Origin: Meghimatium bilineatum
Lineage: Eukaryota; Mollusca; Gastropoda; Stylommatophora; Philomycidae
DNA: 64,000 bases
NCBI GenBank assembly: GCA_034231615.1
Contig: CM067309.1
Location: forward strand, 27,179,661 to 27,243,660
Direction of reading: 5' to 3'
Of this stretch, positions 1-64,000 are shown piece by piece. The notes under the pieces are model-generated. The model made no database searches, was not told the DNA's origin, and was given only the letters and a program-made list of their open reading frames with translations. Made by a program: the position numbers and the translations under genes. The stretch's first letter is position 1. Every line of letters begins with the position of its first letter.

Positions 1-207
1 GCAGGCAAAAACAATTACGAAATCATGGGAAAATTGACAAAACCAGCAAAATAACAACGTCACTTCCTATCTTAACATAGCCAGTCATAGTGTGGGGAAA
101 TTATAGAGCACAAAGACTAGGCATATGTATCTTTATGTAACTTTCAAACGGAAAAAAAAAGAAAATACGTAAACATAAAAAAAAATTAATACAGAGAATG
201 GGTGCTT
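1..207. other. Left flank, nothing recognised
   Basis: AT-rich single-copy-looking sequence with A runs. No coding region, RNA gene or repeat was recognised. Its last bases are the original left neighbour of the satellite before the LINE inserted. Confidence 0.5.
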
Positions 208-218
208 AGATCTGGTTG
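208..218. repeat. LINE target-site duplication, left copy
   Basis: The 11-mer agatctggttg at 208-218 recurs exactly at 4795-4805, bracketing the LINE. Direct repeats of this size are what target-primed reverse transcription leaves. The adjacent bases differ (t before the left copy, a before the right), although the AAG-type tail makes the right-hand limit uncertain by a base or two. Confidence 0.85.
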
Positions 219-1059
219 CCTGGGGGGGGGGGCGACCATCCCCTACCAGGCGCGTCCACAGGTTGCGGATCGTGGAACAACCTCCGGATATGGAGTCTCC
301 ATATCTGGTGGTTGGCTGCAATATAAGACAGATCTCTGGACGAATAATCCAGATTTCTGGACGAATAAGCAGTCGCGGACAAACTGGCGATGTTGCCCAA
401 CAGGACGGGGTGGGATATCAGGTGGCACTGATATCTCCACTGAAATACCCCATGCGTCTCGTGACGGGCAGCATCAAGCGAGTATGAGCCGCTATAAGCT
501 CAAGCCAACAGCTGGGGTCATTGACCCCAGCATGCGCGTCCCCCAGGGTTGGGGGGACCTTTAAAATAGGGGAATATGGGAAACTATTTTCTAAAACATA
601 CAAAGGGAGAAGTCAGTAAAACCCTACTTAGGCCCCAATCAGCTCCATCCCATAAAGGAAAAAGGCAGGAAAACTTAAAAAATTCCCCTAACTGCTGGGC
701 AGGTGGCGCTCAAGAGTCCAGAAAGACAGGCCACCTAGGAGATGGAAAACTCTACACAAAGCCTGGACAGATGGTGCTCATGATCCCGGGAGGGTAGACC
801 ATCTAAGGAAAGCAAACCTAAAAAAAATAGCTGGCGGAAATCGGATGCACTTGGCCATATGGCGCATAACAAAGTGCAACGTACCTCATATACACTCGTG
901 CAGATTGAGACAATGGATTCTAGGTATGGTGCTCTTCCTGAGGAGTCCCACCAGGCGGGTAGAGTGCCGGGCCCCATGCCTCGAAGGGGCCCACCCTAAG
1001 CTACTGGTGGTCACCCTGGCCCATTTTGGAAGACCAGGAAATGGGAACAGCGGGAAATT
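219..1059 (+). promoter_or_regulatory. LINE 5' leader with hairpins
   Basis: Internal promoters of LINEs lie in this position. Visible structure includes an inverted repeat at 284-308 (arms 287-295 and 297-305 perfect, one-base loop), a perfect 9-bp stem with a one-base loop at 512-530, a G/C-rich stem around 538-559, and a 13-bp direct repeat, tctggacgaataa, near 333 and 356. No long ORF1 is open here. The function of the hairpins is unknown; ribozyme or translation roles would be inference. Confidence 0.5.
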
Positions 1060-1063
1060 ATGA
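845..1063 (+). pseudogene. Possible ORF1 remnant of the LINE
   Basis: A 72-codon frame ends with TGA at 1061-1063, which overlaps the ORF2 ATG at 1060 (ATGA). Its last 30 codons resemble in spacing the region upstream of the endonuclease in the minus-strand relative at about 54540-54620; both contain a P-x-LL-x-V motif followed by a P-G pair. A typical Jockey-type ORF1 is several hundred residues with zinc knuckles. None are seen here, so ORF1 is truncated, frameshifted or absent in this copy. It could also be chance reading. Confidence 0.3.
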
Positions 1064-4000
1064 CTGGTCAAACCACACGACAGACAAAAGGACTAAACAT
1101 ACTGCATTGGAATGCGGAAGGCATTTACCACAAAAAGCAGGCACTAACAGCTAGACTGGATAACGACAAGATTGATGTGGCTTGTATACAAGAAACCCAT
1201 CTTAACCTAAACCATAGATTCTCTATCAGGGGCTACCAAACATTCAGACAGGACAGAGAAGGGCATAAGGGAGGGGTACTTACACTGATACGCAACACCA
1301 TTCCAACAAAGCAGATAGAAATAAATACAATAGGAGAATCAGAGATTATAGAAACAGATGTGTACATAGAAAACCAGCCCATCAGAATTTATAACATATA
1401 CAGCCCAGTAGGAAGAGCCCTTAAATTAGAAAGAATGGATATTACAGACACACACTGTATTGTAGTGGGTGACTTTAACAGCCACTCTGAAAGGTGGGGC
1501 TACCAGCAAACTGACTCAAGAGGAGAAGAAGTGGAAGAATGGGAAATCCATAACAATCTATTTCTGTTGAATGCACAGGATGATCCCCCAACTTTCTACT
1601 CAAGGAGATGGAAATCAACATCAACCCCAGATTTAGCGTTTGCCACTGGCGATTTATCCCATAAAATATGTAGAATAGTTATGAACCAGCTAGGGGACAG
1701 TGACCACAAACCAATAAAACTCACTATCAACCTTAACTACACACAGGAAGAGCAGAAACCTCTTCCCCGCTGGAACTATAAGAGAGCAGACTGGGACAAA
1801 TTTGCAAAACTCTCAGACGCATATAGTGAGCCTATCAACACCCATCAAAAAAAAATTAAGAACATGACGGAAAAGCTAACTGAGGCAATACTTAGGGCAG
1901 CAAAAGATGCAATACCAAGAGGGGCAAGAAAAAACTACAAACCGTACTGGTCCAAAGAAATACAAAAGCTTGAAGAAGACCTGAATATGGCCAGAGAATT
2001 AGCAGAAACAGAGCAGAGTACAGAAAGCAATATTGCTCTCAAGGCAGCCTCAGCTAAATACAAGAGAGAGGTAAAAACATCAGCAAGGAGGAGATGGATC
2101 GAAAAAACCGAGAGCCTTAACATGGACAAAGATGGAAACAAACTCTGGAAACTTGCCAAGGCATTGAGTGATGAAAACAGTAGCCGACCTCCAATAACAC
2201 TTGAATATAATAACAAAATGCACACGGGAAAAGCAGCAGCAAACATTTTCATTAAAAATTATGCAACTGTGAGCCAGATAAACATACCAAAAGAAAGAAA
2301 AATAGAAGTCAAGAATGAAATCCATGGACTAAAGGATATGCCTATGGTTATAGAAGAGCAAATGTTGGCAAAATTTACGGAAACTGAGCTAGAAGAAGCA
2401 CTACAGAACCTTAAACTCAAGAAGTCACCAGGTAAAGATGGGGTTACCAATGAGATGCTTATGAAACTGGGGCCTAGAGCAAAGAGAAAACTTCTAAACA
2501 TAGTAAATACTAGCTGGAGAACAGGACAGGTGCCCACCGCATGGAAAGAAGCTATCATGGTACCCATTTTAAAGCAAGGCAAAGACAAACTCGACCCAAG
2601 TAGTTATAGACCTGTCAGTCTCCTCAGCTGTATGGGCAAATTGATGGAGAAAATGGTCAACAGAAGATTCATGTGGCACTTGGAAGGAAAACAACTCATA
2701 GCAGCACAACAGAGCGGCTTCCGACAACACAGATCAACAGAGGACCAGGTCGCCTACATAGCCCAAGAGATTGAAGACGCATACCAAGAAAAAAAACACA
2801 CGCTTGCAGTGTGGGTTGACATGGAGAAGGCATTTGACAAAGTTTGGAAAGATGGACTCAAGAACAAGCTCCTTAGACTAGGAATCAGAGGACACTTATA
2901 TAACTGGATATGCAACTATATGGAAAAAAGAACAGCTAGAGTGCAAGTACAGGGAAAACGTAGCAGGAAGAGAATACTAGAACAAGGTGTCCCGCAAGGA
3001 GGTGTACTATCCCCTACACTCTTCTTAATTTACATAAATGATATTATGGAGGGCATACCAACTGGGGTACACTCTGCAATGTATGCAGATGACCTGGCCT
3101 TGTGGACAGGAGGGGTGACAATAACAGTTGCAAAAAATAGAATGCAAGGGGCACTGCACAAACTAGAAAGCTGGACCAAGAAATGGTTGCTTACCATTAA
3201 TGAAAAGAAAACCACACACACAATATTCACACTAACCAACAAGGTACAGAAAACAACACTAAAAATAAACAATCACGTTCTCCCACTAGAGCAGAACCCA
3301 ACATACCTCGGAATTACTCTTGACTCTAGAATGACATGGGCAAAACAGACAGAAAAAGCAGAGAAACGAGCCAGAAATAGAATGGCAATAATGAAAAAGT
3401 TAGCAGGCACAAACTGGGGAGCGGACAGCAAAATCTTGAAAAGGCTATACACAGGTAGAGTTAGGCCAGTACTAGAGTATGGCATCGCAGCTTGGGCCAC
3501 AGCATCTAAAACGCAATTCAACAAAATAAACAAAACCCAGAATCAAGCTACACGTATTATCACTGCATCTATGAAATCTACACCCATAAATACATTAGAA
3601 ACAATAACTGGCCTTCAGTCAATGGAAGATAGAAGAGACATGAAAGTAGTTCAACAAGCAGAAAAATACAAGAGACTCCTGAATCACCCTATGCACCAAA
3701 GAATTAATGGCTATGGCAAAAGCAGGCTGGAGAGGAGCAACTTCTCAGCAAATGCAAAGAAACTGATACAAAAGGCACCAACTATAGGACAAGCGAAACC
3801 AAGGCCCATACAACTAGTCAGTATCATCCCCCCTTGGGCATACAGACTCCCACAACTAAAAGAACAAATAGAAGGTATAGAAAAGAAAGGAACCCAGACA
3901 GAATTGGAGAGAAAGCGTATCACAGAACAACACATCACAGTTAATTACCCACAAGATGCATGGACCCATGCCTATACAGATGGCTCGGCCACAAACGCAA

Positions 4001-4764
4001 TTGAGAATGGAGGTGGAGGGGTGGCCCTCAGACTAAAATGCGGGAAAGATGTTACTCTAGCCATAGCTACAGGCAAGCTCTCAACCAATTTTAAAGCAGA
4101 AATGGAAGCTCTCAAGAAAGCAGCAGAAACTATCTTACAACACAAAGAACAAGTGCACAGGAATATTGTACTACTAACAGATGCACTCTCTGTCATAACA
4201 GCACTGAAGCTACACAAGAGCACCGAACTGAATGAATTGAGGGCAGTGCTAGTTCAGTTGTACAATAATTTCCAAAGAGTAGTGATCCAGTGGATACCGG
4301 CACACTGTAACATTGAAGGGAATGAAGTTGCAGATAGACTGGCCAAAGAAGGAGGGAAGTTACCTCAAGAAGACTATCTGGTCAGTTATGAAGAAGTGAA
4401 GACCATCATTAAAGGCAACTATAATAAAAAAAAGTGGAAAGAAGACCACCCCAAATATAATGCAGATGACGGGTATTACCAACTGTCCAGAAGAGACCAG
4501 GTTATCCTGCTGCGCCTCAGAACTGGTCACAACAAAATGAGACATCATTCGTACACCAAATTCAAAATAGGGACAACTGGGCTCTGCCATTGCAGCCTTG
4601 CAAATATGACAGCAGAACATATCCTACAAGAATGTCCCCAGTATGCAGACCTGAGAAACAAGACATGGCCCACCCCAATCAGTGTTGAAGAGAAACTGTA
4701 TGGCACAATGGACACTTTAAAACAGACAGCAGCCTATATCATAGAATCCGAAGTCCCAACCTGA
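1060..4764 (+). CDS. LINE ORF2: endonuclease, reverse transcriptase, RNase H
   Basis: A 1234-residue polyprotein that nicks target DNA, copies LINE RNA onto the nick and degrades the RNA strand. The APE-type endonuclease spans residues 12-225, with WNAEG at 17-21, QETHL at 44-48, GDFNSH at 137-142 and SDHKP at 214-218. The RT spans about 440-760, with KSPGKDG at 455-461, SYRPVSL at 515-521, VDMEKAFD at 586-593, GVPQGGVLSP at 643-652 and the catalytic YADD at 675-678. The RNase H spans about 965-1097, with D974 in TDGS, E1014, D1041, H1082 and D1092. The C-terminus has C-x-C-x8-H-x4-C at 1176-1192. No internal stop or frameshift is present and all catalytic residues seen are intact. The start was chosen because an in-frame stop lies at 997 and this is the first ATG after it; the ATG overlaps the upstream stop, suggesting reinitiation. 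Length fits Jockey/I ORF2 proteins. Confidence 0.93.
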   Translation: MTGQTTRQTKGLNILHWNAEGIYHKKQALTARLDNDKIDVACIQETHLNLNHRFSIRGYQTFRQDREGHKGGVLTLIRNTIPTKQIEINTIGESEIIETDVYIENQPIRIYNIYSPVGRALKLERMDITDTHCIVVGDFNSHSERWGYQQTDSRGEEVEEWEIHNNLFLLNAQDDPPTFYSRRWKSTSTPDLAFATGDLSHKICRIVMNQLGDSDHKPIKLTINLNYTQEEQKPLPRWNYKRADWDKFAKLSDAYSEPINTHQKKIKNMTEKLTEAILRAAKDAIPRGARKNYKPYWSKEIQKLEEDLNMARELAETEQSTESNIALKAASAKYKREVKTSARRRWIEKTESLNMDKDGNKLWKLAKALSDENSSRPPITLEYNNKMHTGKAAANIFIKNYATVSQINIPKERKIEVKNEIHGLKDMPMVIEEQMLAKFTETELEEALQNLKLKKSPGKDGVTNEMLMKLGPRAKRKLLNIVNTSWRTGQVPTAWKEAIMVPILKQGKDKLDPSSYRPVSLLSCMGKLMEKMVNRRFMWHLEGKQLIAAQQSGFRQHRSTEDQVAYIAQEIEDAYQEKKHTLAVWVDMEKAFDKVWKDGLKNKLLRLGIRGHLYNWICNYMEKRTARVQVQGKRSRKRILEQGVPQGGVLSPTLFLIYINDIMEGIPTGVHSAMYADDLALWTGGVTITVAKNRMQGALHKLESWTKKWLLTINEKKTTHTIFTLTNKVQKTTLKINNHVLPLEQNPTYLGITLDSRMTWAKQTEKAEKRARNRMAIMKKLAGTNWGADSKILKRLYTGRVRPVLEYGIAAWATASKTQFNKINKTQNQATRIITASMKSTPINTLETITGLQSMEDRRDMKVVQQAEKYKRLLNHPMHQRINGYGKSRLERSNFSANAKKLIQKAPTIGQAKPRPIQLVSIIPPWAYRLPQLKEQIEGIEKKGTQTELERKRITEQHITVNYPQDAWTHAYTDGSATNAIENGGGGVALRLKCGKDVTLAIATGKLSTNFKAEMEALKKAAETILQHKEQVHRNIVLLTDALSVITALKLHKSTELNELRAVLVQLYNNFQRVVIQWIPAHCNIEGNEVADRLAKEGGKLPQEDYLVSYEEVKTIIKGNYNKKKWKEDHPKYNADDGYYQLSRRDQVILLRLRTGHNKMRHHSYTKFKIGTTGLCHCSLANMTAEHILQECPQYADLRNKTWPTPISVEEKLYGTMDTLKQTAAYIIESEVPT

Positions 4765-4780
4765 CTGAGTAATGATCGCC

Positions 4781-4797
4781 GAAGAAGAAGAAGAAGA
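4781..4797 (+). repeat. GAA-type 3' tail of the LINE
   Basis: Five to six GAA/AAG triplets end the element 16 bp after its stop codon, instead of a poly(A) tail. Short simple-sequence tails are known in several LINE clades and here mark the 3' boundary. Confidence 0.75.
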
Positions 4798-4805
4798 TCT
4801 GGTTG
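4795..4805. repeat. LINE target-site duplication, right copy
   Basis: Exact 11-bp match to 208-218. The first recognisable satellite monomer begins about 10 bp further on, so the insertion lies just outside the array. Confidence 0.85.
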
Positions 4806-4815
4806 AAACTATAAC

Positions 4816-4933
4816 TGAATAGCGGAGAACGTGCATCTATGACCGGCAGAGATAGTGCAATTATGACCGGCGGAGATCGTGTATCTATGACCGGCGGAGA
4901 TTGTGCATCTATGAATAGCGGAGATCTGCATCT
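4816..4933 (+). repeat. Satellite, diverged left edge
   Basis: About five monomers of a distinct type, with tgaccggcggagat in place of tgaatagcggggaa and with cgtgcatct where the core has tgtgtatct. One base is missing near 4926 (23-bp monomer), which breaks the 24-bp phase. Old diverged monomers at the margin and homogenised ones inside are expected where unequal exchange spares the edges. Similar mixed monomers continue inside the phased block to about 5150. Confidence 0.85.
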
Positions 4934-7900
4934 ATGAATAGCGGAGAACGTGCATCTGTGAATAGCGGAGATCGTGCATCTATGAATAGCAGAGAACGTG
5001 CATCTATTACCGGCAGAGATAGTGCAGTTATGACTGGCGGAGATAGTGCAGTTATGACCGGCGGAGATAGTGCAACTATGACTGGCAGAGATCGTGTATC
5101 AATGAATAGTGGGGAATGTGTATCTATGAATATCGGAGATCGTTCATCTATGAATAGCGGGGAGTGTGCATCTATGAATAACGGGGATCGTGCATCTATG
5201 AATAGAGGGGAGTGTGTATCTATGAATAACGGGGAGTGTGTATCTATGAATAGTGGGGAATGTGTATCTATGAATAGCGGGGAGTGTGTATCTATGAATA
5301 GTGGGGAATGTGTATCTATGAATAGCGGGTATCGTGCATCTATGAATAGCGAGGAGTGTGCATCTATGAATAGCGGGGAATGTGTATCTATGAATAGTGG
5401 GGAATGTGTATCTATGAATAGCGAGGAATGTGTATCTATGAATAGCGGGGAATGTGTATCTATGAATAGTGGGGAATGTGTATCTATGAATAGTAGGGAA
5501 TGTGTATCTATGAATAGCGAGGAATGTGTATTTATGAATAGCGGGAAATGTGTATCTATGAATAGTGGGGAATGTGTATCTATGAATAGCGAGGAATGTG
5601 TATCTATGAATAGCGAGGAATGTGTATTTATGAATAGCGGGAAATGTGTATCTATGAATAGTGGGGAATGTGTATCTATGAATAGCGAGGAATGTGTATC
5701 TATGAATAGCGGGTATCGTGCATCTATGAATAGCGAGGAATGTGTATCTATGAATAGCGGGTATCGTGTATCTATGAATAGCGAGGAATGTGTATCTATG
5801 AATAGCGGGTATCGTGTATCTATGAATAGCGAGGAATGTGTATCTATGAATAGCGGGGAATGTGTATCTATGAATAGCGGGGAATGTGTATCTATGAATA
5901 ACGGGTATCGTGTATCTATGAATAGCGAGGAATGTGTATCTATGAATAGCGAGGAATGTGTATCTATGAATAGCGGGGAATGTGTATCTATGAATAGTGG
6001 GGAATGTGTATCTATGAATAGCGAGGAATGTGTATCTATGAATAGTGGGGAATGTGTATCTATGAATAGCGGGGAATGTGTATCTATGAATAGCGGGGAA
6101 TGTGTATCTATGAATAGCGGGGAATGTGTATCTATGAATAGTGGGGAATGTGTATCTATGAATAGCGGGGAATGTGTATCTATGAATAGCGGGGAATATG
6201 TATCTATGAATAGCGGGTATCGTGTATCTATGAATAGCGAGGAATGTGTATCTATGAATAGCGGGGAATGTGTATCTATGAATAGTGGGGAATGTGTATC
6301 TATGAATAGCGAGGAATGTGTATCTATGAATAGCGGGGAATGTGTATCTATGAATAGTGGGGAATGTGTATCTATGAATAGCGAGGAATGTGTATCTATG
6401 AATAGCGAGGAATGTGTATCTATGAATAGCGAGGAATGTGTATCTATGAATAGCGAGGAATGTGTATCTATGAATAGCGGGGAATGTGTATCTATGAATA
6501 GCGAGGAATGTGTATCTATGAATAGCGAGGAATGTGTATCTATGAATAGCGAGGAATGTGTATCTATGAATAGCGAGGAATGTGTATCTATGAATAGCGA
6601 GGAATGTGTATCTATGAATAGCGGGGAATGTGTATCTATGAATAGCGAGGAATGTGTATCTATGAATAGCGAGGAATGTGTATCTATGAATAGCGAGGAA
6701 TGTGTATCTATGAATAGCGAGGAATGTGTATCTATGAATAGCGAGGAATGTGTATCTATGAATAGCGAGGAGTGTGTATCTATGAATAGCGAGGACTGTG
6801 TATCTATGAATAGCGAGGAGTGTGTATCTATGAATAGTGGGGAATGTGTATCTATGAATAGCGGGTATCGTGCATTTATGAATAGCGAGGAGTGTGTATC
6901 TATGAATAGCGGGGAATGTGTATCTATGAATAGCGGGTATCGTGCATCTATGAATAGCGGGTATCGTGCATCTATGAATAGCGGGTATCGTGCATCTATG
7001 GATAGCGGGGAGTGTGTATCTATGAATAGCGAGGAGTGTGTATCTATGAATAGTGGGGAATGTGTATCTATGAATAGCGAGGAATGTGTATCTATGAATA
7101 GCGGGTATCGTGCATCTATGAATAGCGAGGAGTGTGTATCTATGAATAGCGAGGAGTGTTTATCTATGAATAGCGAGGAGTGTGTATCTATGAATAGTGG
7201 GGAATGTGTATCAATGAATAGCGAGGAGTGTGTATCTATGAATAGTGGGGGATGTGTATCTATGAATAGCGGGTATCGTGCATCTATGAATAGCGAGGAA
7301 TGTGTATCTATGAATAGCGGAGAATGTGTATCTATGAATAGTGGAGAATGTGTATCTATGAATAGCGAGAAATGTGTATCTATGAATAGCGAGGAATGTG
7401 TATCTATGAATAGCGAGGAATGTGTATCTATGAATAGCGAGGAATGTGTATCTATGAATAGCGAGGAATGTGTATCTATGAATAGCGAGGAATATGTATC
7501 TATAAATAGCGGGTATCGTGTATCTATGAATAGCGAGGAATGTGTATGTATGAATAGCGGGTATCGTGTATCTATGAATAGCGAGGAATGTGTATCTATG
7601 AATAGCGAGTATCGTGTATCTATGAATAGCGAGGAATGTGTATCTATGAATAGCGGGGAATGTGTATCTATGAATAGCGGGGAATGTGTATCTATGAATA
7701 ACGGGTATCGTGTATCTATGAATAGCGAGGAATGTGTATCTATGAATAGCGAGGAATGTGTATCTATGAATAGCGGGGAATGTGTATCTATGAATAGTGC
7801 GGAATGTGTATCTATGAATAGCGAGGAATGTGTATCTATGAATAGTGGGGAATGTGTATCTATGAATAGCGGGGAATGTGTATCTATGAATAGCGGGGAA

Positions 7901-10900
7901 TGTGTATCTATGAATAGCGGGGAATGTGTATCTATGAATAGTGGGGAATGTGTATCTATGAATAGCGGGGAATATGTATCTATGAATAGCGGGTATCGTG
8001 TATCTATGAATAGCGAGGAATGTGTATCTATGAATAGCGGGGAATGTGTATCTATGAATAGTGGGGAATGTGTATCGATGAATAGCGGGTATCGTGCATC
8101 TATGAATAGCGAGGAGTGTGCATCTATGAATAGCGGGGAATGTGTATCTATGAATAGTAGGGAATGTGTATCTATGAATAGCGAGGAATGTGTATTTATG
8201 AATAGCGGGGAATGTGTATCTATGAATAGTGGGGAATGTGTATCTATGAATAGCGAGGAATGTGTATCTATGAATAGCGGGTATCGTGCATCTATGAATA
8301 GCGAGGAGTGTGTATCTATGAATAGCGAGGAGTGTTTATCTATGAATAGCGAGGAGTGTGTATCTATGAATAGTGGGGAATGTGTATCTATGAATAGCGA
8401 GGAGTGTGTGTCTATGAATAGTGGGGGATGTGTATCTATGAATAGCGGGGAATGTGTATCTATGAATAGTGGGGAATGTGTATCTATGAATAGCGAGGAA
8501 TGTGTATCTATGTATAGCGAGGAATGTGTATCTATGAATAGCGAGGAATGTGTATCTATGAATAGCGAGGAATATGTATCTATAAATAGCGGGTATCGTG
8601 TATCTATGAATAGCGAGGAATGTGTATCTATGAATAGCGGGTATCGTGTATCTATGAATAGCGAGGAATGTGTATCTATGAATAGCGGGTATCGTATATC
8701 TATGAATAGCGAGGAATGTGTATCTATGAATAGCGGGGAATGTGTATCTATGAATAGCGGGGAATGTGTATCTATGAATAACGGGTATCGTGTATCTATG
8801 AATAGCGAGGAATGTGTATCTATGAATAGTGGGGAATGTGTATCTATGAATAGCGGGGAATGTGTATCTATGAATAGCGGGGAATGTGTATCTATGAATA
8901 GCGGGGAATGTGTATCTATGAATAGTGGGGAATGTGTATCTATGAATAGCGGGGAATGTGTATCTATGAATAGCGGGGAATATGTATCTATGAATAGCGG
9001 GTATCGTGTATCTATGAATAGCGAGGAATGTGTATTTATGAATAGCGGGGAATGTGTATCTATGAATAGTGGGGAATGTGTATCTATGAATAGCGATGAA
9101 TGTGTATCTATGAATAGCGGGGAATGTGTATCTATGAATAGTGGGGAATGTGTATCTATGAATAGCGAGGAATGTGTATCTATGAATAGCGAGGAATGTG
9201 TATCTATGAATAGCGAGGAATGTGTATCTATGAATAGCGAGGAATGTGTATCTATGAATAGCGGGGAATGTGTATCTATGAATAGCGAGGAATGTGTATC
9301 TATGAATAGCGAGGAATGTGTATCTATGAATAGCGAGGAATGTGTATCTATGAATAGCGAGGAATGTGTATCTATGAATAGCGAGGAATGTGTATCTATG
9401 AATAGCGGGGAATGTATATCTATGAATAGCGAGGAATGTGTATCTATGAATAGCGAGGAATGTGTATCTATGAATAGCGAGGAATGTGTATCTATGAATA
9501 GCGAGGAATGTGTATCTATGAATAGCGAGGAATGTGTATCTATGAATAGCGAGGAGTGTGTATCTATGAATAGCGAGGACTGTGTATCTATGAATAGCGA
9601 GGAGTGTGTATCTATGAATAGTGGGGAATGTGTATCTATGAATAGCGGGTATCGTGCATTTATGAATAGCGAGGAGTGTGTATCTATGAATAGCGGGGAA
9701 TGTGTATCTATGAATAGCGGGTATCGTGCATCTATGAATAGCGGGTATCGTGCATCTATGAATAGCGGGTATCGTGCATCTATGGATAGCGGGGAGTGTG
9801 TATCTATGAATAGCGAGGAGTGTGTATCTATGAATAGTGGGGAATGTGTATCTATGAATAGCGAGGAATGTGTATCTATAAATAGCGGGTATCGTGCATC
9901 TATGAATAGCGAAGAGTGTGTATCTATGAATAGCGAGGAATGTTTATCTATGAATAGTGGGGAATGTGTATCTATGAATAGCGAGGAGTGTGTATCTATG
10001 AATAGTGGGGGATGTGTATCTATGAATAGCGGGTATCGTGCATCTATGAATAGCGAGGAATGTGTATCTATGAATAGCGGAGAATGTGTATCTATGAATA
10101 GTGGAGAATGTGTATCTATGAATAGCGAGAAATGTGTATCTATGAATAGCGAGGAATGTGTATCTATGAATAGCGGGGAATGTGTATGTATGAATAGTGG
10201 GGAATGTGTATCTATGAATAGTGGGGAATGTGTATCTATGAATAGCGAGGAATGTGTATCTATGAATAGCGAGGAATGTGTATCTATGAATAGCGAGGAA
10301 TGTGTATCTATGAATAGCGAGGAATATGTATCTATAAATAGCGGGTATCGTGTATCTATGAATAGCGAGGAATGTGTATCTATGAATAGCGGGTATCGTG
10401 TATCTAGGAATAGCGAGGAATGTGTATCTATGAATAGCGGGTATCATGTATCTATGAATAGCGAGGAATGTGTATCTATGAATAGCGGGGAATGTGTATC
10501 TATGAATAGCGGGGAATGTGTATCTATGAATAACGGGTATCGTGTATCTATGAATAGCGAGGAATGTGTATCTATGAATAGCGAGGAATGTGTATCTATG
10601 AATAGCTGGGAATGTGTATCTATGAATAGTGGGGAATGTGTATCTATGAATTGCGAGGAATGTGTATCTATGAATAGTGGGGAATGTGTATCTATGAATA
10701 GCGGGGAATGTGTATCTATGAATAGCGGGGAATGTGTATCTATGAATAGCGGGGAATGTGTATCTATGAATAGTGGGGAATGTGTATCTATGAATAGCGG
10801 GGAATGTGTATCTATGAATAGCGGGGAATATGTATCTATGAATAGCGGGTATCGTGTATCTATGAATAGCGAGGAATGTGTATCTATGAATAGCGGGGAA

Positions 10901-13148
10901 TGTGTATCTATGAATAGTGGGGAATGTGTATCTATGAATAGCGAGGAATGTGTATCTATGAATAGCGGGGAATGTGTATCTATGAATAGTGGGGAATGTG
11001 TATCTATGAATAGCGAGGAATGTGTATCTATGAATAGCGAGGAATGTGTATCTATGAATAGCGAGGAATGTGTATCTATTAATAGCGAGGAATGTGTATC
11101 TATGAATAGCGGGGAATGTGTATCTATGAATAGCGAGGAATGTGTATCTATGAATAGCGAGGAATGTGTATCTATGAATAGCGAGGAATGTGTATCTATG
11201 AATAGCGAGGAATGTGTATCTATGAATAGCGAGGAATGTGTATCTATGAATAGCGGGGAATGTGTATCTATGAATAGCGAGGAATGTGTATCTATGAATA
11301 GCGAGGAATGTGTATCTATGAATAGCGAGGAATGTGTATCTATGAATAGCGAGGAATGTGTATCTATGAATAGCGAGGAGTGTGTATCTATGAATAGCGA
11401 GGAGTGTGTATCTATGAATAGCGAGGACTGTGTATCTATGAATAGCGAGGAGTGTGTATCTATGAATAGCGAGGAGTGTGTATCTATGAATAGTGGGTAT
11501 CGTGCATTTATGAATAGCGAGGAGTGTGTATCTATGAATAGCGGGGAATGTGTATCTATGAATAGCGGGTATCGTGCATCTATGAATAGCGGGTATCGTG
11601 CATCTATGAATAGCGGGTATCGTGCATCTATGGATAGCGGGGAGTGTGTATCTATGAATAGCGAGGAGTGTGTATCTATGAATAGTGGGGAATGTGTATC
11701 TATGAATAGCGAGGAATGTGTATCTATGAATATCGGGTATCGTGCATCTATGAATAGCGAGGAGTGTGTATCTATGAATAGCGAGGAGTGTTTATCTATG
11801 AATAGCGAGGAGTGTGTATCTATGAATAGTGGGGAATGTGTATCTATGAATAGCGAGGAGTGTGTATAAATGAATAGTGGGGGATGTGTATCTATGAATA
11901 GCGGGTATCGTGCATCTATGAATAGCGAGGAATGTGTATCTATGAATAGCGGAGAATGTGTATCTATGAATAGTGGAGAATGTGTATCTATGAATAGCGA
12001 GAAATGTGTATCTATGAATAGCGAGGAATGTGTATCTATGAATAGCGGGGAATGTGTATGTATGAATAGTGGGGAATGTGTATCTATGAATAGTGGGGAA
12101 TGTGTATCTATGAATAGCGAGGAATGTGTATCTATGAATAGCGAGGAATGTGTATCTATGAATAGCGAGGAATGTGTATCTATGAATAGCGAGGAATATG
12201 TATCTATAAATAGCGGGTATCGTGTATCTATGAATAGCGAGGAATGTGTATCTATGAATAGCGGGTATCGTGTATCTATGAATAGCGAGGAATGTGTATC
12301 TATGAATAGCGGGTATCGTGTATCTATGAATAGCGAGGAATGTGTATCTATGAATAGCGGGGAATGTGTATCTATGAATAGCGGGGAATGTGTATCTATG
12401 AATAACGGGTATCGTGTATCTATGAATAGCGAGGAATGTGTATCTATGAATAGCGAGGAATGTGTATCTATGAATAGCGGGGAATGTGTATCTATGAATA
12501 GTGGGGAATGTGTATCTATGAATAGCGAGGAATGTGTATCTATGAATATTGGGGAATGTGTATCTATGAATAGCGGGGAATGTGTATCTATGAATAGCGG
12601 GGAATGTGTATCTATGAATAGCGGGGAATGTGTATCTATGAATAGTGGGGAATGTGTATCTATGAATAGCGGGGAATGTGTATCTATGAATAGCGGGGAA
12701 TATGTATCTATGAATAGCGGGTATCGTGTATCTATGAATAGCGAGGAATGTGTATCTATGAATAGCGCGGAATGTGTATCTATGAATAGTGGGGAATGTG
12801 TATCGATGAATAGCGGGTATCGTGCATCTATGAATAGCGAGGAGTGTGCATCTATGAATAGCGGGGAATGTGTATCTATGAATAGTAGGGAATGTGTATC
12901 TATGAATAGCGAGGAATGTGTATTTATGAATAGCGGGGAATGTGTAGCTATGAATAGTGGGGAATGTGTATCTATGAATAGCGAGGAATGTGTATCTATG
13001 AATAGCGGGTATCGTGCATCTTTGAATAGCGAGGAGTGTGTATCTATGAATAGCGAGGATTGTTTATCTATGAATAGCGAGGAGTGTGTATCAATGAATA
13101 GTGGGGAATGTGTATCTATGAATAGCGAGGAGTGTGTATCTATGAATA

Positions 13149-14996
13149 GTGGGGGATGTGTATCTATGAATAGTGGGTATCGTGCATCTATGAATAGCGA
13201 GGAATGTGTATCTATGAATAGCGGAGAATGTGTATCTATGAATAGTGGAGAATGTGTATCTATGAATAGCGAGAAATGTGTATCTATGAATAGCGAGGAA
13301 TGTGTATCTATGAATAGCGGGGAATGTGTATCTATGAATAGTGATGAATGTGTATCTATGAATAGCGAGGAATGTGTATCTATGAATAGCGAGGAATGTG
13401 TATCTATGAATAGCGAGGAATGTGTATCTATGAATAGCGAGGAATATGTATCTATAAATAGCGGGTATCGTGTATCTATGAATAGCGAGGAATGTGTATC
13501 TATGAATAGCGGGTATCGTGTATCTATGAATAGCGAGGAATGTGTATCTATGAATAGCGGGTATCGTGTATCTATGAATAGCGAGGAATGTGTATCTATG
13601 AATAGCGGGGAATGTGTATCTATGAATAGCGGGGAATGTGTATCTATGAATAACGGGTATCGTGTATCTATGAATAGCGAGGAATGTGTATCTATGAATA
13701 GCGAGGAATGTGTATCTATGAATAGCGGGGAATGTGTATCTATGAATAGTGGGGAATGTGTATCTATGAATAGCGAGGAATGTGTATCTATGAATAGTGG
13801 GGAATGTGTATCTATGAATAGCGGGGAATGTGTATCTATGAATAGCGGGGAATGTGTATCTATGAATAGCGGGGAATGTGTATCTATGAATAGTGGGGAA
13901 TGTGTACCTATGAATAGCGGGGAATGTGTATCTATGAATAGCGGGGAATATGTATCTATGAATAGCGGGTATCGTGTATCTATGAATAGCGAGGAATGTG
14001 TATCTATGAATAGCGGGGAATGTGTATCTATGAATAGTGGGGAATGTGTATCTATGAATAGCGAGGAATGTGTATCTATGAATAGCGGGGAATGTGTATC
14101 TATGAATAGTGGGGAATGTGTATCTATGAATAGCGAGGAATGTGTATCTATGAATAGCGAGGAATGTGTATCTATGAATAGCGAGGAATGTGTATCTATG
14201 AATAGCGAGGAATGTGTATCTATGAATAGCGGGGAATGTGTATCTATGAATAGCGAGGAATGTGTATCTATGAATAGCGAGGAATGTGTATCTATGAATA
14301 GCGAGGAATGTGTATCTATGAATAGCGAGGAATGTGTATCTATGAATAGCGAGGAATGTGTATCTATGAATAGCGGGGAATGTGTATCTATGAATAGCGA
14401 GGAATGTGTATCTATGAATAGCGAGGAATGTGTATCTATGAATAGCTGGGAATGTGTATCTATGAATAGCGAGGAATGTGTATCTATGAATAGCGAGGAA
14501 TGTGTATCTATGAATAGCGAGGAGTGTGTATCTATGAATAGCGAGGACTGTGTATCTATGAATAGCGAGGAGTGTGTATCTATGAATAGTGGGGAATGTG
14601 TATCTATGAATAGCGGGTATATTGCATTTATGAATAGCGAGGAGTGTGTATCTATGAATAGCGGGGAATGTGTATCTATGAATAGCGGGTATCGTGCATC
14701 TATGAATAGCGGGTATCGTGCATCTATGAATAGCGGGTATCGTGCATCTATGGATAGCGGGGAGTGTGTATCTATGAATAGCGAGGAGTGTGTATCTATG
14801 AATAGTGGGGAATGTGTATCTATGAATAGCGAGGAATGTGTATCTATGAATAGCGGGTATCGTGCCTCTATGAATAGCGAAGAGTGTGTATCTATGAATA
14901 GCGAGGAGTGTTTATCTATGAATAGCGAGGAGTGTGTATCTATGAATAGTGGGGAATGTGTATCTATGAATAGCGAGGAGTGTGTATCTATGAATA
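13149..14996 (+). repeat. Representative full higher-order repeat unit, 77 monomers
   Basis: Delimited by the rare agt-ggg-gga-tgt monomer at 13149 and 14997, a distance of 1848 bp. The next upstream full unit, 10005-11877, is 78 monomers. The unit contains in order the gag-aaa monomer, three ggg-tat-cgt monomers alternating with gag-gaa, the aataac marker, a run of ggg-gaa monomers ending in gaa-tat, a gag-gaa run ending in gag-gac, a tripled ggg-tat-cgt block and the atg-gat-agc monomer. Shorter units (48, 49, 53 and 66 monomers) lack internal blocks of this order. Confidence 0.8.
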
Positions 14997-16274
14997 GTGG
15001 GGGATGTGTATCTATGAATAGCGGGTATCGTGCATCTATGAATAGCGAGGAATGTGTATCTATGAATAGCGGAGAATGTGTATCTATGAATAGTGGAGAA
15101 TGTGTATCTATGAATAGCGAGAAATGTGTATCTATGAATAGCGAGGAATGTGTATCTATGAATAGCGGGGAATGTGTATGTATGAATAGTGGGGAATGTG
15201 TATCTATGAATAGTGGGGAATGTGTATCTATGAATAGCGAGGAATGTGTATCTATGAATAGCGAGGAATGTGTATCTATGAATAGCGAGGAATGTGTATC
15301 TATGAATAGCGAGGAATATGTATCTATAAATAGCGGGTATCGTGTATCTATGAATAGCGAGGAATGTGTATCTATGAATAGCGGGTATCGTGTATCTATG
15401 AATAGCGAGGAATGTGTATCTATGAATAGCGGGTATCGTGTATCTATGAATAGCGAGGAATTTGTATCTATGAATAGCGGGGAATGTGTATCTATGAATA
15501 TCGGGGAATGTGTATCTATGAATAACGGGTATCGTGTATCTATGAATAGCGAGGAATGTGTATCTATGAATAGCGAGGAATGTGTATCTATGAATAGCGG
15601 GGAATGTGTATCTATGAATAGTGGGGAATGTGTATCTATGAATAGCGAGGAATGTGTATCTATGAATAGTGGGGAATGTGTATCTATGAATAGCGGGGAA
15701 TGTGTATCTATGAATAGCGGGGAATGTGTATCTATGAATAGCGGGGAATGTGTATCTATGAATAGTGGGGAATGTGTATCTATGAATAGCGGGGAATGTG
15801 TATCTATGAATAGCGGGGAATATGTATCTATGAATAGCGGGTATCGTGTATCTATGAATAGCGAGGAATGTGTATCTATGAATAGCGGGGAATGTGTATC
15901 TATGAATAGTGGGGAATGTGTATCTATGAATAGCGAGGAATGTGTATCTATGAATAGCGGGGAATGTGTATCTATGAATAGTGGGGAATGTGTATCTATG
16001 AATAGCGAGGAATGTGTAACTATGAATAGCGAGGAATGTGTATCTATGAATAGCGAGGATTGTTTATCTATGAATAGCGAGGAGTGTGTATCTATGAATA
16101 GTGGGGAATGTGTATCTATGTATAGCGAGGAGTGTGTATCTATGAATAGTGGGGGATGTGTATCTATGAATAGTGGGTATCGTGCATCTATGAATAGCGA
16201 GGAATGTGTATCTATGAATAGCGGAGAATGTGTATCTATGAATAGTGGAGAATGTGTATCTATGAATAGCGAGA

Positions 16275-17570
16275 AATGTGTATCTATGAATAGCGAGGAA
16301 TGTGTATCTATGAATAGCGGGGAATGTGTATCTATGAATAGTGATGAATGTGTATCTATGAATAGCGAGGAATGTGTATCTATGAATAGCGAGGAATGTG
16401 TATCTATGAATAGCGAGGAATGTGTATCTATGAATAGCGAGGAATATGTATCTATAAATAGCGGGTATCGTGTATCTATGAATAGCGAGGAATGTGTATC
16501 TATGAATAGCGGGTATCGTGTATCTATGAATAGCGAGGAATGTGTATCTATGAATAGCGGGTATCGTGTATCTATGAATAGCGAGGAATGTGTATCTATG
16601 AATAGCGGGGAATGTGTATCTATGAATAGCGGGGAATGTGTATCTATGAATAACAGGTATCGTGTATCTATGAATAGCGAGGAATGTGTATCTATGAATA
16701 GCGAGGAATGTGTATCTATGAATAGCGGGGAATGTGTATCTATGAATAGTGGGGAATGTGTATCTATGAATAGCGAGGAATGTGTATCTATGAATAGTGG
16801 GGAATGTGTATCTATGAATAGCGGGGAATGTGTATCTATGAATAGCGGGGAATGTGTATCTATGAATAGCGGGGAATGTGTATCTATGAATAGTGGGGAA
16901 TGTGTATCTATGAATAGCGGGGAATGTGTATCTATGAATAGCGGGGAATATGTATCTATGAATAGCGGGTATCGTGTATCTATGAATAGCGGGGAATGTG
17001 TATCTATGAATAGCGGGGAATGTGTATCTATGAATAGTGGGGAATGTGTATCTATGAATAGCGAGGAATGTGTATCTATGAATAGCGGGGAATGTGTATC
17101 TATGAATAGTGGGGAATGTGTATCTTTGAATAGCGAGGAATGTGTATCTATGAATAGCGAGGAATGTGTATCTATGAATAGCGAGGAATGTGTATCTATG
17201 AATAGCGAGGAATGTGTATCTATGAATAGCGGGGAATGTGTATCTATGAATAGCGAGGAATGTGTATCTATGAATAGCGAGGAATGTGTATCTATGAATA
17301 GCGAGGAATGTGTATCTATGAATAGCGAGGAATGTGTATCTATGAATAGCGAGGAATGTGTATCTATGAATAGCGGGGAATGTGTATCTATGAATAGCGA
17401 GGAATGTGTATCTATGAATAGCGAGGAATGTGTATCTATGAATAGCGAGGAATGTGTATCTATGAATAGCGAGGAATGTGTATCTATGAATAGCGAGGAA
17501 TGTGTATCTATGAATAGCGAGGAGTGTGTATCTATGAATAGCGAGGACTGTGTATCTATGAATAGCGAGG
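16275..17570 (+). repeat. 1296-bp tandem segmental duplication, copy 1
   Basis: Matches 17571-18866 at an offset of 1296 bp (54 monomers). Markers shared only by the pair include aataacagg (16652 and 17948) and a ttg-for-atg change (17124 and 18420). Identity stops at 16274 and 17572, where single bases differ. No differences were noticed within the copies. Confidence 0.85.
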
Positions 17571-18866
17571 AATGTGTATCTATGAATAGCGAGGAATGTG
17601 TATCTATGAATAGCGGGGAATGTGTATCTATGAATAGTGATGAATGTGTATCTATGAATAGCGAGGAATGTGTATCTATGAATAGCGAGGAATGTGTATC
17701 TATGAATAGCGAGGAATGTGTATCTATGAATAGCGAGGAATATGTATCTATAAATAGCGGGTATCGTGTATCTATGAATAGCGAGGAATGTGTATCTATG
17801 AATAGCGGGTATCGTGTATCTATGAATAGCGAGGAATGTGTATCTATGAATAGCGGGTATCGTGTATCTATGAATAGCGAGGAATGTGTATCTATGAATA
17901 GCGGGGAATGTGTATCTATGAATAGCGGGGAATGTGTATCTATGAATAACAGGTATCGTGTATCTATGAATAGCGAGGAATGTGTATCTATGAATAGCGA
18001 GGAATGTGTATCTATGAATAGCGGGGAATGTGTATCTATGAATAGTGGGGAATGTGTATCTATGAATAGCGAGGAATGTGTATCTATGAATAGTGGGGAA
18101 TGTGTATCTATGAATAGCGGGGAATGTGTATCTATGAATAGCGGGGAATGTGTATCTATGAATAGCGGGGAATGTGTATCTATGAATAGTGGGGAATGTG
18201 TATCTATGAATAGCGGGGAATGTGTATCTATGAATAGCGGGGAATATGTATCTATGAATAGCGGGTATCGTGTATCTATGAATAGCGGGGAATGTGTATC
18301 TATGAATAGCGGGGAATGTGTATCTATGAATAGTGGGGAATGTGTATCTATGAATAGCGAGGAATGTGTATCTATGAATAGCGGGGAATGTGTATCTATG
18401 AATAGTGGGGAATGTGTATCTTTGAATAGCGAGGAATGTGTATCTATGAATAGCGAGGAATGTGTATCTATGAATAGCGAGGAATGTGTATCTATGAATA
18501 GCGAGGAATGTGTATCTATGAATAGCGGGGAATGTGTATCTATGAATAGCGAGGAATGTGTATCTATGAATAGCGAGGAATGTGTATCTATGAATAGCGA
18601 GGAATGTGTATCTATGAATAGCGAGGAATGTGTATCTATGAATAGCGAGGAATGTGTATCTATGAATAGCGGGGAATGTGTATCTATGAATAGCGAGGAA
18701 TGTGTATCTATGAATAGCGAGGAATGTGTATCTATGAATAGCGAGGAATGTGTATCTATGAATAGCGAGGAATGTGTATCTATGAATAGCGAGGAATGTG
18801 TATCTATGAATAGCGAGGAGTGTGTATCTATGAATAGCGAGGACTGTGTATCTATGAATAGCGAGG
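17571..18866 (+). repeat. 1296-bp tandem segmental duplication, copy 2
   Basis: Second copy, directly adjacent to copy 1. Both ends lie inside ordinary gag-gaa monomers, consistent with out-of-register exchange at monomer homology. Confidence 0.85.
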
Positions 18867-20330
18867 AGTGTGTATCTATGAATAGTGGGGAATGTGTATC
18901 TATGAATAGCGGGTATATTGCATTTATGAATAGCGAGGAGTGTGTATCTATGAATAGCGGGGAATGTGTATCTATGAATAGCGGGTATCGTGCATCTATG
19001 AATAGCGGGTATCGTGCATCTATGAATAGCGGGTATCGTGCATCTATGGATAGCGGGGAGTGTGTATCTATGAATAGCGAGGAGTGTGTATCTATGAATA
19101 GTGGGGAATGTGTATCTATGAATAGCGAGGAATGTGTATCTATGAATAGCGGGTATCGTGCATCTATGAATAGCGAAGAGTGTGTATCTATGAATAGCGA
19201 GGAGTGTTTATCTATGAATAGCGAGGAGTGTGTATCTATGAATAGTGGGGAATGTGTATCTATGAATAGCGAGGAGTGTGTATCTATGAATAGTGGGGGA
19301 TGTGTATCTATGAATAGCGGGTATCGTGCATCTATGAATAGCGAGGAATGTGTATCTATGAATAGCGGAGAATGTGTATCTATGAATAGTGGAGAATGTG
19401 TATCTATGAATAGCGAGAAATGTGTATCTATGAATAGCGAGGAATGTGTATCTATGAATAGCGGGGAATGTGTATGTATGAATAGTGGGGAATGTGTATC
19501 TATGAATAGTGGGGAATGTGTATCTATGAATAGCGAGGAATGTGTATCTATGAATAGCGAGGAATGTGTATCTATGAATAGCGAGGAATGTGTATCTATG
19601 AATAGCGAGGAATATGTATCTATAAATAGCGGGTATCGTGTATCTATGAATAGCGAGGAATGTGTATCTATGAATAGCGGGTATCGTGTATCTATGAATA
19701 GCGAGGAATGTGTATCTATGAATAGCGGGTATCGTGTATCTATGAATAGCGAGGAATGTGTATCTATGAATAGCGGGGAATGTGTATCTATGAATATCGG
19801 GGAATGTGTATCTATGAATAACGGGTATCGTGTATCTATGAATAGCGAGGAATGTGTATCTATGAATAGCGAGGAATGTGTATCTATGAATAGCGGGGAA
19901 TGTGTATCTATGAATAGTGGGGAATGTGTATCTATGAATAGCGAGGAATGTGTATCTATGAATAGTGGGGAATGTGTATCTATGAATAGCGGGGAATGTG
20001 TATTAATGAATAGCGGGGAATGTGTATCTATGAATAGCGGGGAATGTGTATCTATGAATAGTGGGGAATGTGTATCTATGAATAGCGGGGAATGTGTATC
20101 TATGAATAGCGGGGAATATGTATCTATGAATAGCGGGTATCGTGTATCTATGAATAGCGAGGAATGTGTATCTATGAATAGCGGGGAATGTGTATCTATG
20201 AATAGTGGGGAATGTGTATCTATGAATAGCGAGGAATGTGTATCTATGAATAGCGGGGAATGTGTATCTATGAATAGTGGGGAATGTGTATCTATGAATA
20301 GCGAGGAATGTGTAACTATGAATAGCGAGG
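18867..20330 (+). repeat. Segment duplicated from about 14571-16034 (offset 4296 bp)
   Basis: Rare variants recur at a constant offset of 179 monomers: ggg-tat-att near 14623 and 18919, aat-atc-ggg near 15500 and 19796, and gta-act near 16017 and 20313. A few private differences exist (for example ttt at 15471, and ttaatg at 20003), so it predates the 1296-bp duplication or has simply drifted. Confidence 0.75.
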
Positions 20331-23300
20331 AATGTGTAACTATGAATAGCGAGGAATGTGTATCTATGAATAGCGAGGAATGTGTATCTATGAATAGCGA
20401 GGAATGTGTATCTATGAATATCGGGGAATGTGTATCTATGAATAGCGAGGAATGTGTATCTATGAATAGCGAGGAATGTGTATCTATGAATAGCGAGGAA
20501 TGTGTATCTATGAATAGCGGGTATCGTGCATCTATGAATAGCGGGTATCGTGCATCTATGAATAGCGGGTATCGTGCATCTATGGATAGCGGGGAGTGTG
20601 TATCTATGAATAGCGAGGAGTGTGTATCTATGAATAGTGGGGAATGTGTATCTATGAATAGCGAGGAATGTGTATCTATGAATAGCGGGTATCGTGCATC
20701 TATGAATAGCGAGGAGTGTGTATCTATGAATAGCGAGGAGTGTTTATCTATGAATAGCGAGAAGTGTGTATCTATGAATAGTGGGGAATGTGTATCTATG
20801 AATAGCGGGGAATGTGTATGTATGAATAGTGGGGAATGTGTATCTATGAATAGTGGGGAATGTGTATCTATGAATAGCGAGGAATGTGTATCTATGAATA
20901 GCGAGGAATGTGTATCTATGAATAGCGAGGAATGTGTATCTATGAATAGCGAGGAATATGTATCTATAAAAAGCGGGTATCGTGTATCTATGAATAGCGA
21001 GGAATGTGTATCTATGAATAGCGGGTATCGTGTATCTATGAATAGCGAGGAATGTGTATCTATGAATAGCGGGTATCGTGTATCTATGAATAGCGAGGAA
21101 TGTGTATCTATGAATAGCGGGGAATGTGTATCTATGAATAGCGGGGAATGTGTATCTATGAATAACGGGTATCGTGTATCTAAGAATAGCGAGGAATGTG
21201 TATCTATGAATAGCGAGGAATGTGTATCTATGAATAGCGGGGAATGTGTATCTATGAATAGTGGGGAATGTGTATCTATGAATAGCGAGGAATGTGTATC
21301 TATGAATAGTGGGGAATGTGTATCTATGAATAGCGGGGAATGTGTATCTATGAATAGCGGGGAATGTGTATCTATGAATAGCGGGGAATGTGTATCTATG
21401 AATAGTGGGGAATGTGTATCTATGAATAGCGGGGAATGTGTATCTATGAATAGCGGGGAATATGTATCTATGAATAGCGGGTATCGTGTATCTATGAATA
21501 GCGAGGAATGTGTATCTATGAATAGCGGGGAATGTGTATCTATGAATAGTGGGGAATGTGTATCGATGAATCGCGGGTATCGTGCATCTATGAATAGCGA
21601 GGAGTGTGCATCTATGAATAGCGGGGAATGTGTATCTATGAATAGTAGGGAATGTGTATCTATGAATAGCGAGGAATGTGTATTTATGAATAGCGGGGAA
21701 TGTGTATCTATGAATAGTGGGGAATGTGTATCTATGAATAGCGAGGAATGTGTATCTATGAATAGCGGGTATCGTGCATCTATGAATAGCGAGGAGTGTG
21801 TATCTATGAATAGCGAGGAATGTGTATCTATGAATAGCGAGGAATGTGTATCTATGAATAGCGAGGAATGTGTATCTATGAATAGCGAGGAATGTGTATC
21901 TATGAATAGCGAGGAGTGTGTATCTATGAATAGTGGGGAATGTGTATCTATGAATAGCGAGGAATGTGTATCTATGAATAGCGGGTATCGTGCATCTATG
22001 AATAGCGAGGAGTGTGTATCTATGAATAGTGAGGAGTGTTTATCTATGAATAGCGAGGAGTGTGTATCTATGAATAGTGGGGAATGTGTATCTATGAATA
22101 GCGAGGAGTGTGTATCTATGAATAGTGGGGGATGTGTATCTATGAATAGCGGGTATCGTGCATCTATGAATAGCGAGGAATGTGTATCTATGAATAGCGG
22201 AGAATGTGTATCTATGAATAGTGGAGAATGTGTATCTATGAATAGCGAGAAATGTGTATCTATGAATAGCGAGGAATGTGTATCTATGAATAGCGGGGAA
22301 TGTGTATGTATGAATAGTGGGGAATATGTATCTATGAATAGTGGGGAATGTGTATCTATGAATAGCGAGGAATGTGTATCTATGAATAGCGAGGAATGTG
22401 TATCTATGAATAGCGAGGAATGTGTATCTATGAATAGCGAGGAATATGTATCTATAAATAGCGGGTATCGTGTATCTATGAATAGCGAGGAATGTGTATC
22501 TATGAATAGCGTGTATCGTGTATCTATGAATAGCGAGGAATGTGTATCTATGAATAGCGGGTATCGTGTATCTATGAATAGCGAGGAATGTGTATCTATG
22601 AATAGCGGGGAATGTGTATCTATGAATAGCGGGGAATGTGTATCTATGAATAACGGGTATCGTGTATCTATGAATAGCGAGGAATGTGTATCTATGAATA
22701 GCGAGGAATGTGTATCTATGAATAGCGGGGAATGTGTATCTATGAATAGTGGGGAATGTGTATCTATGAATAGCGAGGAATGTGTATCTATGAATAGTGG
22801 GGAATGTGTATCTATGAATAGCGGGGAATGTGTATCTATGAATAGCGGGGAATGTGTATCTATGAATAGCGGGGAATGTGTATCTATGAATAGTGGGGAA
22901 TGTGTATCTATGAATAGCGGGGAATGTGTATCTATGAATAGCGGGGAATATGTATCTATGAATAGCGGGTATCGTGTATCTATGAATAGCGAGGAATGTG
23001 TATCTATGAATAGCGGGGAATGTGTATCTATGAATAGTGGGGAATGTGTATCTATGAATAGCGAGGAATGTGTATCTATGAATAGCGGGGAATGTGTATC
23101 TATGAATAGTGGGGAATGTGTATCTATGAATAGCGAGGAATGTGTATCTATGAATAGCGAGGAATGTGTATCTATGAATAGCGAGGAATGTGTATCTATG
23201 AATAGCGAGGAATGTGTATCTATGAATAGCGGGGAATGTGTATCTATGAATAGCGAGGAATGTGTATCTATGAATAGCGAGGAATGTGTATCTATGAATA

Positions 23301-26300
23301 GCGAGGAATGTGTATCTATGAATAGCGAGGAATGTGTATCTATGAATAGCGAGGAATGTGTATCTATGAATAGCGGGGAATGTGTATCTATGAATAGCGG
23401 GGAATGTGTATCTATGAATAGCGAGGAATGTGTATCTATGAATAGCGAGGAATGTGTATCTATGAATAGCGAGGAATGTGTATCTATGAATAGCGGGTAT
23501 CGTGCATCTATGAATAGCGGGTATCGTGCATCTATGAATAGCGGGTATCGTGCATCTATGGATAGCGGGGAGTGTGTATCTATGAATAGCGAGGAGTGTG
23601 TATCTATGAATAGTGGGGAATGTGTATCTATGAATAGCGAGGAATGTGTATCTATGAATAGCGGGTATCGTGCATCTATGAATAGCGAGGAGTGTGTATC
23701 TATGAATAGCGAGGAGTGTTTATCTATGAATAGCGAGAAGTGTGTATCTATGAATAGTGGGGAATGTGTATCTATGAATAGCGAGGAGTGTGTATCTATG
23801 AATAGTGGGGGATGTGTATCTATGAATAGCGGGTATCGTGCATCTATGAATAGCGAGGAATGTGTATCTATGAATAGCGGAGAATGTGTATCTATGAATA
23901 GTGGAGAATGTGTATCTATGAATAGCGAGAAATGTGTATCTATGAATAGCGAGGAATGTGTATCTATGAATAGCGGGGAATGTGTATGTATGAATAGTGG
24001 GGAATGTGTATCTATGAATAGTGGGGAATGTGTATCTATGAATAGCGAGGAATGTGTATCTATGAATAGCGAGGAATGTGTATCTATGAATAGCGAGGAA
24101 TGTGTATCTATGAATAGCGAGGAATATGTATCTATAAATAGCGGGTATCGTGTATCTATGAATAGCGAGGAATGTGTATCTATGAATAGCGGGTATCGTG
24201 TATCTATGAATAGCGAGGAATGTGTATCTATGAATAGCGGGTATCGTGTATCTATGAATAGCGAGGAATGTGTATCTATGAATAGCGGGGAATGTGTATC
24301 TATGAATAGCGGGGAATGTGTATCTATGAATAACGGGTATCGTGTATCTATGAATAGCGAGGAATGTGTATCTATGAATAGCGAGGAATGTGTATCTATG
24401 AATAGCGGGGAATGTGTATCTATGAATAGTGGGGAATGTGTATCTATGAATAGCGAGGAATGTGTATCTATGAATAGTGGGGAATGTGTATCTATGAATA
24501 GCGGGGAATGTGTATCTATGAATAGCGGGGAATGTGTATCTATGAATAGCGGGGAATGTGTATCTATGAATAGTGGGGAATGTGTATCTATGAATAGCGG
24601 GGAATGTGTATCTATGAATAGCGGGGAATATGTATCTATGAATAGCGGGTATCGTGTATCTATGAATAGCGAGGAATGTGTATCTATGAATAGCGGGGAA
24701 TGTGTATCTATGAATAGTGCGGAATGTGTATCGATGAATCGCGGGTATCGTGCATCTATGAATAGCGAGGAGTGTGCATCTATGAATAGCGGGGAATGTG
24801 TATCTATGAATAGTAGGGAATGTGTATCTATGAATAGCGAGGAATGTGTATTTATGAATAGCGGGGAATGTGTATCTATGAATAGTGGGGAATGTGTATC
24901 TATGAATAGCGAGGAATGTGTATCTATGAATAGCGGGTATCGTGCATCTATGAATAGCGAGGAGTGTGTATCTATGAATAGCGAGGAATGTGTATCTATG
25001 AATAGCGAGGAATGTGTATCTATGAATAGCGAGGAATGTGTATCTATGAATAGCGAGGAATGTGTATCTATGAATAGCGAGGAGTGTGTATCTATGAATA
25101 GCGAGGACTGTGTATCTATGAATAGCGATGAGTGTGTATCTATGAATAGTGGGGAATGTGTATCTATGAATAGCGGGTATCGTGCATTTATGAATAGCGA
25201 GGAGTGTGTATCTATGAATAGCGGGGAATGTGTATCTATGAATAGCGGGTATCGTGCATCTATGAATAGCGGGTATCGTGCATCTATGAATAGCGGGTAT
25301 CGTGCATCTATGGATAGCGGGGAGTGTGTATCTATGAATAGCGAGGAGTGTGTATCTATGAATAGTGGGGAATGTGTATCTATGAATAGCGAGGAATGTG
25401 TATCTATGAATAGCGGGTATCGTGCATCTATGAATAGCGAGGAGTGTGTATCTATGAATAGTGAGGAGTGTTTATCTATGAATAGCGAGGAGTGTGTATC
25501 TATGAATAGTGGGGAATGTGTATCTATGAATAGCGAGGAGTGTGTATCTATGAATAGTGGGGGATGTGTATCTATGAATAGCGGGTATCGTGCATCTATG
25601 AATAGCGAGGAATGTGTATCTATGAATAGCGGAGAATGTGTATCTATGAATAGTGGAGAATGTGTATCTATGAATAGCGAGAAATGTGTATCTATGAATA
25701 GCGAGGAATGTGTATCTATGAATAGCGGGGAATGTGTATGTATGAATAGTGGGGAATGTGTATCTATGAATAGTGGGGAATGTGTATCTATGAATAGCGA
25801 GGAATGTGTATCTATGAATAGCGAGGAATGTGTATCTATGAATAGCGAGGAATGTGTATCTATGAATAGCGAGGAATATGTATCTATAAATAGCGGGTAT
25901 CGTGTATCTATGAATAGCGAGGAATGTGTATCTATGAATAGCGGGTATCGTGTATCTATGAATAGCGAGGAATGTGTATCTATGAATAGCGGGTATCGTG
26001 TATCTATGAATAGCGAGGAATGTGTATCTATGAATAGCGGGGAATGTGTATCTATGAATAGCGGGGAATGTGTATCTATGAATAACGGGTATCGTGTATC
26101 TATGAATAGCGAGGAATGTGTATCTATGAATAGCGAGGAATGTGTATCTATGAATAGCGAGGAATGTGTATCTATGAATAGTGGGGAATGTGTATCTATG
26201 AATAGCGGGGAATGTGTATCTATGAATAGCGGGGAATGTGTATCTATGAATAGCGGGGAATGTGTATCTATGAATAGTGGGGAATGTGTATCTATGAATA

Positions 26301-27517
26301 GCGGGGAATGTGTATCTATGAATAGCGGGGAATATGTATCTATGAATAGCGGGTATCGTGTATCTATGAATAGCGAGGAATGTGTATCTATGAATAGCGG
26401 GGAATGTGTATCTATGAATAGTGGGGAATGTGTATCTATGAATAGCGAGGAATGTGTATCTATGAATAGCGGGGAATGTGTATCTATGAATAGTGAGGAA
26501 TGTGTATCTATGAATAGCGAGGAATGTGTATCTATGAATAGCGAGGAATGTGTATCTATGAATAGCGAGGAATGTGTATCTATGAATAGCGAGGAATGTG
26601 TATCTATGAATAGCGGGGAATGTGTATCTATGAATAGCGAGGAATGTGTATCTATGAATAGCGAGGAATGTGTATCTATGAATAGCGAGGAATGTGTATC
26701 TATGAATAGCGAGGAATGTGTATCTATGAATAGCGAGGAATGTGTATCTATGAATAGCGGGGAATGTGTATCTATGAATAGCGAGGAATGTGTATCTATG
26801 AATAGCGAGGAATGTGTATCTATGAATAGCGAGGAATGTGTATCTATGAATAGCGAGGAATGTGTATCTATGAATAGCGAGGAATGTGTATCTATGAATA
26901 GCGAGGAGTGTGTATCTATGAATAGCGAGGACTGTGTATCTATGAATAGCGAGGAGTGTGTATCTATGAATAGTGGGGAATGTGTATCTATGAATAGCGG
27001 GTATCGTGCATTTATGAATAGCGAGGAGTGTGTATCTATGAATAGCGGGGAATGTGTATCTATGAATAGCGGGTATCGTGCATCTATGAATAGCGGGTAT
27101 CGTGCATCTATGAATAGCGGGTATCGTGGATCTATGAATAGCGGATATCGTGCATCTATGGATAGCGGGGAGTGTGTATCTATGAATAGCGAGGAGTGTG
27201 TATCTATGAATAGTGGGGAATGTGTATCTTTGAATTACGGGTATCGTGCATCTATGAATAGCGGGTATCGTGCATCTATGAATAGCGAGGAGTGTGTATC
27301 TATGAATAGCGAGGAGTGTGTATCTATGAATAGCGAGGAGTGTGTATCTATGAATAGCGGGGAATGTGTATCTATGAATAGCGGAGATCGGGCATCTATG
27401 AATAGCGGGTATCGTGCATCTATGAATAGCGAGGAGTGTGTATCTATGAATAGCGAGGAGTGTGTATCTATGAATAGCGAGGAGTGTGTATCTATGAATA
27501 GCGGGGAATCGTGCATC

Positions 27518-27610
27518 TATGAATAGCAGATATTGTGCATCTGCGGAGGTCGTGCATATATTACCTGCGGATATCGTACAACTATGACCCGTGGAGATTG
27601 TGCATCTATA
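27518..27610 (+). repeat. Satellite, diverged right edge
   Basis: The phase slips by one base in the monomer starting at 27494 (25 bp). Three to four degenerate monomers follow, with gcggaggtcgtgcat and atgacccgtggagattgtg, resembling the left-edge types. The array then ends in unrelated sequence. Confidence 0.85.
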
Positions 27611-28260
27611 GCAGCGACGGCTTCATTTTCAGTCAGCGGCATCACTTTCTCAATTTTCCGTTTGTAATTCCTAAAAAGAAACATAACGTGACAATAAAAT
27701 ATTGGTGTAAATATGTGGCAACATGAGGGGGAAGTGACTGGGGCAAACATGCGCAGTGAGTCCGCAGCGCATGTTTGCCCCGGCAGTGTGCGCGGCGTTA
27801 CCCCAAAATCACACTGTTCACAATTTTATAAAATATCATGAAAACAAAAATTATCTTGACAAGGTAACATGCTTAATAACTTAACAATACAATATAGTTT
27901 TCAGTTTAGATATGTAAAATAACATGACAGTAATGTTAACAAAGGACAAAGTTAAGAGTGAGAAGTGGAAAAAGTTAGATCAAGAACGTTAAAAAATGAA
28001 TTTACCTCATGGCTAAAAAATGACCTGCCCGTGACCGATGAAAATTCGTTGTGCGACAGAAACGGATATTAGCGTCCGGCGTGGCTACGTGGTTTGCGGG
28101 AAAAACCCATAGTTCCGGAAAAAACGACTGCGAATCTTTGCCCCCAGCGCAACTTTACCCCAGGCTACCCTATATATAGCAAGTGACAAATTCTGTATAG
28201 AAAGTTGTTTTCGTCTTGGATATTCAGAACATATATGTTCCGGGCAAGCAGGCATGCATA
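27611..28260. other. Right flank of satellite, no gene seen
   Basis: AT-rich sequence with one strong inverted repeat at 27740-27781. Short similar GC-rich stretches (tttgcccc followed by ttacccca spacing) occur near 27775 and 28137, hinting at a decayed inverted-repeat element. No coding sequence was recognised. Confidence 0.4.
27740..27781. repeat. Perfect 15-bp inverted repeat
   Basis: Arms ggggcaaacatgcgc (27740-27754) and its exact complement (27767-27781) flank a 12-base loop, 130 bp beyond the satellite. It could be a transposon end or a hairpin-forming site; function unknown. Confidence 0.8.
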
Positions 28261-28264
28261 GGCC

Positions 28265-28450
28265 AGAGACATGTGCATACATTCTTCGATGTCGCTGGTC
28301 CATGGTCGTCTTGGTCTTCCTCGTCCTCTCTATCCTGGCACTCTGCCCTCTATCATCAGCCTTTTGATACCATCATGTCGCTATAAGTGTCCAAAATACT
28401 GTAACTTCCTTCTTATGATGGTATTTAGAAGTCAGCCTTCATTTAGTTTC
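28265..28450 (-). pseudogene. RTE-type LINE 3' fragment
   Basis: Minus-strand reading across frames gives the family C-terminal motif: a YFGH-like stretch, an RHD-like stretch, then a GR/RP-rich run and a W-T/S-D-I ending. These are the last 60 or so codons of RTE-type polyproteins, after the RT. Stops and frameshifts make it dead. Related fragments lie at 30575-31160, 43200-43660 and 53690-54130. Confidence 0.5.
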
Positions 28451-28499
28451 AGTAATATCAAAATTGTAAATAGCTAGTCTCGCCATCACAACAGACGGT

Positions 28500-28740
28500 C
28501 AGCCTATGGACCAAGCAGACATACTCACTGCTCTTCGTGAGTCCTCACGATCAGAGGATTTTGAGATGAATAAGCATGAGTCAATATAAAAATTGAAAGA
28601 ACTGGGAGTGGTCATCAAAAAGAGTAGTGAACCAACAAAGAACCGGAACAATCAGCCGTTATACCCTGAGAGATCTACTGAAGCGGACATAGGAGCACAT
28701 ATGGACGTGTCCGGTGTGCGAAGATGATAATCAGCATGCC
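28500..28740 (+). pseudogene. Jockey/I-like LINE C-terminal fragment
   Basis: Around 28680-28735 one frame reads W-x-CPVC-x-DD, the putative zinc-binding tail found also at about 55495-55560 on the minus strand, where the spacing is the same. The upstream half is too decayed to assign. Evidence rests on the pairwise match of these two fragments. Confidence 0.35.
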
Positions 28741-28756
28741 TAAATACCTAATACAA
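28741..28756. repeat. Foldback element TSD, left copy
   Basis: taaatacctaatacaa at 28741-28756 recurs exactly at 28985-29000, bracketing the 228-bp foldback element. Confidence 0.85.
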
Positions 28757-28984
28757 GTAAATATAAGTAGGAAGCCAGAGGACAATTTTTAAATTTTTTT
28801 GAGACTAACGGGAATTGAACCAGTCCGTTCAACGGCAATAATTTGTTTGAAAGGCTTGATGAAATCGCATCTTTTTTGTTAAGATGCGGTTAGTCAAGTA
28901 CGGAAGAACTCGTGTTCAATAGTTGCTAGGCGATTTGGTGCCGTTGAACGGATTGGTTCAATTCCCGTTAGTCTCAAACAATTT
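28757..28984. mobile_element. 228-bp foldback element with tRNA-like arms
   Basis: Arms beginning ttgagactaacgggaattga near 28797 and ending with its complement near 28975 form a stem of about 37 bp with one or two mismatches; an inner hairpin contains gcatct/agatgc. Read outward, each arm contains ggttcaattcccg, a match to the tRNA T-arm/B-box. The exact 16-bp TSD suggests LINE-driven retroposition rather than cut-and-paste. Related copies are at 34918-35150, 35290-35460 with 37673-37740, and 37741-37854. The left side carries an extra segment, aagtaggaagccagaggac, that the right side lacks. Confidence 0.75.
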
Positions 28985-29000
28985 TAAATACCTAATACAA
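28985..29000. repeat. Foldback element TSD, right copy
   Basis: Exact 16-bp match to 28741-28756, followed by an A run. The motif atacctaatac recurs near 29277, beside the SINE. Confidence 0.85.
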
Positions 29001-29149
29001 AAAAAAAAAAAAGTAAAGTATCCCATAGCATTTATTAATGCCGTAGGGGTGTGAGATGTTAGCATTTCTCACATTTCACAGGCTCTGCAAATGAGGGCGT
29101 TAGCCATATCCTCTCCCTCGCAGTCTTTACTTCCCGGATTAATCTGGTA

Positions 29150-29276
29150 CCCATTTAAGGCTAGGTCGACCTGGGAGCCGTTGCGATCTGAAAAATTTTT
29201 CGCCTCAAGTGGGGAATGAACCCAGGACCACTCATATGCGAAGCCAGTGCGCTAACCACTGCGCTAACGCGGCTCC
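29150..29276 (-). mobile_element. tRNA-derived SINE
   Basis: On the minus strand the head starts ggagccgcgttagcgcagtg at 29276, with an A-box (tagcgcagtgg) and, about 35 bases on, a B-box-like tgggttcattccc (near 29215). These are the internal RNA polymerase III promoter elements. The sequence continues past a tRNA-length head into a body with gaaaaatttttcagatcgc. It sits at the edge of an RTE fragment. A genuine tRNA gene is unlikely because the acceptor stem and anticodon arm do not close cleanly. Confidence 0.7.
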
Positions 29277-29284
29277 AATACCTA

Positions 29285-29815
29285 ATACCTAATTTCAAAA
29301 CTTTAATGTTCTTCTTTTTCTCTGTCCATAATATTCGTAGGATCTTTCTGTAGCACTTCATTTCAAATGAATTTATTCATTTGGACATTGTCTTGTTTAA
29401 AGTCCAAGTCTCACATCCATATGTTGTCAATGTGAAAAAACATGATCTTAAAAGAGTTAATTTAGTGTCGTTATTACTACTTTGCCATATCATTCTCATT
29501 TTTGAGTGTTGCAGGCGCGAGTCTTCTTCTAATCTCGACTGAACAATCTCAGGAATTGTTTATATTTGCTTCCAGATATTTGAATTTGTTCATTCTAATT
29601 AAACATTCTAGTTCTATATTATCTATGTTGATTATTGGTTTGATCTTTGTTTTGTCTGTTGTCATAATTTTGTTTTCTGTGCGTTTAGATATAGATTTTG
29701 GATCTCGCTGTATTTGTTTGTTGTTTTGATTAGCTATTTCAGTCCCTCAGAATGTGTAGTAAAGAGGACAGTGTCATCTGCATATCTTCTTCTTCTTCTT
29801 CTTTCGTTCACTTGA
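29285..29815 (-). pseudogene. RTE-type reverse transcriptase fragment
   Basis: Minus-strand frames give YADDTVLFT near 29790 (RT catalytic box), then a long gap and an F-x-YL-x-A motif near 29600 followed by EIRRR, the standard order downstream of the RTE catalytic core. Several stops and frameshifts interrupt it. A GAA microsatellite lies directly upstream of the YADD codons. Confidence 0.6.
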
Positions 29816-29874
29816 AACATGTCTATATCTGTAATGCTGTCTCCTTAAAAAAACTCACTGTCTTTTGTAGTTCA

Positions 29875-30180
29875 TACAGTGTCCCATAGAGCTTTGATTC
29901 CAGTGTTGTTTCCTCTGGCCAATATGTCTGCCTCAGCGTTTCATGCTTTGGCACTCTGTGCTGCCTGTCCACATGTACACATGGCCGTGTTGCCAATCTT
30001 GAACTTTGTATACATGTGACTGCGGAGTCGGTTGTGTCCTGTTCTGAGACGTAGAATTATAACTTGTTCTGATCTGTTCATAATGTGATAGTCATCTTGT
30101 GTTGGTGTTTGTGGCTTTCTTATTGACTTGCATATCTTATTTCTGGAATCTTTACCCACCGATATTTATTGGATGAATCT
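29875..30180 (-). pseudogene. Jockey/I-like LINE C-terminal fragment
   Basis: Encodes EQVIILRLRTGHN followed by YTKFKIGNTAMCTCG, closely matching residues 1147-1178 of the intact LINE ORF2 at 1060-4764 (same LRLRTGHN and YTKFKIG blocks and the C-x-C zinc ligands). It is therefore a diverged relative of that element, truncated at both ends. Confidence 0.75.
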
Positions 30181-30574
30181 CATTTTGCTCTAGTTCTTCT
30201 CTTACATTTCTCATTATATTATCTGCATCGAAAGCGAGCGGATCCGCTAAAAATCTAGATCAAGATAACCCATCCGCCATTTTGAATTCTTTCAGGACAC
30301 TCTAGCTTTATCAATTAATCTATCACCAGGATACCATGCGTCAGTGTCCTTTCCGACTACCATTCTGATTAAAAAAAAATAAATGACAATTTCAGTAGGC
30401 CTATGTCACAGTTGAATTGTTGCTTTGGACATGCATGGAAGTTTCTCATGTTAAATCAAATTACGACAAAAGTAATAAAAAAAATAGTAAAAAATAGGTA
30501 TATGTCGTATACCCGAATATACCCAGAAAAAAGCACTACACACACACGCACGCACGCACACATGGGGTAAAAAT
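30181..30574. other. No gene; CA/CG microsatellite
   Basis: AT-rich sequence without recognisable coding potential. A short (CA)n/(CGCA)n tract lies at about 30537-30562, directly before the next LINE fragment. Confidence 0.5.
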
Positions 30575-31160
30575 GGATTCTTTGAGCACCCACATATCCC
30601 AGTTAAAGAGGTTCATAGGAATGAAGTTAAAGAAGTTAAAAGGAGAATAGGAATGGCTAAAAGTACCTTCAATGACATGAGGAAATTATTAATATCTAAA
30701 CAAATTACAAACAAGTTAAAAATGAGAATTATAAAATGCTACATTTATTCCATATTAATGTATGGCTCAGAAACATGGACACTAAATAAACAATTAGAAG
30801 ACAAAATTGATGCCTTTGAGATGTGTGTATATAGAAGAATAGGGAGAACATCATGGAAAGAGAAGAAAACAAATAAAGAGGTGCTAAAAACACGTAATAT
30901 GAAGAAAGAACTACTAAGAGAAATAAAGATCAGGCAAATAAAATACTTTGGACACATTAAAAGACATGACACCCTATTGAAGACCTTACTTGAGGGTAAA
31001 GTAAAAGGGAAGCGAGCAAGAGGTAGGCAGAGATACAAGTGGGAGAGTAACATTACACGATGAACAGGTTACAGTCTAGCAGAGTGCACCACCAAGACAA
31101 GAGATGTTGGAGATACGTTGCAGCCAACCTTCGTTGCGGAGACGGCACTTGATGATGATG
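30575..31160 (+). pseudogene. RTE-type LINE 3' end with GAT tail
   Basis: A 136-codon frame (30653-31063) covers the region downstream of the RT: AKSTFNDM, then YGSETWTL, IGRTSWKEK, YFGHIKRHD and a GRQRYKW ending. These match the family C-terminus in order. The 3' UTR ends in tgatgatgatgat near 31152, a short-repeat tail. Very similar 3' ends occur at 43200-43660 and 44460-44600, so this is a multi-copy local family. The 5' end is truncated. Confidence 0.75.
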
Positions 31161-31189
31161 ATATCCCAGTATGAAAATAAATGTAATCA

Positions 31190-31760
31190 GATTCAACCTC
31201 GTCTCAAGGCCTCAATTCACTAATCGCGAATGAGACCTACTTATACCTTCCTAATCATACTCATATAGTCACTCAAGATGCAGACATGCGTTACCTTCTG
31301 TGTGCTTACCCACTCAAATGCCCTAGTCACCGCCATAATCTTCATGGTCATGCTACTCGTAGTAACAGCGAAGGCCCCCCTCTCCTCTCTGGTCGTTTTA
31401 CCTGCACACTGAGCTGTGAAGGCCTAAGCACTGCGAACATATCTAATCACAGACCCATCAGTGTATATAATCACAACCCCCTCTTTGGTATTCTTACTGA
31501 CCAACGCCTACACTTCTTTCTCCACAGCTGTGGAACACCATTCTCTGCATTCCCTGCTAAGTGATATTACTATTCGCAAACAAGTTTCTAAATCTGTGGG
31601 CAGACCTATCCATTCCGCACCAGCTGTTACATCTTGCAATCTGCACACGCTTTGTATGACATCCTCAGCACGTCCTATCCACGACTTCCCTCTCTTAAGA
31701 CTTATTCAATTCCTGTCAGTTGTAAAAATTACTCTCTTAAGACTGTTGCCTTTAGCCTTC
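31190..31760 (-). pseudogene. LINE RNase H domain fragment
   Basis: Minus-strand reading gives IYTDGS near 31470 (first RNase H aspartate), then the M-x-I-MAVT helix with its conserved glutamate region near 31340 and an SD-x-MSMI stretch near 31270 (third carboxylate). The order and spacing are those of Jockey/I RNase H. In-frame stops are present. A second copy of the same family is at 55490-56030. Confidence 0.65.
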
Positions 31761-32212
31761 TGTATTTCAGAAAATGTAATTGGTTTACTTACTTATAGAA
31801 ATGGAGAGTAGTTTATGAGGGCGGAATGGAGCACCACTGGACGCAGCAATTAGTATAGATTAAAGAAGAAAATAGTGATGCGACAACGCAGCAACGCAAG
31901 GTTATATAGCTCAAAGAATAAAATACTGGTCCTGCAAAAGTCATACTGAGGTCGTGTCATGGCGTGCCATTTTACCTATTTGGATAATATATAGCCCAAA
32001 GAACAAATAACTAGGTATGCAGGGGTCGTGCAAAGGTCGTGCTATGCCGTGCCATTGCAAGGTCACCGACTGGCCGCGTGGGATCACCGACCGTGCGGCT
32101 CCAGGCATCGGACCTCGGTACACCATGATATCACGGCTGGCACCCAAGCCATCTCACCATTAATCACATGTGTTATGAAATTGAGATGTTTTATCACATT
32201 ACATTTTCGTAA

Positions 32213-33240
32213 CAGGGTTGATATTACATATTTCCATATGACAAAAGTCCTGTTTTATGACTTATCACATCTAGGCAATCTACTTTCAACACGTTTTGCT
32301 ATGATCACAGACATTGGGTGCTGGTTTCCTAGACTTACAAGGCAAATTTTCCTATTTTTATGTAACAACAGAGCTCATATTACATATTTGCATGTGACAA
32401 ACGTCATACTTTATCACGTTCTAAAGCTAAACAAGCTGATTTTAACACGTTTCCATATGACAACTTCATATTTATCAGTTTCTAAATTATCATGCATATG
32501 AAACCACATCACAGGCCTTTTCCACTAAACACATAACTTATTTATCACTTTTCACAGGCAGACAATTCTCTTTTCGTAGTTTTCGCAATGAGCAAAGGCA
32601 CTGTTTGACTCTTCTCTAGACTTAAAAAGGCAAATTACAGTGGTTTTTATGTATAAACAGGGTTAATATTGCATATTTCCATATGACAAAAGTTCTGTTT
32701 TATGACTTTTGACATCTAGGTAAGCTGCTTTTAACACTTTTTGCTATGATCGCAGGCATTGGGTGGTGGTTTCCTAGACTTACAAGGCAAAGTTTCCTAT
32801 TTTTATGTAATAACAGAGCACATATTACATATTTGCATATGACAAACGGCATATTTTATCACGTTTTAAAACTAAGCAAGCCGATTTTAACACGTTTTCT
32901 TATAACAAACGTCATATTAATCACTTTTCACAGCTAGGCAAGTCGCTTGTAATACAGTTCAATATGACAAAGGTCATGTTTTATCAGGTTCTAAATTATC
33001 ACGCCATATGAAACCATATCACATGTCTATTACACTAAAAACATAACACATCACTTTTCACAGCTAGACAAGCTGATTTTCGTACTTTTCGCAATGAGCA
33101 AAGACATTATTTGGCTCGTCTCTAGACTTACAAAGGCAAATTACCATACTTTTATGTACCAACAGGGTTAATATTATATAATGTCCATATGACAAACGTC
33201 ATGTTTTATCACTTTTCACAATTAGACAAGCCGTGCTTCG
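32213..33240 (+). repeat. Tandem repeats inside the left foldback arm
   Basis: A unit of roughly 445-505 bp, beginning with cagggtt-atatt-catat, starts at about 32213, 32657 and 33163. Each unit contains a block with cctagacttacaaggcaaa and one with gcaa(t/a)gagcaaag. A complementary copy is at 34371-34917. Confidence 0.7.
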
Positions 33241-33599
33241 CAAGCCCTGGTCGAGAACCCGGGTTGATATCACCTGGCATTAACCAAGGCCAATAGCCCC
33301 TGTTGATAGCCATGACAATTACCAAGGATACTACGCCCTGCTAATAACTCATATCGCCATACTAACAAACTATACTAATATTCGTTGTTAACATCAACGT
33401 GACTACAACACATGATACAGGGCTATCTGACTAAGAACATCTGACATTTCTTACAACTAAATACAAATAAAATATAAGAGGCGTGGGTGTTGGTTATAGT
33501 TTGCATATATTTCCCAGTTATATGCAAATATATACCAAGCTAAACGCAGTAATATATTGAAAAAGACAATAATATATAATAAAATACTGACAAATATAA

Positions 33600-34060
33600 A
33601 AAAGACAGACATAGACAGATAAATTTAACAAAACAGTTTGTCGCATAATGGTTTATTAAATCATTTGACCTACATACATGTCCTATTTAGAAAGTAATAT
33701 ATGTTGGTGTCATCATTTTCCATCTATAATAACAGCTTCAATTGGTTGTGTTGGTTGTCTAACCACTCAACCTAATGGATGGTCGTTTATAAAATATAAG
33801 TCGAAAGAAGTTTCCACAATGTTCTCCAGCTGATATTTGGTATTTGGCCGGGAATTCTGTGCAACATCCATAGGGTCAGCTTCGTTAACGGTCTGAACAA
33901 AGAGTTCAAAGTCATTTCTATTATTTATCATCGCTGGGTATTTTAAAACAGCCGAGTTGTTTACCGAGCCGTGAAAAAAACATTGGTTCTAGTGGCTCTC
34001 GATGCCGTAATATCAAATGTTTGGAAAAGTTGACTTTGAACCTCTTAGTTTGGTTATTAC
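33600..34060 (-). pseudogene. Unrecognised coding-like remnant with poly(A) signal, centre of foldback element
   Basis: On the minus strand a frame of about 69 codons runs from about 33973 to TGA at 33767-33769, with normal-complexity composition (KYPAMINNRNDFELF and ENIVETSFDLYF stretches). A T7 run at 33974-33980 separates it from a further open stretch in a shifted frame. AATAAA occurs about 115 bases after the stop, as in a 3' UTR, and an AG acceptor-like site lies near 34043. It may be a transposase end or a captured host terminal exon. I do not recognise the family, and a competing frame is open for about 45 codons, so coding status is uncertain. Confidence 0.3.
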
Positions 34061-34905
34061 ATTAGTCTTAGAATCTCATGCCAGTCTTGTATATGAGGTA
34101 TCATTGAGGGATGAAAAAACGTGTAAGTAAAACATTACAAAACATCTTGTCGAATGTTTAAGGCAATATTATACTTATATGTCACATTAATTAAAACAAT
34201 AATAATAAAAGCACACCCAGTTTGTTGTATTTTATCTGTATTTGTGTATGTGTTACTATAAAAATTTGATAATCCACACCAAGTGCGATGATGTTATTTC
34301 GCTTTCCGCCTAGCACGAAGCCCGTGTAACAAAGACATCAGTAGGACCTTTCAGCTTGGGCCTGTTGGTACATAAACGTAAGATAATTTGCCTTGGTAAA
34401 TCTAGAGACGAGCGAAATAATGTCTTTGCTAATTGCGAAAACCACGCTAAGCAGTATGTCTAGCTATGAAAAGTGATAAATGTGTTATGTTTTTAGTGTA
34501 AAAGGCCTGTGATATGGTTTTATATGGCGTGATAATTTATAAACTGATAAAACATGACGTTTGTCATATGGAAATGTGTAAAAAATCGGCTTGCTTAGTT
34601 TTAAAACGTGATAAAATATGTGGTTTGTAATATATGCAAATATGTAATATGAGCCCTGTCGTTACATAAAAATAGGAAAATTTGCCTTGTAAGTCTAGAA
34701 AACCACCACCCAATGTCTGTGACCATAGCAAAATGTGTTAAAAGCAGCTTGCCTAGATGTAAAGAGTCATAAAACAGTCCTTTTGTCATATGTAAATATG
34801 TAACTTTAACCCTGTTGGTACATAAAACCACTGTAAATTTGCTTTTGTAAGTCTAGAGAAGAGTCAAATAGTGACTTTGCTAATTGCGAAAACTACGAAA
34901 AGCAG

Positions 34906-34917
34906 TTTGTCTAGCTG
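34906..34917. repeat. Nested insertion TSD, left copy
   Basis: tttgtctagctg at 34906-34917 recurs at 37855-37866. Both copies lie in the right foldback arm and the arm sequence reads on smoothly across them, so 34918-37854 is a later insertion. Confidence 0.85.
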
Positions 34918-35150
34918 TTTATACAAGTAAATTAAAGTAGGAAGCCAGAGGACAATTAAAAAAATTCTTGAGACTAACGGGAATTGAACCAGTCCGTTCT
35001 ACGGCACCAAATCGCCTAGCAACAATTGCACACGCGTTTTTCCGTACTTGACTAACCGCATCTCCAAAAAAAGATGCGATTTCATCAAGCCATTCAAATC
35101 GTGCACACAAAGTCACCCGAACGGACCAATCGAGACAAGGACTATTACAA
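34918..35150 (-). repeat. Foldback family unit 1
   Basis: Carries the tRNA-like arm (34970-35060, with ggttcaattcccg on the minus strand), the gcatct hairpin segment and an inner block, gtgcacacaaagtcacccga, shared with 37690-37720. Sequence from 35151 to 35289 is AT-rich spacer with no recognised feature. Confidence 0.7.
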
Positions 35151-35289
35151 CAACAACAAACATCCCGTACAGGTAGTGAAATATCCTCAGTAACAACAAA
35201 CACATAACATAATATCCGTATTAGTTATACAAGGGCCGATAGGTCTTCTTGTAAACATGGATAACATATATAGACAATACAATTTTGCT

Positions 35290-35460
35290 TCAAATAATTG
35301 TTTATACAAGTACATTTTTAAGTAGGAAGCCAGAGGACAATTTTTAAAAATTCTTGAGACTAACGGGAATTGAACCAGTCCGTTCTACGGCACCAAATCG
35401 TCTAGCAACAATTGCACACGCGTTTTTCCGTACTTGACTAACCGCATCTCCAAAAAAAGA
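35290..35460 (-). repeat. Foldback family unit 2, left part
   Basis: A second direct copy of the unit at 34918, broken at 35460 by the PLE; its remainder resumes at 37673. Few differences from unit 1 (for example tcgtctag for tcgcctag). Confidence 0.75.
35448..35460. repeat. PLE target-site duplication, left copy
   Basis: ctccaaaaaaaga at 35448-35460 recurs at 37660-37672. The interrupted unit is continuous when one copy is removed, so both limits of the PLE are fixed. Confidence 0.85.
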
Positions 35461-35522
35461 TAATCAATAGAAGGTGGTACTGCTAGTAGAACATAATGGA
35501 CAATAATACTCACGTGTAAAAC

Positions 35523-36176
35523 AGGTAATGAAGTCCTACTGAATGATGACTAAAACACTACACACTATAACTAACGGATGTAAATATGGTACATATAACA
35601 AAACAAAACACAGAATATAATCAACAGATGACAATACACAGGACAAAGTCGACGTTTCGGACCAATAGGCCCTTTTCAAGATACGGACATAACATACAAA
35701 CATAAAAAAACCACAAGTAAAAATGAATGCGTATCCGAGTGAAATGTGGTACTAAGATAGATACCGGAAGCATACGAACAGGAAGTACACAAAGACGATA
35801 ATACAGGTGGAACGAGAGGAACAAAACGATGACGTAACAAAGACCAATACGACCGAGAACTAAGCGAAAGAGTGGTCGGAATTGAGTCCAAATGGCTTGA
35901 TGGTACCCAACTCGAAAATGAGACGATTTTCGAGGGCGTACCTAGATCTATCATCGGTGGTGCAGGATCTGATGGCAGTGACCTGAATGTCAAGGACACC
36001 ACGGTGACCATCGCCGTTGAAGTGATTGGCCACAGGAGTGGGTGTTCTGTGTTTGATAGCATGCAAGTGGTTGCAGAAGCGGTCGCTCAGTCTAAGGCCA
36101 GTCTCACCGATATATTGCTTACCACAGCGTTTACATATGATCACGTAAATAACATTACGGGATTCACATGTAAAGG
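35523..36176 (-). pseudogene. Inverted partial copy of PLE 3' end with GIY-YIG codons
   Basis: On the minus strand it encodes the same 100-residue endonuclease segment as 37004-37324, with one residue change seen (E for K just before SRNVIY). No start or RT is attached, so it is a structural by-product of integration and not an independent gene. Confidence 0.85.
35651..35680 (-). ncRNA. Hammerhead-like motif of PLE (degenerate)
   Basis: Minus strand: CTTGAAAAGGGCC, loop TATT, then GGTCCGAAACGTC. The GGCC/GGTC stem II followed by GAAAC matches the hammerhead layout known in PLE terminal regions. The CUGAUGA box is not intact, so activity is doubtful. Confidence 0.35.
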
Positions 36177-36190
36177 CCATCTAGAATGTC

Positions 36191-36600
36191 ATGGGACATC
36201 TAGAACATCTAGTTTGGTCTACCTACGATGGCCCATTCCCATCTCTTTTCCACAGATACATTGATGATGGGATAGGCATTACTGACATGACAGAAGCAGA
36301 ACTGTCTCACTTCATCAACAATTTCAACCCCGCTATTATATTTACATTTACCATTTCCACCACCTCTGTCCATTTCCTGGACATCATTGTCACCATTCAT
36401 CCCCTATACCTGATCACATCAGTCTACTACAAACCCACTGATGCACATGGCTTTCTGCTCTACACTTCTTCTCATCCTCCCGCCTGTCGTAACTCTCTAC
36501 CTTACTCACAGCTTCTTCGCCTTCGTCGCTTATGTAGCGATGACGACAGTTTTCTCGACAAATCCTCTGAGATGATTGAGTTCTTTCGTAGATTTTCGTA
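36191..36600 (+). pseudogene. PLE reverse transcriptase, C-terminal part
   Basis: Encodes the end of the PLE RT palm and thumb: FHRYIDDGIGI (catalytic YIDD, residues 22-32 of this frame), HFLDI, VYYKPTDAHGFLLYTS and SHPPACRNSLPYSQLLRLRR, in family order. The N-terminal two thirds of the RT are missing. A short direct duplication (tcgtagatt repeated at 36586-36605) shifts the frame at the end; the copy at 62598-64000 lacks that duplication. Confidence 0.85.
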
Positions 36601-36606
36601 GATTGA

Positions 36607-37324
36607 GTTCCCTGACAGCATTCTTTCATTGGCTTGGCTCCGTGTACGCCAGCTATCTCGCCTTGATACATTGAATAATTCCCAGGGTTCTTCCTCCTCC
36701 TCTGATAGGGTTAAAATGGTTCTTACCTTCCATCCCCATAACTCGACTGTCCGTCGCATTCTACTTAAACATTATTCCCTTATCCAGTCTGATTCTGACA
36801 CCCGTGACGCTTTCCACAAATTACCTCTGGTGGCCTTTAGGCGCGACAAAAATCTGAAGGACATCTTGGTCCACAGCCACCTCAGGTCCTCTGCACCTGA
36901 CCATTTTGGTACCGTGCGGTGCTCACGCGGTCGTTGTTTCACATGTCCTTATGTGGTTCATATGCGCTCCATCTCATTCCCCACGGCCAGTTTCTCCATC
37001 GATGAGGCCTTTACATGTAAATCCCGTAATGTTATTTACGTGATCATATGTAAACGCTGTGGTAAGCAATATATCGGTGAGACTGGCCTTAGACTGAGCG
37101 ACCGCTTCTGCAACCACTTGCATGCTATCAAACACAGAACACCCACTCCTGTGGCCAATCACTTCAACGGCGATGGTCACCGTGGTGTCCTTGACATTCA
37201 GGTCACTGCCATCAGATCCTGCACCACCGATGATAGATCTAGGTACGCCCTCGAAAATCGTCTCATTTTCGAGTTGGGTACCATCAAGCCATTTGGACTC
37301 AATTCCGACCACTCTTTCGCTTAG
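36607..37324 (+). pseudogene. PLE linker and GIY-YIG endonuclease
   Basis: Open from about 36607 (first ATG 36629) to TAG at 37322-37324. It contains the RT-endonuclease linker (LTFHPHNSTVRRILLKHY), a Cys cluster C-x4-C-x2-C near residue 97 of the 36629 frame, then NVIYVI, CKRCGKQYIGETG and a final glutamate in ENRLIFELG. These match the PLE-type GIY-YIG nuclease that nicks target DNA. Coding is intact here, but the frameshift at 36590 cuts it from the RT. Confidence 0.85.
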
Positions 37325-37503
37325 TTCTCGGCCGTATTGGTCTTTGTTACGTCATCGTTTTGTTCCTCTCGTTCCACCTGTATTATCGTCTTTGTGTACT
37401 TCCTGTTCGTATGCTTCCGGTATCTATCTTACTACCACATTTCACTCGGATACGCATTCATTTTTACTTGTGGTTTTTTTATGTTTGTATGTTATGTCCG
37501 TAT

Positions 37504-37533
37504 CTTGAAAAAGGCCTATTGGTCCGAAACGTC
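37504..37533 (+). ncRNA. Hammerhead-like motif of PLE (degenerate)
   Basis: CTTGAAAAAGGCC, loop TATT, GGTCCGAAACGTC: stem II plus GAAAC core, 180 bp after the GIY-YIG stop codon. The invariant CUGAUGA is altered and no convincing stem I was found. Confidence 0.35.
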
Positions 37534-37659
37534 GACTTTGTCCTGTGTATTGTCATCTGTTGATTATATTCTGTGTTTTGTTTTGTTATATGTACCATAT
37601 TTACATCCGTTAGTGATAGTGTGTAGTGTTTTAGTCATCATTCAGTAGGACTTCATTAC

Positions 37660-37672
37660 CTCCAAAAAAAGA
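37660..37672. repeat. PLE target-site duplication, right copy
   Basis: Exact 13-bp match to 35448-35460. Confidence 0.85.
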
Positions 37673-37740
37673 TGCGATTTCATCAAGCCATTCAAATCGT
37701 GCACACAAAGTCACCCGAACGGACCAATCGAGACAAGGAG

Positions 37741-37854
37741 TATCTTTTTTTGGAGATGCGGTTAGTCTAGTACGGAAAAACGCGTGTGCAATTGTTGCTA
37801 GGCGATTTGGTGCCGTAGAACGGACTGGTTCAATTCCCGTTAGTCTCAAGAATT
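37741..37854 (+). repeat. Foldback family right arm
   Basis: Inverse of the left arms: gatgcggttagtc through ggttcaattcccgttagtct. Completes the inverted-repeat composite, ending at the 12-bp TSD (37855-37866). Confidence 0.75.
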
Positions 37855-37866
37855 TTTGTCTAGCTG
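37855..37866. repeat. Nested insertion TSD, right copy
   Basis: Exact 12-bp match to 34906-34917; the foldback arm resumes at once. Confidence 0.85.
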
Positions 37867-38454
37867 TGAAATGTGATAAAACATCTGTTACTTTCATGAC
37901 ACATGTGATTGATGGTGAGATGGCTTGGGAGCCAACCATGGTATCATGGTGTACCGAGGTCCGATGCCTGGAGCCGCCCTAACGGTGATCCCACGCGGCT
38001 AGTCGGTGACCTTGCGCATCCTGTCGGTGACCTTACGCGACTGGTCGGTGATTTTGCGATGGCACGGCATAGCACGACCTCTCCGTACCCAGTATTTTGT
38101 TCTTTGTGATATATATATATATTATCATATCGTGTTGTTAGGTTGTTATGTTTTATTTTGGTAACACATCTACCTATTTTTGTTTATCTTTACATTTGCC
38201 CGGTGTTACTCCAGCCACCTGCTTCCTGTTTAGGGTTTTTACCCAACACTGGAACATTTATCCCTATCAGATAAGTAACATGGCACGACCTTTTCACGAC
38301 CTCAGTATGACCTTTGTAAGAACAGTATTTATTCTTTGAGCTATATAACCCTGCGTTTTTCGTTGTTACGTTGTCAAAGCAATATTTTATTCTTTGAGCT
38401 ATACTAATTGCTACGCCCAGAGGGGCTCCATTGCGCCCTGATAAACTACTATGG

Positions 38455-38565
38455 AGGCCTCAGTCGCCGAGAATAAAAGCCTAAATCAAATTTAATAAAC
38501 ATCATTTCAATGTTAAAGTCTGAAAGGTTCATGTCAAGGTTGAAACATTACTTCTGTAAAATACA
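38455..38565 (+). repeat. Inverted partner of Tc1-like 3' region
   Basis: gaggcctcagtcgc through caaggttgaaacattacttc is an inverse copy (about 110 bp, few changes) of 40565-40690, the region after the Tc1-like transposase. It is therefore a second, truncated copy of that transposon's tail facing the other way, abutting the foldback end. Confidence 0.7.
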
Positions 38566-39600
38566 TGTGCATGTATTTGAAGGTACGCTCGTGCACGGCA
38601 ATACTGTAATCTGTGCTCTTCTGTTGGACCGTCAAGTAGGTACCGTATATCTCTTGTCGATGTATCTCTTGTGCACCCAAGAATGATACGCATTGCTGCA
38701 TTCTGGATTTTATCTAGTCTTTCGGTCTGAGTTTGGCTGCGAGTCAGAATTGCCGGTGCATATTCCACGACAGCCACCACCAAACGCTGGTACAAAAGAA
38801 ATAACCTGGTATAACCTCTGCTCACACTGCACAACAACCATAGCATTCATTACTGCTAAGCCTGTGCCTGCCCTTATGATAACGTGGTCAACATGTTCCC
38901 TGAAACTCAGACTTTTGTCCAAAAACACACCTAGATATCTCATTGTGCTGGTTCTTTCTAACCTGTTCCCTGCCAACGAAACATGTGACATGGGTGTCTT
39001 TACTATGTGATTATTCAAGGAAAACCATGCCACGAATGCCTTAGAAGGATTTACCACTGCTCCCGTATTTCTACACACATTCGTCAGTCGATCCAGCTCC
39101 TTCTGTACTTCCACGACACTCTTCTCGATTTCTGCTCTTATACACCAGGATGACATCGGCATAGGACATCGTTCTGCGAGCACCTGTGATTTGATTGTTA
39201 GTGATATGTACTGTGTATGCATTGAAAAGCACAGGAGATAGAAGCGATCCTTGTGGCAGACCGGGGATAATAACGGTGGTGATACCCAGTTACCACACTT
39301 AAGAACTACTATTCTGTGCAGCAGGGCCGCACCAACCCACCGCACGACAAAAGAATTTACTGCAAGATTTAACAGTTGGTCAATCAAGATATCCAAGGAC
39401 ATCCTATTGGAAGCATCCTCAAGATCTATTGCGACTTGACATATCTCCATGCGCGAATCAAACCCCTCAACAAAATCCTGCGCAAATATGGCTGCATTCT
39501 GTCATGTTTTCTTTCCTGGGCGATACTCTCCAAACAACGTTGGCAAACACTTATTTCTCTCAAGATGACACGATACCTTCCAGGCCACAATCCCCCCCCC
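38525..39600 (-). pseudogene. Jockey/I-like LINE reverse transcriptase fragment
   Basis: Minus-strand frames read in RT order: WPGR near 39570, VAIDLEDASNRMSLDIL near 39420, SPVCHKDRF (a decayed PQGSPLSPVLF box) near 39260, then VVNPSKAFVAWFS near 39050, YLGVFLDKSLSFREH near 38930 and ILGCTRDTS near 38680. The catalytic YADD is degraded to a P-M-SS stretch near 39160. Frameshifts near 38840 and 39170 break it. The first 40 bp overlap the Tc1-like tail. Confidence 0.8.
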
Positions 39601-39605
39601 CCCCC
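39592..39605. repeat. C14 homopolymer at a junction of opposed LINE fragments
   Basis: Fourteen C residues lie between the minus-strand RT fragment and a plus-strand RT fragment of similar type. It may be a rearrangement scar or a region of uncertain length. Confidence 0.8.
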
Positions 39606-39654
39606 AATGTAGCCAATCGTATTAGGAAGACGCCGAAAAGTACAAAACAATAAA

Positions 39655-39860
39655 ATTAAAAACCACATGGACCAGATGGCTTAGGATACGATGATATTAG
39701 TCGGAGAACGGATGAGGAGTTGGGAGAGTTGGTGGACAAGTTCAATAACAACCCTTTAAAGGGCATAGTATAAGAAGACTGGTTGCATGGCTATTTATTT
39801 CTACTACCCATACCTGACAAGGATCACACCAGGATACAAGGCTACAGTATAATACCAATG
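39655..39860 (+). pseudogene. Jockey/I-like RT N-terminal fragment
   Basis: Reads GPDGLGYDDI, then EELGELVDKFN, EDWLHGYLFLLPIPDKDH and IQGYSI: the fingers region before the RT palm (PGPDG and the P-KPDKD motifs). It lies head-to-head with the minus-strand fragment ending at 39600, as if an inversion joined two halves of one family. Confidence 0.75.
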
Positions 39861-40500
39861 CAGTTTTTTTAAAAACAATGCAATTGTATAATAACAATGC
39901 AGAAAGCCTTTTGAATAAGCATATTGAAGAAGCCTTCTACTCATAGGCCTATGTTAAGAGACGAACTGATAGTTTGGGTCACGTGTTCCCTCCGACGAGG
40001 CGCTTCACAGCCAGTGAGCTGTTCCTCGTGTTGTTTGATCAAATAGCCCATGCCATTTGACCCACTGCCATTGTGTGATATATATATCCGTGTGTTTGTG
40101 AGCTGTTGTTATGTTCCATATAATGTGAAATTTATCTGGCCTTGACGGGAGAAACATTTTGCTGACGTCATCCAGCGCTGGACATTCAAATAGTTTCATA
40201 GGGATGAGTGCACAGTCGGCACCCCGGAGTGTGTTATGGTTGTATCCTGTTCAGGTGATTGTTAATCTGTACATGTTGTGTGTGAAGTCGGAAAATGATA
40301 CTCTAGTCTTTCCTTCCGATGATGTTGGCGTTGTCTTTAGTATTTGGGCTGGTCATATATTTATAGATTTCCCTCATATTGTTTCCCCATGGCCCATCTG
40401 TTCATCTAATTCTGGTTGTTCGCATTGACATTGTGGTAATTTTTTTAAAGGTGTTTTTAAATTAATATATTTTCTGTATTTGTTTTCTTTTTAATTATAT
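39861..40500. other. No gene recognised
   Basis: Mixed AT-rich sequence with T runs toward 40450. Short open stretches exist but none shows a known motif. Confidence 0.5.
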
Positions 40501-40505
40501 ATACT

Positions 40506-41560
40506 GTCCACACAAAAAAAGAAACACAGCATTATTGCAGTGCGAATGGACACCAAATTTCAAACGTGTATTTTTACAGAAGTAATGTTTCAACCTTGAC
40601 ATGAACCTTTCAGACTTTAACAATGAAATGATGTTTATTAAATTTGATTTATGCTTTTATTCTTTGCGACTGAGGCCTCCATTTCAGTAAAGTATATAAC
40701 CTCATCTGGTCTCTATCAGAGGACAAAATCTCTGTGACGTGGATCCGATTAGCCTTTGGAACTGTGGTGGGATGGCTGCTCACTCTTCCCGCAGTGCAAA
40801 AGAGGCAACTGTTGTAGATTGGCTGAAGTCACCTCGAGCAGCCGCAATCATTTGTCGAGTTCATCCCATAAGTGTTCTATGGGGTTCATTCATGTCTACG
40901 GAATGATTTGAACTTTTTTGTCAGCGAGTAACTGGTGTGTTGTGCCACATGAGGTCAAGCATTATTCTGCTAAAAAATCTACGTCCGTGCAACCAACATT
41001 CGAAGTACGAGAGGAAGAACAATTTCAGCAACGTATCGTTTGGCATTTAAGCGTCCTTCAATTTGCACCAGATCACCCCTCCCCCACATCAGTACACCAC
41101 CACCATGTGGAGGAGCCTTATCAGCGCTGTTTTCGGCGCACTGACTACGGTATACTCTTCTCCGTCTATCAGGTCGTTGAGCACAAAAATGATTCATCAC
41201 TAAATCAAAACCGCTTCCAGACATTTTCAACAGTCCTTTGACGCTGGTTCATCCACTGCATTATGTTCTGGTGATGCCAGTTTGTAAAGGCAGGACCTCA
41301 GTGGGGTATTCTTGTCCAAAGATGAGCGTTTTCAGCTGGTTCCTGATCATTTGATCTGAAATTCGACGAACTGCTGGCATTGAATGGACTGTGGAGGACG
41401 CAGATGCAAATTGATTCCTGAGATGACGCAGCCGTATCAGCAGTCTTCGGTAGTAGTTGTGACTCGAGGTCTGCCACTGAGACAATTTGTTAAAATTGCT
41501 TCTAACCATATTAAATTGTCTGGCCACTACACTTTGTGATTGTCCAGTCTGCAAGCATAC
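40506..41560 (-). pseudogene. Tc1-like DNA transposon, broken transposase
   Basis: The N-terminal helix-turn-helix is read at 41554-41261 (QTGQSQSVVARQFNM, then LRNQF, RRISDQMIRNQL). The DDE region is read at 41230-40979 (RRRVYRSQ, GGGVLMWGRGD) and the C-terminal NPIEHLWDEL at about 40885-40856 carries the final catalytic glutamate. Stops and frameshifts disrupt all parts. The minus-strand 3' region has AATAAA near 40660 and ends with a terminal-repeat-like gtttcttttttttgtg near 40515. The 5' terminal repeat was not found. Confidence 0.8.
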
Positions 41561-41899
41561 AATGATGATGTATCATTGTTCTGTAGTGAGATGAACCATA
41601 CTTATGCACTGAATTTATTCTTGGACCGTCAATCCTTTATAGGCATTCATTATCAATATGGTAAGAGAGTTTTGTGTTCATCAAGTTATTCTCATGAACC
41701 TGTCATGTTATTGCCAAAAATGATGTATTTGACCGTGACCTATTTCATTACCTCATGAAGTTGAATTCAGGTACTCAATAGTTGATAGGTTGAATATATC
41801 CAGTCAGTATACACCCCCAGATCATTCGCTGGATAGCAAATGTGCTAATATGTAGGAAAGTCGCTCTGAGGTACGGATCCTGGACGTCTGAGATCAGAA
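41561..41899. other. No gene recognised
   Basis: Unassigned sequence between the transposase start and a LINE fragment. The missing Tc1-like 5' end should lie here but no terminal repeat is recognisable. Confidence 0.4.
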
Positions 41900-42520
41900 C
41901 AATATCACCCGGTCTGCTCAATTACAAACATCAAGCCATTGCAGAGTTCTAACATACGCCGATGATACCCTACAATACAACGTGGGCAGGAACAGAACAG
42001 ATAGCGCCGACAGTGTACAGAATGGACTAGATCGTCGATTTGGTGCAGAACATACAATGCTGTGATCAATCCCTCGAAAGCAAAGGTCGTTTGGTTCTCG
42101 AATAATAATCAGGTCAATAACACACTGCCAGCTATATGGGATCATCCATTGAGAGAGAACATCACTTGAAATATTTTTGGATACCCTTTGATAGAAGTCT
42201 CTCATTCATCACACATACGATTCAGAAGGCAAAAAGAAGGATCAGTGTTATCAAGGTTATGGCGACCTTCGACATGTAGCAATGGGTACTGTTCCTGCTT
42301 CTACAAGTGATGGTGTTATCTGTATTAGATTATGGCCTCGGCCTACTAACACTCACAGACACAAGTCAAAAGATTGGAAAAAGTCCAATGAGCATGGTAC
42401 TGGGGTGTACTAGGGATATACCCATCTCTGCTATGAGATTTTTTCTAGATCCGAGTATTAGAGTGCGTCATCAGGTAGTGCAGGTTAGATCGCACCTTAT
42501 GATCACTACCCATTGCATGT
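41900..42520 (+). pseudogene. Jockey/I-like LINE RT fragment
   Basis: Frame-hopping translation gives a YADDTLQYN-type box near 41955, then NAVINPSKAKVVWFS near 42075 and a LGCTRDIPI motif near 42400. The NPSKA-x-V-x-WFS block also occurs in the minus-strand fragment at 38525-39600, so both belong to related families. Several frameshifts. Confidence 0.65.
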
Positions 42521-42659
42521 CTAGATGAGTCAAAGTTAGAACAAATCAAGCGTTGCAGATACTGAAGACACACTGTGAAGATTATGTGAATTAGAAGAAA
42601 TAGGAAAGGGCAGTGAATGGGTGGAGGTAGACACTGAGAAGAATTCACTGATTAAAGTA

Positions 42660-42830
42660 ATAATTGTCTATTGTCTTTCCCCAGGTGGTTTGTGATCCAC
42701 GCTTGCCGTTAAGTGTGGGGTGATTGGAGCTCGAGCTTGTGTTCTAAAGCCAGATGTGTGGCCTCTGCTGTGCTATGACTGTGTCTGTTCAGGATGTCCA
42801 TGGCATTTTCTATCCATCTTTTACGTGGTC
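42660..42830 (-). pseudogene. Possible LINE 3' fragment
   Basis: The minus strand reads a basic W-M-x-N stretch then a helix-like tail (HSTAEATHLALEHK), resembling LINE polyprotein ends. No diagnostic motif; could be chance. Confidence 0.25.
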
Positions 42831-42869
42831 TTTCTCTAATAGTAATAATACAACTTGATAAAGCGTGTC

Positions 42870-43060
42870 GGAAATGGACAGGTGGGAGTGCATAGAGATG
42901 AGGGAAGGAAAAGTAGTTTTCATGGAAAGAACTGTAGATCGCATAATCATCACCTGACTGGAACTCTAGTCTGCATACACTGGGCTGACTGCTAGAACGG
43001 AGAGCGGATCAATTATAGGAGTGTTCTGCATGCTGTGATGCTGGATAATCAAGAAGCGAA
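42870..43060 (+). repeat. Dispersed repeat, copy 1
   Basis: About 190 bp similar to 50190-50375: both contain gatgaggga/gtgaggga, an acc(t)ga-c-gg-actct stretch, tacatacactggg-type sequence, and atgctgtga then gataatcaag or tataatcaag. Family unknown. Confidence 0.6.
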
Positions 43061-43199
43061 CATCTTTTATAAAAGTAACTCCAAAATATTTGGTGTTTCT
43101 TTTTTTGAACAGCATATTTGCCCAAAGATAGAAACTTTGACTTTTTTATCCTTATTTATTTTATTACAATTATTTTTATTATTTATTACAAAAACCATG

Positions 43200-43660
43200 A
43201 TAATCAGCAACGTCACAGAAGAACAGGGCTAAGCATAAACATTAGTGGAGAGAAACTACAACAAGTGGAACATTATCAATATCTTGTGAAAAATAAGTTA
43301 AAAGGATAATAGGAATTGGCTAAAAGTACCTTCAATGACATGAAAAAAAAATAGTAACATCTAAACAAATTACAAACAAGTTAAAGATGAGAATTATAAA
43401 ATGCTACAACTATTCTATACTAATGTATGGCTCATTTAGAACAAACAATTAGAAGACAGAATTGATGCCTTTGAGATGTGGGTATATAGGAGAATAGGGA
43501 GAACATCATCAAAAGAGAAGAAAACAAATAGAGGTGCTAAAAACACTTAATATGAGGAAAGAACTACTAAGAAAAATAAAGATCAGGCAAACAAAATATT
43601 TTTGACATATTAAAAGATATGACACCTTATTGAAGACAAGCAAGTGGTACCCAGAGATCA
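43200..43660 (+). pseudogene. RTE-type LINE 3' fragment
   Basis: Closely matches 30640-30990 (aaaagtaccttcaatgacat and following), with a small deletion at YGSETWTL and extra stops. It lacks the 3' tail, which is replaced at 43640 by sequence forming a gtggtaccc inverted repeat (43644-43700). Confidence 0.7.
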
Positions 43661-44850
43661 TCAATAAACCCGTGACCCCTCAGGGTCGTAGGGGTACCAC
43701 ATTGGATGCCTCAGCACACAGAGTCCTCCAGAGAATTCTATCCTCAGCGATGCGAATGAGTGTGGAAATATCTTGCCCTGTCCATTCCTTGATGTTCTGT
43801 CCATACCTTTATTTGACGTTCTCTGCTTCTTCCATTCTCGACATTTCCCTGCAGTATTGTTTTTGACAAGGAATCGTGCCTGCATACATGTCCGAACGAT
43901 GCTAGTTTTCGTCGTTTCACTATTGAATGCAATGGCCCCTGAACACATCTCTACTTTATTTCTTACGTACACATTGGTCTTATGTTCCCTATAGGAAATT
44001 CGTAGAATTTGTCTGTAGCATTAGTACTCGAAAGCCTGTAATTTTCTCTCCATGTCTGCAGTGTGTGTCCAACTCTCACAACTATACAACACAACAGAAA
44101 GCTGATTTGCACTCCAACACTGGTGTTGCTTTTCCAAATCACAGTTAGCCTTGACAAGGATGCTAAAGCCATCTCCAGCCTTACTTTTAGTTCTGCTTTG
44201 CATTTACCATCGCATATACTGGATCCGAGGTATTTGAAGGTATTCATCTCCTCAAGCTTATGTCCATTCATCACGATATTAGTCTGGTTTTCTGTGTCTC
44301 TGCTGTTTACCAAGATTTTGCTCTTATCTGTATTGATTTCTATTCTATACTTGCTGGTAACTTTTTCCAACTTTGCTTGTTCTGTTCCAACAATGATTGT
44401 TCTGACCCAGCTATATAAGATCAATATCATCAGCGAAACGCAAGTTGCAAATAGAGATACCCATAGATACAAGTGGGAGAATAACATCACACAATGGACA
44501 GGTTAGTCTAGCAGAGTGCACCACCAAGACAAGAGATGGGGATGTTAGAGATCCATTGCAGCTAACCTTCGTTGCGGAGACGGCAATTGATGATGAATCT
44601 TGTACTGTCTCCTGTATGATGTGCTCTAGGTATATGTTGAAAAGTACTGGAGACATTATGCATCCTTGAGGAACTCCCATATTTGTTTTGAAGGTCTCTC
44701 CAATTGTATCGTTTGACAAAACAGCACTATTTGTATTTTTGTACAGCTCTTCAATAGTATCTGATTGTGGTGTCAAAATTAAATTGTCTCAGTATACCAC
44801 AGACAATCATGCCAAACAAGGTCAAAGGCCTTTGTAAAGTCAATGAAAAT
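43661..44850 (-). pseudogene. RTE-type LINE RT and C-terminal region
   Basis: Minus strand, in order: GVPQGCIMSPVLFNIYLEH (RT box, near 44680), FADDIDLI (catalytic, near 44425), NTFKYLGSSICDGKCKAE near 44230, then FGHVCRHDSLSKTIL near 43880. Order and motifs are RTE-type. It is interrupted between the RT box and FADD by a plus-strand LINE 3' end (44460-44600) and carries further frameshifts. Confidence 0.75.
44455..44600 (+). mobile_element. 5'-truncated RTE-type 3' end nested in a minus-strand LINE
   Basis: gatacaagtgggagaataac through gcaattgatgatga is a near copy of 31030-31160. It sits between two coding boxes of the opposite-strand LINE, so it arrived later. A clear TSD was not resolved. 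Confidence 0.75.
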
Positions 44851-45061
44851 GTGGTATAGATCACGAAGGCTTCTGGTAAAATGGCGTGAGACGACATCTG
44901 TGTTGATTCTCACTCGTCACAAATGGAAGTGAAGTTCGGTGTATTCGGGATTCTTCATCTGGAATAGGTTGACTCATTAATATATGTGTTAATTAGAGAT
45001 CACGGTGTAGCCAGGTGAGGTTTTCCCAATACAACACTGTGACAGGATTAGCAATCTGACT

Positions 45062-45539
45062 GTGAGAACTCAAGTCGCTCGTAGAAAATGGAGGGTTTCC
45101 CGGAGACAAACTCAAACAAGAAAACACCATATTAAATATGCTACAATTAATATATGCTGGCTAAGAAATAAAAAACAAAATCTGATAGATGAGGTGAAAA
45201 ATAGAGGTATTAAAGTACTAGGAATTTTGGACACTAGAATTAAACAGAAAGGATGCAAGAGAGAGTCTATCAAAATTACACATTTATATTCAGCGGGGTT
45301 TACCCACTTTCAAAAGCTAAATTAGACGTTGGGTTTTTAATAAACCCAGCACTAGTTAAGGGCATTGTCAGTGTCACACACCAGAACAAACGTTCAGTAG
45401 CAGTCACAATAACAATAGACAGAGTAAACACAACATTTATACAGGTTTATGCACCATGTAACACACCAAACAATGAAAACGAAAGAGAAGAATTTTTTGA
45501 ATATGCAAGTAGACTAATTAATAACAGCAACAAGGAAGA

Positions 45540-45572
<33 letters not shown>

Positions 45573-45675
45573 GGGAGATTTTAATGCACATCTGGGCGCA
45601 CATAGAGAAGGAATAAAGGAATATAAAAGACCTTTCGGAGAAACAAGGTTAACGACAACAGCTACAAACTACTAG
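45062..45675 (+). pseudogene. LINE endonuclease domain
   Basis: APE-type endonuclease: ATINICWLRNKKQNLIDEV near the start, then VAVTITIDRVNTTFIQVYAPC and GDFNAHLGAHREG (catalytic Asp-Asn). A frameshift near 45325 splits it. A (TA)n tract at 45541-45570 lies just before GDFN and codes an Ile-Tyr run, so repeat expansion inserted residues in a catalytic loop. Confidence 0.75.
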
Positions 45676-46309
45676 ATACATGCATCCAGCATAACCTCTT
45701 CATAGCTAACACTTTCTATAAACATAGACAATCTCAAGTGTACACATGTTATAAATAGAACAGTTAAGAATGCAAGCGTCAGATAGACTTCATACTCACA
45801 AAAAGAAACAGTAGATGAAAAATAACAGACGCATGAGTAATACCTAACATGTGTGCAGATAGTGATCATAAGGCAGTAATAATAACAGTCAAAACAAACA
45901 GAATGAAAAATAACAAGCACAAGAAAAACAAAGCACCAAGGGTAACTAGATATACAGAAATTGGATGAACTAAACATGCATGAAAAATATACCCAAGAAG
46001 TTAACAAAGTATTCAAAAAGCTACCAGAAAACACCCAGCACACAAAAGAAGAATGGAAATATTTTTAAAATGCCATAATTCAAACAGCAGGACATATATG
46101 TGGATATAAAAACCACACAGGCACGAAACCAAAGATAACAGCTTGGTGGACAGAAGAGGTAAAGAAAGCAATGAAAGATAAAAAAAAACAAAAATACAAG
46201 ATATAGGCAATGAGCAAAACACATGAAGATTACTTAGCATACAAGACAGCAAAGATAAACACCAAGAAAATCATCAAAACTGCAAAACTTAACCTTCACC
46301 ACACCTATA

Positions 46310-47145
46310 TCAACTCTGGCCGCCGAAAAACAAAATGGCGCTTAGCGCCGTTGGCAACATACTCCATCCAATGAGATATCGTTATAATAGATGCCCCACA
46401 TCCTGATTGGTTACTCGGGAACATGCGCTATTGATGCCGGTTCATTCCTACGTCCGACATGATCATTGTAACAATGGCTAGCCAGAAGATAACAAATTTT
46501 ATAGCAATTAATCTGACCACATCTGCACACCGGTAGGTACGATGCCATGATGTGACTGGTTTTATAGACCTATCTTTCATCGTATTTTGAATAAAGTAAC
46601 ATTGAATCGTGGCTTGAATCATGAATTATTGAGTTTCACAGCAGTGAAACATGTAGACGTTTGATATCGAATATGTTGAAGTGGCACAAAAAATGACTAG
46701 ACCTAAGCTCAAAGAAGGATTTTACTGGAAATCTACATGTTTTATACAGTTCCTCCGGCTATATTTTGATAATTTCGCAGTGAAAGAACATAAATACAAC
46801 AGATTTGCATGATTTAGTTTAGTGTTGCCAAGGAATTCGATAAATAAGGTAAGTTATTTTTTTATTTATTTTTTCCTCTTTATTTGTTATAAAATATATG
46901 TTTTTTTTGTGAAAAACGTCTTTACCACTTTCTCATATGTCTGGTATCACACCCACATGTACATAAATTACACCAATATATGCATAATTCAATTCTTTAT
47001 TTATATGTGCAAATATTATTTAAATATCTCTAACAAACAAAAAATTATCACATTTTCAAAACAGTCACCATCAATAACGCAATTTTCAAAAAGAATCCGG
47101 TGGCAGGGAGACGTTTCATATTTTTAATCTGGCTTGCTAGAGGTT
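46310..47145 (+). mobile_element. Promoter-like insertion inside the LINE
   Basis: Breaks the LINE between endonuclease and RT. The left end is GC-richer with aaaatggcg (YY1-like), ccaat and attgg motifs within 130 bp. An ATG at 46474 in good context opens 19 codons to a GTAGGT donor at 46533. The remainder is AT-rich to ctggcttgctag near 47130. TSD not found. Could be a DNA transposon or a captured promoter and first exon. Confidence 0.45.
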
Positions 47146-47489
47146 AAAGTCATGGCAAGAATATGGAGAAATGTTTAACAATGATAGACAAAATGCACCA
47201 AAGATATTCTGCAAGAAAATACAAAACAAAAGTAATAAAAAAAGACAACTACGAATCAACAGAAATAATCAAATATGAACACAGCAACATAAGAATGCCC
47301 CAAGAAATCATGGAAAGATGGAAAAATTACTTCAATCAACTGTTAAACTTAAAGGAAGGAGAAGTGAATACATCAATAAATACAATAGAAGAAGACCTAA
47401 AACCATACATCCTGAAATCGAAGCTGCAGTTAAATATGCACCTAACAACAAAGCACCAGGATAAACGGAATATCCATAGAACTAAAAAA

Positions 47490-48205
47490 AATGCTAAGAA
47501 CGACGGGTATAAAATGGCTACATAGACTGTTTAATGTGATATGGATGACACAAAAGACACCACAGGAGTGGAATACAGCTGTGATTGTCCTCATCTGGAA
47601 GAAAAAAGGCAGCAAGAAGGACTGCACTAAGTATAGAGGCATTTCACTATTAAGCCATGCAGGAAAAATCTTCAGCAAGATACCGGAGAGAAGAATGCGC
47701 CCATATATAGAACTACGGCCCAACAACACACAAATGGGCTTTCGGAACAATAAATGCTGTACAGATGCAATCTTCGCCATCAAACAACTTTCAGAAAGAG
47801 CGATAGAACATAACCAAGACTTATATGTGGCTTTTGTAGATTAAGAGAAAGCTTTTGACAAAGTGGATAGAGGACGACTATGGATAACACTACAGACATA
47901 TGGAGTTCCCCAACATCTGATAAATCTATGTCAGAGCATATACGCCAACAGTCAATGCTCAGTAAGAACAAGCGCTGGTACATCAGATACATGTGAGACA
48001 GGGATGTGTACTATCCCCCCTACTGTACATAACATACATAGACCACATCCGTAAAGTATCAAAGACAATGGAAGAAAACAATCTGAAGGATAACGTAAGC
48101 GAATTACTATTTACAGATGACCATGTACTAGTGGCATCATCATCACCAGAACTACAAAGACAAATAGATAGATTACATCCAACTTTTACATGGAGACAAA
48201 GATAG
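47490..48205 (+). pseudogene. LINE reverse transcriptase domain
   Basis: Ordered RT motifs: CTKYRGISLLSHAGKIF, MGFRNNK, FVD-stop-EKAFDKVDRGRLW (TAA at 47842 replaces the residue before EKAFD in a catalytic box), CVLSPLLYITYIDHI near 48020 after a frameshift, and LLFTDDHVLV (the FADD-type box with T for A). The stop, the frameshift and the changed box make it inactive. Confidence 0.8.
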
Positions 48206-48286
48206 AAAAGACAGAAGTATTGAAGATAGGAAGAACAGAAATAAACACTAATATTTATATATATTTAAAACAACAGACGTAACCAA

Positions 48287-48900
48287 GTGACAGAATTCAC
48301 ATACCTAGGAAGTAACATAACAACAGACTGCAAGAGCAGCAAAGAAATACACAACAGATGTCGTAAAGCATACCAAGCCCTAGGGCAAATGACACCAATC
48401 TTCAGAAACAAATACATAGATTTAAATACCAAAATAACACTATTAAAAACGATTATTATGCCAAGGATGTGCTACCAATGCCAAAAATGGACAATGACAG
48501 CACAAGACAAATGTAAGCTTGAGACAGCTGAAATGGCATGCTTACGCAGAATCCTAGGAATATTGTTAAGAGACAGGGTGAGGAATGAGGACATCCGACA
48601 AAAAAACTGGCATCACCCAATCTTAGAATACATCAAGAGACAACAGATCAAATGGTTTGCACACATCAGCAGACTACCATCAAACAGTATACCACAGCAA
48701 GTTATACTACACAGATACAGAGAAGGCAGACCTAGATGCAGACCAAGAAAACGATGGACTACGGAAATAAAAGAGGCGACATATTCCACAATATACTCAG
48801 CACATAAGAGGGCCATTTCCAGAAAACTCTTCTACCCCCGACGCCGAAAGGCAACAAAGGGTTTCAGCGAATAGATAGATCACATTGATGCTGAATATGT
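48287..48900 (+). pseudogene. LINE C-terminal region and 3' end
   Basis: A 195-codon open stretch with FTYLGSNITTDCKSSKEI, MPRMCYQCQKWT, CLRRILGI, IKWFAHISRLPS and a GRPRCRPRKRW basic run, the standard tail of RTE-type polyproteins. Ends with a gatagatagatc simple repeat after the stop. Confidence 0.8.
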
Positions 48901-48949
48901 TTTTCAATCAATGTTCGAATGTTAAATATTTGTTCTCAAATATTTGTTA

Positions 48950-49080
48950 TCATACTTTTAGTTGGGTACCCTCATGCCATTTGGACTCAATTCCAACCAC
49001 TCTTTTGTCTAGTTCCTGGTCAGTGTGGTCTTTGTCTTTTATTCATTTTTTCCGTCATTTACATTATCGTCATTTACATC
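48950..49080 (+). pseudogene. PLE 3' fragment
   Basis: ttgggtaccctcatgccatt continues to ctcttttgtctag, matching the codons that end the GIY-YIG frame at 37275-37324 (FELGTIKPFGL). A mirror copy on the other strand is at 51840-51900. Confidence 0.65.
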
Positions 49081-49140
49081 ATCTAGACCTTTAAGGCCTG
49101 GGTTCAATCTATGGTTGGGACAGGATTTTTTCTTTTATGG
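49081..49140 (+). repeat. SINE-like fragment with B-box
   Basis: ggcctgggttcaatctatgg followed by ttgggacaggattttttc recurs inverted at 51725-51770, next to the mirror PLE fragment. ggttcaatc resembles a Pol III B-box. Confidence 0.5.
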
Positions 49141-49560
49141 GTACAATCAATTCTGTTTGCTTTGAAGCCAGCTTGTTCTTCTGCAATTATTTTTTCAGAC
49201 TTATGCTTTATTCTGTTAAGTAGTATTTTGAGCATCACTTTACTGGGGTGTGTTATGAGGTTAATGGTTCTGTAATTTGTACACACTTTCAAATTTCCTT
49301 TCTTGGAAATTGGTATTATTTGTGATTGTGTCCAATCAGCGGGCCATTGTTTTGTGCTCCATACATTCTGGCAGATTCTGGTCACAATATTTACCACATT
49401 AACGCCCCCCAGTATTTCAGTTCTGCTGGGATGTTGTCTACACCAGGTGACTTCCCTCCTTTGAATGTTCGTATAGCTTATTTTATCTACTAGAATTTCT
49501 GCATTTCCTATTTCTCTGTTGCTTAGTTCAGAATTCTCTAATATCGTGTAGTCAGGATTA
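49100..49560 (-). pseudogene. RTE-type RT fragment
   Basis: Minus strand: SPGVDNIPAE-type start near 49445, ADWTQSQIIPISKKGN, CTNYRTINLITHPSKVMLK and EEQAGFKANR near 49155. This is the N-terminal half of the RT; the palm and catalytic box are missing. Confidence 0.75.
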
Positions 49561-49780
49561 CAATTACAGTAAAATTAAGCGCGTGCCAAACCATCCGATT
49601 TGCATGTGCAAACTTCTAGATCAATCACAAGGAGGATAAAGAAAACCAGCTTGTCACATCTCTATCAATAACATAAAGATATCCGCAATCAATATAAGGT
49701 AACTGCGTGAAACATAACAACAACTGTATTTACGTAAAACACGATCGGAAACGACGTGACTATCCCTAAAACTAGTGGGT
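49561..49780. other. No feature recognised
   Basis: Unassigned AT-rich sequence. Confidence 0.4.
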
Positions 49781-49789
49781 AGTGATGTG

Positions 49790-49990
49790 CACACACACAC
49801 AAAAAATACAAATTACAATACACAAAACATATTTAACATTTCAACCAAAAGGTCTTTATCAAGATACGTACAAAACATCAAAAGATGACGAATGGAAATT
49901 ATCACAACACACAAACGTATCCAACGAAAATATGGAAATGAGATGCCGGAAGGACGGGAAGTACATAAAAAAAAGTAAATATCTGTGGAA
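49790..49990 (-). repeat. PLE terminal fragment with hammerhead-like motif
   Basis: Matches the PLE end region at 51370-51560 (acaatacac, the GAAA-core block, then atg-gatgccgg-a-gg and gaagtacat). The motif at 49836-49863 reads CTTGATAAAGACC on the minus strand and ends GAAATG. Confidence 0.6.
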
Positions 49991-50009
49991 ATGAATAAAA
50001 TATTATTTT

Positions 50010-50060
50010 TTTTACCCCTGATGCTGAAAAGCAATAAAGGGTCTAGTGAATAGACAATGC
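50010..50060 (+). repeat. LINE 3'-end fragment
   Basis: acccctgatgctgaaaagca and aagggtctagtgaata match the end of the LINE at 48834-48875. Confidence 0.6.
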
Positions 50061-50189
50061 AGCGATAGACGGCACAATGCTGAGAAGAGATAAAGCAGAC
50101 TTAATTAAGGCAGTAATAAATTCATTTCAAGATGAAGATGATGACAATGAGGCTGAGAATGTACATACACAGAGAATGTCAGAAATTGG

Positions 50190-50375
50190 AGTATCTAGAG
50201 GTGAGGGAGGAAAAGTAAATTTTTTGGATAGTCCAGAAAATCACACAATCAACACATGACCAGGACTCTTGAGTCTACATACACTGGGATGGCTGCTGTA
50301 ATGGAGGGCAGAGCACTTATGGGAATGCCCACATGCTGTGAAGTCAGTTTATAATCAAGAATAATGAGGAGATTG
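50190..50375 (+). repeat. Dispersed repeat, copy 2
   Basis: Partner of 42870-43060; roughly 70-75% similar by eye. Confidence 0.55.
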
Positions 50376-50399
50376 CAGAATAAACTGAAAGCAGAAATC

Positions 50400-50580
50400 C
50401 ATGCTGGTTTTAGATCTGAAAGATTTCTTCTATATTTTTAAAGATATTCTCTGTGCTTTCTAAGGTTTAATAAAAATACTATGTTGAATGTTCTGTGCTA
50501 GCTAGAGCTTGTAGGAGTGCCTCAGCTTCTGCTCTAAAGTTTAAGCATTCATTTCTTGCCGGAACTGCTTGACCGAGACC
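50400..50580 (-). pseudogene. LINE RNase H fragment
   Basis: Minus-strand frame reads NECLNFRAEAEALLQAL, the RNase H helix carrying the second catalytic residue (E in F-x-AE), as in the intact LINE at residues 1011-1017. Only this segment is recognisable. Confidence 0.55.
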
Positions 50581-51280
50581 CTTATGACACCTGATATATA
50601 TATTTACTTATTCATTATTATTAAGCATTTACCTAGAGTGCAGTCAAGATAGTTCAATAAGTATAAATATGTCATCAATGCACAATGATTCTATTAAAAT
50701 GCTTTTCTACATTTATTGTGAAAATGCAATCAAGAATACATCTTGGGAATTCTTAAATTGCGCATGTTATCCCTGAAATGGGAAGGTGGATATGTTGTCA
50801 GAAAGATCATCTGTCCTTTATAATCTTTCAAGATGATGCTGCGGCAGTGTAGATGTAGAGAAAGTTTACGCACCATTGGCTGCCGTATTTTTAACAAATC
50901 TAGCATTTCTCTGTGTAATTTCTGCAATATAAATACAAAAAAAAGTTATATATTGAATCATTTTAGTATTTTTGAGAGAGATGGAATGAGTGTGACCATG
51001 TAAGGGATGGATCTAAAAGCAAATGTAAAATTTATATGCTACAATTAAATGCTATAGCACATCCTTTTATAACAAATTCCCAAACATATTTATTCTTTTT
51101 TTGCTTGTATTGTATATATTTCTTTCTGTTATATTGCTACATTTTTATTAGTCTAGCCAAGTTGTTATAAATAAGCTTTCACTATATTTATACAGTGGAA
51201 TCCCGCTAAAGAGTACACACTTATAAAAAGATTCTTGATTTAAAACTGTCAATACTGTGTTTTTCCCATTGAAAATAGTA
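50581..51280. other. No gene; one transposon-end-like site
   Basis: AT-rich. cagtggaatcccgcta at 51195-51210 resembles cagtagaatcccgcta at 60785-60800 and the style of pogo/Tigger terminal repeats. Confidence 0.35.
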
Positions 51281-51402
51281 TTTACATAGAAAACAGGTAA
51301 TGATGTCTTACTGAATGACGACTAACACGCTATCACTATTAATAATACACACAACAAAACACAGGATATAATCATACAAATAACAATACACAGGACATAA
51401 TC

Positions 51403-51431
51403 GACGTTTCAACCAAATGGCCGTTATCGAG
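51403..51431 (-). ncRNA. Hammerhead-like motif of old PLE
   Basis: CTCGATAACGGCCATTTGG then TTGAAACGTC. Stem II and GAAAC are retained; the conserved box is altered. Confidence 0.3.
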
Positions 51432-51599
51432 ATAAGCACATAACATTAAAAGACGATGAGTAGAAATGACCACACCATGCAAACGTGTCCGAATGAAATA
51501 TGGATGTGAGATGCCAGAATGATAGAAACAGGAAGCACATAAAAACATGAATATAGGTGGAAATGAAATGAACAAAAATATGACATAAATACATTTTCG

Positions 51600-51770
51600 T
51601 TACTGCCAGTTTTCCTGTGAAGGAGTGCAGGAAGGCTTTCTACGGACGGTGGAAATAAAAACGGCTTTGCCATAGATAACACCGCAACATGTACTGGAAG
51701 GATTTTGATTGTACGCCTAAAAGAAAAAATCCTGTTCCAACCATAGATTGAACCCAGGCCTTAAAGGTCT
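51600..51770 (-). repeat. SINE-like dispersed repeat
   Basis: Shares cctgtgaaggagtgcagga and the aaaaatcctgttccaaccat end with 52780-52965 and 49081-49140 in whole or part. Lies inside the old PLE. Confidence 0.45.
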
Positions 51771-51858
51771 AGATGATGTAAATGACGATAATGTAAATGA
51801 TGGAAAAAATGAATAAAGACACAGACCACACTGACCGGGAACTAGACAAAAGAGTGGT

Positions 51859-52080
51859 TTAAATTGAGTCCAAATGGCATGAGGGTACCCAACTAAAAGT
51901 ATGATAATTTTCTAGAGCATACCTAGATCTATCAACTATGGTGCAGGATCTGATGGTAGTGACCTGAATATCAAGAACACCACGGTAGCCATCACTGTTG
52001 AAGTATGTGGCAACAGGAGTATGTGCTCTGTGATCGATGGCATGAAGATAGTTACAGAAGTGGTCGCTCAATCTTAAGAG
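51859..52080 (-). pseudogene. GIY-YIG fragment of old PLE
   Basis: Encodes SDHFCNYLHAIDHRAHTPVA and GVLDIQVTTIRSC, matching the endonuclease at 37090-37230. The YIG motif itself is lost. Confidence 0.75.
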
Positions 52081-52098
52081 TTGAGTGTGAGCACCAGT

Positions 52099-52430
52099 TC
52101 AGCTAGGGATAATCGTAGGAGTGGTTACAGAGGGATGGGGACTCTTGTCCAGAAAGAACTGCAGAGCCCTGAGACCATAGGCATGGGGTATAGAAGTATA
52201 CAGAGAGCAAACATCGAGCAAGAACAGATGATAGGTGTAGTCAGATGACAACTGGACAGAATAAAAAATGGTCAGGGCATGCTTGGTATCTTTCAAGAAT
52301 GAAGACAGTTGTTCGGCTAAGGGCTGGAAAATACTGTTAAGGAAGTTGGAGATGTGCTCAGTGGGACAAGAGCAAGCGGAGACAGTACATCTATCCAGAT
52401 TCAATTCCTTGTGGATTTTGGGCAGCATAT
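52099..52430 (-). pseudogene. PLE reverse transcriptase fragment
   Basis: Encodes LPKIHKELNLDR, VSACSCPTEHISNFL, FLKDTKHAL and FLLDVCSLYTSIPHAYGL: the PLE RT fingers and the first palm box (LDV-SLYTSIP, with its Asp). This part is absent from the younger PLE copies in the window. Confidence 0.8.
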
Positions 52431-52558
52431 AGAAAACAGGTCTGCCTGTTCCATGTACTTCCTGTTCCTATCCTTCCAGTATCTCACATCCATATTTCAC
52501 TCACACACGTTTGTATGGTGTGGTCATTTCTACTTGTCGACTTTGATATTGTGTTTAT

Positions 52559-52586
52559 CTTGATAAAGGTCTTTGGTTGAAACGTC
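52559..52586 (+). ncRNA. Hammerhead-like motif of old PLE
   Basis: CTTGATAAAGGTC, loop TTT, GGTTGAAACGTC. Of the six copies this keeps the most box-like sequence (TTGATAAAG against CUGAUGA). Confidence 0.35.
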
Positions 52587-52784
52587 GATTATGTCCTGTG
52601 TATTGTTATTTGTATGATTATATCCCATGTTTTGTTGTGTGTATTATTTCACGTGAGCATCCGATAGTGATAGTGTATTAGTCGTGGTTCAGTAAGACTT
52701 CATTACCTGTTTCCTACGTAAGTACTATTTTCATACAGTTTTACTAGCAGTAAAACTTTTATCGATTATTTTTCCTGTTAGGGA

Positions 52785-52965
52785 GTTGCAGGGATTCAAG
52801 TATCTTATGTGATAAAGGATACATGCCCTTGCTGCTGCCACACCATGTTCAGGGTGGGGTTTTTAATTAACACTCCGACAGAAAATCCTAGTCCTTACTG
52901 GTGATCGAACCATTGATCTCACTGGTGTGAGACCAAAGATCTAATCTCTTGGCCATGCTCCACAC
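52785..52965 (-). mobile_element. tRNA-derived SINE, second family
   Basis: On the minus strand: an A-box-like atggccaagagattaga near 52955-52940, then a B-box, ggttcgatcacc (52914-52903), at tRNA-like spacing. The body ends ccctgcaactcc. The copy at 55247-55440 shares the body (cccaccctg, ggcaa-cgcaagggcat, gactcc) but has lost the B-box. Confidence 0.65.
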
Positions 52966-53224
52966 TATTTAACAAAACTTCAAAATCACCATTTAGTTTA
53001 TTCTTTATTGTATATAGCAAATTGTGTACGTTATTACATAATATTTTGTCAGTCCAGACCAACTTGTTATGATATTCTACTGTATCAGCATAATTTAAAA
53101 CATACAAGTCAATGTATTCAAATATTTGGGTACTTTGATAACCATCAGAGATTACAAGAGCTGTTAGAACAACATCTGTGGTAAAATATATTGAAAAACA
53201 AGAGACTGAAGTGGTTCTAAATTA
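52966..53224. other. No feature recognised
   Basis: AT-rich unassigned sequence. Confidence 0.4.
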
Positions 53225-54130
53225 GAAACCAGCATTATGGCACATGATATGAATATGGACATCAACACTAAAATTGCACGATACAAAAAAAATCATAATA
53301 CCACCACTATGCTATCAATGTCAAACATGGACACTAACAACAAAATTCAAAAGAAAGCTTGTTACAACGGAAATGACTTACTCTACACAAAATTCTCGGA
53401 ATTACAATAAGAGACATAATCAGAAATGAAAAAATCAGAAGTCTAACTAACACAATGCCAATGCTGTATTTCACAAGAAGACAAAAGATTAACACTTTGC
53501 CTACCAGCAATCCTGAGCATTTCTGACACAAACCAAGGGTGTTTGTAAGTTTTAGAGAAATCTTCAGTTGTTTTAGAAAATTCATAAAAAATTGAAACAT
53601 TGTATCAAAATGAAATTTTCAGAGTCATAATGGATGTTTCTTTAGCTTAATAAACTTTATAGAACTTAGTCAATGAAAAACATATGACTGAGCTGCTGCA
53701 AAACAACAAAACTAACATTCCAAAGAGTATATTGGTGTGAATCCTGGACAATCACCAACAAAGTGAAATATAAAATAGAATTTGAAACAAAATGTTACAG
53801 AAAAATTCTCAGAATACCATGGACCAAAAAGGTCACCATTGTAGTCATCCTGAGAGAAATGAATGTAAAAGAAAACTAGCATGGTTCTTTCCAGAAAACT
53901 CCAATATTTTGGCCATATCAAATGCCATGACAGCTTAGAGAAAACCATAATGGAGGGGTTTATGCCAGGGAGACGAACAAGAGGCAGACCATGGATACAA
54001 AGCCAGGGGAAAACCTTGCAAACAATGGATTACAGAAATAAAAGTCAATGAAAACAAACATATATGAAGAACACAAAAAAGCTATCTACAGAGAACTCTT
54101 CTACCCCTGATGCTGCAAGGCATAAAGGGA
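53225..54130 (+). pseudogene. Two RTE-type LINE C-terminal fragments
   Basis: 53225-53420 reads a PPLCYQCQTWT-like motif then RILGI, as at 48460-48570. 53690-54130 reads VYWCESWTI, YRKILRIPWTKK, YFGHIKCHDSLEKTIMEG and GRRTRGRPW, then the shared 3' end gaactcttctacccctgatg. Frameshifted throughout. The 53430-53690 gap has no recognised content. Confidence 0.65.
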
Positions 54131-54850
54131 TTTCTGGGATTGTGTCTAGTGCCAATGGTCTATCATTTGGGCAGTAGAAGTTCAGGAGATGAAATTCTAT
54201 ACTGTCTGTTTTTAGATGGAGCATCTGGTATTCTGCCCACTCCATATACACTTCCAGCTGACATGCCTTGATATTAATTTTTAATAAGTGTCAGAATTCC
54301 ACCATTTTGTCTGTCGTTTTGATCTGATCTGCAGCACTGATAGCCTCTGATTTTAAAGGATATATTGCTGCTGTGCTGTTGTTTCTTGAATTCAGCATAC
54401 ATTAACTTGTTCTTCACATAGGATATTTTCAAGCTTCAATTTTTTTGCTGCATCCATCTCTTTTGCTGTTGATACCTTCAGCATTCCAGTGCATTATTTT
54501 TATTGGTTGTTGGGTTTTTTGGCCAGTAGCTCTATTCCCTTGCCTCCTGGCTCTTCAGGGTAATTAAGAAAGACCTCCAGTAACTGGGGTTGGACTCTTC
54601 GAGGTATAGGGCCCTGCCAGAATGTCCATCACCATAATTATTATTGGATATAGGCATGTTCCCATTGTGTTTTGTACGTGGCATCCTGATTAATTGTGCG
54701 CCTTTTGAATGGTTGTCTCCGTCTTCAGAACCCTGCTTACTTAAGCAGGACTGTAGTCCTGCTCAAGCAGTCTTAGTTCCAAGCCCCTGAAGGCTGCACT
54801 AAGTAAGCCCCATCACCACTTCATGGTGTTGGCCTCGATTGGGAGGCTTA
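54130..54850 (-). pseudogene. Jockey/I-like LINE 5' part: leader and endonuclease
   Basis: Minus strand: IMHWNAEGI near 54490, then FKIRGYQC, GGILT and HLLNFYCPNDRPL near 54170, matching the order WNAEG, RGYQ, GGVLT and YSPVGRAL of the intact ORF2. Upstream (54540-54620) a cctcgaag then actgg-ggtc stretch matches 979-1010 of the intact LINE. A hairpin (agcaggact and its complement, two-base loop) lies near 54733-54752. Truncated before GDFN. Confidence 0.7.
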
Positions 54851-55246
54851 GACTTATTTTTGAGGCACACACAGAACAAACCACAATATCTGGTATCAAA
54901 ATTATCAGAAAAACCAAAACTTATTACCTGTTTCACCAGGTCAAGGGCTTTCATTATTTGAACTATGTCCATATATTTGGAGTTTAACAGACACAGAATA
55001 TGTGGTGTACCAGTGAACTGCTGAGTGTGACTGTAGTGTCCAAAAATATACTTGAAAGTATAAACAAATATTTTCATCTCAATGATAACCAAATTCATGC
55101 CATGAGGACTAGATGTAGTTTTTAAGGTTTGACTAAGTCCAGAGAGCTAATGATGCATGAACAAGTTATTAGCACTGATGAAGCTATGATAGTTTTTCCT
55201 GATAGCTGGGAATGAAAGGGTTAACTGCTGATATAGTTCCACCCAA

Positions 55247-55440
55247 ATGTTAAGCATGGCAGAGGTCAAAGCATGGTCTCATATCATGAGGATCCAAATT
55301 TCAGCTCCTTCTGAAAAGGACAGGATTTTTTTGTCAGAGTCAATTAAAAACCCACCCTGTACAGGTCATGGCAACCGCAAGGGCAATGCATCTTTTCAAA
55401 CAGCTAAAAGTTCCTCCCTGCGACTCCATTATGGGAAAAC
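55247..55440 (+). mobile_element. SINE, second family, plus strand
   Basis: Head gcatggcagaggtcaaagca and body ggacaggatttttttgtcag through tccctgcgactcc match 52785-52965 in inverse. The B-box is degenerate. Confidence 0.5.
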
Positions 55441-55489
55441 ATGAAGTATGGACAGTTTAAAAAAAATTACATAGTTAGTTAGTTGTCGG

Positions 55490-56030
55490 ATCATCATCAC
55501 TGCAAACTGGACACATCCATAGTTGCTCCGATCTCTCCTTGAGTGTATCCGCCATCACACTTCTGCTGACAGTACCGGTCCTATGCTGGTTGACCATCAT
55601 TCTTCTGCGCCCTCCAAAATGTTCACCTCTAGCAACACCGCATTTCAATCACTGATCTTTAATCCTAGCCATTGAAAAGGAATCATCATCCACATTAGTC
55701 TCACTCTCGCGTGTTATATCTCTTAAGGAGTTTAAAACATCAGCGCGATCCATTGCCCCATCGCCCTGTGCCACAATCGCACACGATGCCAGTTGATCCG
55801 CTCTTTCGAATGCCCACATGTCCCGGCACGAAAATAAATGTAACCGCTTTCAAGCTCGCATTTCTCAAGGCCTCAATCCACTGTTCGCGAACGAGACCCA
55901 CTTGTACCTTCTTAATCATACTCACAGAGTCACTCAAGATGCAGACCTGCGTTACCTTCTGTGTGCCTACTCACTCAAATGCCTTGGTCACCGCCATAGT
56001 CTCCATGGTCATACTACTCGTATAATTACA
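55490..56030 (-). pseudogene. LINE RNase H domain and zinc tail
   Basis: Minus strand: ETMAVTKAFE near 55990, LSDSVSMIKKVQVGL near 55930 (Asp carboxylate), AVTFIFVPGHVGI near 55840 (the W-P-H-x-G-like box with its His), then W-x-CPVC near 55520. Frameshifts after the His box. Same family as 31190-31760 and 28500-28740. Confidence 0.75.
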
Positions 56031-56039
56031 TAGTCCCAC

Positions 56040-56730
56040 CCTCTTTAGTTATCTCTTACAAACAACTCTATGGACTATGTTGATATTTGCTTTATTTAAA
56101 AAAAAGGATGAGCAAAGCGCAGGTACACCAATATTTTAACATGGACAAGGGAGACAAAAGGAAAGACTTGATATAGTACCTGTGGAGCAAGCTTTGCAAA
56201 GTTGGAGTATTTGTGATCACCCAGAATTGGGGTGCTCAGACCACTAGCCAGATGGAGCCTAATTTGGTGTTTAACATCTGAAAAGATAAAGTACAATAAA
56301 TTAATGAACAATGTATCATTATTACACTTCCATTTTATAGAGGAAACCCTAACTTCAGAGCCCCTAGAGCTATTTTTGCAAAATCTTTACTAAGTCAAAT
56401 AAAAATTGCTTAAATTCTCCCTGCAGCCAAATTATTTATTGACAATGTGCGTTATTTTTGGTAGATATTCAGAAACAGCAATAATTTTTGTTGTAGTTAT
56501 ATTTAAAATGGAAATAAAGAATTGAATACTTAATTTAATGAGTTTTGTTGGTGTATATGATACATGATATGTGAGAGAATGGTGAAGATGAAAAATCACC
56601 AAAAAAATATTCACATGCTATTATCCAATCTATGGAAATCCATTAAAAAATATTGCTAAATGCCTAGGTATATCATATTTATGTGTGTTGTTCATCCATC
56701 ACAAGTGATGATGACCATTTGTTACATCCA
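56040..56730. other. No feature recognised
   Basis: AT-rich unassigned sequence with short open stretches lacking motifs. Confidence 0.5.
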
Positions 56731-56764
56731 CTTTTGAAAATTCAATTTTAGTTATGTCCTTGAT

Positions 56765-57120
56765 TATGAGTTCGTAGATGGCTAATGAACCCTATTCAAG
56801 CTGTAAATGTCCTTGGACAGTTTGGACATGGAATAACGACTGTAGACGGATCTTGGTCTATCCGTGACTTTCTAGCTGCTCTCCGCTGTTGAGCTGCTGC
56901 ATTTCTCTTCTTTTCACAAGATGATGCGCTCTTTTTTATTTTAGAATGCCATGTAGATCTATTTTGTGCAAGTTCTTCCCATGTATCGTGGTCTATTTCA
57001 AAGGCTTTCAGTGAGTCCTTTAACGAGTCCTTGTAGCGCTTCCTTTGGCCACCTTGAGATCGTATACCCTTCTCTAGCTCACCATAAGAATATCTTTGGC
57101 AGACGATGGTCTGGCATGCG
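56765..57120 (-). pseudogene. LINE C-terminal tail with C2H2-like finger
   Basis: Reads RMPDHRLPKIFLWYGEL and a basic Q-R-A-A-R region, then CPNCPRTFT, a stop-bearing gap and FISHLRTH (56833-56765): a C-x2-C then H-x3-H finger with one stop between its halves. A terminal finger of this type is characteristic of this RTE-type family. Confidence 0.65.
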
Positions 57121-57273
57121 TACCAAATGACCTGCCCAACGAATCTGTGTCTGCATCAGGATCGTGTCAATGCTTGGGATACCAGCTTTATTAAGGACAG
57201 TGGTATCTGGAATCTTGTCTTGCCATCTGATGTTCATAACTTTTCTGAGACAATTTGTATGAAAATGATTGAG

Positions 57274-57813
57274 TTATTTCACATGACGTCTATACACAGT
57301 CCATGTTTCACTAGTGTATAGCAGCACTGGAAGTACCACTGCTCTGTAAACTTCCAGCTTAGTCTGTAGGTTAATGCCATTTCTACGCCAAACATTTGCG
57401 TACAATCTGCCGAAAGTACTGCTTGCTTTGGCGATCCTTGTATACACTTCGTCATCAACGTTGGCATTTTGTGATAACGTACTGCCTAGATATGTGAATC
57501 TATTCACAACTTTCAGTGCTACACCATTTACCTTTATGCAGGGCTCGAGATAGCTTTTGCCAAGTGCTGGTTGTAACATGACTTCTGTTTTCTCTGTGTT
57601 AATGGTAAGCCCAAAGTTGGTACAGGCTTTGGAGAATCTGTCTATAATACATTGTAGATCAGCCTCAGAGTTGGCATTTAGGGCACAGTCATCAGCAAAT
57701 AGAAGATCCCTGATTGTGTGTGATTTAACTTTGGTTTTTGCTCGAAGCCGCCGAAGGTTGAACAATTTGATGATGAACTGCTTTACGAGTTTCCTCCAAA
57801 GTAGGGATGTCAC
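57274..57813 (-). pseudogene. LINE RT remnant and thumb
   Basis: FADDCAL at residues 39-45 (catalytic Asp pair), then GLTINTEKTEVM, RFTYLGSTLS and LLYTSETWT. It opens only 38 codons before FADD; the preceding RT boxes are deleted. Confidence 0.8.
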
Positions 57814-57893
57814 CTAGCATTTCATTGAGAGGAACCTGCGGTAGTTGGTTGATAGCCGCTTCATTTATTGATGATGGGTTATTCAAAATGTGC

Positions 57894-58487
57894 TCAAAGT
57901 GTTCTACCCAGCGCTGCAGGATTTTTATCTTTTTCTACGATTAGTTGTGTTTCATTTGCATTGAGAAGTGGAAAAGATCCTGATGAGGTTGGACCATATA
58001 ACATTTTAAGTGCATCATAGAAGTTTCTTAAATCGTTTGTGTCTGCAAATCTTTGTATCTCATCTGCTTTCTTATTCAGCCATGAGTCCCTCATATGGCG
58101 TAGTTTATTTTGAATTATTTTCCGTTTGCAATTGAGTGCTTCTTTTTTAGACATTGATTTTGGATCATTTAAGTATGCTTTGAAAAGGTGGTGTTTTTCA
58201 TCCAACATTTCTTTGATTTTATTATCATTCTCATCAAACCAGTCATTTTGTTTTTTGATAGAATGACCTAGTTCCTCAGTAGCAGTGTCGTAGATTTGCT
58301 TGCTCAGATATGTCCAGTTCGTATCTACATCTTGCTCTAGCTGCGCAGATTTCAGACATTCATCCAGAGTGGAGGCTAGGGACTGTTGTGTGTTTACATT
58401 TGATTTCTTTCTGATGTCTATACGTTTCTTTGCTTTGCTTCCTTGTGGGCGTCTGGCAGGCTGTATGTTAATTCTTAGTTTTGACAC
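57894..58487 (-). pseudogene. LINE endonuclease-RT connector
   Basis: A 197-codon open stretch: basic RRPQGSKAKKR near the start, NDWFDENDNKIKEMLDEKH, then KKADEIQRFADTNDLRNFYDALK and LYGP. This is the connector of the family, predicted helical. The frame ends by a shift near 57925. Confidence 0.75.
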
Positions 58488-58520
58488 AATAAGACGATGG
58501 TCAGTCCAGCAGTCTGCACC

Positions 58521-59666
58521 TCACATGGATTTTGTCACTCGAACATCTTGGCGGTCCTTTCTTCTTACAATTACATAATCTATAAGATGCCAGTGTTTTG
58601 ATCGAGGGTGCATCCAGGAGGTCCGGTTTCGGATTGGGAGTTGAAATATGGTGTTGGTAATGAGGAGGTCATGTTCACCACAAGTTTGTAACAGACGAAG
58701 TCCATTGTTACAGCACTGACCCACTCCATATTTCCCTATTACACCGTTCCAGGAGATATTGTCTTTACCCACCCTTGCATTGAAGTCTCCAAGTAATATG
58801 AGCTTATCAGTTTTTGGAACTGCACTGATAGCTGCATGAAGTTCATCATAGAACTTATCTTTAACTTCTTCTGGATTTGCTAGTGTTGGTGCATATGCAC
58901 TGATGATTGTTGCATATTTTTTACCAGAGAGCAGGGGGATTTTTACTGTCATGAGGCGGTCATTTATTGCCTTTGGTGGGCCTGCTAGTTTGCCAACGAG
59001 TGTTGTTTTAATGGCAAAGCCTACTCCTGCTTCACGTCTTTCCTTAATATCTCTTCCGCTCCAAAATAATGTATATCCTGCAACTCCTTCACAGAGCTGA
59101 CCGACTCCAGCAAGTCGTGTTTCACTCAGAGCTGCTATGTCAATATGGTACCTTGCTAACTCTCTCCCAATCAGGGCTGTTCTTCGAATCGGTCTATTTG
59201 TGTTAGAGTTATTGTCGAGGAGTGTACGTACATTCCATGCTCCTAGAGTCAGTGGGAAAAGCTTTTCCCTTCGGGTGAATTTTCGTGAATGTGAAAATGA
59301 CTTGCACTGGGGATTTTGATTAAAGTGAGGAAGAGTTGTGCAAAGCGTTGCCCTCACTCTCTTGTCAGACCTCATTTGAAACCAGTGGCAAGACGAATCG
59401 AGACGACTGGAAGTGAAGTACGATGCAGTGGATGACCATGGTTTTCTACGTGTCTCACCATGCCCGATGCGGTCCACACCGCGTTGCTGCCGTTCGCCTA
59501 CATTACCCGGTGGGCGGATAAACCATCGTACCTCGCACGCGTAAATTCGCTGAATATCAGACTTTACGTGTTTAGGTTTAATCATATTTATACAACTTAT
59601 TTCATAGCCAACTAAAGTGTTCATAATATCATCTGTGAAAATAAATAAAAGACAATAAATATCCAT
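58521..59666 (-). pseudogene. LINE endonuclease ORF
   Basis: A 381-codon open frame. The recognisable APE-type endonuclease starts near residue 139 (LGAWNVRTLLDN), with SETR at 181-184, FWSGR at 201-205, SAYAP at 256-260, GDFNARVG at 293-300 and a DYV-RRKDRQDV end. The first 130 residues are less conserved and may be untranslated leader, so a start near residue 120-135 is possible. The conserved SDH box falls just past the frame's end at a frameshift or stop near 58521. Confidence 0.8.
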
Positions 59667-60780
59667 TCTAAATCTCTAGGCCTATTATGACCAGATGTCA
59701 TAACGAAATTTTTCTTCTTTGAAAACAAACGTAATTTCCAATATTTCCCAGAATTTCAAAAAAAATGGCTTCCATTTGAGCTTGATTTGCGATGATTGTA
59801 ACAATGACTGAAAATTGAAAAACTGATTTGATTTACTGGTTCCTTTGTACATAACCATGTCAGAAAAACAAACTCGGTTACTGCAAGCCCCAGTTCCATA
59901 TTTTCTTGCTCTAAAAAGGTGAATTTAACTGTTTATCAAAGTTATCAAACTGCATAGTGACAAATTGCACATTTTTTACCATGTAGTTACACCCGGAATC
60001 TTTTTTTTATTGCGCTAATGGCTTGGTAAAAATTTAAAAACAAATTATGTTAGTATTCATCCATATCACAGATCTTCTATCTAATAACCAAGGTACCAGA
60101 GAATATTAGACAAAGAGTTGCAGTAACACAAATAGAAAGTGATATCAAGGATATGTAAATCATATGACAACTAGTTGCCTTTATTGGTAGTTAACCAGAG
60201 TCAAAGGCAGAAATCAAGAAATTATTTTTACCCTTTTCGATATGATTAATATTCTATTTTGAGTTTGCCCAGGGTTAATTTAAAACCGGGACCTTCACAG
60301 TTCAGGCTTCCTGTTTTGTGTTTACATCAAGAGAATATCATGTCAAATTGATTTGCTACAAAATAATTGCGGAGTTTGGACAACTTGTTTGTACTGGCCT
60401 TAGTTACAATGGAAATACACATGATGTAGGTGATTTGCACACTGAAGATGATGTGGAAAGTGATGTTGAAGTTCCTTTATAGATATGCCTAGTTTTTCAG
60501 ACAAAAAATGAGGAAATTCATGACACTAAATGTGGCATCACAGATGTTGAGTGATGTAGTTTTTTCAGTAGGAGTTGAGAACTTGTAGAAAATGTTGGTC
60601 CAGTACATAATCTTAGAGCGCTACACCGTATGAATACTTTAGGCTCATTATCAATGAGGAGTCTAACAATTAGCAGTTGATCAGACACATTTGTATGTAA
60701 CAACGCAAAGGACAGGCATTGACACAATGAAAGAAGACACATGCTAGACATCTACAACTAAAATGTTTTCCCCCCATATT
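59667..60780. other. No gene recognised
   Basis: AT-rich unassigned sequence. Short open stretches near 60400-60750 show no motif. Confidence 0.5.
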
Positions 60781-60784
60781 TTTA

Positions 60785-60984
60785 CAGTAGAATCCCGCTA
60801 CAATGAATCTGTTTTTAACAAATTTCTCTGTTTACCAAAACTTTGCAAAATCCCTGATTATTTTACATCTTTACAAATCTGAACTTTTGACCTGCACAAA
60901 TTCTCACTAGCTACTTGTGTTCAGACACAGCCTTATTCAGTACAGATCTGTTCAAGAACATGGTTTACAGTATTCTAAAGTGGA
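60785..60984. repeat. Possible transposon end
   Basis: cagtagaatcccgctacaat at 60785 resembles 51195-51210. Style of pogo/Tigger terminal repeats; no transposase seen. Confidence 0.3.
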
Positions 60985-61345
60985 ATAACTAGCATTCTTC
61001 GTAGTATAACTAACACCCATTGGAGTGAATTCAAATCAAATGATAAAATCAGAGAAGAGACACATCAAAATTTCATCACAGATGTTATCAGAAAACGCCG
61101 TTGGTCCTACATCTGGCATGTCCTACGCGCAGACATCAACAGAATACATCACCAATCTCTTGAATGGATACCTAGGCAAAAGAGCAAGGGGTAGACCAAA
61201 ATAAACACTCAGAAGAACAATACTTAGAGAAAGTAAAACAATCAATATCCATACTATTCAAGAACTGCACAGAATAGCTTTGAACAGACAGAATTTGAGA
61301 GATCTGACCTCTGCCCTATGCGCTAACTTCAGCACAAATGAATGA
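60985..61345 (+). pseudogene. LINE C-terminal fragment
   Basis: Reads RKRRWSYIWHVLRADINRI then LEWIPRQKSKG, the R-RRW-x-GHVLRM-x-RIP and GKR-RGRP motifs of LINE tails, followed by a decayed helical tail. Stops within. Confidence 0.65.
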
Positions 61346-61454
61346 AATGAAAGTGGAATGATGTAAGAGAAAGAAACTGATAAATCACCAGTAAGGGCAG
61401 ATCAAAGCACTGAAAATCATGGAATGGGCAGGGTGTGTGTATTTTAGTCATTTT

Positions 61455-61760
61455 TTCTAAAATGATCCAATTAGACTTTCCCGGTGATTTTCAATGGCTG
61501 GCGGCACAAAGTGACCAATGGAAATCACAGGAAAAATAAAATTGTTTCACTTTAGAAGGATGCTCCACAGTGCACTATAACTGCACATATTGCTTCTCAG
61601 TGAAGAAAGTATGGGTGGATCCAGGATTATAAAACCTACTGGCTCATTGGGAATCATCCTTCTAAAGTCATAAATTTGACTTTTCCCTTGATTTTCATTG
61701 GCCACTTTGTGTACACAGCCCAATGAAAATCACAGAAAAAGTCAAATGTGTTGCTTTAGA
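61455..61760. mobile_element. MITE-like inverted-repeat element
   Basis: gcacaaagtgaccaatgga near 61504 is matched in inverse by ccattggccactttgtgt-type sequence near 61697, and gactttcccggtgattttca by complementary ends near 61750. Each half also folds on itself around gtgatttt/aaaatcac. No coding capacity. Confidence 0.55.
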
Positions 61761-61859
61761 AAGATGAATCAGCAAGTCTATTTGTCAATGGTCACTGAGT
61801 ATCTCATGAAAGCTAAATATCTATTACAATACAATCCTGCTCCTAAACAAAACCATGTA

Positions 61860-62559
61860 TAAACATCCCACTCTCTCATCCCTAAAAAAAGCTTAGAATT
61901 AGGTATACAAAAGAATTAGGTGTGTTTTATCAGTGTTTCCACTTCTGAAAATAATGGTAAGTAATTTTAAATATATTTTGTTTAACACCCAAGGGTGTTA
62001 CATCTTTACAATCTTCTCATGTGAATGGTGTGAGATATCTCATGCCTCACACATACACAAACAAAACTTACACAATATATGCAGTATTCAATTCATTATT
62101 TACGGATTTCCTCCTGAAAGCAATGGCAAAGTACAAGAGCAATGTGCCTAGTAATTCTATTTTGGGTCGATGAGGACTGGCTCCTTAACAACATCCTAAC
62201 AAGAAATCTGTTTTTTTAGGTCATATAACATAACAGCACGGAATGATTAATAGCTGAAGGCAGAGTTAAGGCAACAGGGGAAGAGGGCGCCCATGATGAC
62301 GATGGTGAAACGATATATTAGATTGCTTAAATATTTCTCTAGCTGCAGCAGGTCAACTCACCCAGAGTGTTCAGAGAATCCATAAGGAAGACCATGTTCT
62401 GGAAAGAATCTATCACATGATGATGATGATTTACATGCACTAATATTATTTTAAAATATTTAAAAACAAAAAAATTATTGCGCTTTCCAAACAGCAGCAC
62501 GCATGTATGTTTGTTTTTCTTTTGTATTTTGTAAAAAAAAACCATCGTAAACAGAGTAT
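61860..62559. other. No gene; diffuse repeat
   Basis: 62040-62110 (cacacatacacaaacaaaac and tattcaattcattatttac) resembles 46945-47005, suggesting a shared AT-rich repeat. A (GAT)n tract is near 62415. Otherwise nothing recognised. Confidence 0.35.
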
Positions 62560-62597
62560 AAAATTTGTATGTCCTGGGAGACTTCAATGTACACATA
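62560..62597 (+). pseudogene. LINE endonuclease tag at PLE junction
   Basis: gtcctgggagacttcaatgt reads VLGDFNV, the endonuclease catalytic motif, and is cut by the PLE end at 62598. Too short to be certain. Confidence 0.3.
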
Positions 62598-62778
62598 GAA
62601 GGTGGTACTGCTAGTAGAACATAATGGAAAATAATACTCACGTGGAAGACAGAGAATGAAGTCCTACTGAATGACGACTAAAACACTACACACTATCACT
62701 AACGGATGTAAATATGGTACATACAACAAAACAAAACACAGAATATAATCTACAAATGACAATACACAGGACAAAGTC

Positions 62779-62808
62779 GATGTTTCGGACCAATAGGCCT
62801 TTTTCAAG
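62779..62808 (-). ncRNA. Hammerhead-like motif of PLE
   Basis: CTTGAAAAAGGCCTATTGG then TCCGAAACATC; differs from 37504-37533 only by ATC for GTC at the end. Confidence 0.35.
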
Positions 62809-62987
62809 ATACGGACATAACATACAAACATAAAAAAACCACAAGTAGAAATGAATGCGTATCCGAGTGAAATGTGGTAGTAAGATAGATACCGGAAGCA
62901 TACGAACAGGAAGTACACAAAGACGATAATACAGGTGGAACGAGAGGAAAACAACGATGATGTAACAAAGACCAATACGACCGAGAA

Positions 62988-63300
62988 CTAAGCGAAAGAG
63001 TGGTCGGAACTGAGTCCAAATGGCTTGATGGTACCCAACTCGAAAATGAGACGCTTTTCGAGGGCGTACCTAGATCTATCATCGGTGGTGCAGGATCTGA
63101 TGGCAGTTACCTGAATGTCAAGGACACCATGGTGGCCATCGCCGTTGAAGTGATTGGCCACAGGAGTGGGTGTTCTGTGTTTGATAGCATGCAAGTGGTT
63201 ACAGAAGCGGTCGCTCAGTCTAAGGCCAGTCTCACCGATATATTGCTTACCACAGCGTTTACATATGATCACGTAAATAACATTACGGGATTCACATGTA
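62988..63300 (-). pseudogene. PLE GIY-YIG endonuclease, second copy
   Basis: SRNVIYVI, CKRCGKQYIGETG, FCNHLHAIKHR and EKRLIFELG (K for N before R) match the first copy almost residue for residue; S replaces N near the end (PFGLSSDHS). Catalytic Tyr, Arg and Glu positions are kept, but the frame to the linker is broken. Confidence 0.85.
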
Positions 63301-64000
63301 AAGGCCTGCCTCATCGATGGAGAAACTGGCCTTGGGGAATGAGATGGAGCGCATCTGAACCACATAAGGACATGTGAAACAACGACCACGTGAGCACCGC
63401 ACGGTACCACAATGGTCAGGTGCAGAGGACCTGAGGTGGCTGTGGACCAAGATGTCCTTCAGATTTTTGTTGCGCCTATAGGCCACCAGAGGTAATTTGT
63501 GGAAAGCGTCACGGGTGTCAGAATCAGACTGGAGAAGGGAATAATGTTTAAGTAGAATGCGACGGACAGTCGAGTTATGGGGATGGAAGGTAAGAACCAG
63601 TTTAACCCTGTCAGAGGAATAGGAAGAACCCTGGGAATTATTCAAGGTATCAAGGCGAGATAGCTGGCGTACACGGAGCCAAGCCAATGAAAGAATGCTG
63701 TCAGGGAAGGAGCATCTACGAAAGAACTCAATCATCTCAGAGGATTTGTCGAGAAAACTGTCGTCATCGCTACATAAGCGACGAAGGCGAAGAAGCTGTG
63801 AGTAAGGTAGAGAGTTACGACAGGCGGGAGGATGAGAAGAAGTGTAGAGCAGAAAGCCATGTGCATCAGTGGGTTTGTAGTAGACTGATGTGCTGAGGTA
63901 TAGGGGATGAATAGTGACGATGTCCAGGAAATGGACAGAGGTGGTGGAAATGGTAAATGTGAATTTAATAGCGGGGTTGAAATTGTTGATGAAGCGAGAC
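63292..64000 (-). pseudogene. PLE linker and RT C-terminus, second copy
   Basis: Open from about 63735 to 63305 through FFRRCSFPDSILSLAWLRV, LTFHPHNSTVRRILLKHY and the C-x4-C-x2-C cluster. From 63736 to 64000 it carries the preceding RT part (SHPPACRNS, YKPTDAHG, HFLDI) in one or two frames. The window ends before the YIDD box. Confidence 0.85.

What the first reader, a model, noticed from the sequence alone, without database searches (positions are those of the whole stretch)
4934..27517. 22.6-kb satellite keeps perfect 24-bp phase through 940 monomers
Seen directly: ATG landmarks at 4934, 11870 and 27494 and all 14 aataac markers are exact multiples of 24 apart. One-base phase breaks occur only in the two edge zones (near 4926 and 27510). 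By eye the core carries roughly 40 private or nearly private base substitutions, so several 1-2 bp indels would be expected from usual animal indel:substitution ratios. None is present. Either homogenisation purges indels far better than substitutions, or frame is constrained, or assembly polishing removed them.
Basis: partly seen in the sequence, partly recalled or inferred. Interest (0 to 1): 0.8.

Follow-up and report, generated by a model that had tools for sequence, protein, structure and literature searches.

The report
Homogenised 24-bp satellite with higher-order repeats
A 22.6-kb block of a 24-letter DNA repeat stays in perfect register, most likely because it is built from copied blocks that hold only a few dozen independent mutations; it looks like ordinary satellite DNA with a mild, unproven shortage of insertions and deletions, not like a protein gene.

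Summary
In detail: 4934-27517 is 941 consecutive 24-mers without a phase break. (1) The monomers are not independent: they form copied blocks of 48-131 monomers, and the inner core needs about 45-85 substitution events, 24-36 of them recent. (2) With an indel:substitution ratio measured on repeat pairs in this window's flanks (24 non-run gaps to 306 mismatches), 1.9-2.8 indels are expected beside the recent events (P of none 0.17-0.08) and 3.5-6.7 beside all inner-core events (P 0.04-0.003); the least favourable count, 119 steps over the full core, gives 9.3 expected and P 0.0005. This is a deficit whose strength depends on counting, in a core that is bounded by the nearest phase breaks. (3) Coding constraint is not supported: recent changes are 5 synonymous, 32 nonsynonymous, 2 stop, against 5.7 synonymous and 2.16 stop expected. 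(4) The diverged outer zone has 3 indels for about 42 substitutions, the ordinary ratio. Best reading: ordinary satellite homogenised by in-register exchange. A real indel-purging bias, or polishing, cannot be excluded without raw reads.

The parts
4816..4933 (+). Left edge of the array: five diverged monomers, the last a 23-mer (4911-4933), i.e. a 1-base phase break
4934..27517 (+). Core: 941 consecutive 24-mers in one phase, 90 distinct types; majority consensus ATGAATAGCGGGGAATGTGTATCT
4934..5173 (+). First ten core monomers, in phase but diverged from the core consensus by 1 to 11 bases each
7317..25638 (+). Ten occurrences of a higher-order-block marker (GCGGAGAATG), spaced 115, 78, 53, 77, 48, 131, 118, 70 and 73 monomers
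11867..11869 (+). Only stop codon (TAA, two adjacent changes) in the ATG-phase + frame of the core
27494..27518 (+). 25-mer: 1-base insertion, right-hand phase break
27519..27607 (+). Right edge: four diverged monomers, one a 17-mer lacking 7 bases (27543-27559)
219..4794 (+). Neighbour, not part of the satellite: non-LTR retrotransposon (frame 1000-4764) with a GAA-repeat tail; candidate 11-bp target-site duplication at 208-218 and 4795-4805

Best explanation
An ordinary non-coding minisatellite/satellite array in a retroelement-rich eukaryotic (probably animal) genome. It grew and turned over by in-register unequal exchange or copying of blocks of whole monomers. Most monomers are copies within recently spread higher-order blocks, so the core records only a few dozen independent mutations; at ordinary indel:substitution ratios this predicts a few indels, and seeing none is unlikely at about the percent level. 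The sequence has few runs of five or more bases and little hairpin potential, which should lower the input of indels. The indels that exist lie in the diverged outer monomers that homogenisation no longer reaches. Shown: phase, block structure, diverged edges, lack of a coding signal. Inferred: exchange as the mechanism, and low indel input as the cause of the residual deficit.
For: Copied blocks: 114 monomers with 10 substitutions at lag 179, 53 monomers with none at lag 54; marker spacings all whole monomers. Few independent events: 39 private changes at 698 context-matched positions of 925 examined, 26 of them in 24 monomers of unique type. Recent events alone: 1.9-2.8 indels expected, P of none 0.17-0.08. 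Outer zone 3 indels for about 42 substitutions, near the flank ratio of 24:306. Runs of 5 or more: 0.3% of core bases, 3.5% of flank bases. Strands less folded than shuffles in 12 of 12 tests, z 0.71 to 3.73. No coding signal.
Against: Counting all inner-core variation, zero indels is low: P 0.042, 0.025 and 0.003 for 45, 53 and 85 events with the non-run ratio, 0.0009 for 85 with all gaps; for the full core's 119 steps P is 0.0005 (non-run) and 0.0001 (all gaps). Among more recent flank pairs (90% identity or more) the ratio is higher still, 18 gaps to 130 mismatches. Edge against core P 0.0005. Runs of exactly four G are common in the core (313) and could have slipped.
Confidence: 0.75

Rival explanations
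1. Homogenisation itself purges indels better than substitutions, for instance because loops in heteroduplex DNA are repaired towards the majority length, or because out-of-register monomers are poor partners in exchange.
For: 0 indels against 45-119 core substitution events, P 0.042 to 0.0005 with the non-run flank ratio; the three indels all lie in the outermost monomers; outer against inner zone P 0.04 with 85 inner events.
Against: Recent events alone are compatible with the ordinary ratio (P 0.17-0.08); outer against inner is P 0.09 with 53 inner events; the whole array, 3 indels against a minimum of 52 alleles, is P 0.44. The core is delimited by its own nearest breaks. No direct evidence of biased repair.
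Confidence: 0.14
2. Assembly or polishing removed real 1-2 base indels from the core.
For: Nothing positive; read-level data are not available. Repeats of this length and identity are a known difficulty (general knowledge).
Against: Private substitutions survived (26 in monomers of unique type), three indels survived at the edges, and the core is poor in long runs, where consensus indel errors concentrate (the last point is general knowledge).
Confidence: 0.08
3. The array is a coding repeat (MNSGECVS/MNSEECVS octapeptide) and selection on the reading frame removes indels.
For: 24 is a multiple of 3, and the ATG-phase + frame has one stop in 7528 codons.
Against: Recent changes in that frame: 5 synonymous against 5.7 expected, 2 stop against 2.16 expected. 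A minus frame is almost as open (ORFs of 1844 and 5596 codons). A frame that is open in one monomer stays open by copying. Six Pfam families match a 200-residue piece by whole-protein score, none with a stretch that passes on its own, which I take as an effect of periodicity.
Confidence: 0.03

Closest known systems
Short-monomer satellite DNAs of insects, e.g. the 8-90 bp class of the locust satellitome (PMC4935994, passages seen)
   Same: Head-to-tail arrays of a short monomer with internal divergence; amplification by unequal crossing-over is proposed there
   Different: Within-array phase is not what I saw reported there
Satellites with higher-order repeats (PMC4053949, passages seen)
   Same: Blocks of several variant monomers amplified together
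   Different: Blocks here are long (48-131 monomers) and irregular; that survey excluded monomers under 50 bp and describes evolution by indel acquisition, the opposite of this core
PpSat1/PpSat2 of Phytophthora parasitica (PMC7290008, passages seen)
   Same: Monomers scored for both substitutions and indels; the authors remark on length kept better than sequence for a homologue in a sister species
   Different: One of those families evolves mainly by indels; the length remark is a comparison between species, and a structural role is not shown here

Membership tests
Satellite/minisatellite array with higher-order repeats | Long head-to-tail array of a short monomer | tested here: met
   about 950 copies of 24 bp, 4816-27607
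Satellite/minisatellite array with higher-order repeats | Blocks of monomers repeated as units | tested here: met
   diagonals at lags of 54-179 monomers among others; ten marker copies 48-131 monomers apart
Satellite/minisatellite array with higher-order repeats | Homogenised core with diverged ends | tested here: met
   distance to consensus 0.75-2.8 per monomer in the inner bins against 3.7 in the first bin of 20 and 8.0 for the single last monomer
Satellite/minisatellite array with higher-order repeats | Present at further loci and in relatives | not tested
   own-genome search not answered in six tries
Protein-coding tandem repeat | Synonymous excess and avoidance of stops in the open frame | tested here: not met
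   5 synonymous (5.7 expected), 2 stop (2.16 expected) of 39 changes
Protein-coding tandem repeat | Transcript or protein | not testable with these tools
   no expression data
3' UTR repeat of the adjoining retrotransposon | Array lies inside the element, before its 3' tail | tested here: not met
   GAA-repeat tail and candidate target-site duplication (4795-4805) come before the array starts at 4816; no other copy of the element was available

The most novel reading that the evidence does not exclude
Satellite homogenisation carries a length bias: exchange or heteroduplex repair purges register-shifting indels several times better than base changes, so that monomer length is held by the recombination process itself.
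Probability: 0.14. Interest if true: 0.6.

Novelty: new member of a known kind. Interest (0 to 1): 0.25.

Why it matters
If the residual indel deficit held across many arrays, it would measure directly how recombination keeps satellite monomer length, an open point in satellite and centromere evolution. On this one array it is suggestive only. The practical lesson is that the number of independent events, not the number of monomers, sets the expected number of indels.

Tried and rejected
Rejected: coding constraint. In that test one of six frames (minus strand, offset 1) showed a synonymous excess, 16 against 8.9 expected, P 0.007; reading the consensus, that frame has a stop in every monomer, so I set it aside. 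Disfavoured: the array as 3' UTR of the adjoining retrotransposon, because the GAA-repeat tail and a candidate 11-bp target-site duplication come before the array.

Led nowhere: Rfam (0 matches); exact pattern in viral contigs (0); monomer strings in papers (0); paper searches on indels in satellites (4 papers; 8, 7 listed; 4; 2; 91, 8 listed; 0). I read passages of five papers only (PMC4935994, PMC4053949, PMC7290008, PMC3152781, PMC5967470). In these I saw no measured deficit of indels against flanks within one array; PMC7290008 does score indels and substitutions among monomers.

Weak: the simulation. 0 of 360 runs reached 60-110 distinct variants (medians 14, 18 and 29 against 90 observed), and it also counts indels that became fixed, which would not break phase. 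It shows in principle that indels are not lost preferentially under neutral block exchange: at ratio 0.078, 10/120, 7/120 and 1/120 runs held none.

Full report
OBSERVATION. The span 4934-27517 divides into 941 consecutive 24-mers. Of 903 ATGAATA sites between 4701 and 27700, 901 share one phase; the other two are at 4911 and 27519. 0 of 2686 distinct 30-mers occur in more than one phase. The edges hold three breaks: a 23-mer (4911-4933), a 25-mer (27494-27518) and a 17-mer (27543-27559). The core is what lies between the nearest breaks, so 'none in the core, breaks only at the edges' is partly built into the coordinates.

ANATOMY. The majority consensus is ATGAATAGCGGGGAATGTGTATCT; the commonest single type has A at position 11 (293 of 941). 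There are 90 distinct monomers, 53 seen once. Mean identity of random pairs in the inner core is 90.5%. Monomers lie in copied blocks: among 44 diagonal segments, one of 114 monomers with 10 substitutions (lag 179) and one of 53 with none (lag 54). One marker recurs ten times at spacings of 115, 78, 53, 77, 48, 131, 118, 70 and 73 monomers. Block gains and losses are thus in whole monomers, as in-register exchange would give (inference). The outermost monomers are the most diverged.

NEIGHBOURS. A non-LTR retrotransposon with an open frame of 1254 codons (1000-4764; endonuclease, reverse transcriptase and RNase H domains) ends in a GAA-repeat tail. AGATCTGGTTG occurs at 208-218 and 4795-4805, a candidate target-site duplication. 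The element looks like a separate insertion about 10 bases outside the satellite, which starts at 4816.

HOW MANY EVENTS. Of 925 monomer positions examined, 698 have a context-matched copy elsewhere; they show 39 private changes, about 36 events if three adjacent doublets count once (my merging). 13 of the 39 give a monomer type found elsewhere in the array and could be exchange; the other 26, in 24 monomers, are of unique type. For the inner core (monomers 11 to 935) the total lies between 45 minor alleles, 53 mutations if one exchange inside a monomer is allowed, and 85 spanning-tree steps. The full core gives 119 steps. The whole array with edges gives 127 steps or at least 52 alleles, and 3 indels.

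EXPECTED INDELS. Calibration on repeat pairs in the flanks of this window: 13 non-redundant pairs of 80% identity or more and 80 bases or more, 306 mismatches, 30 gap events, 24 of them outside runs, 21 of 1-2 bases; over all 26 pairs, which overlap, 563 mismatches and 57 gaps; over the 10 pairs of 90% or more, 130 and 18. With the non-run ratio: recent events, 24 and 36, give 1.9 and 2.8 expected, P 0.17 and 0.08; inner-core events, 45, 53 and 85, give 3.5, 4.2 and 6.7 expected, P 0.042, 0.025 and 0.003; the full core, 119 steps, gives 9.3 expected, P 0.0005. With all gaps the figures are lower: 0.12 and 0.04 for the recent events, 0.02 and 0.0009 for 45 and 85, 0.0001 for 119. With 1-2 base gaps only they are higher: 0.22, 0.10, 0.06, 0.007 and 0.001 for 24, 36, 45, 85 and 119. 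For the whole array, 3 indels against 127 steps gives P 0.028, against 52 alleles P 0.44 (non-run). A published Drosophila figure, noncoding indel diversity about ten times below 4-fold-site diversity (PMC5967470, passage seen), is of the same order as the flank ratio.

OUTER ZONE. Edges plus the first ten and last six core monomers hold 3 indels for about 42 substitution steps (127 minus 85), near the flank ratio; against the inner zone P is 0.04 with 85 events and 0.09 with 53. The narrower test, edges against core, gives P 0.0005, but those edges are defined by their indels.

WHY FEW INDELS. Runs of 5 or more bases make up 0.3% of the core and 3.5% of the flanks; runs of four G are common in the core, 313. 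Single strands fold less than dinucleotide shuffles in 12 of 12 tests of six 240-base windows, z 0.71 to 3.73, and z 2.56 in a seventh window. Both should lower the input of slippage indels; that step is inference. In a simulation of block gain and loss (360 runs) indels stayed in the array: at ratio 0.078, 10/120, 7/120 and 1/120 runs held none. No run reached the observed number of variants, so it checks the principle only; the surplus of rare variants in the real array suggests a recent expansion (inference).

FRAME. The ATG-phase + frame has one stop (TAA, 11867-11869) in 7528 codons. The 39 recent changes in that frame are 5 synonymous, 32 nonsynonymous and 2 stop, against 5.7 synonymous and 2.16 stop when the same changes are placed at random (1000 draws). 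The two stop counts are the two adjacent changes that make the one TAA. There is no sign of coding selection. A minus frame is nearly as open.

VERDICT. Observation confirmed; interpretation partly supported. This is most likely an ordinary homogenised satellite with a mild indel deficit whose size depends on how events are counted. Low input, a bias of homogenisation, and polishing cannot be told apart without reads. 

Noticed in passing
window 219-4794, plus strand: Apparently intact-frame non-LTR retrotransposon (1254 codons, endonuclease, RT, RNase H) with GAA-repeat tail and candidate 11-bp target-site duplication, inserted about 10 bases from the satellite edge; no first ORF of 150 codons or more was listed before it.
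   Followed up: partly
window 35346-37857 and 62595-64000: Related copies 94-97% alike, one holding a weak GIY-YIG match (36602-37324; 21.5 bits, under the Pfam cut-off of 22.6). Possibly a Penelope-like element; that name is recalled, not tested.
   Followed up: no
window 57277-59675, minus strand: Second non-LTR element in pieces: endonuclease domain (58524-59675) and reverse transcriptase fragment (57277-57813).
   Followed up: no
window 27740-27781: Perfect 15-base inverted repeat with a 12-base loop just right of the array.
   Followed up: no
window 28788-28988: Inverted repeat with 50-base arms, 94% complementary, 101 bases apart; related stretches occur near 35000-35461 and 37742-37856.
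   Followed up: no
window 6001-26000: Strong and even strand asymmetry, GC skew about 0.56-0.58, carried by the monomer; both strands are unusually poor in self-folding.
   Followed up: partly
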